From NCBI RefSeq assembly GCF_040954645.1, contig NC_092804.1, positions 89,331,717 to 89,395,716 on the forward strand: 64,000 bases of DNA, given 5' to 3'. The position numbers and the translations under genes are program-made. Below are positions 1 to 64,000 of this stretch, piece after piece (the first letter of the stretch is position 1; every line of letters begins with the position of its first letter). The notes beneath the pieces are model-generated. The model ran no database searches and was not told the origin of the DNA. It saw nothing but the letters and a program-made list of their open reading frames with translations. Origin of the DNA: Diabrotica undecimpunctata (taxonomy: Eukaryota; Arthropoda; Insecta; Coleoptera; Chrysomelidae).

Positions 1-665
1 CCTAAAATGGGTACTCATTATCTTCATCCTGTTTTCAATTGTGAATGTGATTAATCTCTGTCCATTATCATTTGTATTCAAATGTTTACTTTCACCCCCT
101 GTTATGTTTTTATATATATATCTTCTCTTCCGACCTTTGCATTGGCGTCGCCTATAATAATTTTAGTGTCTTGTCTGGGCATTTCTTCACACAATGACTC
201 TAATTCTTCATAGAATTCATCTTTCACTTCTTCTTCTTTTTCTTCTGTTGGAGCATGTATATTTATCAACGATATCATGTTCTGTTTTCCTTTAATTCTA
301 ATTGCACACATTCTGTCAGATTTTACTACGAATCGTTTTACCTGCTCCACGTCTTCATGTACCAGAAAACCCACTCCAAAATTCCTATTATTGCCTCCAC
401 TTGTATAAAACGTGTATGGGTCAATCTTTTCGACGTTGTTTCCAGTTAAATGTGTTTCCTGTATTGCTAAGATGTGTATTTTATATTTTTTTAGTTCTTC
501 TATTAGGTTAATTAATGCTCCCTTCTCGTATACTCCTCGAACATTCCATGTCGCAATATTTAGGTACATATTCTTATTTTTTATTTTGCTATTTATGTTC
601 AAACTCATTTTCCTGTTCGTCGCTAGGGTCCGTTGGCATAATGGGCCATCTTTTCCTTTTTCCAC
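1..665 (-). pseudogene. LINE endonuclease (APE-type), continues off the window start
   Basis: This is the apurinic-like endonuclease domain of a non-LTR retrotransposon, which would nick target DNA for target-primed reverse transcription. The minus-strand translation shows the N-terminal ATWNVRG motif, the catalytic Glu in IQETHL, and the IGDANAKVG motif. The frame closes at 102, but similarity continues in another frame to position 1 (a GESKHLNTNDNGQRL-like stretch), so there is a frameshift near 105-118, beside a short TA run. The reverse transcriptase would lie left of the window. It directly follows ORF1 (668-1437), the usual LINE order. Copies of this kind are often annotated in insects as endonuclease-reverse transcriptase. 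The exact clade is not certain. Confidence 0.85.
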
Positions 666-667
666 TA

Positions 668-1437
668 CTATATGCCGTTTTTTGGGTCCATATTTCTAGA
701 TTTTTCTCGTTTGAAAGTACCATTTCCGGCCCATACCCAATTTATACAATCCACAGTTAGTTTTCTGTACCCTATCTTTACATTTCTACCTTCAGCTCTT
801 AATTCCTCTCTTTTATTTACGATTTCCTTCCTCATGTGTCTTTCTTTTTCGGTCATGTCATCGTAGATGAAGATCTTTTCTCCAGTAAGAAATCTGAGTT
901 TGCTTTTTTCTTTCATTACCTTAATTTTTTCGCCATAATCCTTCATTTGTACCAGACATATATTGGTCTTTAACTTCATTGCAGATTCTATTTCGACATC
1001 CTCTTTTAGGTGCTTTTGTATAAAATCTTTTACGTTATTTTTTAAGAGTGTTTCATCTGTTGCGTTTATTGGTAGACCCGTAATTACTATGTTATTTTTT
1101 TTTTCATCTGTTTTTCAATTCTTTCTACTTTGTTTTCAACCTGGGTTAATTTGTTTTTTGTTTCTTCCAATTCCTGATTTATCTTTATATTTTCTTTTTT
1201 CAGCGCTATCATCTCTTCTCTATATTCCTTATTTTCATTCCTGATTTCTTTCATTTCTTCCATCATCTTCTTGAACATGCTTATAACGTCGTCCAAATCC
1301 TCTGAATCTTCTTCCTTTGGTTTTATTTTGCTTGGAGTTCTGGCAGTTTTTTTGCTCTGTAGGAAAGGTGAAGTTGACCCTCTATCTTTTCTCTTCTTGC
1401 CTTCTGACGCGTTATCATCACTGTCCGTGTATATCAT
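668..1437 (-). pseudogene. LINE ORF1, coiled-coil protein
   Basis: This is the first ORF of the same LINE, probably an RNA-binding nucleoprotein. From the ATG at 1437 there is a charged N-terminal region with a KKRK basic patch. A long heptad-like coiled coil rich in Lys, Glu, Asn and Met follows. The frame breaks at a run of ten T (ten A in the sense strand) at 1095-1104, then resumes in the 979-668 frame. The resumed part reads like an ORF1 C-terminal domain (KIGYRKLTVDCINW). It ends in tandem stop codons three bases before the endonuclease frame. The homopolymer slip makes this copy non-functional. No zinc knuckle is seen. Confidence 0.75.
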
Positions 1438-1870
1438 ATCTGTTTCTAAGGACCGCGAAAGAAACTAGATTCGCTTCAACCGCTCAGAAATCCTGTTCCT
1501 ATCAGTCCTCAGTTTGCAGAACTATTTTTAACTTTGGCAACGTCGCAGAACTAACGGCCAGAGTTCCTCCAGTATGACTGTTTCGAATTGTAAATAACCT
1601 TACTTACTTTTATCACTTCAAACACTAGTTTTTACCGAAAGCGAGTTTTTTCCCAGAAATTTCTCACTGTGGTATTACGAAGCCTTTTTAAAGTCACATA
1701 TGTAAACAAACCGTAAATTATTTTTCGCTACTAATCGCAATATTTGGGATTTTAGTAGGAGAAAAATATATTTACTTTTATCTGCTTAGTACACCGTTGC
1801 CGTTCAAAGTTTGTAAGTAGTGAATTTTTTAATTAATTATACCAACGCCAACAATTTATTCATCACATTT
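1438..1870. other. LINE 5' leader and unassigned AT-rich DNA
   Basis: The first 140 bases or so are plausibly the 5' untranslated leader of the minus-strand LINE. The rest has no coding potential that I recognise. It ends at the hammerhead-like hairpin at 1879. Confidence 0.4.
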
Positions 1871-1878
1871 GTAGCTCC

Positions 1879-1907
1879 CTAATGAAGGACATAACCAATG
1901 TCCGAAA
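1879..1907 (+). ncRNA. Hammerhead-like core hairpin (Penelope-type tail)
   Basis: CTAATGAA is followed by a perfect 6-bp stem GGACAT/ATGTCC with loop AACCA, then GAAA. This matches the order of the hammerhead ribozyme core (CUGANGA, stem II, GAAA), with G to A at the third base of the first core strand. Penelope-like elements are known to carry hammerhead motifs in their terminal repeats. Helices I and III and a cleavage site are not clear, so this may be an inactive relic. Confidence 0.5.
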
Positions 1908-2011
1908 GCTTAGAATAAAAATTTAAAAGAGTACACGTTTCATTTTTTATTGCTGCAAACCCAATATTTAACGTTTACTTCCTTACGTTGTCAGCAAATA
2001 CTTCTGGTTCA

Positions 2012-2212
<201 letters not shown>

Positions 2213-2333
2213 CGGAAAGATTTCCGCGGTTAGTACAATTAAACTTAGAGCTAAGATTAATATTATTATAAAAATTAATATTAAACTCACCAGTCTTCCG
2301 GGTTGAACCGCGTCGATATCCATTTTGCCGAGC

Positions 2334-2363
2334 TTTCGACATCCTCTCTGATGTCTTCTTCAG
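2334..2363 (-). ncRNA. Hammerhead-like core hairpin at the Penelope 3' end
   Basis: On the minus strand CTGAAGAA is followed by a perfect 6-bp stem GACATC/GATGTC with loop AGAGAG, then GAAA. Both hammerhead core strands match. The stop codon TGA of the GIY-YIG reading frame lies inside the CTGA of the core, so coding sequence and putative ribozyme overlap. Helix I and III partners are not obvious. Confidence 0.6.
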
Positions 2364-3163
2364 GGCTTCCGAGGTCTCAGTCTCCCGAGCCCCCAGACAC
2401 TACTACACTCACTAGTCACTTCTAGTTCACTCACTAGTTCACTACTACGACTGGGACCAGGGGACGGTTCATTTATACCGTCGATGGTGACGTGGCCTAG
2501 GTGGGGGTTAGGGTGGGGATTGGCGCGAGAGTTGGCGCGAACATTTCCGACAGTGGGATTTTGATTCGAAGATGGAGGGGGCGATATTTTGTTTATGAGA
2601 GGTCTCCATGTAGAAGGTAACCGTATGGCGTCATCTCTTTTATTAAGGCAATTTGGTCTTTTTTCTATTTCTATGGCTTCTCGGATAATTCTTGGTTTAT
2701 AAAAGCGGATGGGGGCTATGGTTCTGGAGTTTTCGAAATCAATTTTGTGACCTGTATGAAGATGGTGTTGACCGAGAGCTGAAATTGAATCGGAATTGCG
2801 AACAGAAATGGAATGTTCATAAATCCTATTTTGAATTCTACGATTTGTTTGGCCTATATAGGATCGGGGACAGTCTGCACAAGGAATTTCATAAACTCCG
2901 TGCTGTTCGTTTGGAATATTGTCTTTGATTGATCGAACAAGAGATGAAAGTTTTTGTTGGGGGGTAAATATTGTTTTTATTCCTCTTGGTTTAAGAATTT
3001 TGTCGATTTTGTCAGTGACACCTTTGATGTAAGGAAGAAACGCTTTCGTATGATAAGGGTCTGAGTCTTTGGATTGAGATTGAGTGGGAGATTGATGTCT
3101 GTGGATGCTCCTATTGATGTGATTTTCGCGGTAGCCATTTTGGATGAGGGCTTGTTTTAAACA
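2360..3163 (-). pseudogene. Penelope-like element, GIY-YIG endonuclease part
   Basis: This is the 3' half of a Penelope-like retroelement ORF. The minus frame starts with a CLKQALIQNGY linker typical of the region between the RT thumb and the endonuclease. It continues into a GIY-YIG nuclease: GVYEIPC, then CPRSYIGQT, then an Arg-rich RIQNRIYEH helix and a conserved His/Glu region (REAIEIEKRPNCLNKRDD). A Pro/Ser-rich tail of about 70 residues precedes the stop. The RT core is missing. The adjoining RT thumb fragment lies in the opposite orientation at 3156-3377, so this copy is 5'-truncated and inverted. Confidence in family is high. Confidence 0.88.
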
Positions 3164-3377
3164 AGAAACTGATTCATCCCTACCGTTTCTCGATGTTTTC
3201 ATAAAGAAACACCAATCCCAAGGTTTTCATTACTCTGTCTATCGAAAACCCACACATACCAATCGTTACTTGCATGCCAACTCTCACCACGCACCTTCAC
3301 AAATTAATTCAGTCATTAATACTCTTGTATCCAGATCAATACGCCTTTCCGATGATGCAAGTAGATCCGCTGAGGTT
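3156..3377 (+). pseudogene. Penelope-like RT thumb fragment, inverted
   Basis: The plus-strand translation reads LPFLDV, then SVYRKPTHTNRYLHANSHH, then NTLVSRSIRLSD, ending in SAEV. This is the C-terminal RT/thumb signature of Penelope-like proteins. In an intact element this segment is followed directly by the LKQALIQNGY linker, which here starts the minus-strand ORF at 3163. The two pieces are therefore neighbouring parts of one element joined head to head, with TTGTTTAAACAA-like microhomology at the junction (about 3153-3166). Confidence 0.85.
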
Positions 3378-3484
3378 TCTTTCTTTCTTTCTTTATTTGG
3401 AAATATTTATTATCATACAAAAGAACCATTCTTTACAATTAATTCTTAAAGATAATTTCTTTTAAATGTTGGCCATGACTACGA

Positions 3485-4501
3485 TTAGATGACTCGTTCC
3501 AGCATTTCGATTGGTATTTCACCAATGACTCGAGTAATATTGGCCTCCAATGCCTCATTCGTATCTGGTTTATTCATGTAGACCTTGGACCTTAGGTAGC
3601 CCTAAAAGAAAGAGTCTAGAGGTGAGATGTAACAGGATCCAGGCGGCCAATTCACTGGTCCAAAGCGTAAAATAATTTGTTTGCCGAATCGTTCTCGTAG
3701 TAAAGCCATGATTTCACGGGCTTGTATAGCAAGTGGAGCCATCTTGTTGGTACCAAATGTCGCCGAGACCACGAGCTTCAATTTCAGGTAACAAATAATC
3801 CGTTATCATGGCACGATAACGGTCTCCATTCACAGTGACATTCCATTCTGGCCGGCCTCTGTTTTAAAGAAATATGGACCAACGATTCCACCAGCTTATA
3901 AACCACAACAAACAGTTGTTTTTTCAGGGTGTAATGGCAACTCTTGAACCTCTTTGGGTTGTTCATCACCCCAAATACGGACATTTTGTTTATTAATGTA
4001 CCCATTAAGCCAAAAATGGGCCTCATCTGAAAACAAAATTTTTCTCGAAAACAGTGGATCTTCTGAAAGCTTATAAAGAGCCCATCGATTGAAACGGTGA
4101 CGTCTCGGAAAGTCGGTCAGCTTCAGCTTTTGCACTTATTGAATATTGTATGCTTTTAAACCAAGATCCTTATGTAAAATACGCTAAGTTGTCGCATATG
4201 ACAAGCCAAGCTGTTGAGAACGGCGACGAATCGACTCTTCGTTATTTTCGAGTACACTATCCGTTACCGCCGCTATATTTTCTTCTGTACGTGCTGAACG
4301 TGGTCTATTTGGTAGCGTGTTATCCAATAATGAAAACTAGGTTTCAAACTTACTAATCGTAAAGCGAATTGTACGTTCGGTAGGCCGATTATGTGGACCA
4401 TAAACTGCTCTAAGTGCACGAAACACATTCCTCACAAAACTCCCATTTTTAAAATACAACTTAATAATTTCTAGACGCTGTGCCGGGCTAAGTCTTTCCA
4501 T
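3485..4501 (-). pseudogene. Tc1/mariner-type transposase with DUF4817 N-terminus, decayed
   Basis: Cut-and-paste transposase relic. The start MERLSPAQRLEIIKLYF is the N-terminal helix-turn-helix typical of insect mariner-like proteins with a DUF4817 domain. The first catalytic Asp is in ILFSDEAHFWLNG, the second in IWYQQDG, and the C-terminus ends RVIGEIPIEMLERVI. Length, about 339 codons, is close to full. It is broken by at least three stop codons (near 4333, 4180 and 4136), one after CCGL near 3894, and frameshifts downstream. The sequence upstream of the start leads through GGGTGATTCATTTAGAGGT, a typical end for this family, into a (TA)n tract at 4614. No matching terminal repeat was found on the other side. 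Confidence 0.85.
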
Positions 4502-4610
4502 AATGAAATGTCAAACAATACTGAATAAAAGCGAAATGTCAGTTTGACAGTATTCATGCACGATCTCCAATCAAATCCCCACCAAAAAAAGTACCTCTAA
4601 ATGAATCACC

Positions 4611-4613
<3 letters not shown>

Positions 4614-4691
<78 letters not shown>
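4614..4691. repeat. (TA)n microsatellite
   Basis: Pure TA repeat directly at the 5' edge of the mariner relic. The element may have inserted into it, since mariners target TA. Confidence 0.97.
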
Positions 4692-4692
<1 letters not shown>

Positions 4693-4786
4693 CTTATTGA
4701 AAAGAATACTGTCACTGTACATAATTCAAACTGCATAAAGTAGCGAATATCTAGTCTCGCCAGGAAGCCTACTGTCCGCTATGAGG

Positions 4787-5200
4787 CGTTAGTGTCGGTA
4801 TACATTTCAGCCACATTCGTAGTTTAACAGAATACTGACACTACTGTCATTAGTTACAAGACAGCTCAGAGATGTGTTACAGATTGTGAAGAGAAAAGTG
4901 ACACTATATGTTTAAATACCTTATGGAATCGCATAAATTGGTAAGTTTTGATTACATGGTAATAAAAATAACGTCACTTTTTGTATAGTGTCATTACATA
5001 TTTCCTTTGAGATAAACATTACGGTTGTTATGGTAACAATGACATTTTTCTTTTAGTGTCATTTTAGTTTTAGTTAATTTACGGATGGGTATTTACATTC
5101 ATTCTAATAACGTCGTCTTAGATTAGTGTCATTATTACTTTAAAAATATAACGAAATTAATAAAAAAAAGTTTTATTTAATTGGTTTAATGTCATTCGGA
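4787..5200. promoter_or_regulatory. Cluster of TGTCATT/AGTGTC motifs upstream of the 5307 gene
   Basis: Within about 400 bases, variants of TTAGTGTCATT or its complement recur about nine times (for example near 4838, 4898, 4970, 4988, 5040, 5056, 5120 and 5190). No gene is seen here. The cluster lies just upstream of the start at 5307 and could be subterminal binding sites of a DNA transposon or promoter elements. Confidence 0.35.
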
Positions 5201-5306
5201 GGACAGGAGATCCTGTTAATATTTTTATTCATAACAATATTTCCAATGATTAGTTCGTACATGATTTGGTTATGTTTACATATGGAACTTATTATTGCAG
5301 ACTAAC

Positions 5307-6407
5307 ATGCCGTTGAATAATTCTCGTCTGCACAAAATTAAAAACCTGACCGACAAATTACTGGAGTATAGATCTAATTGTGAAGAAGAAGGTACAAAAC
5401 GTAAACTTAAATGTTAAATCAAGAAGAAAGCAATTTAAATTTAATAAAAACTCAAAAGATCTCAGGCCTAAATGAAATCAATTTAAATCTTCAAGAATTA
5501 AAAAATAATGGTTATAAAAACCATGATCACTTAAATGATAAAGTTACGAGTTACAGTGTTACAATCTCTAAAAATAACCAATTAGAAAATATAAGTCCAA
5601 ACATTCAGCATATTGATAAAGATGGTATTCCTCATCTTCACGAAGCAGCCAACAATATTCTAGAGATTTTTCACCAGTTTCTGATGCAGATCCGACATAC
5701 TTACCGTCTTTGGGAAGTACTTCCAAACGTCAACGATCCAGCAGCTCATCCTCGTCCTCGTCAAGTGATACATCAACATCTAGTTCTTCTTCTTCTTCAA
5801 GTGCAAGCTGTTGAAGTTCAAACAAAAATGTTAGAGTAGTAGATCACAACATCCCCGATTCAAATAGCGTTCAGGGTTGCTCAAAAGCACAAAATACTCA
5901 TGTAATGAAAAAAAAAAAAGCGAAAATAAAAAGAAAATTGCGCAAACTCTAAGAAACTTTGGCAAGCAATATACATCTTCATCTTCAAAAATAGTTAATG
6001 CATGGAAAATGAGAAAACCTTGTGGACAAGAATGTCGCCTTAACTGTAATATCTATATATCAGAGTTGCGCTAAGGCATTTTTGACACCTACTGGAAAAT
6101 GGGGAGTTTAATTCGTCAAAGAGACTTTATTGCTAAAAGTTTAGTTCCGATAATTCCCAAGTATCAGTACAGAAAAATTGATAGTAACAGAAAACTAAAA
6201 AATACATTTTACTTTGAAGTAAATGGAAAGAAACAAAGGGTATGCAAAATAATTTTTAAAAATATCCTGGGTATCAATGACCGACCAATTTACTGTAAAC
6301 GAAATGAGTCGTTTATGAATATAAAATCGCTGTCACCATTTGCTTTTACTAAAAACACACACTTAGAGAAGATAGCATTAACAGATATAAAAATAATGAA
6401 TAAATGA
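5307..6407 (+). pseudogene. Transposon-linked insect protein family, N-terminal part, frameshifted
   Basis: I do not recognise a named family with certainty. The start MPLNNSRLHKIKNLTDKLL is preceded by an acceptor-like TTATTGCAG. A Ser-rich tract (runs of about ten Ser) lies at 5740-5810 in one frame. A basic KKKKAKIKRKLRKL stretch and a Cys motif KPCGQECRLNC follow, then a conserved block (MGSLIRQRDFIAK, YFEVNGKKQRVCKIIFKN, INDRPIY) at 6099-6300. This order occurs in an expanded group of uncharacterised insect proteins that I associate with DNA transposons. Pieces lie in different frames (5411-5839, 5877-6074, 6099-6407), and the C-terminal half of the family is absent. The tract is probably a relic. 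Confidence 0.5.
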
Positions 6408-6579
6408 TGAAATGAAATAAATTTAAAGTTAAAAATACGGAGTCATCGTCATGCAGGGTATAGTTAGAAACTTTAGCATCACACCAATTTATTAATAAAG
6501 ATGTAATAAATAACAAATTATGTACCATTTTAAGGGTTTTTTTTCCCAATTATTTAATGGTTTGACTGATGTACACAAG

Positions 6580-6605
6580 CTGATGTTGGACTTGTTAGTC
6601 CGAAA
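6580..6605 (+). ncRNA. Hammerhead-like core hairpin
   Basis: CTGATGTT, then a perfect 5-bp stem GGACT/AGTCC closed by TGTT, then GAAA followed by ACGTG. It has the same layout as the hairpins at 1879, 2334 and 55464-56300, with one or two changes in the first core strand. It may mark an otherwise unrecognised Penelope-type end. Confidence 0.42.
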
Positions 6606-7560
6606 ACGTGCTATTGTTATGTAGCCAGAAAGGGTCTTTTAATTATATACTTATATCTTTTTTAAAAGATTTTTATATAAAACAGTAATTAGTGTCAAGC
6701 TCATCAATTACATTTCTTTTTTTATATGATTACTAAAATTATTAAATTCAGCAACAAAAATGTTATTTAAATATGTTCAGGAATGTTGGATCTTATTAGT
6801 ATACTTGATATTGTAATTTATTATTATTATGTATTATTAGTATTATGGAGTCATGTAAACTCGATATATGGTGTATATCTGATCTGAGTAAGAGATGATA
6901 TTGCGGCATGTCCTACATAGATATTTTTGAATATTCACGTTTGGAATGTAGTTTAATGATAAACGTGATGATATAGAGATATATAGTATATAACCCAAAG
7001 TCTGTATATATATGGAGTTTATATAAATAGACAATAACAATAAGTTGAATTACCTTCGTTCAGCCCGATCTGGGTTAACCTTTTAATTGAGTTATTTAAT
7101 AAAATACAAAAAGTACCATCTGTAGTTTTTGAAAAGGGCAACATGGAAAATTAGTTGGGTTAACGTAGAAAGAGCGCTACATAGCGATCACTACCTTTCG
7201 AGTACCAATCTTCTGATTCTAAATGAAAATGTGCAATGGAAGATAAAAACTGATATCGATCATCATACTAGATGTTATATGGAACCCACTGTACCAGTTT
7301 AGAAATGGGATCTGCATCGGCGATTAAGAAAATTTCCGCCAAATCCCGGATCGACCTGTGAATGAATAAAGAACATACCTATGTGAAATACATGTATGTA
7401 AATTTATTTTATCCGTTATATATAGACACACATCAAAATAATCCAGGGGACACCTATATTAATAGCATTAAATCAATGTTAGCTGCAAATACAAAAATAA
7501 ATTTATGTTTTTAATCTTGTTTGTTGTTTTGTCGATTATTGTACCAACTTAGATGGTAAT
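6606..7560. other. No recognised gene
   Basis: AT-rich sequence with only short random frames. The part after 7440 may be the left side of the Tc1 element that follows, but I could not match terminal repeats. Confidence 0.5.
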
Positions 7561-7624
7561 TCTGATGAGAATTGCTATAAAAAATTTAACAAAGCTTCAA
7601 TTTGCGTTGTAAGCTTTGTGAGAT

Positions 7625-8418
7625 CGCACTGTAAATGCATCACAATTACAAATGAGGCTGCAAGAGACCCATCAGATGTTTGTAAGTGGCAAAACTATTT
7701 GAAATAGACTGCATGGATTAGAGTTAAATGCCCAAAGACCTGTGAGAGTTCCTGTGTTATCCAGAGGAAATCGCGCTCATCGACTTCGGTGGGCACAAGA
7801 ACACGCAAATTGGGTTAGACGTAAGTGTTCCTCTACTTTGTTCACAGATAAGTTCCGATTTGGATTTGCACCTGATACAAGACGGACAAAACTTTGGAGA
7901 CAATTTGCCAATGCTGAACGATTGGCTACCGTGCAGGACGTTTATAGACAGCAAGGCAGCAGTATAGTGGTATGTAGTGACATCACTCTTGGTGAAAGAA
8001 CCAATCTCGTTTATCTGGTACGGTTTCTAAAAGCAACAGACTGCTGCGATAGTATTCTCAAACCTATTTTTGTACCCTTTGCACTACAAGCTGGTCCCCA
8101 ATTTCAATTAATGGAAGACAATGCGCGTCCGCATTCTGCTAAGGTGGTGCGACCATTCTACTAAGATAATAAAATTGAGGTTTTACCATGGCCTACACAA
8201 TCGCCAGATTTAAAACCAATTGAACATATGGTGTATATCGCAATATTTTGTTTTACAGCAAAATATTGCGTTCAATACAAGACAGCAACTATTTGAGAGC
8301 CTTTCAATGAACTGGAACAGAATACTGCAGCAAGGCATTGAGTGTCTGATCATGAGCTTGCCTTACAGATGTAGGACAGTAATTAACAACTGTGTAGATC
8401 ACAGGAGACTATACTAAC
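7625..8418 (+). pseudogene. Tc1-like transposase, decayed
   Basis: DDE transposase relic. A second helix-turn-helix reads TVNASQLQMRLQE with a stop (TAG) at about 7706. Then come RPVRVPVLSRGNRAHRLRWAQ, the first Asp region FTDKFRFGFAPDTRR (normally TDE-S-RF) and the second Asp in QLMEDNARPHSAKVV. The frame stops at 8164. Past a frameshift, LPWPTQSPDLKPIEHM and a C-terminal TRQQLFESLSMNWNRI block follow. The third acidic residue region (Pro-rich SPDLKPIEH) is present but out of phase. The N-terminal paired-type domain is missing or unrecognisable. Confidence 0.85.
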
Positions 8419-8419
8419 T

Positions 8420-11400
8420 GAACCTAAGAACTTTTTTGGGAGTTTTTTAGAGTTTTGGATATTAGTTTTTTTATTTTTTTTTTGTTATAATTTTTTTACT
8501 TATGGAGTCCTCTTTTAATTTTCTTAGGAGCTATTGCGATAATTCTAAAAAAAAGGTTTATATTCGGGACACTTGTTTGTAATTTTTTTTTTGAAAATAT
8601 TTAAAATAAAATATTTGAAATCCTTCAGTAATCTTTTTTTAAACATTACCTACATATTAGTTAATGAAACTAGAATGCGCTTAGTAAGCAAGGTCAATAA
8701 TTTTGCAACTAGTACAAGTAAAATTATATTAATTAGCATGTAGAAAATACACACGATATTTTATTTACATTTTTCGTAAGAATTTACAGTATATTTATAT
8801 ATTTTACTGCGTAGAGATACAGAGTGTGGCGCGACAAGTTTTGATTAAAAGTAATGGCGGATAGAGTTATGTTAAAAATCTGAAATTTCGAAAGTGTAGG
8901 TTTTGGATGACATTGAATTGACATATGTTTTCCTGATTCTACTACTTTCGATTATACCGGAAGTAGACGTCAACTTTGTTATTTTATGTAGAACCTATTA
9001 TTTTTTATTTTAGTTTCGAATTCTACATGCAATTTTAGATAAAATTTTTACACAATTTCCTATATCAAAAACGAAGTATTTTAGAGATAATTCGATTTAT
9101 TTCAAAGTTTTTAAAAAATTATATTTCACATTGAATAACGATATCTCAATAAAGTAATATGTTCACGTTGCAGTTAAAATGAGTGGCATTCAAATAAAAT
9201 AACGTTTAACATTTCTTTGATTAGATTGCAGCACATACATCATACTCTAATAGTTTACTTTTCCCGAAATTTAATTCTCCAGCGACATTATTGCCAGCGA
9301 TGCCATCTGGAACTTACGATCGGTAACTTCATCAGTGTAAGTTGAAATTATAGTTATTAGTAGAATTATTCTAGACCAAGCCGGATCTTTAAAAAATCGA
9401 CTAAATTTGGATGTGAGGGGTGGCATTCGAATTTTTGCAGAAATAGTTAGGTCGTCAGTAATATTAATTGACTCATCCTCCCTCTCAAATAGGTCGGGAA
9501 CATTAATAAAAAAAATAAAATATTTAAAAATTACTAATAACATCGAATTTTTTCTACATTCCTTTGCTTATAACTTTAAAACAATTTATTTTGGAAGAAA
9601 GTCGTAATAAAATAAAATAGCGACAATTACATTTTCTATAAGATACCGCTTGTTAAAATTTTTTTAATTTATTACCACAATTAATTTGTTGCTGCAAAAT
9701 AGCAATAAATACAAAAAAAGAGGGGGAAACAAGCATTTCCTTATTTAATGTATTTAATGTATAATTGGTCTAGAAAATCTTTATAACAGTAAAACAGTCG
9801 TCCAAATTTTATTAACATCGATTTAACAGATTTCGCATAATAATTTTGCAATCTAAATTAAAAAAAAATTATTTTTTTTAATCTTGCATAACAAAAGCTA
9901 GACCATATAGAAGTTTGCCAATTTTTTTTACTTATAAAAACGTACTTAACATATCTAAAGTACTTTATAAAATTGAAATCAGATGATTTGGACGGTCTCA
10001 GGAATGTTTTAAAATATAAACAATGTTTTGGCTTATAAACAAATAGAATATCTCGGTATCTATTAGCTTGAATTAAATTCAAAAAACCGATCAAAGTTGA
10101 GCGGCATTTGCGACAAAGTTATAAACAATACGAGATTATCTTTAAACCATTACTTCTTTCGTTCGGAGCCTTTTCTCGATCAAAATTTCATATCTTCAAG
10201 ATATTTATAACTTATATTGTAATACTAAAAACCATTGGTATTGCGCATGAAAAATACCAAAAAATTAGGTTGGAGCAAATTGAATTTAAAAAATCGGTAT
10301 ACGTAAAAAAATTTATTTTCTTGGCTTCCAATGGAGCAATTTTTTTATTTTTTTTTTTAATCAGATAGAGCCATCTAAAAAATGCATTACAAAATGTTGG
10401 AGATGTTTTAGTTTTGTTATAAATAAATTAATTTATTTATACTCCAGTGTGTCAGAGACGAAAATGCCACTCAACCTCTAAAAATCATTCGAAGAAGCTG
10501 AATTTTACTGAGATTGTTAATTTTATGACCCCGAAAAATATGCAAAAAGTTTACTATTCCTACTCCTAGGCTTCTCCCTAAAACCACCACTCCCCTCGTA
10601 GGGGAAAACGAAAAAACCAATTTACCAAGAAACTGTGCGTCATAGAAAAAAATATTTCAAATAAAAAATGTAGCTGAGGCAATTTGAACAAAAATGTTTT
10701 TTTATTAGCACTTTTTGTGTAAAATAAACCGTTCTCTTAAAAATATCGCTTGAAGCGAAGCGGCTACGCACGTAGTATCAATTTTAGATAAAATTTGTAT
10801 CAATTCGACGGTAAAAATTCGATATCTTTTGATCAGAGTGTCCTACTGTCTATAGTCTATTGAGTGTCTATAGTTAAAGTTTAACAAATTCTAATTTTCG
10901 GTTTGGGTCATTCGATATAATTTTTGTATCGTGTTGTTGTTTATTTATCGTTCAGGTTAATTTGTTGTTTTAATTTTGAGTGTTATTTTTTTAGTTTTAT
11001 AAACATTTTAAATAGTGTATACTATAGCATTTCGATTTACATTTATATTAAAACACCGAAAAATATTCTCAATCTTTTTGCGTCGCTAAGATTGATAATA
11101 TAAACATTTTTGGTTTGTTTATAATGACACAAATTGCTTTCGTTTGATCTTGATTCTGCTTTTGGATATTGCGCATTAAATAAACAGGAATATTTCCGTT
11201 TATGTTTATACCGAATTGGGAGAATCATGTCACTCGTCGATGATCCATGATAGGAGAAGGTTTCATTGTTTAGTCAGGATTTTCTAAAAATTCGTTATTT
11301 TTATTTGTTATTTTTCATCGGGAATTCAGTAATGTGTAGCGTAGTAGCAGTTAAAAGAGAAGTAGCTTGGGTTCGAGAAGATCTCGACATGTAGTTTTCA

Positions 11401-12259
11401 AGACCGGTAGTTTTTTTGCCTAATTTCATAAGAGGTGAATTTAAACTCAAAATGCTATTTGTCAGACTTTGTTCAGTGAATTAGTTAATCACCGTTCTGT
11501 TGTATGCAGTAGTCCATGAGGAAAGTTTTGGAAAACAGCGTTTCCAACGTTTAAGAAGTCTACATGGTTTTAGGTAAGAATTAAGCAGCCTAGTTTTGAA
11601 AAATACATTTTGTTGTCATCCAGGATAATCTGAAGCCCAATTCAATGTTTGACCTCCCCAAGATTTGTCCATTTTGTGTCTTCATGGGTCCATCCAGATC
11701 ATTTGCAGTTTGTGTGGGGCAGTGTGTTTGATTTGTATCCAATCCCAAGGTAATAAACTTTCTTAAATGAAATAAAAAGCCAGTGAAACAAGGTACTTTT
11801 TGTTCTCTTTAAATCAGGAGTTTAAATTATTTCCTTTAAAAAGATTTTCATCCTTTAAATCTTTTTCGGAAAGAAAAGCCTTTCTTTTTATCCAGCAAGA
11901 GGATTTTTTTAAACGGCATCCAATTTCAATAGTTTAGGAATCTTCTTGTGTTTGTTGCCCAGGAAACCTCTAAGTATTTTTTTTATTTCTTTTTTGTTGT
12001 AGTTAGTTTTCCATCTCCTCAAATAAAGAAACCTTATTCACGACCCAGCTCACCAACCAAAACAAGAGGAGCCGTTCGCAAAAGTTTCAGTTTATTAGCT
12101 TACCCTATCTCCAGCCCAGTAATTGTTCAGTCCCCACTTTCAACATCCTATAAGCAATTATGTTACAAGTGACACCCAATGCGGTAGACAAATTAAATTG
12201 TTTCAATACTAATATTGTTTCCTAAAATTGATTAACTGTATATTTTTTAACAATTCTGT
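8420..12259. other. Long stretch without a recognised gene
   Basis: Only short frames occur, with no family motifs on either strand. The part from about 8820 to 10840 has recurring AT-rich phrases and may be a non-autonomous repeat. The part from 11650 to 12200 is less AT-rich, with a Pro/Ser-coding look (SPQIKKPYSRPSSPTKTRG), and could be a retroelement leader. I cannot classify either. Confidence 0.45.
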
Positions 12260-12882
12260 TGTGACGGGTAACTCTTTTAGAACGCGGACTCAGTAAAACA
12301 CGGGTTTAAATTAAATAAAAATATATTCAAAATAAATAGCAAAATAAAATTAGATTCTAGGTAATAATAGAATAAAAATTAAATCGTTAATCCTGGCACT
12401 GGCGGCATCAAAGGCGATATTGCCCACTTTTTAATTTCTGCTAAAAATAAAATACAATTAATGACAAAAATCCAAATAGCAATTACGTGCGTTAAACACA
12501 CACAGACGGTAGGAAACGGGTCGAAAGAATAGAGATGGAACGGGCCAATCAACACCCGGCGAGTAAAGGACGGTGCCCAATCAGTACTTGGACACAGGAG
12601 AGAACAGGAATGTCTCAGATCAATACTCTAAGACTGGGTACGGAACTGCCACTAGATAAATACTTTAGCAGAAGCGGTTAGTCTTCGGTCAATACTCTAG
12701 GGCCAGTGGAGTTGTTGTCAGTTCAATACTTTGACGGAACTCTGATCCTCTTGCGGCGGCTGATCTTTTATACGGTCGAAGGCCTTTCATCTCCTCTAGC
12801 GCACATCGATGGAGGAAGAACTTCTGGTAGGGATGCGTGACTACGAAGCGCTGACGGTACCGAGGCGATGCAAATCGTTACA
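12260..12882 (-). mobile_element. Solo LTR
   Basis: Read on the minus strand this unit starts TGTAACG and ends CGTCACA, with TG...CA ends. A TATAAAAG box lies at about 12765-12772 and AT-rich 3' sequence follows. No gag or pol adjoins it, so it looks like a solo LTR about 623 bp long. The U3 half holds a degenerate tandem series (plus strand TCAATACTCTAGG-like) at spacings of roughly 31-42 bases between 12545 and 12735. No clear target duplication was found. Confidence 0.55.
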
Positions 12883-12984
12883 AAGAATCGTGTAGAAAAT
12901 TATGAGAATAGGAAAAGATAATGTAATATAAACAAAATTTTACTAATCTCTATAATCAATAACAAATACCTATTTATAATAATG

Positions 12985-13048
12985 TCATCATCATCATCAT
13001 CCCGCCTCAAAAATACACTGCTGAACATAGGCCTCTTCCTCGTGTTTC
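12985..13048 (-). repeat. LINE/SINE 3' end with GAT tail
   Basis: The minus strand reads GAGGCCTATGTTCAGCAG followed a little later by (GAT)n. This is the well-known 3' terminus of an insect LINE group. Only about 65 bases remain. Confidence 0.6.
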
Positions 13049-13054
13049 CAACTA

Positions 13055-13216
13055 AAGAACTAAATCTTTTGGTCACGAGGATATCGGTCAAAGGAGAAAT
13101 AATAAAAGGAAATCACAGTTCCATTCCTATATTTGAATGAATGAATGGAACTGCAATTTCCTTTTATTATTTCTCCTTTGACCAATATCCTCGTGACCAA
13201 AAGATTCAGTTCTTTT
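13055..13216. repeat. Large inverted repeat (hairpin), arms about 72 bp
   Basis: Left arm 13055-13126 and right arm 13143-13216 are inverted copies of each other with only a few mismatches. They are separated by a 16-base AT-rich loop. The arms contain CTTTTGGTCACGAGGATAT. It may be a fold-back element or the product of an inverted duplication. Confidence 0.85.
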
Positions 13217-13255
13217 GGAACTTACTCATTGATTAATTGTTTGACGGTCGTACTC

Positions 13256-13258
<3 letters not shown>

Positions 13259-13318
<60 letters not shown>
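13259..13318. repeat. (TA)n microsatellite
   Basis: Pure TA repeat 43 bases after the inverted repeat. Confidence 0.97.
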
Positions 13319-13324
<6 letters not shown>

Positions 13325-13689
13325 TGGGTTGATTAAAATATTTCAAAGTTCAAAAACATTAAAATAATTCAGATAAGTAGGATAATAACCAACAAACATT
13401 TCGAAGAAGGAAAGTTATTAAATTCTTGGATTACCTGTACTAAACAAAAAGTAAGCTATGCATAAATTATTTCTTTGTTATACTTGGGTGACCCGCATAA
13501 GTTTAAGTGAAATCCAAAGACAATTGAACCGGGTTTTCCAAATACATTAATGCAGTGATTAAAGACAATAGAAGAGATTTTAGAAAGAGGTTTTTGTTAG
13601 TTTTTAAGAATTATAGAAAAATATTATTTGTAAATAAGTTTTAGGAAATTTTATAATTATAGGTAAAAATTTGTTTGTTATCGAAATGA

Positions 13690-14010
13690 AAAAATGGGGG
13701 AATTGTGACGAGTTTTGATTGGCGGAGATTGAAAAAGGTGGGATAGGTATGTAGGAATGAAAGTTTAGCTAGATTTAGGAGAGAGAAAAAATAATAAGTT
13801 GGTTTTCCAAGTCTGTAAGACGAATTCTCTGGCGGTTCCCGAGAAGTAGCAAGCAGTAGTGTTGAATGTTAGGAGTTTTTGTGGAGTTAGTGTATCTGAC
13901 AGAAGCTGAAGCAGCAAAATATTGTAAGTCATATTTTTCTACTTATATTCCAAGAGTCACTGTTCAGGCCAACGAGAGATTCAGTTTATCGTAAAGAGAA
14001 GATATTCCAA
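13690..14010 (+). repeat. Divergent copy of a repeat shared with 54270-54560
   Basis: Both regions read TTGATTGGC(C)GAGA-like, then a purine-rich AGAGAG stretch, GTTGGTTTTCC/GAGG, GTGT(C/A)(C/T)(G)GC(G)G-like, and end with TTGTAAGT before a CTACTTATATTC-like motif. The shared order suggests diverged copies of one element, perhaps an LTR or a 5' leader with a splice donor (TTGTAAGT). No ORF is present. Confidence 0.4.
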
Positions 14011-14017
14011 TGTTTGT

Positions 14018-16690
14018 GTGTTCAGTGTTTTCTAAGTCTGCAAAACATAAACAGGCCTACGTATTAGAATATACAGGGTAATTTATGAAGAATGTCCAAT
14101 TTCTTAATTGAAGTTTTATACCTCAAAATATGCCTACAGGCCTTATACAAATATTACTCTTTTCTGAAATACTAGAAGTATAAATAAATATGGATTTTAA
14201 ATTTCACAATAATTTTTTATTATTATTTTTTAATAATTTTCTTGTGGCGTTTTGTAACTGTTGAAGTTTAATCCTGGGAATAAGATTCAACATGTTTTTA
14301 TATTTTATTTGACGTTTTAATCTTCAAATCGGAGTTCATTTTTCGAAAAACTATAAAATTGTGACACAAATTGCTATATAAAAATATTCTCATGCGGTAA
14401 GCTTATGCTGCTCTGCTTCTTTTATATATGTCTCCCCCCATTTTTATTCAAAATTCTTTTAATTTTTTCAATGCTTAAGCCATTTTGGTATATTGTCAAT
14501 ATTTTTGAGGTGCGTTATTTTGTGACTGTGTTTAAGGATGGTGCATTTGATTACATGAAATTGACTTTAATTTAATAGTTTTCATTCGATTAGTATAAAA
14601 TAGTATGATGGTAAATGACTAGCATATGTTGGTACTATATATAAAGTTCAACATATGGGAATAAGAGCACTCTCCTGTTAGTAATTTCAGGGTAAATTGT
14701 GACGAGACCAAAAATAACCCATGATATTCTTCCCTTGATCTTAAGTACTTTGCAGTGATTTTTATTAATGTTTATATATATTTAAAAAATAGAGGAGAAA
14801 ATTCTGTACAGGCGGTTAAACAGCTGATCTGTCAATTTAGAAATGAGAGAAAGTACCAACTTGCTAAAAGGCATACCCATACACAAAAGTGATGATAAAT
14901 GTATTGTGCAAATTATAGTTATATTAACATAGGATATAAAGTATTTTAAACTATCAAATAGGGATTATTAGTGTGGAATTAGAAAAACTTAATAAACCGT
15001 TGATCAAGTATTCACTATTAGGCAGTTAATGAGAAATGTTGGGAATACAAAAAAAAACATTAAACTAGTTATTTATAGATTTTAATAAACAAACATATGA
15101 TATAATCATAAGATTGAAACTATGAAATGACATGGCGGAACTAGCCTTACCTAAGAAATTAATTAATTTAACAAGCAGTAGGTAATCTACAAGTAAAGTA
15201 ACATTTGAAAGAAAGCTGTCTACTTATTTTTAAATGAACATTGAGCTTAAACAGGAATATTCCATGTTTCCACTAGTCTTTAACATCGCTTTGGAGAGCA
15301 TCGCCTGAAAAGCAAATACAGAAAATTTCACAGATTAATAATCAGGATCCTTATATATACGGATGTTCACCTATGACTTTAATATACTAGCGAATATAAT
15401 TATTAGTAACTGTTGCTTTTTAAACATACGATGACCTTTATATAACAAATAAAGCCATTAGAAAGGGAGGATAATGTCTGCTATCCATCTACAACTGGCT
15501 GATTTTCTTCCTTTCGCATTGGGTATATATATTACCATAGAAAATAAAAGCCAGATAACAATATGAAATGCTTTTTTAACAAGTAAAATCAATAAACAAA
15601 TAATATATACATAAAGATTATATAAATTCCAAATATTTACAAATTAAAATATGCGTGGTAATGATATTAAAAAGTAGTCAATACCTAAAGTGATTTAAAA
15701 AAGGTGAAATAATTAGCGGAACAGCTGTTCTGAGAACTAAATATGATAAGACGAATTGTGGATATCTATGATATGATACGGCAGGAAAGATTAATGACTT
15801 TACAGCTGATTGCCACATAAATATCAATGTAACGCAAATAGGATGATTTTGTATAAAAGACAAATAATATTATATAATAATCTATATATAGATACAAATA
15901 GTTAAATAAAACTACAACTATTATAAAATATAGTAAATATTTGTTTAAATAAACGTAAAATGTTCCACTGAAAGTTAACGATAAATATTAAAAAATAAAG
16001 GTTAATAAATGTTTTTTAATTCGCGGCACAAGATTTAATAGAGATCAGCACACAAGATAAATTCGTAACAAAATGCATATACTACTAGTAAACGTTACTC
16101 GATGCAGCAGCAAAGTAATTTTGGCAACAAATATGTAGGTTGTACTTTACCTTAATAGAATCATAGCAACAGCTATCGAAAAAGATGTCTTCTTTGACAT
16201 ACATTAAACACAAAAGAATCGGCGATAGCGCAAAGGGCAGCTACCCCTTAACCAAGACACGACTGTCTTGTTTGGCAGATGGAACTCGTCTCTTCGATGA
16301 CTGGGCAGCGTCCACCCCTACTCGATGGAACGACTCTTTGTTATACTGGGCTAATTATACGAAAAGAATCAAAACTAACCAAAAGTTTGTTAATATTTTA
16401 ACAATGTTTCTATATAGTTGCGAAACTGCAACAGTAACAACAAAAATTTACATTCAATACCAAAAAGCGCAAAAACTGGGTCCTCCAAATAAACGAGGAT
16501 AAAAATATATGACTATTATAACAATAGAACGACGAAACATGATAGGACATATTATTTCAATAGAGAGTATAACTTTGAAATATTTCATCTGTCTAAATAT
16601 GTGGTAGCTTAGATAACTTTTTAACAGAAACCTTACAAAAGAGATTAACAACAGAATACAAACTAGCAATCGCTCCTTGTTTTAAGCAAA
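14018..16690 (+). repeat. Worn LINE, copy 1 (degenerate reverse transcriptase)
   Basis: Member of a family with three copies here (others at 33151-34724 and 37330-40190). Translation in shifting frames gives RT-like pieces: LLKGIPIHKSDDK near 14860 (PIHKKGDK block), IDF-KQTYD...ELGLPKKLINL at 15072-15170 (catalytic Asp block FKQAYDS), and PLVFNIALESIA near 15280. No frame stays open, so it is long dead. The segment 15700-16215 (including AATTCGCGG and CTTTGACATAC) has no coding sense but is well matched between copies 1 and 2. Segment 16440-16690 matches the flanks of the LINE inserted at 37826. Confidence 0.65.
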
Positions 16691-17839
16691 AAAAAATTAA
16701 ATAAAAAAATATACCAAAAAAAAATAAGAATTTACCATGCAGTCGTAAGACGTATAATAACGTATGTACGTGAAAAATAAACGACAAAAAAAACAAAATA
16801 AGAGTTGATTGAGTGTCGCAGAAAGAAGAATTATTAGAGAAATATATGAATTTGTTATGGATAATGTCACAAATCAATACAGAGTGCGAAACAACCGAGA
16901 ACTAATTGATTATATAACCAGCCAGGTAAAGTAAAAACATAAATAACTTATTGTTGGGCATAATACCCTGTAAAAATAATATTATACATTTTTGAGAATG
17001 AACTCCTATTAACTTCTATTTGAAGATCGAAACGTCAAATAAAATACGTAATAATAAATATTTTAACATATTTCTTGCATTCTATCCAAAAAATTTAAAA
17101 AAAATAAAGTCGGACATACTGAGATGGATTAATAAATATTATAGAATACAGGTATTTGGAGCTACCCGATATTTTAATACAATAAAATTTGGTGTTAACA
17201 TTTTGGACAAATGAATAAATTTTAGTATTAAGTATTTTTGAGTTTTTAGTGTTATGTGATTAGGCTTCATATGATTATTTGGTTTTTATACTACACATAA
17301 TGTAGATAAGAGCTGTCGTAACAATAAATACTTAAATAATTTTAATTTTAACATGCTTTTGGAGTAAAACGCTGAAAGTAAGCTACAATAGTTACTTTTA
17401 CGTATGTTATTTAACGTTTCTATCTCAAAATTCCTTTATTGGAGTTCTTTTACAAACACGTATAATATTGTGATAACAAATTTTTATCTCAAAATTTAGG
17501 ACAAACCACTTTCACGATGTGAGGTTATATTGCCATTTCTTCTTTTTGTGGAATTAATGATATTAGTGTTATACATCTGTTTGCTACATAGACATATAAT
17601 ACAAATAGACTGATTGCTACCATACAGTCGCGTTTTCCCCAATGCGACAGAGAAAACTGATGCAAAACAGCCCCTATATATCTTTCTAATTTCCAGATTA
17701 TCTGTTGAACACCTAACCTAAATGACTTAAACGACCAATAACCTGGCAGGTCACCTGAGGGTTACCAGATCAATAACCTGACCTGACAAGTCAGGTTATA
17801 GTCAGTTGGTAGATAGAATAGAATAGAGCATATAGTGAA
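16691..17839. other. No recognised gene; small palindrome at 17773-17799
   Basis: AT-rich sequence. The only clear structure is ATAACCTGAC/GTCAGGTTAT, a perfect 10-bp inverted repeat around a 7-base spacer, inside a short run of CCTG-rich repeats (17735-17800). Confidence 0.5.
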
Positions 17840-18350
17840 ATCTTAATATCTTGGAATAACTGTATCGAGGGAGAACAGTATTGATGAGGAAAAGAGACCT
17901 ATTGCTGAAGAAGTGAGAAAGCAATTTTCAAAAAGTGAAGTGTACTTTAACTACATTAAATAAAGTAAGAAAGCAATTGGCAAAAGATACTTTAACTACA
18001 TTAAATAAACTACGCGTTACAACCTATCATGATACATGGATATTCGTACCGCAGAAACAAGACTAGTAGTAAACACGTCGAGGTGATATTTATATTTAGA
18101 TACACTTGAAATGAGAATCTTAATAATAACCAAAATTAAAAATCCTAATACACAGAAGAAATAGTGATATGCCGATGATACTCAGGATAAACAACATTCA
18201 TTAATGGCTGCAAGAAAGAAAGGAAATAATAAACCAGTCATATTAATGTAATAGCAGAGGACAGAGTGTTTTAAATAGCCCTGGACAAGTGCTTAATTAA
18301 AAAAAAAATAACACAGGTTGTTCAAAAAAGAGGGTACGGTAGAGAGGACG
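17840..18350 (+). repeat. Worn LINE tail, forward copy
   Basis: Contains KYLGITVS-SIDEEK-like pieces (the C-terminal RT region YLG...SIDEEI of LINEs) followed by decayed sequence. The same sequence occurs inverted at 32540-32960, sharing ACAACCTATCATGATACA and GTACCGCAGAAACAAGAC. Confidence 0.6.
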
Positions 18351-18554
18351 TACTAGAAAATATTTAAAAAAATAAAAAGCATAAGCATGTCTTTTCGCAC
18401 TCTTTAAGTAATGAAAATACGTAAAGACTAAATAGAACCCGGAATAGACATGTAACTTTTGATCTCTGGGGTAAACCTAACTCCTCCGCCGATATGTTAT
18501 GTAATTGAAATTTTATACACTCAATGTAACTGTTGATTTGCTTATTATCCATAT

Positions 18555-20014
18555 ATGAGTTCTGACCAATATTACAAACTTATTTACTTTTCACAAAGAG
18601 ACTCTTTTTTAGAAAGCAGAATGCAGAAACCAAAGTCTGGATACAAGCCAAAGTTATTACCTTGCTTAAACTCCGACGACCACGAAAGCTATCGGCCAAT
18701 ATCTTTATTTCGTCGGCTATTTATAATACTTTTGCACACGATCCTTAATATAATATCACCGATAATAGAAGAAAAAACAATAAAGATCATGTACGTTAAA
18801 AATAATAAATCTTACCCAACACAGCGAAAACAGGTACGAAAGATATCAATATCCTGGGTGGTATTTGTCAATCTTAATGCCGCTTACGACACCTTAAATT
18901 AGAGGACAATGCTCCAAAAACTATATGACATTCCCTTAGATAATCAGTTCACTTGTATTATCCGCGTATGCCTACAGAAAAGATTTTTAGTATGACTTAA
19001 TGGCAAGAATACCAGATGGAGAATGCAGAAGAACGGTCTCGCTTGAAGTAGCGTAATGCCATCAACACTGTATTACATATACACAAACGATCAACCCATA
19101 CCAGTAGATAATAGGACGAAATGTAGACGATATTGTTGCACAACCAAAAACTTTTGTTGCTGAAGTGGAGAAAAACCTAAATGATGCCGCAAATACTATA
19201 AAAATACACTACGAAAGAATTTTAAGCCAAACTTCGGAAAAACTCAGTTGTACTTCTTAAATTTCCGTAATACAGACGCTTTTACAAAACTTAACATTCA
19301 ATAGTGTTATGTAATCCTTGAACTCTGGACTTCCTATAAATACCTTGGAGATAGTTTATATTTATACGTTCCACAGAACGTTGTTTAAAACTAATAGGCA
19401 AACTGAGGACCAGAAATAATATTCTCCGCAAGCTTGTCAGCTAAAAATGGGGCGCACATCCTTCCACCCTTAAAACATAGACGCTTGCACTATATGGTTC
19501 TGCTGCCGAATATACCTTGCCAGCATGGGTGATACCAACACATACTTGTCACGTAGATTTAGTTATAAGTGAGTCAACAAAATCAGCAGCGGAAGTTTGT
19601 TACAATAAGACTCAGATCCATACATAAGCTCTACCATATCATAGCTATCAGTATACCTAATATTCGAAGATAACTCGCTAGAGAACGAAACAAACAAAGT
19701 CTAGATTCCTAAAATCCATTCCACAAATACCAGCCCATTGTATACCGACTCAAATCAAGAAAAACTGTAAGATATACCAGAAAAACTCATCATGTCAAAA
19801 AAAGAAGTTGATCCCCGCCAATTGAGTTCTCATGAGGAACTTCCTTCTGGTAGTTATTATTCTCATTCTGCCTGGAGGATTCTTGTCCGCAAATACCGAT
19901 AACCTTTATAAATGTGGGGTGGTGCAAGATTCATCACACCTTCTTAATTGTCATAGGCTAGAAAAAGCTTGCACAGAACACGATCTCCTGCACGCAATTT
20001 ACTTTGCAATTTAA
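18555..20014 (+). pseudogene. Jockey-type LINE ORF2, RT and C-terminus, decayed
   Basis: Reverse-transcriptase relic of a jockey-like LINE. Visible in shifting frames are SYRPISL near 18700, ILNIISPIIEE, the catalytic block VVFVNLNAAYDTLN at 18860-18900, KRRFLV-like and MQKNGLA-QGSVMPSTLYYIYTNDQP at 18960-19100, then a YLG region. The last part at 19832-20014 encodes a Cys/His end motif (CGVVQDSSHLLNCHRLEKAC) typical of jockey ORF2 C-termini. The YADD box is lost, and many stops and frameshifts occur. No endonuclease part is seen, so it is 5'-truncated. Confidence 0.75.
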
Positions 20015-20744
20015 AGTGCTCTTTTCTGAAGAGACAAGGTTTAATTATTTGGACTCAACATGTAGAGTAATGTCAGTAAGCTATTGCTTATAAAGATAAT
20101 TGCACATTTGACACTAACTACTTATATTGATTACTTATTACCCCTGAATAGGAGATAAAACATTCAGAAGTATACAATATTGGTCAAAGTGGTATATTTT
20201 TGTTAAATAAATTAACCATTCTTTCTTTTTTTTTGCATGAGCACTACTACCCATTTGAACACAAATACCTATTTTACCACTTAACCATATTTTTTTGGGA
20301 TAACCTTCTATCCAGATATCATATGTAGTACACAAATGAGACCAAAACATAAATAATAAAAAAGCGATATACAAGATAACATAAAATAATGGATGAAATA
20401 AAAGCAGCTCTTATTAATCGGATTCTTACATAAAAATACATAATACAAAATAAAATACATTACGAAATTTCCGCAAATAAAAAAAACATCTAATTCGGCA
20501 ATGAAATAATAAAATTATGTTAAATAAAAAAATAACATTTTTAAAAATACAGTATTAAATTTCCTATGCAAGTGAAAATTCCATTAAAAAATAAACCCAA
20601 GTCCTTTTGTATCTATATACCTTTTTATAAAGAAGTACGTACCTACCAACGGCAAGTATAGTTAGTAGGACACATAATCTGTTACACACTGTTAATACAC
20701 ATATTCTTCTACATTTTCAACCTTTTCAGCTAACATGACCTTAA
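20015..20744. other. No recognised gene
   Basis: AT-rich with short spurious frames and no motif recognised. Confidence 0.5.
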
Positions 20745-21440
20745 TTTTCTCAGTATTTAGTCGTACTATCTCCAACGCTTAAGTCTGTTAACATTTCTTG
20801 TAACTCCTGTGCACAAGTGCTAATCAGTATAATGTCATCTAAAAATCGCAAGTGATTTAAGTAGCGTCCATCGATGTTAATACCTTCACTTTTTGTTACA
20901 ATTCCAGTTTTTTTAAATATCCTCCAAAGCAAGTGTAAAGAACTTATCTGACATCGTATCTCCTTGTTATACACCTCTCCTCATTAATAGTGCCTTATTG
21001 AGCTTTCACAGATTTTAACTTTAAATTTTGCTTTCCTATAAATGTTTTCCAAGAGCTTTTTATATCGGGGTCTATTCTGCCGTTGTCTAATGCATAAACT
21101 ACCCCATTGCCTCCCATTGTTCTATGGAATCGCAAGCGTTATTAAAAAATGCCAACTTCAGTGGAATTTTTGCGTTTTTCTGAGTGTGTGTGATGATCAT
21201 TCGTACTGTATCCTTTGTGGAATCCGTCTTTGGTATAAATCTAATTTGTTATAACCTTTGTTAATAATTTACATGGGTGTCGTAAAAGACTAATTGGTTG
21301 GTTCATGTTTATTCGATCTCTCTTTTTGTGTGTTGTGCCACCACTATAATTTGTTATGCATCTGTTAAGGATTTTTATTGGTTCTAGAGTTATCCACCTT
21401 TTTACCATCTCTGTTCTTATTCCGTCTTGCACGGGCGATT
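20745..21440 (-). pseudogene. RTE-like LINE reverse transcriptase fragment
   Basis: Minus-strand RT remains. Near 21430-21240 the text reads DGIRTEMVK, then HKKRDRI and PISLL...LLTKVITN, the N-terminal finger blocks of an RTE/BovB-like RT. At 20970-20750 it reads INIDGRYLNHLRFLDDIILIS, the YADD box in the form FLDD (usual form FADD), then ELQEMLTDL. The middle is frameshifted. 5' and 3' ends are absent. Confidence 0.7.
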
Positions 21441-21480
21441 TTTATTGGTAACACGATTAAGTAATAGAGTAAGAATCGTT

Positions 21481-21830
21481 CATTGAAAGGTTGATGCGAT
21501 GGTCGTCGCGCGCGCGCAGATGTGTGTGCTGTATTTAAAATGACAATTGTTTAGAATAACAAAGACAAATGAAAGTTCTGAAAACCCTGTGCACAAAAAT
21601 TATTTTTGGTATCATTCCAATAGCTAGATTGAATGAATGTTATTAAATTCCGAATACTTTTTTTAAATTCAAGTTGTTTCACCAATAAGTTAAAGTATGA
21701 GAGAGAGAAAGTAAGAAGTTTTATTGAAAGGTTGAAACGACATTTATCTGTGCTGCATTTAAAAGGACAATGCTTTAGAATAGCAAAAGTTTATTAGGCA
21801 AATGAATTGTTTGAGTACCTTCTTATGAAT
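21481..21830 (+). repeat. Two direct copies of an approximately 110-bp unit
   Basis: ATTGAAAGGTTGA...CTGTATTTAAAATGACAAT at 21481-21600 recurs in similar form at 21722-21830 (CTGCATTTAAAAGGACAAT). A CG dinucleotide run (GTCGCGCGCGCGCAG) marks the first copy. Confidence 0.5.
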
Positions 21831-22420
21831 GAAAATTTATAAAAATTATTGTTAACATTCGAACTGCTTGATTGGGAGTGTATGACGAAAATTGTATGCC
21901 TATACTGAGCAGTGTACGAGATATATGTGCATGAGACGACTGTGTCAACCAGTGTTTATTGAAGGTCAGCGTACGCCTTTACCAAAATAGCAGACATTTA
22001 GTGGAATCATGGGGTAGTGTATATATTAAAATTCATTTAAAGTCAACCAATGGGGTCATCTCATTTAATATCCAACAGCTAGAGACTGATATTTCTCTAA
22101 GTTATCCATTTAAAATCCTGTACCGTGGTTTACCGTTATATATCAAATTAATATTGCCGGGTCAATGATAGTTTTCGTTTATTAGTACTAATTAATAACT
22201 TTCTTTCATAATAGATAATTTTTATTTAAAAAATATAAATGAGTTGTTAATGCACTGATTTATTTCGCGAACCTAACCTGCTAATTTTTTTTCTATCTCT
22301 TAGTATAATTCATCTTAGTCACTTAATTTGTCAGCAATTAAAACCAGGAATACCTGTTTTAAATTCCTACACAGCTGGTAACCGGATTATATTATTATAC
22401 TCTTTTAAGCCTATAACATT

Positions 22421-22492
22421 AATAGCTCGTGGTGTCGCGTGCAGTATGCTGGTCTAGTAAATATTTCATACGGGTTCAAATCCTACCTCTGA
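22421..22492 (+). tRNA. tRNA-like sequence, possibly SINE head
   Basis: TAGCTCGTGGTG resembles a Pol III A box and GGGTTCAAATCC a B box (canonical GGTTCGAATCC), with about 45 bases between them. A stable cloverleaf with a clear acceptor stem is not apparent. A tRNA-derived SINE or tRNA relic is more likely than a working tRNA. Confidence 0.3.
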
Positions 22493-22699
22493 AAGACTTT
22501 TTCTTTAATTTAAAAAAAAAATTAATTAATTAAAAATAATATTGTATGAATAAATGGTCAACACAAATTAAAATATTAAACAGTTAAAAAATATAATTAA
22601 AAGAATTGAAATGGTTTCGGTCATGACTAAAAGGTTCGGAACCATGCTAAGTTACACGTTGGCCGGTAATGCAGATCCAATGCTTACCGACATTGAGCT

Positions 22700-23860
22700 G
22701 TGTCTGTGGTCTGTGTCGGCACATGCGCAGTGTGTCTGTCTGGTTTGAATGTCCCATATTCTACTGAGGTAGATATTGCCAGATTAGTACGATATGCTTA
22801 TCCAACAGCTCCCGAAGACATGATGGAAAAATTGGCCGTTCAAACGTTTATTGATGGTCTTCGTGATCATGGAATGCAGAGAACACTGCGATTAGCTCGT
22901 CACAAGACGCTGGTTGATGTCTTATCCGCCGCCCTCGAATACGAGTCAGCTACGCAGGCCTCTGGCGGTTACAGTAAAGTTAGGACTGTAAAAGAGGAAG
23001 GAGATGAAGACAAACTTGACCAGCTCGTTAATATGATGAAAAGTATTACATGCAAGAAAAAGAAGACCATAAAATCAAGAAACTCACCATCAGGAAAACC
23101 AGAACGAGTCAGCCTTAGGGGGGCAGCTTCGACCCGGAACTCTTTCAAAGACCCTCGTATACTAATAGCTTCTTTGAAATGTCGTGAAGATAGTCTATAT
23201 GTAGATGGAGAAATAAATGGTAGAAGACATACGTTGTTGGTGGATGAAACAGGTGAAAATGCCAACATTCATGGAGAAATCCAGGTACAATTGGGAATTG
23301 GAGCAGAAAAGTTTGTCCATACTGTTATAGTTGCTGACATCGAAGAGGATGTCATATTAGGAATGGACGTAATGAATATGCATGGATTCCAATTGGATTT
23401 TAAGAATAAGATAATCAAAGTTGGCAACGAGGAGGTATTTCTCCATCCACATAATGACAACACTGTGCAAGCAGCCATTAAAGAAGATACAGTCGTGCCT
23501 GCGAGAAGCGAAACGATCATAGTAGCGCGGCTACAGGGAATTGTGGACGAAGGGAGACCTGTTATGATGGAGCCTTGGAACCACGACGATGAGGTTGGCC
23601 GTGGAATCATAATTGGAAAGGAATTGGTGACTTCGGCTAAGGAAATTCCTGTGAGACTTATCAATGTCAACGACTACCCAGTGACCATAAAGAAAGAGAC
23701 AAAAGTAGGAATTTGTGTACCTGTGACATCCATAATCCGTCAGGCGACAACATCTGATAATTCCAACGACAAATTCGACCAAATAGTTGCAGTTGCTGGA
23801 CAGTCTCTGAATCAGATTGAGAAAAGGAAATTAAGGGAATTATCAGTAGCAGTATCGTGA
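22700..23860 (+). pseudogene. Ty3/gypsy Gag C-terminus fused to remnant protease
   Basis: Structural protein and protease part of an LTR element. The Gag capsid C-terminal pattern RLVRYAYPTAPEDMMEKLAVQ...FIDGLRD...LAALEYES-like lies at residues 28-85, followed by a charged region. No CCHC knuckle is seen, only one Cys before a Lys run. The protease segment begins at LYVDGEINGRRHTLLVD, and the catalytic Asp-Thr-Gly with the flap is missing: the frame jumps to ETGENANIHGEIQV and continues to VILGMDVMNMHG. An internal deletion with the frame kept is the simplest reading. The downstream linker then meets a stop at 23858-23860. The N-terminus of Gag and the 5' LTR are absent. Confidence 0.8.
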
Positions 23861-23889
23861 TATTTTCGTACCGAAAGGAGGAAAGACGG

Positions 23890-26800
23890 GAAGAACTACC
23901 GTTGTTAAGCATAAAATTGATACTGGTAATGCTAAGCCAATTCGTCAAACAGCTCGACGATTACCACAGGCGAAAAGAGAGGAAGCTGAAACGATTGTTC
24001 AGGAAATGAAGATAAGACGGGGTGATAGAACCTTCTACGAGCCCATGGGTCTCCCCGGTGGTCCTGGTTAAGAAGAAAGATGGAACGACTTGGTTCTGTG
24101 TGGATTACCGTTTGCTGAACAACGTTACCAAGAAAGATAGTTATCCCCTGCCTCGGATCGATGACACATTGGCTGGAAGTAAATTGTTTTCTACTTTGGA
24201 TTTGAAGTCTGGATACTGGCAGGTAGAAATGGACCCAGTAGATAAAGAAAAGACAGCCTCCACCCCAGGATCTGGATTGTGGCAATTCAACGTTATGCCA
24301 TTTGGACTCTGTAATGCTCCTGCAACATTTGAGAGGCTTATGGAAAATGTGTTGAGAGGGTTATCTTGGAAAACATGCCTGGTTTATTTAGATGACATAA
24401 TCGTCTTGGGGGAGACATTCGAAGAACATTTGAAGAATTTAGAAAACGTTTTTAATCGACTTAAAGCTGCCCAATTGATGTTAAACCCCAAGAAGTGCCA
24501 GCTATTTCAAGGTAAAGTCAATTATCTGGGTCATATAGTCAGTAAAGAAGGAGTGGCCGTGGATAAGGGAAAAATCGATTCCATCAAGGAATGGCCAAAA
24601 CCAACTGACAAACATCAAGTGAGAAGTCTGAGGTTTATTAAGAAGTTTGCAGATATCGCTAAACCATTAACGCGACTTACAGATGAAGCAAGAGAATACC
24701 GCTGCCAAAATGCCTTTGAGACCTTAAAAAAGCATTTAAAAAAGCAAGGAGAGTTCATCTTAGATACGGATGCAAGTAATGTGGGAATTGGAGGAGTGCT
24801 GTCTCAGATTCAATGAGGACAGGAACGAGTCCTCGGATATTTTAGTAAAGTTCTTTCAAAACCTGAGCTGAATTATTGCGTCACGAGAAGAGAACTTCTA
24901 GCAGTAGTTAAATCAGTAGAGCACTTCTATCAATACCTCTATGACAGAAAGTTTCTAATCCGAACCGACCATGCCGCCCTTAAGTGGTTGATGCAGTTTA
25001 AGAATCCAGAGGGTCAGATAGCCAGGTGGATCGAACGACTCCAAGAATACGATTTTAAGATTGAGCACCGGGCCGGAGTTAGCCACAGAAAGGCTGATTC
25101 TCTTTCCAGAAGGCCATGCCCATCAGAGTCTTCCCACTGCAATAAAACGGAATCCAAGGAAGCAGCAGTGCTAAGAACGACGATGGTCAACGACGACTGG
25201 ACGCCTACTAGGATAAGGGAAGAACAAGAGAGAGATCCAGTTATACAGAAAATCCGAAAATGGAAAGAGGAAAACCGTCGACCACCTTGGCAAGAAATAT
25301 CAAACCTATGCTCAGTAGTTAAGACGTATTGGGCCCAGTGGGACTCATTTATCATCGAAGATGGCTTGGTCAAACGAGTCCTGGAAAATGATGACGGTTC
25401 AGAGAAGAGAAGACAGTTGGTGATCCCAAAGAGCAGAATAGCCGAAGTACTTCGTCAGTTACACGACAGTCCATCAGGAGGGCATTTTGGTGTAAAGAAA
25501 ACCCTTCAGCGAATTCGGGAACGGTTTTATTGGATGAACAGTTCGGACGACGTAAAAGACTGGTGTAAGAAATGTACTATTTGTGCTACGAGTAACGGGC
25601 CTTACCGAAAAAGGAGAGCTCCTATGAGACAATATAATGTTGGAAGCCCGTTTGAAAGAATAGCTTTGGACATCGCTGGGCCATTTCCAGAAAGTGAAAA
25701 TGGAGGCAAGTACATGCTGGTAGTAATGGATTACTTCACTAAGTGGGTCGAGATTTACGCACTTCCAGACCAGAAGGCCGCCACCGTTGCAGATAAGTTG
25801 ATCAAAGAATATATCAGCCGATTTGGAGTACCTTTGGAGATCCATAGTGATCAAGGCAGGAACTTCGAAAGCGATCTATTCCAAGGAATATGTGATAGAC
25901 TAGGCATGAAGAAAACAAGAACTACAGCATATCATCCGCAATCTGATGGTATGGTAAAACGGATGAATAGGACAGTCGGCAAGTATTTGACAAAGATGGT
26001 GTCCGATCATCAGCGAGACTGGGACCAATACCTTCCGTTCTTCACAATGGCCTACAGATCTGCTGTTAACGAATCAACAGGTCAGACACCAGCCAGAGTC
26101 CTATTCGGACGCGAAATGCGACTACCTTGTGATCTAGAATTTGGGTGTCGACCTGGAGAAGATGTAGCAGGTGAAGATTATGTGACCGAATTACGAAGAA
26201 GAATGGACGATGTACATGAGTTGGTCCGTTCCCACCTTCAGATCGCTAGCGACCGAATGAAGAAATGGTACGATACACAAGCCGAAAAGGGTTGCTTTAA
26301 GAAGAACGACAAGGTCTGGCTCTATAATCCCAAGAAGCGAAAAGGTTGTTCTCCCAAATTGCAGCAGTTTTGGGAAGGCCCATACCTAATTATGGAGAAG
26401 ATCAACGATGTCATCTATCGAATAAGCAAGATTCCGAGGGGAAAGCCGATGATAGTACACCATAACCGGCTGGCCTCTTTCGAAGGTGACCACGACGTAG
26501 ATGAAGAAGTGGAAGTAAACCAAGTCCAAGATGTGTCTGACCTCACGTTTGAGGAATTCATGGGTGCCTATGGAGGTACCGGTAAAGCAAGACATGGTGT
26601 TACCACTGAAGAAAAGCAAGATCTACTCGCGCTCCCCGATGACTACTCGCTGGCCCTTACCATCCCGGCCAGTATCAAAGACGCACCAGGGTTGGCATCC
26701 GTCTTTCGAAGGAAGTTTGGTCGAGTTGCAGAACTTCAATGCCAAGTGCCAGCTCCCGGTAAAACCTTGAAACTCCAAGATGCATCACGTTGCCTTTTCT

Positions 26801-27177
26801 ACCTGGTAACAAAAGACACTGCCCGTGACCAACCTACCTACCGAGATGTATGGGAAGCCTTACTTCAATTGAGAGAGCACGTACTAGAGTCCGACGTGCA
26901 AAAGTTAGCCATGCCAAAGTTGGAGTGCCGCCAATTAGATTGGAGTGTTATCCGAAATATGGTGGAGGAGATCTTTAAAGACACCGAAGTCCAGGTGTTA
27001 GTCTGTTGCAATCCGCATAGTTACTGGTGCGGAGAGAAAACCGTCCCTTGTCATTTTTATACAACTGGAAGTTGTAAAAGAGGGTCCAGTTGCCGTTACC
27101 AGCATACAGTTCCGGTTCCAGTCCCGACAAGGTTCCAGGAGGAACCATCTTTTAAGAGGGGGGCAATGTTACGATAG
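23890..27177 (+). pseudogene. Ty3/gypsy Pol (RT, RNase H, integrase) with extra C-terminal domains
   Basis: Polyprotein of the same element. A short piece at 23890-24012 is in another frame, so a frameshift lies near 24015. From 24022 to 27177 there is one frame, interrupted only by TGA at 24814-24816. RT carries LDLKSGYWQ, MPFGLCNAPATF and the YLDD box. RNase H has DTDASNVGIGG, RRELLAVV and RTDHAALKW. The integrase HHCC finger ends CKKCTIC, and the core shows ALDIAGPF and IHSDQGRNF. The third catalytic residue, normally Glu in a GMVERMN-like motif, is Lys (AAA at 25957-25959). An integrase C-terminal domain (KNDKVWLYNP, EGPYLIMEKI) follows. Beyond it are a macrodomain and a CCCH finger (separate entry). 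The stop lies just inside the 3' LTR. Confidence 0.93.
26617..27105 (+). other. TARG1/OARD1-like macrodomain plus CCCH zinc finger in Pol
   Basis: Region of the Pol frame beyond the integrase (residues about 544-706 counted from the Met at 24988). It aligns by eye end to end with the small macrodomain of TARG1/OARD1 proteins, which bind ADP-ribose and remove it from acidic residues. Matching points are DLL-LP at the GDLF site, APGLASVFRRKFG (phosphate loop normally GAGIA), LFYLVTK with the nucleophilic Lys position kept, PTYRDV, and a final IFKDTEVQVLV strand. The loop holding the catalytic Asp (GCGLD in the family) is shortened to ECRQ, so hydrolase activity is doubtful while binding may remain. 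A CCCH finger follows at 27049-27105 (C-x7-C-x5-C-x3-H), a fold that often binds RNA. Assignment is by pattern, not by search. Confidence 0.75.
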
Positions 27178-27599
27178 ATGGTGACGTGTCGTATGACTCA
27201 GAACAGTAAACATGTTTATCACTAATATGCTTATTCATTCGAGTATTTTCTAGGTAATGCCTACCTGACAACACCCTTTGTTATAAAAACAACAGTTCGA
27301 AACTTCTGGAGACGAGTCGATGTGAAAACCAGTTTGCCGTTACCATTTTCGCCGCTCAGTCTGGTCGAGAGGATTGTCGACTTTTCGAGATAACGGCAGT
27401 TTATGTATATAAATGAAACATTTTATATGGAGGAACAGTTAATTCTGAAGATTCGCGTCGCGTTTAAATTGTACGCACGAATTATAATAAATTGTATAAT
27501 TAAGATAAATTATTTAATAAAGACTTTAATAAATTTGTTATAAATAGACCCTTTTAATAAATAAATAATAGATAAATTAGAATTATTAGAAATACTACA
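27167..27599 (+). repeat. 3' LTR of the macrodomain-bearing gypsy element
   Basis: Follows a polypurine tract (AAGAGGGGGGCAA) directly. It starts TGTTACG and, on the best reading, ends CTACA, giving 433 bp. AATAAA lies near 27519. No matching 5' LTR is present upstream, so the element is 5'-truncated. The end point is less certain than the start. Confidence 0.6.
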
Positions 27600-28405
27600 A
27601 TACCTTAGAATACATCACTGGGTATTTAGTAAAAAAATTTAAAGATAGTTTACCTGATTTAGGTATTGGTGTTGGATTCAACTAGGTCAAAAATTATAAA
27701 ATTAAATAATAAAATTGTTCAATACCTAGTGGACAAGTTCGAATGTAATTATTAGTTCGAATTTTTTCTAAATTTCCTTTGTCCGATTCTTCTCGATCGA
27801 CGATGATCGACGAAATAAAATGTTAAAGTCGTGGAGTAAAATATAGTTTTATTGACAGCTACTGAATGATTACACTCTAGTTGTTGTTGCGGTAAAAATT
27901 ATTATAGACTGCGTAACAAACTAGTCTCGAAGCTAAATTTTTTATAATCTCACTAAAATGCTACGATTTATCAATTAAGTCTCTCTACATAGAACAAAAA
28001 CCTTTGACTTTTGAAAGCAAGCAAATATAATTTGAACCGACGAAATGATTGCAGGCATTTCCTTAATGTTATTAGGCAATAGTTTGCATGAAGTTCAACA
28101 AACTGTAATTAAGCTACTAATCGATATGTTTCACAATTATACACGGTGAAACTATCCAAATTCAGGAAATTAAGATTAATGTGAAATTACAAATTAATGG
28201 ACTAATTTGTGGTTGAACATATTGGCCACTCTATAAGAACCAGATGTCCAATAGAAATATCTAAATACATAAAATATAAAATAATATTAATAGTTTAAAA
28301 TAATCACAACACTTAACACTGTGTAACACCATAACACTAATTTACTCGGTTTTTGAATTAATATCTCACCCGAGTAGTGCTAGATATAACTTGAATATTT
28401 AGAAT
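27600..28405. other. No recognised gene; may include a retroelement end
   Basis: AT-rich. It lies downstream (minus sense) of the envelope-like fragment and could hold its LTR, but no clear LTR boundary was found. Confidence 0.4.
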
Positions 28406-29415
28406 TTATGATTCAGTTATACTATCTAATTCAAATCCAAGTTTATTATGTGAAACTGATCTAGGTGGAACTGTCCCGAAAATTCTACGTAAATTTGGTT
28501 GTGATATCGTATATCTTCGAGGCGCTGGATCAGGTTGGATGTAGGAACTTTGATTCCTTTGTTTTTTGGGTCCCTTGGCATTCCGAAGATATCCAGCTAT
28601 CTTCCAGATAATGACAAACAACATAACAATGAATATAGTCACTAGTCCTATGGTTAAATGAGGAATCCACTGATGGTTGGCAATGGTTTTTTACGTGTGT
28701 TCGAATATGTCTTGGTTCAACTGCTTAAGTACTATATCTGGCAACACACCTCCCCGAATGTCTGTATTATGTCGGGGAATGTTGATCAGGTTTATTATTT
28801 TCCTCTGCATAAGCTCTTCAATGGGACTGACGGGAGTCTTTGGGTAACTTCCAATTGCTGTTTCCAATCCATTACTGGATGTGAGTAATGTTATGTTGTA
28901 GCATGCAGAAAATTCCTATCTTATATTCAAATAATAAAATTTTCTAGTACGCTCCTGCTTAGTATAAAATATTGCCGAGTCTTTGTTTTTATTTTCTAAA
29001 TTCCGGTTACCGCTGGAAGTTAAAATAGGTCGTATATTGCATCTTAGTTCTACAATTCCAAAATCAAACTGGAAGTGATTCATGGTTATTTTACGATAAT
29101 TTTAAGCGTCTAACCAGAATTATAGCTTGTTCCGTGGTATAGACAGGTTAAGGTGACACGCGAGGGGGAAGTCCCGGTACATGAGAGATCGATCGAAGGT
29201 CGAATGGTAGGTTGAAAGATTTGGTCAACGGTGACGCTCGTGGTTATGTAGTGACCAGAAGCCGGCAAAATGTGTTGAAAATAGTGGAATTTTACTCTAT
29301 GTAATATGTCAAATTTGGAAGAGTAATCAGTATTCCAGGGTGTGTACAATGTGCCAGTTTCAACTTCAGACGATGTTCTAAGCAGCAGTCTCAGAGCATC
29401 TTTCCCAGTCTATAT
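28406..29415 (-). pseudogene. Envelope-like glycoprotein fragment
   Basis: Minus-strand remains of a membrane glycoprotein, probably the env of an LTR element or an endogenised virus; the class is not certain. An ectodomain part at 29415-29110 has paired Cys (CTG near 29174, CLYHGTSYNSG near 29125). A middle part is shifted in frame. A C-terminal part at 28860-28406 has one membrane segment (TIGLVTIFIVMLFVIIW) and a basic, Pro-rich cytoplasmic tail of about 55 residues. Stops and frameshifts separate the pieces. No signal peptide or furin site is visible. It differs from the env at 44444. Confidence 0.5.
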
Positions 29416-29454
29416 GAGGGTGGATTGATATAAAACTAGTCTTTGATAGAAAAA

Positions 29455-30232
29455 ACAAGTTTTTTGGAATTAAATCGATTTATTTCTCAACATAATCCCC
29501 TTTTAGCTCGATACACTTAGTAAGACGATGTTCCAATTTTTTTATCCCATCGAATAGTACGTTTGCTCGAGCTCTTTAAAATAGCCGAAGTTTCAGCGAC
29601 GACTTCATCATTTGTTGCGAAACTGCGTCCTCCGAGCCATTTTTTTAGGTTTGGAAACAGGAAAAAATCGCTTGCGGCAAGACCTGGGGAATACGGTGGG
29701 TTGGAATTGGTTCAACCAATTCATAGCCCAATTCGTGTAATTTTGCCATGGCGACGGCCGATCGGTGAGCCGGTTCATTGTCTTGGTGAAAGAGCACTTT
29801 TTTGCGTTCCAAATTGGGGCGTTTTCGACGCAATTCGGCATCGAATCGATCCAATAATGCTGCGTAGTACTCACCATTGATTGTTTTTCCTTTTTCCAAG
29901 TAGTAGATGTGGATGATGCCCTTCGCATCCCAGAAAATAGTCCATCACTTTGCCGGCTGAATGTGCACTCTTTACCTTCTCCGGCGGCCTTTCGCCGCGT
30001 TTGCGCCACTGTTTTGACTGTTCTTTGGTTTCCGGTGTGTAATAATGCACCCAGGTTTCAACAACGGTGATAAATCGGCGAAAAAAATGCTTCGGATCGC
30101 GTACACATAATTCACCATCATTTGGTCATGAAAAAGCTATCCTCGCGATGGGTGCCGCGTTTGCTGACAATCGATCAAATGCAAAAACGTGTGTCCACTT
30201 CGGAGACGCTTGTGGCGATGATGCGGTACTGT
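29455..30232 (-). pseudogene. Mariner transposase, decayed
   Basis: Mariner-family (DD34D) transposase relic. Clear parts are HYYTPETKEQSKQW near 30040, EKGKTINGEYYAALLDRFDAE at 29899-29840, and the second Asp box LFHQDNEPAH (usually QDNAPAH). C-terminal pieces run to about 29455. The frame shifts near 29900-29930 and again near 29650. The N-terminal helix-turn-helix is missing or eroded. Confidence 0.85.
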
Positions 30233-30842
30233 ACCACATCACTTCCTTTTATTTTCTACCTTAATCAATTTCATACTACTTATGATGTCATAGATTATCA
30301 CTTATTTAATAACTAACTTGTTTTTTTCAATAATAGAGATTTGCAGATTTAAGACAATAAATATTATCATTTAAATAAATTTAATTCTAACTAAATGTTT
30401 TCATTAATAAGATATTGGGTATTAGGTTATTACAAAAATTTTTATAATTTTAAAAATTACATTAGTCTCTGAACATACCCATACCCACAGCCACCTAAAG
30501 CTTACAAGCCGTGAAGTGAGAAAATTGGCAACGTTGGAGGTAGTCCGATAGTGGTCCGATAGCCCTGTGTTTACTTGGAGAGATTATGCTAATTTTGTTT
30601 GTATTTCTTGTTTTATTGGTGAATTATTCGATTAAAAAAAAGGTATGTATTTTTTACGTATATTGTAATAATTGTATGAAGCATTAAATAATTAGAGATA
30701 TATTATTCAGACAAATAATACGTACAAACTGTTAAATTCACAAATTCAGACACTGCTTTAGTAATTACAAACCCCAAGTCGATGTTAATTTATTGGTACA
30801 GGGAGTAGTAATATGATATTCTAACATATTTTTTTAATTACA

Positions 30843-32316
30843 GATGCCGAGACACTGCAGTGTACCAAATTGCAAATCAAATTATGCAACTACTTTAAAG
30901 TATGAAAAGGACCAAAGTATTATCTTTTCCCAAAAACGATCACCTTCGTACTCAGTGGGTTAGATCTATTAACCGTGAAGATTTCACAGTAACTTCTAGT
31001 TCGGTAGTATGTAAAAAACATTTTGATGCAACGGATATTATTGAAAGTGAGTCATTCATTGATAAAAATGGTACGGTTCTTCAACGAAATTTTTCAAGGA
31101 TTTTTGAAAACTAACCGTCATATTTATCTAACCCAAAACCACCAACAAGAAAAAATCTGTTACTGTTACTAACAGCAAGTAGTTCAAAATATTCTCTACC
31201 AACAATTATTTTTGCTCTTACCATATATAATCAGTCAACATCATGTTATAATATTATTCAGCAGTACTTAAATTTGCCCACTAAAAGATATTTACAAATG
31301 ATAACATCATCCTTTCATGTATCTCCTGATGATCAATTAGAAAATAATTATTTATCATATCTTGCTTCAAATCTGAATGATCGAGAAAAAGTAGTCAATT
31401 TACTTGTAGATGAAATATATGTAAATCCTGGAGTTCATTATCACTCAAAATTGGTTTTGCTGCCAACAATGATAAACAATTAGCGAAAACTATTCTAACG
31501 TTAATGATTTCATCAGCATTTACACATTTTAAAGAAGTGGTGCGTTTAGTACCTGTATGTAATATTGCTGGTAATGAACTCAAAGACATAGTTCTTGAAT
31601 CAATTCAGTATATTCAGGACTGTGGATTTAAAGTATTGTGTGTGATTACCGACAACAATCGTTTAAATCAAAACATGTTTGGTCAGTTATCTCCAAATTT
31701 TTCCATATCTAATCCTAAGTTTAATAATGAGAATATTTATTTATTATATGATTTTGTACATATTTTTAAAAATATTAGGAATAATTGGCTTAATAAGAAA
31801 GACCCAGAAAAAACCTTTATTTTTCCAGATTTTAATAATCATTCAGTTCTTCGAAAGGCATTTTTTAAGGACTTACAAACATTGTACCAAATTGAGATAA
31901 ACTTTTTAACCAAAAGAGCATATAAACTAAATCATAAATCTATTTATCCAAATAATTTTGAAAGACAAAAAGTGTCTTTGGTAGAAAATATTTTTCATTA
32001 AAGTACAATAGCTGCTTTACAGTCATGTAGTATTTATACAGACAGAGACTCATTTTTAGAAATTATTAGAAGTTGGTGGAACATAATTAATGTAAAAACT
32101 AAATTTAAAGGACAGGCAAAAAGGAATGATTTGGCTACCCCAATTGTTTCATATAATGATTTCAAAGTAGTTTTTTTAAAAAAATTTGTGATGTGGCTTG
32201 ATTCTTGGCATCAAATTTCTGAAGGCTCTTCACTTACAAATGATACATACCTTGCTCTTAAAAACAGCACATCAATTTTGATCAAAGTAATAGAGTATTC
32301 ATTTAATCATTTATAA
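30843..32316 (+). pseudogene. P-element-like transposase with THAP domain
   Basis: DNA transposon transposase related to the P element/THAP9 group. The start ATG at 30843 follows an acceptor-like TTTTTTAATTACAG, with a donor-like GGTATGT at 30640, which suggests an intron in the leader. A THAP finger (Cys-x4-Cys at MPRHCSVPNC, a Trp in QWVRS, then CKKHF) spans 30843-31040 and is split by a frameshift near 30900. The RNase H-like core has VNLLVDEIYV (first Asp), VLCVITDNNRLN (second Asp) and LLYDFVHIFKNIRNNWL. The insertion domain and LTNDTYLALKNS follow. The C-terminus after 32316 is absent. Several stops and frameshifts (31112, 31481, 31999) make it inactive. Confidence 0.82.
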
Positions 32317-32539
32317 GTTTGTGATAACGGTCACAACTCATATATAGATAATAAGAAAATAAACAGTTAAAATAAGTGTAAAAAATTTCAACTACATACA
32401 TCAGCGCCATTGTTCAAGTGATGAGTTTATCACAGATATCAAAGGTCACATTTTAATTCAAGGTTTTATTTACGTATTTTTAATATTAAAAAAGTAGGAA
32501 AATACATGTTTATGCCTTTATTTTTTATAATCTATTCTA

Positions 32540-32960
32540 TCTTCTTTCTAGAGTACAGTCTTTTTTGAACGACTGTGTTCTTTTTTCAATTGGGCACTTG
32601 TCCAATGCTATGACAAACACTGTGTCCTCTGCTATTCTACATTAATATGATTGATTCATTATTTTCTCTTTCTTGCAGCTATTTTAATGTTATTTATCCT
32701 GTGAATATTCTGTATATTTTTATTTCTTCTATGTATTGAAACTTAAATTTTGGTTATTATTAAGATTCTCTTAACGTGTTTATTAATTGTCTTGTTTCTG
32801 CGGTACAAATATATGTGTATCATGATAGGTTGTAATGCATATTTCATTTATTGTAATTAAAGTACTCTTTGCTTTTGCCAATTGCTTTCTCACTTCCCCA
32901 GCGATAGGTCTTTTTTTTCCTCATCAACAACCTCATCCTCGCTCGATACAGCTTTCTAAG
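32540..32960 (-). repeat. Worn LINE tail, inverted copy
   Basis: Reverse-complement match to 17840-18350 (shares ACAACCTATCATGATACA and GTACCGCAGAAACAAGAC). Minus-sense text includes DEEKR- and VRKQLAKSKEYFNY-like pieces of a LINE C-terminus. Confidence 0.6.
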
Positions 32961-33150
32961 ATATTTAGATTTCACTAAATATTCTATCATTTGGTTTTTA
33001 TCTCAAATTTGCCCCTATGATGAAATTTTTATAATATTTTATATCTGATGCTTTCATATTAAACTGGAATAAAATACTTGGTAGATAATCTTTATTCGTT
33101 TTGAGTACACTTTTTTTTAGAACCTAGTACATAAAATAATAAATATTTAG

Positions 33151-34724
33151 CTGTTCAGTTTTTTCCAAGTATGTAAAACATAAACAGACTTACATATTAG
33201 ATTATACATTTAATAAGAATGTCTAATATCTAAATTTAAGATTTTATATCTCAAAATATGTGATAGCAAATTGCTATATAAAAGTACGAGGCAATATTCT
33301 CAAGCTGTGAGCTTTGCTACTCTATTGCTTTTATGGACGTCTCCTCTATTTCTATTCACAATTCTTTAATTTTTTTAACGCATAAGCGATTTTTAATTTG
33401 TTGTCAATATTTTTCAGGTGTGTTTTAATGAAATTGACATTAATTTGATAGTTTCCATTTTATTAGTACTGATGGTATATGACTAGGATCTGTTGGTACT
33501 ATATATCAATTTCAACATGTGGAAGTGAGAGCACTTTCCTTTTAGTAATTCCAGTGTCAATTATGACGAAACCAGAAATAACCCATAATATTCTCCCCGT
33601 GATCTTAGTACATATTTCCGGGTATCCAATATTTCAATCAACGGTATTTCAGAGTGATTTTTATTAATTTTTATATATATTTGCAAAATGGAGAAGAAAG
33701 TTCAGTACAGGCGGTTAAACAGCTGATCTGTCAATTTAGAAGTAAGAGCAAGTACCAACTTTCTGAAAAGTATACCCATACACAAAAGTGATGATAAAAT
33801 GAACTGCACAAACTGTAGCGGTAAAAGCTATATATAAGCTATATATTAATAATTAGGATATACAGTATTTTTTCTAATACACCTGGAACGATTGAGTGAA
33901 TAGGTGAACTATCAAATAGGAGACCATTAGTGTGGAATTAGAACAACTTAATAAATCGTTGATCAATTATTCACTATTAGGCAGTTAATGAGAAATGTTG
34001 GGAATACAGAAAAAACATTAAACTAGTTATTTATAGATTTTAAACAAACACATGATATAATCATAAGAATAAAACTATAGAATACTATGGCAGAACAAGG
34101 CTTACCTAAGAAATTAATTAATTTAACAAGGAGTAATCTACAAGTAAAATATGATTTCACAGAAAACTGGACAAAGTGCTTTAACAAAGGTGAACGAATT
34201 AGCGTAGGTAACAGCTGTTTTGAAACCTAAATATTATGAGACCAATTGGGGATATTATATTACATAAACTAAACCGCTTGTCTACAAAAATTATCAGGAA
34301 AATGTGATACGACAGAAAAGACTAATGACTTTACAACTAATTGCCATATAAATATCACTTTACGCAAATAAGATGATTTTGTATAATATAAGACAATTCA
34401 TATATTATAAATTATACCTATATAGATACAAATAGTAAAATAAAATTACAACTATTATACACTATAGTAAATACTTATTTAGATAAACGTAAAATATTCC
34501 ACTAAACGTTAACAATAAATGTTATAAATAAGGGTGCTTTTCAATTCGCGGAAAAAGATTTAATAGAGTTCAGCACACAAGATAAATTCGTAACAAAATT
34601 CATATACCAGTAAACGGTACTCGATACAGCAGCAAAGTAATTTTGGCAACAAATATGTAGGTTGTACTTTACCCCATTGGAATCATAGCACCCGCTATGG
34701 AAAATGGTGTCTTCTTTGACATAC
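33151..34724 (+). repeat. Worn LINE, copy 2
   Basis: Parallel to 14018-16205, in the same orientation. It carries the RT relic KQTYDIIIR...ELG-PKKLINL-like at 34030-34128 and the closing block ...GTCTTCTTTGACATAC at 34706-34724. There the composite LINE begins (in plus coordinates). Confidence 0.65.
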
Positions 34725-37271
34725 ATCATCATCATCATCTTGGTGCTACAGCCCTTAGAGGGCCTCGACCTTCTCAAGCTTTCTACGCCATTCTATTCTG
34801 TCCCTCGCTTGCATTTTCCAGTTGCCGACTCCGATCTTCTCGGCATCTTGTGTTACCCCGTCCATCCACCTTAGCTTTGGTCTACCCCGTCTTCTCATTC
34901 CTACGGGTTGCGCTGTTAGAATCTTTTTTATCATGTTTGACTCAGGGGCCCGGGCTACATGTCCTGCCCACTGCAGGCGGTTTCGCTTAATTATAGTGGT
35001 AATATCTTTACCACCAAACGTATGCTTGTAGATATTCTGCAGTTCAAAGTTATATCTACGCCTCCATACTCCGTTCTCACAGACCGCTCCGAATATCTTG
35101 CGTAGCACCTTTCTTTCAAAAATGGATAGAGCGGATTCATCTGTTTTCGTTAGCGTCCATGCCTCTGATCCATATGTGAGAACGGGGACTATCAGTGTTC
35201 TATACAGCCTTATACGAGTTTTTTGAGACAGACGTTTGTTAGCTAAGTACTTTGATAGACCATGATAACACCTGTTTGCAATTATTATTCGCCTTTTTAT
35301 TTCCTCAGATGTGTTATTATTGGGGTTAACCGATGTCCCTAGATATATGAACTCTTTGACTGCTTCGAAGTTTTGGTCATTGATGAATAAATTTGTGTCA
35401 ACATTTCCAGCTCTTGTGTTTGTGTTAGTCGCCATGAATTTGGTTTTATTTTGATTTATCTGTAACCCCATTCGTTCTGCTGCTGCTACTAGCTCGGTTA
35501 GGATTTCCGCAGTTCTCGCCCTAGTTCTTGTTATAATGTCCACGTCGTCTGCATATGCTAGAACTTGGACTGATCTATTAAATATTGTTCCCCTGCTATC
35601 TAAATTAGCGTCTCGTACAACTTTTTCTAAGGCGACATTAAAAAGCTGACACGCCAGCGCATCTCCCTGCCTTAACCCCCTATGTATTTGAAATGGGGTT
35701 GACGAGTCGTTTTGAATTTTAACTGCTGATAGCATCTTCGCCATTGTCACTTTTATCAAACATATGAGTTTTTTTGGAATTCCCAACTCATTCATAGCGT
35801 TGTAAAGACTTAGTCTTAAGACACTGTCATATGCCGCTTTAAAATCGACAAAAATATGATACATATCTATGTTAAACTCTTGCGCTTTTTCGAGGATCTG
35901 TCGTAGTGTAAAGATCTGGTTAATGGTTGAACGTCCACGCCTGAATCCCGCCTGATATTCTAGAAACATTTCAGTATAAGGCTTTAATCTCTCGTGCAAA
36001 ATATTTGACAATATCTTGTATGCTGTATTTAGGAGAGTAATTCCGCGGTAATTATTGCATTCCAGTTGGTTTCCCTTTTTGTGTAACGGGCAAATTAAGC
36101 CTAAGCTCCATTCTTCAGGCATTTGCTCCTCAGACCAAATTCTACAAACAATTTCTCGCATCACCTTGGTGAGCTGCTCTCCACCGTGCTTAAATAACTC
36201 TGCTGGGATGCCATCGCTACCTGGGGACCTATGGTTCCTTAGTTTTTCTATAGATATTTTCACTTCATCTACCGAGGGGGGTTCCACGAGTTCCTCATTT
36301 CGATATTCCAGCTCTATATTGTTAGTAGGTTCCCATTCCAGCAACTCTCGAAAGTGCTCTACCCATCGTAAAAGGATATCCTCTTTGTTGGTAAGTAAGT
36401 TACCTTCCTTATCATTACAATAGTTGATTCTTGGTTTGAATTCTTTTCTAATACTATTTATTTGATGATAGAACTTTCTTGTTTCTCCTTGACTCATATG
36501 GCTTTCGAGCCGTTCTAATATGTCATTTTCCGAGTCTTCGTTCCGAAGGTTGGCGATCATCAGGGCTATACGTATTTTCGAAACTGCTGACCGAAACAAT
36601 TCGTTGCTGCTACAGCTATACCATTCCCGTAGATTCTTTAGCCAGGAGTTTCGTCTTCTTCCTATGGACCTTTTTCCTGCTATTTTCCCTTGCATAATTA
36701 TTCGAAGCAGTTCATATCTTTCGCCTCTTGTAATGTGTCCCAAGTATTGCAGTTTTCGTTTTTTGATCGTAAATATGACTTCCTTTTCTTTATTCATTCT
36801 TCTCAAGACCTCGACATTTGTGACTCTCTCCGTCCATGATATTCTCAGGATTCTGCGATACATCCACAGTTCAAAAGCCTCTAATTTTTTGGATTCCAAG
36901 TACTGGATAACATTCCAAGTACTGATCTTTAAATCATTGTCCTTAGTTCGGTGCGTGGGTCGTCGTCTTGAATTCAGTCCGGCTTTTCTATCTCGAGATT
37001 TCGTAACAATAGGTTTTTATGGGATGAGGGAGTTAGCCTCATGCCCAACCCCCTTTTCGGAGGACCATTTCTCCCTTCCTCGTCAGCCCTGACCCCACCT
37101 TCCACTGGGGTTGGTTACCCAGTCTCCAGTAGGGTTGCTCAGGTTTACCGGGGTTCACCCGTGTGATCCGGATCACACTTCTCGGAGGTGAGGATAGGAA
37201 TTGAGTAGGAGAGGCTAGAGGCGTTATCTGGAAGCAACGCCTTATGATGCGCATCACTACTCCATTACTCC
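34725..37271 (-). mobile_element. Composite LINE with leader, chimeric ORF and GAT tail
   Basis: Minus-strand element. From right to left it has a GC-richer leader (37271-36950) containing GGTTGGGCATGAGGCTAAC, a common insect LINE 5' leader phrase, then the long open frame, then the 3' tail (GAT)n at 34725-34740. CTTCTTTGACATAC (34711-34724) and CTTCTTTTACATAC (37272-37285) flank it. These differ at one of 14 positions and may be the target duplication. The whole unit therefore seems to have inserted as one piece into worn-LINE sequence. Confidence 0.6.
34755..36899 (-). CDS. Chimeric LINE ORF: C-terminus of family A joined to RT of family B
   Basis: An open frame of 714 codons without a stop. 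It stays open upstream to about 37020 and includes an endonuclease start DLKISTWNV near 36930. Residues 1-120 match the C-terminal end of the LINE at 38152 (LEAFE-W-YRRILRISW...NVEVLRRM-KE...LQYLGH...NLR-WY...ANLRN). At about residue 120 (36540) it passes in frame into another LINE: SHMSQGETRKFYHQINSI, SPGSDGIPAELF, YRGITLLNTAYKI, QAGFRRGRSTINQIF, FVDFKAAYDS, LRQGDALACQLFN and the catalytic YADDVDII. The C-terminal part has LYGSEAWTLT-like and RRRGRPKLRWMDG motifs. An RT could be made, but the endonuclease is almost wholly missing. The start used is not an ATG; the first Met in frame is in LWMYRR. Confidence 0.8.
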   Translation of the reverse strand: MESKKLEAFELWMYRRILRISWTERVTNVEVLRRMNKEKEVIFTIKKRKLQYLGHITRGERYELLRIIMQGKIAGKRSIGRRRNSWLKNLREWYSCSSNELFRSAVSKIRIALMIANLRNEDSENDILERLESHMSQGETRKFYHQINSIRKEFKPRINYCNDKEGNLLTNKEDILLRWVEHFRELLEWEPTNNIELEYRNEELVEPPSVDEVKISIEKLRNHRSPGSDGIPAELFKHGGEQLTKVMREIVCRIWSEEQMPEEWSLGLICPLHKKGNQLECNNYRGITLLNTAYKILSNILHERLKPYTEMFLEYQAGFRRGRSTINQIFTLRQILEKAQEFNIDMYHIFVDFKAAYDSVLRLSLYNAMNELGIPKKLICLIKVTMAKMLSAVKIQNDSSTPFQIHRGLRQGDALACQLFNVALEKVVRDANLDSRGTIFNRSVQVLAYADDVDIITRTRARTAEILTELVAAAERMGLQINQNKTKFMATNTNTRAGNVDTNLFINDQNFEAVKEFIYLGTSVNPNNNTSEEIKRRIIIANRCYHGLSKYLANKRLSQKTRIRLYRTLIVPVLTYGSEAWTLTKTDESALSIFERKVLRKIFGAVCENGVWRRRYNFELQNIYKHTFGGKDITTIIKRNRLQWAGHVARAPESNMIKKILTAQPVGMRRRGRPKLRWMDGVTQDAEKIGVGNWKMQARDRIEWRRKLEKVEAL

Positions 37272-37825
37272 CTTCTTTTACATACAGCAACTACAAATGT
37301 GAAATCAGGAAAAATTAATGTGAAGTTAGGAACATTTTTTACTTAATGAAAAATGTTATGGGAAATGAAATGGGAATAAAAAAACATTAAGCTAGTTATT
37401 TATAGATTTTAAACAAACATATGATATAATTATAAGATTGTAACTAAAATGCTATGGAAGAACTAGGCATACCTAAGGAAATAACTGTCAACTTACTTTC
37501 AAATGTACAGTTACCTCAAACAGGAAGATGCCGTATCTCCAATCGTGTTTACGATCGTTTTGGAGAGCATCGCCCGAAAAGCTAATACAGAAAATCTCAC
37601 AGTTTAATAATCAAGGTCCTCAGATTATACGGACTTTCGACGATGAGTTTAATATAGTAGCGAGTATAATTATTAGTTACAAAAAAACATTAATACATTC
37701 AATAGGAAAAGCGCAGAAAAGGGTCCTCCAAATCAACGATAATAAAAAATATATATATGGCTATCATAAGAAGAGCACTACGAAACAGAATAGGACATAA
37801 TATTTTAATAGAACAGTACAACTTT

Positions 37826-40066
37826 AGATTCAGAAACTCTATAACATCTGTTTAAGCGTACCCGGGATCCGACATAAATTCGGACCACAATCCACTTATC
37901 GCCAAAATGAAACTTAGTTTAAAGAAAGTTCAAAGACCAAAAATTATGAAGTACGATATTAACCAACTGAAAAATAAAACCGTAAAGGAAAAGGTACAAA
38001 AACGCCTAAAAGAAAAAACGTGAGCTCGTACAGAAAAACCATGGGCCCGTACAGAAACAGATAACACAGATGTAGAACTAGAAAATTTGCACAAAGTAAG
38101 TCAAGAAATAACAGAGAAATACTTAAAACCTGAAAGAACAAATGAAAAGGAATGGACGACGGAGAAGATTCTATGTATGATGGAAGACAGAAGATATACT
38201 ACAACATAACTACTATTAAAGATAATAAGAATTACTACAACAACATAAAGAACAAAATAAAAAGGGCTATTAAAATAGCAAAAGAAAATTGGCTTAGCTC
38301 GAAGTGTATAGAGTCATTACAACAAAAACATGATTCATTTAACCTCCATAAAAAGATTAAAGAAGCGGCAGGCTTATATAAACACAAGAACACTGGATCC
38401 CTGACAGATAATCAGGGAAACATAGTACTGGAAATAGAGCATAAAAGAGATATTTGGATTAAATACGTGGAAAAAACTTTTGAAGATATACGAAGTAACA
38501 CTGGTATTACAACAAACACCAATTGCGAATCTGGACCACCATTTACAGTCGAAGAAGTAAAATATGCCATCACAAGCACCAAAGATGGTAAAGCAGTAGG
38601 CTCTGATAATTTTCACTCAGAATTCTTAAAACTTATGGACTATGATGGCATAAAATGGTTGACAAATATATTAAACAGTATATATGATACGGGCGTGGTT
38701 CCCCAAGAGTGGTTAGTGTCAACTTTTATAAATCTTTCAAAAAAACCCAATGCGAGAAATTGCGAAGACTATAGAATTATAAGCCTTATGAGCCATTTAC
38801 TTAAAACATTTCTAAAGGTCATTCACAAAAGAATATATACAAAATGTGAGGAACAACTAACAAGAACACAATTCGGATTTCGTGATGCTCTGGGAACACG
38901 GGAGGCCCTTTTTGCTGTACAGGTCCTATTTCAGAGATGCAGGGATGTGAATTGTGACATATACGTATGCTTTATAGATTACCAGAAGGCATTTGACAGA
39001 GTAAAACATGACAAATTAATGACTCTCATGCAAGAAATTGGAATTGACAACAAAGATCTTAGAATTATCAGAAACATTTACTACAATCAAACGGCCAAAA
39101 TCAAAATAGAAGACCAGTTAACTGATAAAATTGCAATTGAACGTGGAGTACGACAGGGCTGTATTTTGTCTCCATTGTTGTTCAATATTTATTCTGAATG
39201 GGTATTTAAGGAAGCTTTAGACGGTTGTGCGAAAGGAATACTAATAAACGGTGAATGGTTGAATAACATTAGATATGCAGATGACACTATAGTTTTTGCC
39301 GATAATCTGAATGACTTTCAGATATTAACAAATCGCATAACAGAAGTCAGCAACAGATACGGACTAGCTCTTAACATAAAGAAAACCAAATTTATGAAAA
39401 TTAGTAAAAAACCAATACTAAACGCTCAACTTACAATCAACCAACATAATATCGAAAGAGTCGAGCAATATACATATCTAGGCACCAATTTAAATAGCCA
39501 ATGGAACCACTCAACAGAAATTAAACAGCGAATAATAAAAGCAAAAGCAGCATTCGTTAGAATGAGAACCATTTTCAACAGTCGAGACATATCATTAAAA
39601 ACAAAATGCCGTCTATTGAACTGCTACATATTCACAGTTCTGCTCTACGGAATGGAAGCATGGACACTGACTGTTGCATCTATGAATCGGCTAGAAGCTT
39701 TCGAAATGCGGTGTTATAGGCGCATCTTACGTATATCCTGGGATGACAGAATTACCAATGTGGAGGTCCTGCGTAGAATGGGGAAAGAATGTGAAATTCT
39801 CATGACCGTTAAAACTAAAAAGTTGCAATATCTAGGACACGTAATGAGAAATCAAGAACGGTTCGGCCTTCTCCAGCTGATTCTCCAAGGGAAAGTAAAT
39901 GGTAAGAGAGGACCGGGAAGAAGACGCATTTCCTGGCTTTAAAATTTACGAAAGTGGTATAACACGACTACCACTGAACTGTTCCGCGCTGCAATAAACA
40001 AAGTAAAGATAGCCGTGATGATCGCCAACATCCGGAACGGATAGGCACTTTAAGAAGAAGAAGAAG
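37826..40066 (+). mobile_element. LINE (family A), 5'-truncated, with target duplication
   Basis: Flanked by an 11-bp direct repeat, AGTACAACTTT, at 37815-37825 and 40067-40077. Copy 1 of the host repeat shows the related unduplicated site near 16570 (AGTATAACTTT). The element begins inside the endonuclease (INSDHNPLIAKM at about 37875-37910, the catalytic SDH motif). It ends with an (AAG)n tail at 40053-40066. This is a classic target-primed insertion. Confidence 0.9.
38152..40042 (+). pseudogene. LINE family A reverse transcriptase, one nonsense change near the C-terminus
   Basis: Reverse transcriptase that would copy the LINE RNA at the nicked target. Blocks visible in order: KAVGSDNFHSEFLK, TFINLSKKPNARNCEDYR, TRTQFGFRDALGTREA, the catalytic Asp in CFIDYQKAFDRVKHD, RGVRQGCILSPLLFNIYSE, and YADDT at 39273-39287. 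The C-terminal part has YTYLGTNLNS, LYGMEAWTLT and LEAFEMRCYRRILRISW. The frame runs 596 codons to TAA at 39940-39942. Reading on in frame gives NLRKWY...ANIRNG and a natural stop TAG at 40040-40042, so the TAA is most likely a point change from a Lys codon. Upstream at 37860-38022 lies the end of the endonuclease in a frame closed by TGA. Confidence 0.9.
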
Positions 40067-40190
40067 AGTACAACTTTGAAATGGTTCATCAGTCTAGATA
40101 TTTGGGATTTAAGAGCACTTTTAACAAAAACACTACAAAAGAGAATAACAGAATACAAGCTGGCAATGCTAAGTTTTAAGCAAACCAATT

Positions 40191-43189
40191 AAATCCAATC
40201 TTTATATTCCTGTTTGACCTTAGCATTAGTACCCGGTCGTAAAACATTTCTGGGGCTTTTCTTGTGAGTTTTACTTACATTGTTTTATATATCCTGATTT
40301 TAGTAGTTTGTATTACACTCCTGGATTTAAACTTTCAAACCTTTCAAAATTATATGGGTTTATTGTTACGTTATATACCCTATTCATCGTCTCTTTTGTC
40401 TTTTAATGAACATTTATCTGATTTTCTCGTTACTGACTATTATACCGTTTTTTTTTGCTGGTAATAGCATTACTCTATAGTATTCTAATATTTAATTGAT
40501 GGATTAAATCCGGATAGCGGATAGATAATCTTTACTTTCTTGTAGAAATTATATTCTAACACACAAAAAACCTATTAAATTGCCAAAACCTTCCTTGCAT
40601 ATTATATATACTTATAAGGGGCAGCAGCAATATCAGTACCATAATAATGCATATAGTCCTGGACTGGCTAGTCGTTGGATAATAGAAAGCATGAATGTAT
40701 CAGTTTTAATGGCTTGCTAAAATCGGGGAGCAGAGATATCAGTACCAAGTTAATAACTCTTGGAATTGTTGCTTGACCGGCAAAATATTAAATACCAGAA
40801 GGTATACCGGTAGCAGTCTCACTGCGACCTCGATGGAGAAGGCAAAGCGAAACAACTTCATTATTACTAAACAACATTATATTTTCTAGTAAAATCATCA
40901 CGATTTTACAGTAAGACAAATTTTCTAATATTGGTAATCAAAAAATCATGTACGTACCACCGGATTCCCTATTTCGGTATCCAGCAAACTCCTTGTAATA
41001 ACGATACAGGAAACAAAACACCAGAGATATAAATAAATAAACCAGAGATCTAATAAAATACAGGTTCTCGATTCAAATAAATAAAAAATGAACGAACAGC
41101 TTACCAAAATAGAAATAACGTCCTTTTAACATGTAATCCATTAACGGTCCAAGGTACAAAGCAGCTCCTAGCATAATGCTTATGATATAGATTTCATAAG
41201 AAACTCTCTCCCGTTCGTAAACGACATCTTCAACAAAGTCCAGAGAGCATGAAAAAAGTTTCACTTAAAATCAACGAGTTGAAAACCAAATACAAGCAAA
41301 TACACAGAAAAGACCAATTCAATAAATCTAGATAAAACATTAAAGTCAACAACTACGTTTTTTAAAGTATGGAAGACTTTAAATATATTGGATCAATAAT
41401 CAAAGTTAATAATAAAGCCACTGAAGGAATAAAGAGCATAATACAAACTTCAGACCTATTTTAATATAGTGATGCGAATTATGAAGAATGACTAAAACAA
41501 ATAAGGTCTTATTACTATACTGCTACAAATCCGTATAGATTAAGAACAGAGACTGAATGAAGAAAGCTCTTATAAGTCCAGGAGAATTAATTTTATTGAC
41601 TAAGTTAGATCGGACACAAAATCGGATATCTCAAAAAATTAATATTTCTCACGAGACTCACCCAGTGTTGTAGCGCTATGTAATGATGACGATAAAAAGA
41701 AAGGGCAAATAAAAAAAGCAACAAAAATCAACCAATGGTGCAGAGCTGCTTAAAAATCTTGATTAGAAATAATTAATAATGTATATTTATAGGTCATTTC
41801 CAGAGCCAATGTGCTAATTGTGCGTAAAATAAAACTTTTTAGACTAAATCTGCTACAGGACGGTGTGACCCATATACATCCAAAGCTTAAAACCATCGAT
41901 GTTTGTATTAAAGATGAAAATTTTATTTTTAAATGCTAATTACAATAAAATGGTAAATTTATCGCTACGGGACATACCGATGTCGCGGTGTCTACCCGCG
42001 AATTTTATTAATCTCTTTTAAAAGAATATTGGCACGTACACATAATCACATAATTGTGGACGGTATCTTGTACATAAATACTAAGAAGGTTGTCGTTGTT
42101 ATCTAAGACTAAGTTTGACAATTTACAGGAGAACCATGTTGGAGTTCTATTACTCAGGACTCCCACATGAAGAACATTTAGCTAATATTTGTGCTCCTAA
42201 AGCGCATAAGAGTTCTATAGCTCACAAAATGGGTTCAATTACATTGCAATTTTTTAAATTTGTCGTGATAAAATGAAATGATTGATTGTTGTTTTGAAAA
42301 AGTAAGTTGTTTTTTTATTTTTGTATTCCTATCATTATATAAATGTACCTGATATTGTAATACCAACAACATTTTTCATAATATATTCTGAAATGAGCTT
42401 TCTTTTACTGATAGTGATAACTAACAAAAGTTTTATTAACTTCTCGTTAATATAATTATGTAGGTATTTAGATTTTTATCTTGTTCTTACTATAGTGCTA
42501 AAACACAAATGTAGTCATAGTCTACTGTATTTTTTTCATAGGTTTCATAGTTTTTAACTGCGTGATAGCCTATGTGTCTATAGTAACTTGCGCATAGAAA
42601 ATAATAGAATTTTGTACCTCATAATTTATGTTTATTATCCTTTGTTGTTTTGGAACATCTAAAAGTATAGCAATACATTTTAATTGTTAAACAAAAATTG
42701 TTAAATACTTTTTGTAGTGTGACACTTAACCTTACACAAAATCATACACAAATAGTCAAATGGTAGTAAAAGTTTCCGATATAGGCAGACGGCAGAGGCA
42801 TCGCCGTGCACGATGTCCATACTATGACATGTTTTTCATACGGTTTTCGGATCGATTTTTTCAAAACATCAAATATAACTTATTTTTGCCTTTCTTTATT
42901 TAGGCTAACCGCTACTGTTTTTTTCTTCAGCGTTTCTTCTTAATCTAGATTAATGTTATATTTACAATTCTTTCTGGAACGAGCTGTAATTTTTCTCAAA
43001 TAACCATATTGTTTGGTTTAGGCGCCTTACGGTTTAGCATGCTGTGTCAGATGCTCTTTAAAGTCTCTTTCAATATTCATATCGTTTGAGAAATTTTTCC
43101 CAGATACTTATATTTCGTTACTTAATCTACCATTTGAAGTTCAATCTTCTTTAAATATTAGTTTAAATGGTCCAGTAGTGTGTTCGAAC
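40191..43189. other. No recognised element apart from a possible exon at 41105
   Basis: AT-rich, lacking mobile-element motifs. GGGGCAGCAGCAATATCAGTACC (40619 onward) recurs in altered form near 40715 (GGGGAGCAGAGATATCAGTACC), a short diverged duplication. This may be the least disturbed host DNA in the window. Confidence 0.45.
41105..41227 (-). CDS. Possible internal exon of a membrane protein
   Basis: The minus strand offers an acceptor (a pyrimidine-rich TTTTTTCATGCTCTCTGGAC stretch then TTGAAG) and a donor GTAAGC. They enclose 123 bases that are open in one frame and have matching phases (1 and 1), as a real internal exon would. The peptide has a charged start (VVYERERVSYE) followed by one hydrophobic stretch (IYIISIMLGAALYLGPLM). 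I do not recognise the family, and neighbouring exons were not identified. It could be chance. Confidence 0.3.
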
Positions 43190-43305
43190 AGTTCAGTTAT
43201 AAGCAAAATTAGGTGTTGTTGTACACCTAATTCTTTTAGTATCAGTCATAAGTGTATCCATTTGACTCTGTCGAACGCTTTACGATAATCTATAAAACAA
43301 ATCTA
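43190..43305 (-). pseudogene. LINE reverse transcriptase scrap
   Basis: Minus-strand text FIDYRKAFDRVKW followed by LILKELGVQQHLI matches the catalytic Asp block of LINE RTs. A single stop (TGA) lies inside. No other blocks adjoin it. Confidence 0.65.
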
Positions 43306-44228
43306 TAGTGGGATATTACATTCCCTAGACTTTTATACTTTTTTTGGACTTTTATAATAATAGCTTTAAAATTAAATGTTTAGTGAAAATCTCTACGCGA
43401 CTTTAATGCACTAAATATTTTAATTAAAAATTGACATATCTATTGAAATTAGACAGTAAAAAATTATGTCATTAAAGATTGATTTATAAATGATTGTAGT
43501 TTAAATTCAACTACGCTATGAAACAAATATTGTATGTCATAAACTGCAGTAATCGAAAAATTACAAAGACCTTCCTGTTGTACAGAGTTTTCTTTAATTA
43601 ATAGGGTAACAAACATTATAATCCTACCAAAGGGGCTTCTACTTTAATAAACTGTTACACGATTACTCTATCCGATGTACGTACATTTATGGACTAAATG
43701 TTTCAATGCCAATGCATTTTAACAAAAAATACTAATTAATAAAAATGGAAACTTAACTTTTCCAATTAAGTTTATAATAGACACTTTCTTATTTTTGAAA
43801 ATATATAAAGCAAGTAATATATATTACCGCCTTGTTTATTAAAACTAAAAAGGAAAATAAAGTTAGGTGTCGGTTAACAATTTATATTTAACTTCATTAG
43901 CCAAATAGTCCTGAAATTCCTCCATGACTAAATTGATGGATATTTAAATAAATTTCAAGTTCCAAAGTGTACCTGCTGTAAAATTTGAAAATCTACTACT
44001 AATACAATTATTGGCAACATCGCAGGAGTTTAGAAATGTACACAAAATGGTAAATACGGATCCCAAAAATGGTTTATCCTGTTGTGGAGTCCACTTAATT
44101 CTACATGTTGGTCGGAGTCTACATAAAGCGCTACTCAGATAATAGTATACACGGTGTATATTTTACTGGAGTTAGTATAATACCGTTTTAGAACAGAGCT
44201 TACATTAACCGCTAGATGTATATATATA
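43306..44228. other. No recognised gene
   Basis: AT-rich with no motif found. It ends in GTATATATA, the likely target of the errantivirus-like element. Confidence 0.5.
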
Positions 44229-44452
44229 GAAATGTTTCTTCAACGTCGATATTCCCAAAAAAAATCTTTATTTCGAAAATAAGTTACAATTTTTTGAGAA
44301 ATTCTACAAACTACTACATTTAATGATTTAAAGTTGACTATTGAAACATAATAATTACAATAATGATAAAAATATTGATTTCTTCCTATTTATAACGTCG
44401 GATATCGGAATCTGCTGATTCTTAATAGTAAGGGAGCTTATGGCTACATTTC
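44229..44452 (-). repeat. 3' LTR of the errantivirus-like element
   Basis: 224 bp, matching 53656-53879 at every base I compared. The env stop codon TAG lies inside its first bases (minus sense). Confidence 0.93.
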
Positions 44453-45834
44453 TCCTCCCTCCATTGGTTGGGACTTCGTCCTCGAAGTTTTGGTTACTTC
44501 GGCTATCAGCTCGTCTAGTATCTGGATCTGGGCAGGATGCAATTTTTCTCCAAATAGGATTTTGGAAATTCGTTTTCTTTTCCTAATTAGGAAGATTATT
44601 AGGTAAGCTAAAATAGTTAAAAATATTATAACAGAAGTGGTGCTCAGTCCTATGGATAATCGGGGTAGTACTTCTATGGTATCTATTGGTTGAATTTGGC
44701 CATGTGTCTCTGGGATTGTTAATTTTTCAATTTTCATCTCATGGTTTGGTATTAATTTTATTGGAACAATTTTTGGAATGGAAATATCTTGAGACGTCTT
44801 TTTATTAAATTGGATACCTTCAATCATTATTGGTACATCTGTCGTCAAGAGGCTGGTTGAATTAATTTCTATCTGCTGGATTCTCATTGGGTGAACTATT
44901 CCTAGCAATATGACTTTGCTGGTTTCTTGGAAAAAGTTCTCTGTGATTAACGTTTTTGTGCAATTATCTACATTGGGTATGTTACATTTGGATTGTACAT
45001 AGTTGGAACAAACTATGTTATCGCCTTGTCCTATACAAGTGTTGAACCATTTATTATTTGTATAGTAGCTTGCAGGTGGCAGAATCATAACATGATCTTT
45101 GTTTGGAATGGGATAGATTTTATAGGTAGTATAAGGAGTTTCATGGAGTATAGGGATTTTAATTATTATGAGCATTGTATTTGAAGTTACACAAACTAAA
45201 GTTTTTGTTGACTCTATAAGTTCGTAAGGGTGTTCATTACTATTGGGAATTGAATTTCTGGGATAAATTTTGAGAAGGTTCTCTTTAAGGTCTATTATTT
45301 CCTTTAAAGTGAATAATTCTATATTAGAGATATTAAGTTCAGATAAAGTAATGGTTCTTATAAGTTTCATTAGAAATTCGTTTATATTTTGGAGATTTAT
45401 TATCTCATTGTGTAGAATGATATAGCTGTCGAAATCAGCTGATAATTTGTTGAGTGCAGATATGAGAATTGAATTATCAGAATTTAGTTTTTCTAAAAGT
45501 TTATCGAATCTCGTGTTAAAAGAGTTTCCATAAGATATTTGGTTATTAAATTTTTTTATGATTTCGTTTTGTTTATTTTCTAAAGAGATTATGTGTGATT
45601 TTAACAAGTCTAAGTCAGAGTCGTCTGGATTTCCAGTCACGTATTTGATGGCTGTACCTAGAAAATTAAAAAGTCCGCGTTTCTGTTTTCGCGTAATCTT
45701 GTGTAGATCGTCTTTTGTTTGTTCTTGTATGTGGGTGTATTGGGAGTACAGTAGCGAGAGAGGTGCATTTTTGAAGTGATCTTTGAAATAACTTGTCGGA
45801 CTAGCGTCAATACTGTCGGATAATTTGTCTAGCG
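44444..45834 (-). pseudogene. Envelope protein (F-like), 5' part separated by a hAT insertion
   Basis: Membrane fusion glycoprotein of the errantivirus type, related to baculovirus F-like envelope proteins. The visible part has a furin-like site (RKQKR) at about 45690, followed at once by a hydrophobic fusion-peptide-like stretch (GLFNFLG). A long helical region, a Cys-rich ectodomain (CSNYVQSKCNIPNVDNC near 44980) and one C-terminal membrane span (SVIIFLTILAYLIIFLI near 44630-44580) follow, then a basic tail. The apparent upstream end of the frame falls in hAT sequence and is not a real start. The remaining 5' part would lie beyond 48458. As it stands the gene is split and cannot give a whole protein. 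Confidence 0.85.
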
Positions 45835-48450
45835 CAGTGGTCGCCAACCTGTCGATCGCGAGCTACCGGTAGCTCGCGGAGGCAATTCTGGTAGCTCTCA
45901 CAACGATTTTAATTTAAAAATTACAAACTGCAAAAATCAGAGAAGCTTCCGAAAATTCCACAAAAAAATCTAATTGTCAAAATATTAAACATAAACAGCG
46001 GCAACGTTGCAGTGAGCGATCTGCCCCTGACGCCGTCAAGCTAGAATCGGCTATTTATAGAACCGACCAGCCGGACCAGCGCGTTAGTGTTCGAGAACGA
46101 TCTGGATTGCTTTGAACCGGATAAATACGCACGGCGCGGCGACATTGCGCTTAGTTTAAAACTGAACGCGTAACCAACGTCCAGCAGTTGGGTTAGTAGA
46201 GAACAACAAAAATAATATTATGGCAAGCAGTTTTAAGAAGGTAAAGACATACCACTTTCATTCGGAATGAAAGAACAATACTTTTGTACAGAAGTTAAAG
46301 ATAAATTTGTGTGTTTGTTATGTAGTACTTCGGTCTCCGTTGCTAAAAAAGGAAATATTGAGAGACATCATAAAACTGTACATTCTAATTTTGAAAAATC
46401 ATTCCCACTACATTCTGCCGCCAGAAAGGAGAAATTGAAACAGTTAAAAAAATAGTTCATTGGACAACAATCAATATTTTTAAGAACAGTCAACAAAAAT
46501 AAGGCTGCAACTGAAGCACCGTACCATGTGTCCCAGATAATTGCACAAAAAAGAAACCTTATGAAGACGGGGAAATGATAAAACAGGCGTTTTTAGAAGC
46601 TGCTGATTCGGTATTTGCCAACTTTAGAAATAAAGACGAGATAGTTTCAGCTATAAAATCTATGCAACTTTCTGCTAATACAGTGACGAGACGTGTAGAA
46701 GTAATGAGCAATGATATTTTTTTACAGTTAAGAACCGACTTAGATAACTGTGTTTATTTTTCATTTCAACTGGATGAATCAACAGATGTCGTTGACACTG
46801 CCCAGATGGCCGTGTTCGTCGGGATGGTTTTTAGTGATTTTACGATTAAAAAAGATCTTTTGAAGTTCATTCCACTGAAAGGACACACTACTGGACAGGA
46901 GTTGTTTTCTCATTTAAAAAATATTATTTCTTCCGAGAAAACTCCAATATCGAAAATGGTAGGCTTGACAACCCATGGCGCTCCAGCTATGGTGGGTTGT
47001 GATAAGGGTCTGGTGGCGTTATGTCGTAAAGATGAAACTTTTCCGCAATTTCTCTGTTACCACTGCATTATCCATCAGTAAGCATTATGTGGAAATTTCC
47101 TGAAACTCAACAACGTTATGAAACTGGTGGTAAAAATTGTGAACAAGATTAGGAGCTCAAGCGTTACAAAGAAGATTATTTAGAACCTTGGCCGATGAAG
47201 TTGACTGTCAATACGGGGACCTACTCCTTCACTCTGAAGTCCGATAGTTAAGTAGAGGACGGGTGCTGAAACGTTTTAATGGTATCCTATCTGGCATAGT
47301 TCAATTTTTCAAACAACGCTATGAACCGACTCCGGAACTAGAAAATTCAATCTGGATTAGAGATTTTGGTTTTCTCGTGGATATTACAGAGAAATTAAAC
47401 GAACTTAATTTGCAGCTTCAGGGGAGAGAAAGAACTAGCGGAAATGATTTTTGATATAAAAGCATTTATCAAAAAGCTGGAGTTTTGGGAACAAAACCTA
47501 ATTAACAGCGATTTCAAGCATTTTCCTATTCTTTCAGAAAAAATATCTCAAAATCCATTAGAACCCTATGACAACAAATATCATGTATAAATAATTTCTA
47601 CCCTAAAGAGTAACTTCAAAAATCGTTTTAAGGATTTCAATGAAATGGCTTTAGTAGCGCAGTTTGTTGTTTCACCCTTTATGGAAATTGATATCCACCA
47701 GCAGTTTGCAGCTTGTGTTATGCAGAACTTTGGCGACGACATCGCTGCAACAGAAATGGAAGTCATTGAGTTTAAAATGATTTCGCCTTAAAATCGTTAG
47801 TCTCAAGTACTGAATGTATCTGGCCTATTGTAAGTAAAGACAAATATTCAGTTCTATGCCGTGTTGCCTTGAAAGTGAAAGCATTATTCAGTTCAACCTA
47901 TTTGCGTGAATCTTCTTTTTCTAATATAAAGTTTATTAAGAACAAATATCGCAATCGACTTACAGATGAACATTTGGATAATTGTATTCGAATGGCTGCA
48001 TCAAATTATACTGAAAACATTAAAAAAATTATCGATGAGTCTGAGTGTCAGCCTTCTCATTGAACGTGCTTTTTTATTTTTTAATGTTTATGTTTATGAT
48101 AGTGCGTTACTTTTTTGTTGTTATTATTAACTATTTTTAAATCATACGTGACATGCCGTTGTGGCTGGATAAAAGTTTGTGTTTATTTTTCAAATACCTT
48201 CGTTTGATAGGTAGGAATGTAGCTATGAACAAGTACGGACTAGTAATATTAGTTACTTTGTTATTAGTTTATTATTAGTACCTATGTATTATGTATTACC
48301 AGTTAAACAGTAAAATAAAAACATATAATGATAGATTAACTGTGGATTATTTCATTTACGTTGCGTTACGTGGCTTCCGTGTGGGTAGCTCGCTGTTTAT
48401 TCCAAAATTAACAAAGTAGCTCAACACATTGAAGAGGTTGGCGACCACTG
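45835..48450 (+). mobile_element. hAT transposon with perfect ends and 8-bp duplication
   Basis: Terminal inverted repeats CAGTGGTCGCCAACC (45835-45849) and its complement (48436-48450) are perfect over 15 bp. The target duplication GTCTAGCG is exact at 45827-45834 and 48451-48458. Subterminal TAGCTC repeats flank both ends (near 45870 and 48385). It lies inside env of the errantivirus-like element, so it is younger than that insertion. Confidence 0.97.
46220..48063 (+). pseudogene. hAT transposase with BED-type finger, decayed
   Basis: Transposase of the hAT element, of the kind related to ZBED5/GTF2IRD2-like proteins. The start MASSFKKVKTYHFHSE at 46220 is cut by a frameshift at about 46267. 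The BED-type finger follows (FVCLLCSTSV...NIERHHKTVH). The core has FQLDESTDVVDTAQMAVFVG (first Asp), LTTHGAPAMVG-DKGL (second Asp) and LCYHCIIHQ (CxxH motif). The C-terminal dimerisation part ends SSTYLRESSFSNIKFIKNKYRNR-like at 47870-48063. Several stops and frameshifts separate the pieces (46455, 47081, 47454, 47590). The ends look intact, so this copy may have been moved by a transposase from elsewhere. Confidence 0.85.
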
Positions 48451-48529
48451 GTCTAGCGGAATGTGAAGAAAATGTCTGTGATAGTGGGAGATTTCTCTTG
48501 ATTTGCCTATCTCTTCAGCATAGTAACCA

Positions 48530-51500
48530 TTATTCGGAATCTCCTGAATATTGAGTGGATGGACCAGGGCGAGGATTGTCCTGTGAAAAATTTGGGTCTT
48601 GAGTAGGTTTATCTACATGTTTTCGTATTCGTTTTACATATTTAAGGTGAGTGCTTGTTAAATTTTGTTTATCTGTTTTACCGATTATTTTTGTTTTGTC
48701 TTGCGTTTCTGGATGAATAGTGGAGAAAGGGGCTTGTAATTTGGACTTATGTTTTTTCTTAGAAACATATAGGGATTTTGTAAGGTCTATTTCCGGAATA
48801 TCTTCGGCATTTTCGTTTTGTCTATCTAAGAGTTGTTGTCTTTTTTGTTTTTGTTTATTATATAGTTCTGCAATAAAGGGTTGGAGTTCTTCTTTATGTC
48901 TTTGATTATATGTTTCGTATATCGGAAGATCAAAGTCGAAATGTATTTCTTCTGCATAGGGTCCGTACAGAATTGAGAACGGGGAATAATCTGTGGAACT
49001 GTGGATTGATTGGTTGTAAATAAGAATGGCGTGTGTTAGAATGTCATCTAACGAATCATTTGGATTTTGGGCTTGTAAGGTCCTAAGTTTTTCAATAAGA
49101 GTTGAATGAAAGCGCTCTACTGGAGAGTTTGAGGAAGAATTGTTTACTGTTGTAAAATGTATTTCGATTTTGTGGATATTTAGGAATTCTTTAATGACTG
49201 CGGAATTAAATTCGGTGCCGCTGTCGCATACAATCTTTTTTGGGTAATTGTGGTGCGAAAAGTAGTGTCTTAATTTATTTAGTATGGAAATGGAAGTTTT
49301 GTCGGTGAGCTTATAGCATTGACCGTATTTGGAAAAAGAATCTATTATTGTGAGATACAGGTTTTTATTGCAGTGGAATAGATCGATATGTAATATATCA
49401 AAAGGTTTTTGACCTAACAACGATCCTAATTGAGGAAGTTTATAAGGACGTCGCTCGTATTTATTTTTTAGGCAAATTTCGCATTTATTGATAAAATTAG
49501 AAATAGTTGTCTGCATTGAGGGCCAATAAAATTTTTGTTTTAAATGTTTGTAGGTTTCAATTATTCCGTTGTGATTTTCTACGTGATATTTCTTTATGCA
49601 TTCTATTTGTTGGTTTTCTTCTTCTATGTCCTGAAGTAGTATATTGCAAAATATTGCTTTGACTGTGGAATTTATTTTTTCTTTAAAATAGTTACAGATA
49701 AAAGGTCTAAATTCGTGAGGGATTGTTATTGCAAATTTTTAATTTGGTCTAAGGATATTTTGGAAGGTATTTGCTATTTCTGTTTTCCAATTATTTGTCA
49801 AAGTGACAGTGTAACGGTGTTTGTTAAAAATTCTTTTGTATTTAATTTCAAAATTATTTGACTCTGGTTTAAAAATAATTTGGTTTGAGGATAAATTAAT
49901 TGGTTCAGGTGAAATCTCTATTCCAGTGATAGGGTTCTCAACTGATGTATGTTGTGTGTTAGTACTGTTTTGTAAGTTGTCAAAATCGGCAAGGAAATCA
50001 TCTATGTCGAAATTGTCGGGTGGTTCAGCACATTCTGAATTCGGGGGTTCAGCACATTCTGAACTCGAGCTTAGGGCATTTATTTGGACTCGGCTAAGAG
50101 CATCAGCAACTTGATTCTCTTTGCCTTTTTTATATTTAACTTCAAAATCATATTCTTCTAGTTTAAGTCTCCATCGGGCTAATCTAGAAGTGGGGTCTTT
50201 AATTTTGTAGATCCATACGAGAGGATTGTGATCTGTTTCTACAGTGAATTTTTGGTTGTATAAATACATACGGAAGTGTTTACAAGAATCTAGTATGGCT
50301 AAAAGTTCTTTTTCAATAGTGGAGTAGTTTCGTTCTGCGGAATTTAGAGTTCGAGAATAGTAGGCAATAGGGTGATTATTTTGAAATAATACTGATCCTA
50401 TAGCTATATTAGAGGCGTCTGTAGTCAGTACAAAAGGCTTTTCGAAGTCTGGATATTGTAAGACTGGAGAATTAGTTAACAATTGTTTGCATTTTGCAAA
50501 ACATTCTAAATAATTTGGATTTGTGGGGTCGATAGTTGCTCCTTTTCGAGTACATCTCGAAAATGGGGACGTTATTTTTGCAAAGTTGGGTATGAATCTT
50601 CGGTAGTAACCGATTAAACCAAGAAATGATTTAATTTCTTTTACTGTTTTTGGTAGAGGATATTTTTGTATAGCTTCGATTTTTGCTGGGTTAGGTTTGA
50701 TTCCTTCGGTTGTCACTACGTGACCTAAGAAAGAAACTTCTTTCGTGAGAAACTCAGATTTGTCTAACTGAATTTTTAAATTATTTTTTCTAAAAGTGTC
50801 AAAAATAGTCGCAATATGAACTAAGTGTTCTTGCAGTGACTTGGAAAAAATAATGACATCGTCCATGTAGACGAAGCAAAACTTATGAATAAAGGGCCTA
50901 AGAATATTGTCCATTAACCTTTCGAATGTTGCTGGGCTATTCTTTAAACCAAAGGGCATACGTAAAAATTCAAAGTGACCATGCGGAACTGAAAAGGCTG
51001 TTTTCCGAATAGAATCCGGATGAACTTCAATCTGATGGTAACCTTGAGCTAAATCTAATGTTGTGAAATAACTGGCTTTTCCTAAGTTATCCAGTATCTC
51101 GTCTATCTGAGGAAGTGGGTAGCGATCACTTTCAGTATGATCATTAAGCTTCCTGTAATCAATTACTAATCTAAATTTTTTCTGACCTGAGGCATCAGCT
51201 TTTTTTGGTACTATCCAAACTGGAGCTGAGTACGGTGAAATTGACGGTCGAATTATCTTATTATCTAATAAATTATTTATTTGTTTTTTTATTTCTTCCT
51301 GCATTGCTTTGGGATGCCGAAATCCCTTTACATAAATTGGATTTTCATCCTTAGTTTTAATTTCGTGTCTAACAGCTGATGTGAAAGTTAAATTTTTGTT
51401 TTCGTCGTAAAATACGTCTTTAAATTTTTTGCAAAGACTTATAATTTTATATTTTTCTTCGTTATTTAAGTGCGAAGTACGGATTTTGTTTTCGTTAAAA

Positions 51501-52100
51501 TGCGTCGTTGGAATTTTTGCTATATTATAATTACAGAAGTTCTCAACTTCAATTCTCTTATTAAATTTCATAGGCATAGGTAAGTCGAAAGTGTCTAGAA
51601 AGCCGTTTTTTGCAACGTGAATAGAATTGGGAATTTTGATACCTTGAAAGTGTCTTTCGCGCAATAAGACTTCGCCATTATGAACGCTTACTGGAATTTT
51701 TTGGTATAAAGTTTCAAATGGAATGCTAACGTGAGGATTCTCAAAGGTTAAAGTATGAGTTGCGTAGCTAATTGTGGCGTGGAATCTTTTCAGATCGTAA
51801 GTTCCAAGGAGGAGGTCAAAGAATTGACTAAAGTCGGCAATTTTTACGTCGAATGTTTGTGGAATTCCATATTCTAGGAATAGTGGCGTCTTAATATTTA
51901 AGTCGTGCTTGGAAGTAATTTTCATTGACGTTAGCGAAAAAGGTTTTCGATAAATATGATTTTTATCAAATAGTTTGAGAGCTCGCGGATTTAAAATTGA
52001 ATGGGAACCGCCGGTATCGATTAAAACGCGTAGATGTGTTTTGGGTGTAACGAAGCAAGGTAACCCAGGGGAACTTTCGATATTATTTAGGTTTATACAG
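48530..52100 (-). pseudogene. Errantivirus-like Pol: protease, RT, RNase H, integrase; one stop
   Basis: A single minus frame from about 52100 to 48530, with one stop (TAA at 49739-49741). Protease: LIDTGGSHSIL at about 52020-51990. RT: LDLAQGYHQIEVH, MPFGLKNSPATFERLMDN and the YMDD box. RNase H: TTDASNIAIGSVL, EKELLAIL and ETDHNPLVW. The integrase HHCC finger is split by the open-frame boundary near 49516 but reads on without change. The core retains all three acidic residues (HIDLF, CDSGTEF, SNSPVERFHS). Pol begins by overlap with the end of gag (52093) in the -1 frame, near a CCACCCCCTG stretch, as expected for programmed frameshifting in this group. Only the one nonsense codon breaks it. 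Confidence 0.92.
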
Positions 52101-53357
52101 GGGGTGGATGATCGTCTAACGGGATGGCTTGAAAATCCTGATGATTTTCATCATGCAAATCGGGCTCTTGTTCGGATTCGTAATTTTCGAAATCATTTTC
52201 GAAATATTGGGTATCATTTGAATCTATGTGAAAATTGTGGCTTCTATTAGTTGTAATTGTCATGGGCTGATGGTTTCTGGTTGTGGTAGTTTGAACACCG
52301 CTCATTGGAGTAGCAAAATTTGGTTGGGGTCGAGGAGCTTTATATTTATTTAGTCTTTGTTGGTTGTTTTTCGGAACATTGTTTCGTTGGAAGGATTGAT
52401 TTTGTTCGTGAGAACTGAAATTTTGTCTCTGAGGAAAATTATAGTTCTGTTGTGGAGTAAAGTTAAAATTGGGCTCTGTGTTGTGAGTTGAAGGTCTCAC
52501 ATAATTCGAATGCGTGGGTTGGAAGTTTGAGTATGTGGGTTGGAAGTTGAGTGTGTGGGTTGGAAGTTTGTGGATCTTTGATTATTCGAAGATTGATAGG
52601 GTTTATTTTTGAGTGGGGCCTTTTTGTTTTGTTGGCTCTTAAGGAAGTTCATGTATTGTTGTTGATTTTTGTGGTTATCGTAGGCAATACACTTTTGAAG
52701 GGCTTCTTCTAGGGAATTTAATTCAAAATGCGATAAGTATTCGCAATAAGGCTCGTTGATTCCGGTACAGAAAGTTTTGAGGGCAATGTTTTTGAAATAT
52801 GGAGTTTTAAAAGTGACTGTCGCGGGATTATCGTTTAAAGTGATGTGTTGGAGTAAATCGTTCAGATTTGTAGTTATTCTCTGATGATAATTGTCGTAGG
52901 ATTCACTATGTTTTTGGACGGTAGTGGATAGTTGTGTTACTAATATGTCTTCGGAACGTCTGTCTCCGTATTTAGTTAATAATGCTGGACGAATTTCTGT
53001 CCAATTGGTTTTATTAGAATAGTTTAAGAAATTTCTAGGTTCTCCTTTAATTCGAGATACGATATGGGAATTTAAGATAAATTCTTGGGACGGATTTAAA
53101 TCTTGGGTGCCTAAGAAAACTATTAAATTATCTACTGCTTTGATAAAGGTGGAGAGGTTGTCTCCAGAAGAGAATTCGGGCAGAGTTGAGCAAAGGCTAG
53201 CAATATCGCTATTGGTCATCGGCATTTTGGAACGTAATTTAGATGCAGGCTTAGATTTAGAGGTTTGTAGATTTCTTTTTATTTTTAAATTTAAATTGTC
53301 GAAGAGTAAACTTAAATTTTCGATACTATTTTGGGAAATATCATTCAATGTACTCAT
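52093..53357 (-). pseudogene. Errantivirus-like Gag, one frameshift
   Basis: Structural protein. The first part at 53357-52497 begins MSTLNDISQN and has a capsid-like region (LPEFSSGDNLSTFIKAVDN, TKYGDRRSEDILVTQLSTTV, LEEALQKCIAYD). The second part at 52500-52093 is Asn/Gln-rich and basic without a CCHC knuckle, then acidic, which is usual for errantivirus Gag. The frames differ by one base. The break falls in a short tandem repeat (TGGGTTGGAAGTTTGAG-like units, 52510-52575), where one unit lacks a T. Confidence 0.85.
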
Positions 53358-53655
53358 AAAATATATGCAAAAAATATAAATGCAAGTATATATAAAAATT
53401 CGTTGAAGTAAAATGTTATAAATAATATAAATTCAATAACAATAAATAATAAATTCAATGTAAATGTTTAAGAATTCAATTAAAATAATAAATGCTCATA
53501 AACAATGGTAAAGAAAGGAAAAACTTACGCAAGGATGATCGTGTTTGATTTCCAATACATTTTTCTCTTTTACCAGGTTCTTCAGGATTTCATTAAACTA
53601 ATGTAGACCAGGAAACGACTATGTTTCTGTATGAAATATCCTGTTCGCAGCGCCA

Positions 53656-53874
53656 GAAATGTTTCTTCAACGTCGATATTCCCAAAAAAAATCTTTATTT
53701 CGAAAATAAGTTACAATTTTTTGAGAAATTCTACAAACTACTACATTTAATGATTTAAAGTTGACTATTGAAACATAATAATTACAATAATGATAAAAAT
53801 ATTGATTTCTTCCTATTTATAACGTCGGATATCGGAATCTGCTGATTCTTAATAGTAAGGGAGCTTATGGCTAC

Positions 53875-53879
<5 letters not shown>
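53656..53879 (-). repeat. 5' LTR of the errantivirus-like element
   Basis: 224 bp, identical by eye to 44229-44452. The outer edge runs straight into a (TA)n tract. Confidence 0.93.

Positions 53880-53945
<66 letters not shown>
53880..53945. repeat. (TA)n microsatellite
   Basis: Adjoins the 5' LTR and probably contains the target of the errantivirus-like insertion. Confidence 0.96.
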
Positions 53946-53950
<5 letters not shown>

Positions 53951-54269
53951 GGTATTCAAAATTGAAGAGTAAAAATATTAAATGTACGATGAAATCAATA
54001 TTTCAGAGATTATAGAAAATAAAAATACTCCGAGCTGCCTGGAATTAACCAAAGGTAATCTTAGTCATAAATAATCTTTTGTATAAATATAACAAGTGAA
54101 TACTGCGGGTACAATGAATAGAAGTTACCGATGGTTTTTTCCCATAAGCCATAAAGTATTTTTGTGTGTAAATTCAATGATTTTTCGGAATATGTAAATA
54201 CCCAGTAGAAATTAAGTGTCCTTGTAGAAATAATATGAATTAGGAAAGTTTGTAGGTATTTCTGATTTT

Positions 54270-54560
54270 ATGTGGGAGTGGTATGCAAATTTCTGATTGG
54301 CCGAGAATTTGGAAAGTGGTGATGGGTGTGTATAATGAGAGGTTGGATGAATGGATAGAGGAGATGAGAGAGTCAGTTAGTTCCAGTTTCTTAAAGTGAA
54401 TGGTTGGTTTTCGAGGTGGTATCCAGGGGTAGTAAGTGATAAAGAATAAGTTGTGAGTTGGTGAAGTAAGTGTGTCCGGCGGTAGCTGATCTGGTACAAA
54501 TTTGTAAGTAAACTTTTCCTACTTGTATTCTACGTATAAGTTTGGCGAGAGGAAAAGAGG
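54270..54560 (+). repeat. Divergent partner of the 13690 repeat
   Basis: Has the same succession of short motifs as 13690-14010: TTCTGATTGGCCGAGA, GAGAGAGTCAG, GTTGGTTTTCGAGG, GTGTGTCCGGCGG, TTTGTAAGTA, CCTACTTGTATTC. No ORF is present. Confidence 0.4.
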
Positions 54561-55300
54561 CTGGCATCATTGGAAAGGTACGTGCATTCGAAGAAGAGCA
54601 TTGAAGACACTAAATTGCAATATCTTGTTTAATATTGCCAATTACATAGGAGGCTGCTGAGAACTGATAGTTCATTTTGCATAGAACGAGGAATTGGACA
54701 ACTCAAGGCAGAGGAAGGGTTTCAACGGGAGAAACATTCATAAGATATTCAATTTGAGAATTTTGGGTAAAATAATATTATATCATATTAGTAACGTGTG
54801 AATAAGTTGTCGATAGTCGAAGGAGATCAAATTTGTTCTGAGAGGGGACACGGAGCTGTGGAGAAAATTGGATAATTCATATAAATTTTTCTTGGTACAA
54901 TCGATATATCAAAATTGCATTAAGAAGGACACTGAATATTATTTGATTTGTTTATGTAGAATAATAAGCTGGATTTTAGATTGTAATTGTATTATATTAT
55001 CCATGCATTATTGAAGGTTCACGTACGTAGAACGAATTTTGTTTGATAAACATTGTATGCTAATAATTTTTGGAGGTATTTTAATCAGTTTATTTTATTA
55101 CATTATCTTCATATCATATTATGTTGTTTTATTTCGTTATTCTTTGGACCTAACCCATCAGCTGTAAAGTATAGATATTGAAGCACGAGTAAAACCTGAG
55201 ATAAAATTGAAAGATGTGATATAAATCATAAATCGAAAATTTTAGTAATGTTTTATATAAATTTTTTGTAAAGTTTTAAAATTAAAATTGTTGATATCAC

Positions 55301-55303
<3 letters not shown>
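54561..55303. other. No recognised gene
   Basis: AT-rich, lacking family motifs on either strand. Confidence 0.5.

Positions 55304-55359
<56 letters not shown>
55304..55359. repeat. (TA)n microsatellite
   Basis: Left border of the fold-back cluster. Confidence 0.96.
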
Positions 55360-55362
<3 letters not shown>

Positions 55363-55463
55363 AAGAAATTTAATCTTTGCAGATTAGTTAAATAGTAAAC
55401 TCTTAAATATTGGGGAAATCTGCAAGAAATACTCTAATGTGTATCAATTGTTTCGCCGAACGT

Positions 55464-55496
55464 TTTCGCCAAAGAGAATTAATTTGGCTTCTTCAG
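55464..55496 (-). ncRNA. Hammerhead-like core hairpin
   Basis: Minus sense: CTGAAGAA, perfect stem GCCAAA/TTTGGC with a 9-base loop, then GAAA followed by ACGTTCGGC. Both hammerhead core strands fit. Helix I and III are not established. Confidence 0.5.
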
Positions 55497-55853
55497 GGCT
55501 GAAAGAGAATAAATTATAATTAGCTACCATATATTATCTATTAAAACATTATTGATCTTACCGTAACTTAGAATTGTAGAGTTGTAATTCTTTGAAAGAA
55601 TTACCTCCTTTTAAATGTAGTTACATTGGGTTTTTCGATTAACCTTGGGTAAGCCTTTACGTGTCAAGTTCGAAGCTACCATACATTTCAATACTTATAA
55701 AAAACTTTTTTTGCACATAGTAACAAAAAACACCACTATGTTACTAGCAAAGTTTTTTAATATTCTAACTCTACAATTCTAAGTTACGGTAAGATCAATA
55801 ATGTTTTAATAGATAATATATGGTAGCTAATTATAATTTATTCTCTTTCAGCC

Positions 55854-55886
55854 CTGAAGAAGCCAAATTAATTCTCTTTGGCGAAA
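55854..55886 (+). ncRNA. Hammerhead-like core hairpin
   Basis: Plus-sense inverted partner of 55464-55496, with the same CTGAAGAA, GCCAAA/TTTGGC stem and GAAA. Confidence 0.5.
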
Positions 55887-55952
55887 ACGTTCGGCGAAAC
55901 AATTGATACACATTAGAGTATTTCTTGCAGATTTCCCCAATATTTAAGAGTT

Positions 55953-55955
<3 letters not shown>

Positions 55956-56037
<82 letters not shown>
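55956..56037. repeat. (TA)n microsatellite
   Basis: Separates fold-back units 1 and 2. Confidence 0.96.
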
Positions 56038-56040
<3 letters not shown>

Positions 56041-56155
56041 AACTCTTAAATATTGGGGAAATCTACAAAAAAGACTCTAATGAGTATCAATTGTTTCGCC
56101 AAACGTTTTCGCCAAAGAGAATTAATTTGCCTTCTTTCAGGGCTGAAAGAGAATA

Positions 56156-56234
<79 letters not shown>

Positions 56235-56401
56235 GATAAGAGAATATAGAAATAAATTATTTTAGCCCTGAAGAAGCCAAATTAATTCTCTTTGGCGAAA
56301 ACGTTCGGCGAAACAATTGATACTCATTAGAGTCTTTCTTGCAGATTTCCCCAATATTTAAGAGTTTACTATTTAACTTATCTGCAAAGATTAAATTTCT
56401 T

Positions 56402-56404
<3 letters not shown>
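56038..56404. repeat. Fold-back unit 2 with a central (TA)n
   Basis: The left arm 56038-56159 and right arm 56255-56404 are inverted copies that also match the arms of unit 1. Each carries a hammerhead-like hairpin. The one at 56107-56140 (minus) has a damaged stem (GGCAAA against TTTGGC). The centre is (TA)n at 56160-56234. The right end repeats the phrase AAAGATTAAATTTCTTTTC inverted relative to 55360-55385. Confidence 0.85.
56268..56300 (+). ncRNA. Hammerhead-like core hairpin
   Basis: CTGAAGAA, stem GCCAAA/TTTGGC with loop TTAATTCTC, GAAA. It matches 55854-55886 base for base over this stretch. Confidence 0.5.

Positions 56405-56480
<76 letters not shown>
56405..56480. repeat. (TA)n microsatellite
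   Basis: Lies between fold-back unit 2 and the next inverted repeat. Confidence 0.96.
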
Positions 56481-56484
<4 letters not shown>

Positions 56485-57071
56485 ACGAGCAATGTCCGAA
56501 ATTGGACAATCCTAGCATTGTACGGAAAATCTTGTCCACTTCTAGCATTGTACCCCTTTATTTTACAATCTCCGAAATAGACATAATCGTCGGACTTTGT
56601 ATAAAAGAATTGCTGTACAATGTTTGAATTTCAATAAGTAGCCATTCGTCAAAGTTTGGGAGAATATGACAGATATCGAGTTACAAACATCTTCCCTATA
56701 TTATAGTATAGTGATGTACCTATCTCTTGAAGCTTTATAATGTTTCACTCACATTATTACTCTATTGCAGAACAAATTATTATTATTTATATTTTAGTTT
56801 GACACAGCCTTTTATCACATTGACGATTCGAAAAAGAAGAACTCTATACATAAATAGAAAATATAAAAATATCAAATAATTAATAAGAAATGTTCGATTT
56901 TTGATTTGGTGTGTCGCTTGTCAATAATAATCAAGACGAATCGATGAGCGTTTGAATAATCATTTTTAATTTTGATCATTTCGGACATTGTACAGTTTGG
57001 GGGTACAATGCTAGAAGTGGACAATAATTTCCGTACAATGCTAGGATTGTCCAATTTCGGGATTTGCTCGT

Positions 57072-57075
<4 letters not shown>
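56481..57075. repeat. Inverted-repeat element (MITE-like), arms about 77 bp
   Basis: Arms 56481-56557 and 57000-57075 begin TGTTACGAGCAA and are inverted copies with few differences. Each arm holds two copies of CTAGCATTGTAC. The interior (56558-56999) is AT-rich and without an ORF. TA repeats on both outer edges fit a TA target site. Family unknown. Confidence 0.75.

Positions 57076-57140
<65 letters not shown>
57076..57140. repeat. (TA)n microsatellite
   Basis: Right border of the inverted-repeat cluster. Confidence 0.96.
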
Positions 57141-57141
<1 letters not shown>

Positions 57142-57147
<6 letters not shown>

Positions 57148-57508
57148 AATGTGGTCCGGTACAAGAGGATATGGCCCGGTACAAGAGGAAGATGGCACAT
57201 GGAGAATCAGGAGAAACGACGAGGTTAATGAGTTGAATGAATGTTATGACATTGTAAGATTTGTGAAAAGTCAAAGACTGTCATGGCTGGGACATGTGCA
57301 GAGACAAAACGATACAAAAACAACAAAGAAAATGTTACAATGGAAGCCCATAGGAAGGCGAAAAAAAGGAAGGCCCAGAACGAGATGGTTGGATGACGTG
57401 GAAGACGACCTGAAAACAATGAACATAAGACAATGGAGAAGAAGGGCACAAGAGAGATCTGAATGGAAGGACATAGCCAGACAGGCAAAGACCCATCCAG
57501 GGTTATGA
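57142..57508 (+). pseudogene. LINE C-terminal end, 5'-truncated
   Basis: The end of a LINE ORF2: VKSQRLSWLGHVQRQND, GRRKKGRPRTRWLDDVEDDL, RERSEWK-like, stop TGA at 57506-57508. An (AAG)n tail at about 57514-57527 closes it. The first 40 bases contain CCGGTACAAGAGGA twice in tandem. It joins the (TA)n tract directly, so the insertion point is probably within TA sequence. Confidence 0.8.
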
Positions 57509-57529
57509 TGCCAAAAGAAGAAGAAGAAA

Positions 57530-57900
57530 TGTGGGAGTAATTGACACTTTAATAAATTACACAACTTGAAATACATATACTTTAAACATAATTCTAATTT
57601 TTTACCAAGATATTCTTCAGACAAAATATTCAATTATTAGTTATAATTGAATTTTTTTTATTAGGTGTTTAGAAAATAAGTGCATGAGGTTCAACAGTTG
57701 ACAACAAGGTTCTAATAAGTGACATGTAAAGTTGTGGTAGTTGACATCATATAATAGAAATTATATTTTTCAAAGTTATGTAGTATATAGTATTTTAACT
57801 TTATTTACTTAGATATGTATTAGACATATAAATAAAAATGGTTATTAAATTTCAAATACATTTTTAAAGAAGAGTAAATTATCATGATTTATTAGATTTC
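57530..57900. other. No recognised gene
   Basis: AT-rich. It lies between the LINE tail and the pogo-like C-terminus. Confidence 0.5.
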
Positions 57901-58647
57901 CTAACATTGAATACTTAAACTAATATAAAAATATGAAGAATAATAACACAAAGCACTCCAAGTGTACATATTATATTCGCTAAAGTCAAAGTTAAAATAT
58001 ATTCGTTCCCTTCTATCTAACTGAGATTGCGGTAACTTAAATATTATATCATTTGTCGAAATATGTGATTTGTCTTCTACTACAGGCCACTTAAATTTTC
58101 CATTCTCTTCATGTTTGAGGAATGAGATCTCATAATCGGCATTATCTGAATCTTCCTCGTAATCAGAAATATTTATTATCTGGCCAACGAAATATTTATT
58201 CGTTTTCTTACCCAAAAACTTAACAAGCACAAAATCATTCATGCTGAATTTCTTTATTAATTGGTCGCTATTGAATGATACATGCTCAGAGTTTAACTCT
58301 ATCTCACTTGTTATTAACTCAAAACTAACATCATTTGTAGAGGAACCAGATTGCACCCATTTTTTATCTGAATCACTGCTAGAACTTTCAACCTTTTTTT
58401 TCTTTGTTCTTTTTGTTTGACTTTTAATGCCTCTGTCTCTGCTATTTTTGGTTTTCTGTTTTCTGCAGTGTTTATTTTCTGCCTTTCCTTTTTCTGTGTT
58501 TCTTAAATATTGTTGATACGAATCGGAGCTTACTACAGATGGGAGTTTTTCCTTGGGCTGTCTTTTCAGGCCAAAACATGACGGATTTAAATGGAAATGG
58601 GATTATTTTACCCCCCATCCCCAGTACACTGGAGCTTTTATTGGCAT
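57901..58647 (-). pseudogene. Pogo-like transposase, C-terminal part
   Basis: Downstream piece of a gene whose upstream piece is at 63445-64000, split by the LTR element. From 58560 down it reads SSDSYQQYLRNTEK, a basic KRTKKKKVESSSSDSDKKW region, then from 58260 a compact domain (MNDFVLVKFLGKKTNKYFVG, KWPVVEDKS, LPQSQLDRRERIYF). This resembles the small C-terminal module found in insect pogo/jerky-like transposases. The frame is broken near 58600. Assignment rests mostly on the catalytic part at 63850-64000. Confidence 0.5.
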
Positions 58648-58664
58648 TGTTTTGATTCCTTTGG

Positions 58665-58732
<68 letters not shown>

Positions 58733-58874
58733 AGAAGTTCATACAGAATCTTTATTATAGCAATCAAGAAGCTACAAGTTACAAGTTACATGACCCTGGC
58801 CGGAATGGCGGTACCGGATGACATCTCTCTGTCATCGGTCTTCTTCTTTTTTACCTTTAACATAATATATTACA
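58648..58874 (-). repeat. 3' LTR containing (TA)n at 58667-58727
   Basis: Partner of 63217-63444. The (TA)n tract lies inside the LTR near its 3' end (minus sense), between TGGTCAT and AAACAAGAAGT. Confidence 0.9.
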
Positions 58875-58953
58875 CGTTCCCCTTTTTTTTAGATAGTACA
58901 AAACTAAAATACAAATTCAACTAAAATACAAATACAAACAAGTAGCCACAATT

Positions 58954-61900
58954 TTAATTTAAGACATAGTCCTTTAAATATGTAGGAGGCTTGTGAGGTC
59001 TCTTATTTATTTTAATGATAGTGTTACCTTCCTCCTCATCTCTTACATTCAGTAGGTTATCTGAAATGCAAGTGTTATTTTTAAATCTAGGTAAATCAAC
59101 AATAACTTCATTATTTAAATTAACATTTTCAAACATCTCAATCTCAATATCAGTAAGACCTTCATGGTCACTATGATTTTCACAGATATCACTATCATTC
59201 TGACTCACAATTTTAATATCAGATTCAGTTGGGATATCATATCTACCATGACCAGTTGGGGTACTAACATTGTGTACTTCGTTATTGTCAAGCAAGATAT
59301 TTTCATTTTTAAATAAATTCAAATGAAGATTGTATAATAAAAAGTCTTTGTTACACGATAAATTTGTTTTATTTAGAAACTTTCTATTCCGTCTACATTC
59401 TGTACCTTTTGAATCCTGAACAATATAAGACCTATCATTAACTATGTCTCTTATTGCTCCCCTTTCCCATACTTTTTCTTTCTGAATTAAAATGTTATCC
59501 CCTTTATTAAGTTTATCTAATTCTTTTGCATTTCGGTCAAAATATATTTTTTTAACATTTTGATTGTTTCAATTTTTCCTGTATAATACTGGAATCTAAA
59601 ACTTTTCGAATTAGATTTTCATTAGACATAGGTATCCAAGTTTTTAACATTCTGTGCAAAAATAGTTGGGATGGAGAATAGTCCAGATTTGTTAATGGGG
59701 TGTTACGGTATTCCATAAGTAGAATAGGCAAATCTTTAGTGGATTCAGACTTTTGTAACATTTGTGTAGTTATTCCTACATATTTTTCAGCAGGTCCGTT
59801 TGATTGGGAATGGTACGGACCGCTAAAAATAATTTCAAAATCCCAATCTTGAGCAAACTTTTTAAAATTCTCAGAATTATATGGCATATTATCTGCATAA
59901 AATTTTTCCGGGATACCGAATTGAACAAATTTTTCTTTGCAAAAATTAATTACCTCTTGAGATGTTTTACCTTTAGTTTCAGTTACTTCCAACCACTTCG
60001 AGTAGGAATTCACAATCAGTAAACAGTTCTTATTATCGTATTGAAAGAAATCTGAAAACAAATATTGCCACGGTCTAAAAGGTATTAAATGATTAATTAA
60101 TGGCTCTTTTTGATTGGATCTTTGAAATATTTGACATTTTTCACACTTTTAAATCATATCCTCTATATCTCTACTTAAATAGGGCCAATATAGTAATTGT
60201 CTAGCTTTGGCTTTAGTTTTTGAAATACCAAAATGTGCTTTATGGACCAATTCCAACATTTCTGTCCTTAGTGAATTTGGAACAATAACTTTATATTCCA
60301 AAAATAATAAATTATTAGATAAATAAATCTTTTCTCTTAATTTATAGTAAAACTTTAATTCCTTGTTCAAATTTTTATCACTAACAGGCCAAGATTCAAC
60401 ACAGTATCCTTTTATTTTTCTTAATGTTTCATCATTATCAATTTCCCTTTGAAATATTATTTTCTTATTCTCACTCATAGGAATATCCTTAGATATGGCA
60501 TATTCCATTTCTGGATCATCCTCAACTTCTGTTTTTAAATATGACCTAGATAATGTGTCTGCAATTACCATGTCCCTACCTGGCAAATAAACAAGGTTGA
60601 TATCATACTTTAATAATTTAAGTAACATTCTTTGCAATCTAGCACTGACTTTATTAAGATCTTTCTCAATAATTATATCAAAGGTTTGTGATCACTCTGA
60701 ACCACTGTTTTATACCCATAAATAAAATAATGAAATTTTTCTACTGCAAAAACAACTGCAAGTAATTCCTTTTCTATCTGTGCATACCTTTTCTCAGCAT
60801 GAGTAAGACAACGGGATGCAAAAGCAACTGGATGCCCTTCTTGAATAAGACAACACCCTATCCCTTCCCCAGATGCATCACACTGTATTATTATTTCTTT
60901 TGTAGGGTCAAATATCCTCAAAGTTTGTGAATTAGTTATAAGAAACTTCAATTGATTTAATTCAAATTCATGATAACTACTCCAAGAAAAATGTACATCT
61001 TTCCTGGTTAAATTTCTTAAATTTGAAGTTATAGCTGATAAATTAGGAATAAATTTCGAAAAAAACTTGACCATACCAAGTATTCTAAGAACTTCTGACC
61101 TATTTTTAGGTGATCTTAAAGACATTACTGCTTCTATATTTTTAAAATCTGGTTTAACACCTTTTCCTGATAAGATATGTCCCATAAATGATACCTCAAC
61201 TAATTTGTATTGAAATTTTCCCCAGTTAAATTTTATATTGTTATCAATAGCAGTTTGAAATACTTTTTTAAGAGCAATGTCATGTTCAAGTTCATCTCTA
61301 CCCGATATAATAATATCGTCAAAATATATATCAACATTATCAATGACACCAAACATTTCAAAGTTCTTCCGTTGGAAAATCTCTGGTGCAAAGCAAATTC
61401 CGAACGGAAAGCGATTGAATTTGTACCTTCCAAAAGGTGTGCTAAAAGTACATAAATCTGAAAGTACATAAATCTTTTTTTATTTAATTCAATTTGCCAA
61501 AACCCGTTTTTCATATCTATAACACTAAATATGTTTTTTCCTGAAAGTCTACTTACTATATCATTACACGTTGGTATAGCAAAATGTTCTCTACGAATAA
61601 ATTTATTAAGTGGCTTGGGATCTATACAAAACCTTAGTTTATTTGAAGGTTTTTTCTCTACTATCAACAAATTGTTTACCCATTCAGTTGGATACTCTAC
61701 TTTCTCAATAACTTTGTCTTCCTCCAAACTATCTAGTGTCTCCTTTAGTTTATCATGCATTGACAATGGAATTTTTCTACTATACTGAATAACTGGCTTA
61801 GCATCATCTGAAAGTTCAATATTACAATATCCTGGCATTCTACCTAAGCCTTGAAATACCGTTTTAAACATTATCAAAATATCTTCTTTTTTAGTTGGCA

Positions 61901-62175
61901 AGGTGGTTTCTATGGCATTTACTCTTTTTATTAAGTCAAATTTAATACAATCGCTAAGGCCTAATATTGGTTCAGCATTAAAATCAACAATCAGAAACTT
62001 TAATTTACAGGAGCTATTTTTATACTGACATTCCAAAAAAACTTCACGTACTGGTTTAAATTTAAAATTACCATAAGCAACTAGGGTTGTTAATGTTTTA
62101 TTAAGTAGCAACTTACTTGATAGAGAATCAAAAATATACTTAGGTAGAATGCTGATATTAGCACCTGAATCTAAT
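58954..62175 (-). pseudogene. Gypsy-type Pol: protease, RT, RNase H, integrase; several frameshifts
   Basis: Protease begins near 62170 with DSGANISILP. RT N-terminal part at 62111-61470 has KPVIQYSRKIP, TEWVNNLLIVEKK and VIDMKNGFWQIELN. A 15-16-bp tandem duplication (AAAGTACATAAATCTG, 61444-61474) shifts the frame there. The RT box is YFDD (IYFDDIIISG near 61320). RNase H: QCDASGEGIGC, EKELLAVV, QSDHKPL, with a further shift at 60673. The integrase finger and core at 60637-59552 keep Asp, Asp and Glu (SDFFQYD, YADNMPYNS, SNGPAEKYV), with a stop at 60149. The C-terminal piece at 59322-58954 is acidic and ends DYVLN. At least five breaks make it inactive. Confidence 0.88.
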
Positions 62176-63096
62176 TTAAATTTTTACCTCTTTTCCAGTT
62201 ACCATCAATGTTTCATACCATGAATTTTTACTCTTGGAATGACACTCATATACATATATCAAATTGTCTTTATTTTCTTCCTCCTGGACTGTCTTAACAG
62301 TTCTTTCTCCTCTAGGTGGAACAGCGTTCTTCTTACTACTACCTTCACATGTTTCTTCACTTCTATTAGGACAAGCTTTTGCAAAATGACCTTTAACTTG
62401 ACAACTAGCACAAGTCTTGTTAAAAGCAGGACATCTGTTAGGAAAATGTTCATAACAGCACTTCTTACACAATAATTTTTTAAATGGTTTATACTGCTTG
62501 ACAAAGTTAACATCTTCTTCTTTGGTAAGAACTTTAATATGCTCTTTGCTTAACTCAATACTCTTACAATATTCAAGGATTTTTTCAGTAGTAAGAGCCT
62601 GTTCTCTAAGGAGTCTGAGTTCACTTTTATTACATTTTAGCCCAATGATTAGCTGATCACGTATCATTCTATCTTCATAATACTCACCACAGGTTGCTTT
62701 AGTGCATTTAAATTCCCATAATCTTGCTTGTTTCTTTAAGTCAGTCAGGTACTGGTCTATAGAGTGTTCATTACCTTGAACAAGATTATGAAACTTAAAG
62801 GTTTCCATTGGAACTATCTTTTTTGGCAAAAAATAATCATTAAACGCACCTATTAATTTATCGAGAGTAGCCTGTTGGTCTTCTGTAAATGTATTATAAA
62901 TATCAACACCCTCATCTCCTATGAAATTTAAAAGATTTGCAATTTTCACTTCTTCTGTTGAAGCACTCTTCCCACTTGCGGTAAGGTAAATTCTAAACTT
63001 CTGTTTCCATAAAAGCCAATAACTAGCTGGACTTTGATGCTCAAATAATGGACTAGGCGGTTTAAATTCTATTATTATTGTTAAAATCTCTAACAA
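62176..63096 (-). pseudogene. Gypsy-type Gag with zinc knuckles
   Basis: Capsid/nucleocapsid protein, 306 codons. The capsid-like region has WKQKFRIYLTASG, IYNTFTEDQQATLDKLIGAF, HNLVQGNEHSIDQYLTDLKK and RDQLIIGL. Two knuckles follow: one irregular (CKKCCYEHFPNRC) and one canonical CX2CX4HX4C (CASCQVKGHFAKAC). The frame ends in EVKI just before the protease, where a frameshift separates it from Pol. In this group gag and pol are usually one frame, so this counts as a break. Confidence 0.88.
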
Positions 63097-63216
63097 CCAG
63101 AAAATCTTTGGATTGGCGGGCTTCTAACCTCACTCTTTCCTTGTGGTTTCAAACTTAATTAACACTTCTACTTACTCAAAATTCGGGCAAACTAGCAGCC
63201 TTCACACCTGACACCA

Positions 63217-63233
63217 TGTTTTGATTCCTTTGG

Positions 63234-63311
<78 letters not shown>

Positions 63312-63444
63312 CAAGAAGTCCATACAGAATCTTTATTATAGCAATCAAGAAGCTACAAGTTACATGACCCTGGCCGGAATGGCGGTACCGGATGAAATCT
63401 CTCTGTCATCGGTCTTCTTCTTTTTTACCTTATAATATATTACA
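63217..63444 (-). repeat. 5' LTR containing (TA)n at 63236-63308
   Basis: Same structure as 58648-58874, with a longer TA tract and small differences. Confidence 0.9.
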
Positions 63445-64000
63445 GGCATGAAACAAGCATCTTTAGTTTTTGATACTGTAGAGTTTTCGAGTATATATTT
63501 TTCATCTATATTTTGTGCTGTTGGAATCACATGAAGTCTACTGCCATTACTGGAACTGGAACAAGCCATTATTGCATCTTCAGTTGTTGGTACTGTAGAA
63601 GTTTCGAGTATGTGATTTTCATCTATATTTTGTACTATTGGAATCAGCTGAAGTCTACTGGTTACATTTTTTCACATAAGGAATAGGTACCTATTTCCTA
63701 TTTCCTTTTCCAAGAAGGCAAAACCATCTTTATCATTTAATATTTTAGTTATTGACTGTATTAGTCATTTTGATTTTCGTGATAATCCCAAGGCATTAAA
63801 CCACTTTTTCTGAAGGCAATTTTTATAATTTGTTTCTCAACATTTTCAAGAGTTTTACATACGAAAGGTGCAAAATCAGCTTTTTTAAATTAGGTGATTG
63901 AATATTATCTACACGCCACTGGTGAACTATTGCTTTCCATCTTGTTTTCATACGCTTAAAAAGTCCTATGTCAAGTTGCTGGAAAATATGAGTTGAATTG
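63445..64000 (-). pseudogene. Pogo-like transposase, catalytic end and linker; runs off the window
   Basis: Minus strand from the window end. NSTHIFQQLDIGLFKRMKT is the third-Asp region of DDE_1 (pogo/Tigger/jerky) transposases (usual form QPLD). DFAPFVCKTLENVEKQ and IAFRKSGLMPWDY follow, typical of this family. After a stop near 63740 the linker shows two tandem copies of a 119-base unit (63458-63542 and 63577-63661; protein IPTAQNIDEKYILENSTV and IPIVQNIDENHILETSTV). The N-terminal DNA-binding and first catalytic parts are outside the window. The frame is cut by the LTR element. Confidence 0.72.

Follow-up and report, generated by a model that had tools for sequence, protein, structure and literature searches.

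A Ty3/gypsy retrotransposon lineage with a TARG1/OARD1-type macrodomain and a CCCH zinc finger behind the integrase in Diabrotica undecimpunctata

The window, meaning the whole 64-kb stretch of Diabrotica undecimpunctata DNA that was analysed, carries on its forward strand a damaged copy of a Ty3/gypsy element, here referred to as family A, in which the Pol reading frame continues past the integrase into two further domains. The features of this copy are as follows.

22765..27562, + strand: family A copy, a 5′-truncated and frame-broken relic that spans from the frame upstream of the protease to the 3′ LTR
22697..23857, + strand: open frame where the end of gag and the protease are expected in the broken copy; gag is named by position only
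24016..24813, + strand: reverse transcriptase and the start of RNase H (Pfam RVT_1, E 6.1e-35); the frame closes at a stop
24817..27177, + strand: frame of 786 residues with RNase H, integrase, macrodomain, CCCH finger and stop (open reading frame and Pfam)
25423..26475, + strand: integrase (residues 203-553), with H2C2 domain, rve core and p58_C-type C-terminal domain (Pfam)
26599..27012, + strand: TARG1/OARD1-type macrodomain (sequence and fold comparison)
26812-26814, + strand: equivalent of Lys84, with the two-residue gap of the Asp125 loop between 26928 and 26929 (alignment)
27049..27105, + strand: CCCH zinc finger, C-x7-C-x5-C-x3-H (Pfam zf-CCCH, E 1.3e-06)
27154..27163, + strand: polypurine tract directly 5′ of the 3′ LTR (read from the sequence; it fits the LTR starts of relatives)
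27167..27562, + strand: diverged 3′ LTR, which begins TGTTACGATA like its relatives and has about 75% identity in its 3′ half

Identity of 99-100% with the 5′ pieces of three other copies starts at 22765, and LTR similarity stops at 27562. The frame breaks fall between 23857 and 24817, and the RVP_2 match (Pfam) in the first open frame is weak. The Pol stop codon (27175-27177) sits within the first 11 bases of the 3′ LTR, which is single and diverged, no paired LTRs having been found for the window copy. When four macrodomains were compared with the whole window by tblastn, 26587-27021 was the sole region matched; Rfam and tRNA scans of the 64-kb window were empty.

Other mobile elements are encountered in the window. 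An errantivirus-like element at 44447-53432 (minus strand) is spread over separate frames, one of env type (matches to Baculo_F at E 9.5e-14 and to Gypsy env at E 1.1e-10) and others with integrase, RT/RNase H and a weak match to gag. A further gypsy-type element, a broken one in which RT and RNase H are matched, lies at 57904-63123 (minus strand). Two long frames with RVT_1 matches and without an integrase match, at 34758-37016 (minus strand) and 38146-39939 (plus strand), are probably non-LTR elements, and fragments at 29608-30125 (minus strand) resemble, by eye, a mariner-type transposase.

A first-pass annotation of this DNA had placed a TARG1/OARD1-like macrodomain past the integrase, followed by a C-x7-C-x5-C-x3-H finger, and both assignments are borne out: in this lineage Pol ends in a C-terminal tail that starts right after the integrase and consists of a TARG1/OARD1 (ALC1-like) macrodomain and one CCCH finger. 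The best PDB matches of the macrodomain by phmmer are OARD1 chains (E 7.8e-20 for the window, 9.7e-29 for family B, 5e-35 for P0002 and 9e-11 for family C, three relatives described below), and in the predicted models the macro fold of the element domain lies nearest to that of TARG1. Pfam Macro fails to detect the window macrodomain at E 1; an annotation by Pfam alone would thus overlook the domain. The NCBIfam model of DarG, from the DarTG toxin-antitoxin system, gives 29.9 bits, far below its cut-off of 250. The finger pattern is common to family A, P0001 and family B, with PF00642 exceeding its cut-off in the window and in P0001, and is absent in family C and P0002. We infer that the element macrodomain was derived from a cellular OARD1 gene.

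The family A lineage has been mobile very recently. The genome searched (1.74 Gb) is the same as that of the window, and the first-look candidates of the searches numbered 5814, 4921, 4793, 16674 and 17844, these being unscored counts in which families are possibly mixed. With the macrodomain and finger as query, the best 150 scored copies of the 5814 candidates are the window and 149 others at 99% identity; no internal stop occurs in these 150, a lack that is biased because they are the best-scoring of the unscored candidates. Open frames of 1784-1843 residues that end in the finger are frequent among the scored copies. The lengths of many family A open frames cluster either around 1420-1422 or around 1784-1843 residues, a split that points to two subfamilies distinct in the region where gag meets pol.

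Both ends were fetched for 15 family A copies, which were picked mostly for long frames and are therefore young-leaning. All 15 have a long upstream frame at the gag position with near-identical first residues. An LTR pair was found in all but one; the 14 alignments extend over 310-442 bases at 98.9-100% identity (nine of them at 100%), and each of the 14 pairs is flanked by a matching 4-bp target duplication, for example ATAC or CTAG. The first-pass annotation had named, as one of two outcomes fatal to its claim, that the domain be missing from every related element with intact LTRs, and with 14 of the 15 macrodomain-bearing copies LTR-paired the claim passes this test of its own. The primer-binding site, TGGTGTCAG..., is taken by us to be tRNA-Leu-like.

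The tail is constitutive in family A and is held by purifying selection. In a sampling independent of the macrodomain, the integrase served as query and the downstream piece was taken for the next 20 hits in list order, copies that are top-scoring and hence young. Macrodomain DNA is present in all 20 and at full length in 19; the frame runs uninterrupted across macrodomain and finger in 16, and four are broken (one by a stop, one as a partial copy, two by frameshifts). Among the 16 open copies, with the four broken ones left out, mean pairwise pN/pS is 0.42 over spacer, finger and tail against 0.10 in the macrodomain, so that finger and tail are less constrained than the macrodomain. The integrase gives 0.14 in 15 open, gap-free copies of the macrodomain-finger sample (the other five of 20 being not open or not gap-free), and constraint on the macrodomain is as strong as that on the integrase itself.

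The same junction recurs outside family A. A second family, B, surfaced in genome searches with an aphid macrodomain and with mammalian OARD1, and 15 of its loci were read. In all ten from the aphid-macrodomain search the C-terminal part of the integrase is followed by macrodomain and finger, as in family A, and three of the five further loci have this junction as well; one (L052) is broken upstream, and in another (L058; G000 C2:68898774-68899196, minus strand) the macrodomain and finger are in frame with different upstream sequence, as in a chimeric element or a rearranged copy. Each of the five family B copies tested, which were chosen for long frames, has an LTR pair (99.6-100% identical), and pN/pS is 0.24 among ten copies, a figure given no weight as evidence since they were picked by similarity to P0002. 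Between families A and B the integrase part retains 60% protein identity (477 codons, pS 0.85, pN 0.27) and the macrodomain 41% (129 codons, pS 0.83, pN 0.38); silent sites are thus saturated while the protein is held. P0001, a Pol of 1339 residues from another sample, has the layout of the window, and among solved structures its best match is Ty3 (7q5b, E 2.1e-127). Compared with the window it has 95% identity over RNase H, 88% over rve, 67% over the macrodomain and 74% over the finger, and shares 0 of 5 spacer residues; of the larger Pol domains, the macrodomain is the fastest in this comparison.

In family C of the same genome and in the aphid protein P0002 the macrodomain is placed before the integrase. 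Family C keeps the macro fold in the predicted model while the pocket glycines are gone; its alignment contained OARD1 rows, on which the model leans. The RT of family C is 52% identical to that of the errantivirus-like element of the window and 45% to that of P0001 (three unrooted rows). Three macrodomain-bearing gypsy families (A, B and C) reside in one genome, in addition to the elements from aphid and from another sample. Protein searches with regions of long Pol proteins, limited to shared 5-mers and a length range, returned P0001 and P0002 as the sole relatives beyond the window. In a further search the 120 matches listed of 5254, P0061 among them, are nearly all OARD1 genes; element-borne domains may hide among the other 5134, so the spread observed is a lower bound.

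A macrodomain tree was built from 26 rows, of which 20 are OARD1 rows hand-picked from the 120 listed, with family C left out; for a second tree P0003 and P0004 were removed, of which one is truncated and the other sits on a long branch. Family A, P0001 and family B form a group (98/97), and the aphid pair is separate (100/99), yet a single clade forced on all five element rows is not rejected (p-AU 0.413). A TARG1-like gene elsewhere in the same genome (L051; G000 C3:100934206-100934631, minus strand), with both residues of the catalytic dyad, reads as cellular because it is without surrounding element domains. Its position beside element rows is weakly supported (69/8), and support for L051 with all element rows is 94/90. 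By eye, the N-terminal part of this gene is long and rich in repeats, and the macro-like stretch is followed by another that is degenerate.

No relative was found in viral_contigs, either by single protein or by alignment. Among viral structures in BFVD the best match to the family A model is A0A8E0KJF2, VP8 of Kadipiro virus (E 7.3e-15, 35% identity), and the next matches are from several thrips-associated RNA viruses. By these model comparisons, TARG1-like macrodomains appear to occur in insect-associated viruses as well.

The catalytic residues of TARG1 are given as Lys84 and Asp125 in PMC9411070, and the positions were verified in row P0005. As the first-pass annotation had recognised, family A keeps the lysine, has a shortened catalytic Asp loop and reads APG in the phosphate loop. 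It thus differs from human OARD1/TARG1 (C6orf130, an ALC1-like hydrolase) in the lack of Asp125 through a two-residue gap and in APG for GAG, and differs further in that the domain is fused behind a retroelement integrase and followed by a CCCH finger. P0001 likewise keeps Lys84 and lacks Asp125 through the same gap. Family B keeps Asp125 with Arg in place of Lys84, aphid P0002 and P0061 keep both residues, and family C aligns with both, the surrounding glycines being lost. In the phosphate loop, GAG in mammalian OARD1, P0001 has AHG, family B TKG and the aphid rows SQG, the first glycine being missing in A, P0001, B, C and the aphid rows. The pocket of family A has also changed from His32 to Leu and from Ser35 to Pro. 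D20, L21 and T83 are retained in A, P0001, B and the aphid rows, along with K84 or D125. Judged from these alignments, the conserved feature of the element macrodomains would not be catalysis. Both DarG, in which the lysine is the one dyad residue present, and SCO6735, in which neither is, are described as hydrolases (PMC7050489 and PMC9411070), so that loss of Asp125 is no proof of lost activity in family A.

In the order of RT, RNase H and integrase (window and P0001), and in its LTRs and 4-bp target duplications, the element resembles the Gag-Pol of other Ty3/gypsy elements (Metaviridae), from which it differs in the macrodomain and finger after the integrase (A, B and P0001) or the macrodomain before it (C and aphid P0002). 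No description of a macrodomain in a gypsy element was found among the open-access PMC papers listed by the searches, in agreement with the earlier remark that no described gypsy lineage was known to have this layout. The suggestion of a new kind of accessory module holds in that no gypsy precedent was found; it holds less well in that the macrodomain also stands before the integrase in family C and aphid P0002, and that macro-domain genes had already been reported in endogenous retroviruses of fish (Basta et al. 2009, cited by PMC4977317). These too are retroelements that acquired a macro domain; according to PMC4977317, the genes are extra open reading frames of epsilon-like fish retroviruses. 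In insect R1 LINEs (PMC4686597) a helicase domain of viral source was similarly added to the C-terminus of a retroelement polyprotein; the element class and the domain are different.

A parallel in position comes from the chromoviruses. Here a chromodomain occupies the place behind the integrase. Both groups would have a reader-type domain at the integrase C-terminus; in place of a methyl-lysine reader the present elements have an ADP-ribose-type macrodomain. Since the macrodomain stands in the place of the chromodomain, tethering is its likeliest use. The fold and the place at the integrase are kept (as is the finger in A, B and P0001) while the pocket chemistry varies, so that a binding module fits better than a conserved hydrolase. 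We tentatively favour, at a little under even confidence, a module that binds a ligand or partner on the integrase or the Pol/RNA particle and tethers it to an ADP-ribosylated partner, rather than a TARG1-like hydrolase. The macrodomain, presumably fixed to the integrase or the particle, would tether the integration complex or particle to an ADP-ribosylated target such as a host protein, nucleic-acid ends or chromatin marked by PARP, and the CCCH finger would contribute a nucleic-acid contact. Against a reader stands the erosion of the ADP-ribose pocket itself in family A, which may bind something else; against a non-enzymatic role stand the complete dyad of P0002 and the alignment of family C with both of its residues, as would fit an enzyme. 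The weaker constraint on finger and tail, and the fast macrodomain in the comparison of window and P0001, also count against the favoured reading. The GC content of target flanks (0.325 for 11 insertions, against 0.332 for the window) is uninformative on targeting. It is possible, if somewhat doubtful, that gypsy elements took up a TARG1-type macrodomain repeatedly, on either flank of the integrase, and that it reads ADP-ribose and directs integration to breaks or to chromatin marked by PARP, as a counterpart of the chromovirus chromodomain.

A serious rival, albeit an unlikely one, in line with the suggestion of the first-pass annotation that the module acts against PARP-type defence, is that the macrodomain is an active enzyme of counter-defence that strips ADP-ribose added by host PARP from element proteins, RNA or cDNA, either through a lysine-only, DarG-like chemistry (family A) or through the full dyad (aphid P0002). 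The retention of Lys84 in A, P0001 and P0002 argues for this, as do the statements in PMC7050489 that DarG needs no dyad residue but the lysine and that nucleic-acid ends are among the substrates of TARG1. Several mobile elements of Drosophila, some of the gypsy superfamily included, also rise without PARP-1, many single element changes not being significant and the authors allowing an indirect effect (PMC7712786). No single catalytic set is kept across the lineages, however, despite the kept fold: B has Arg at Lys84, A is without Asp125 and the phosphate loop, and C is without the glycine loops.

Pocket erosion that differs by lineage while fold and strong constraint persist, with family C retaining the fold without pocket glycines (in a model leaning on OARD1 rows), is also what would be expected of a structural or protein-interaction spacer, a macro fold that does not bind ADP-ribose and instead aids Pol folding, processing or assembly or binds a host partner by its surface. 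This is the slightly less probable of the two rivals, and unlikely: D20, L21 and T83 are retained in A, P0001, B and the aphid rows with one or the other dyad residue, and a finger of nucleic-acid-binding type is kept alongside in A, B and P0001. Chance resemblance, or an accidental fusion with host sequence picked up once in one damaged copy, would suit the truncated and broken state of the window copy and is ruled out by the match at E 7.8e-20, the 20 of 20 integrase-selected copies, the same junction in family B and P0001, and purifying selection.

A captured ADP-ribosylation domain beside the integrase would link LTR retrotransposons to the PARP system, whose loss in Drosophila raises several mobile elements, possibly indirectly (PMC7712786). 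Families A, B and C, in each of which the active site is altered in its own way, provide natural mutants of TARG1.
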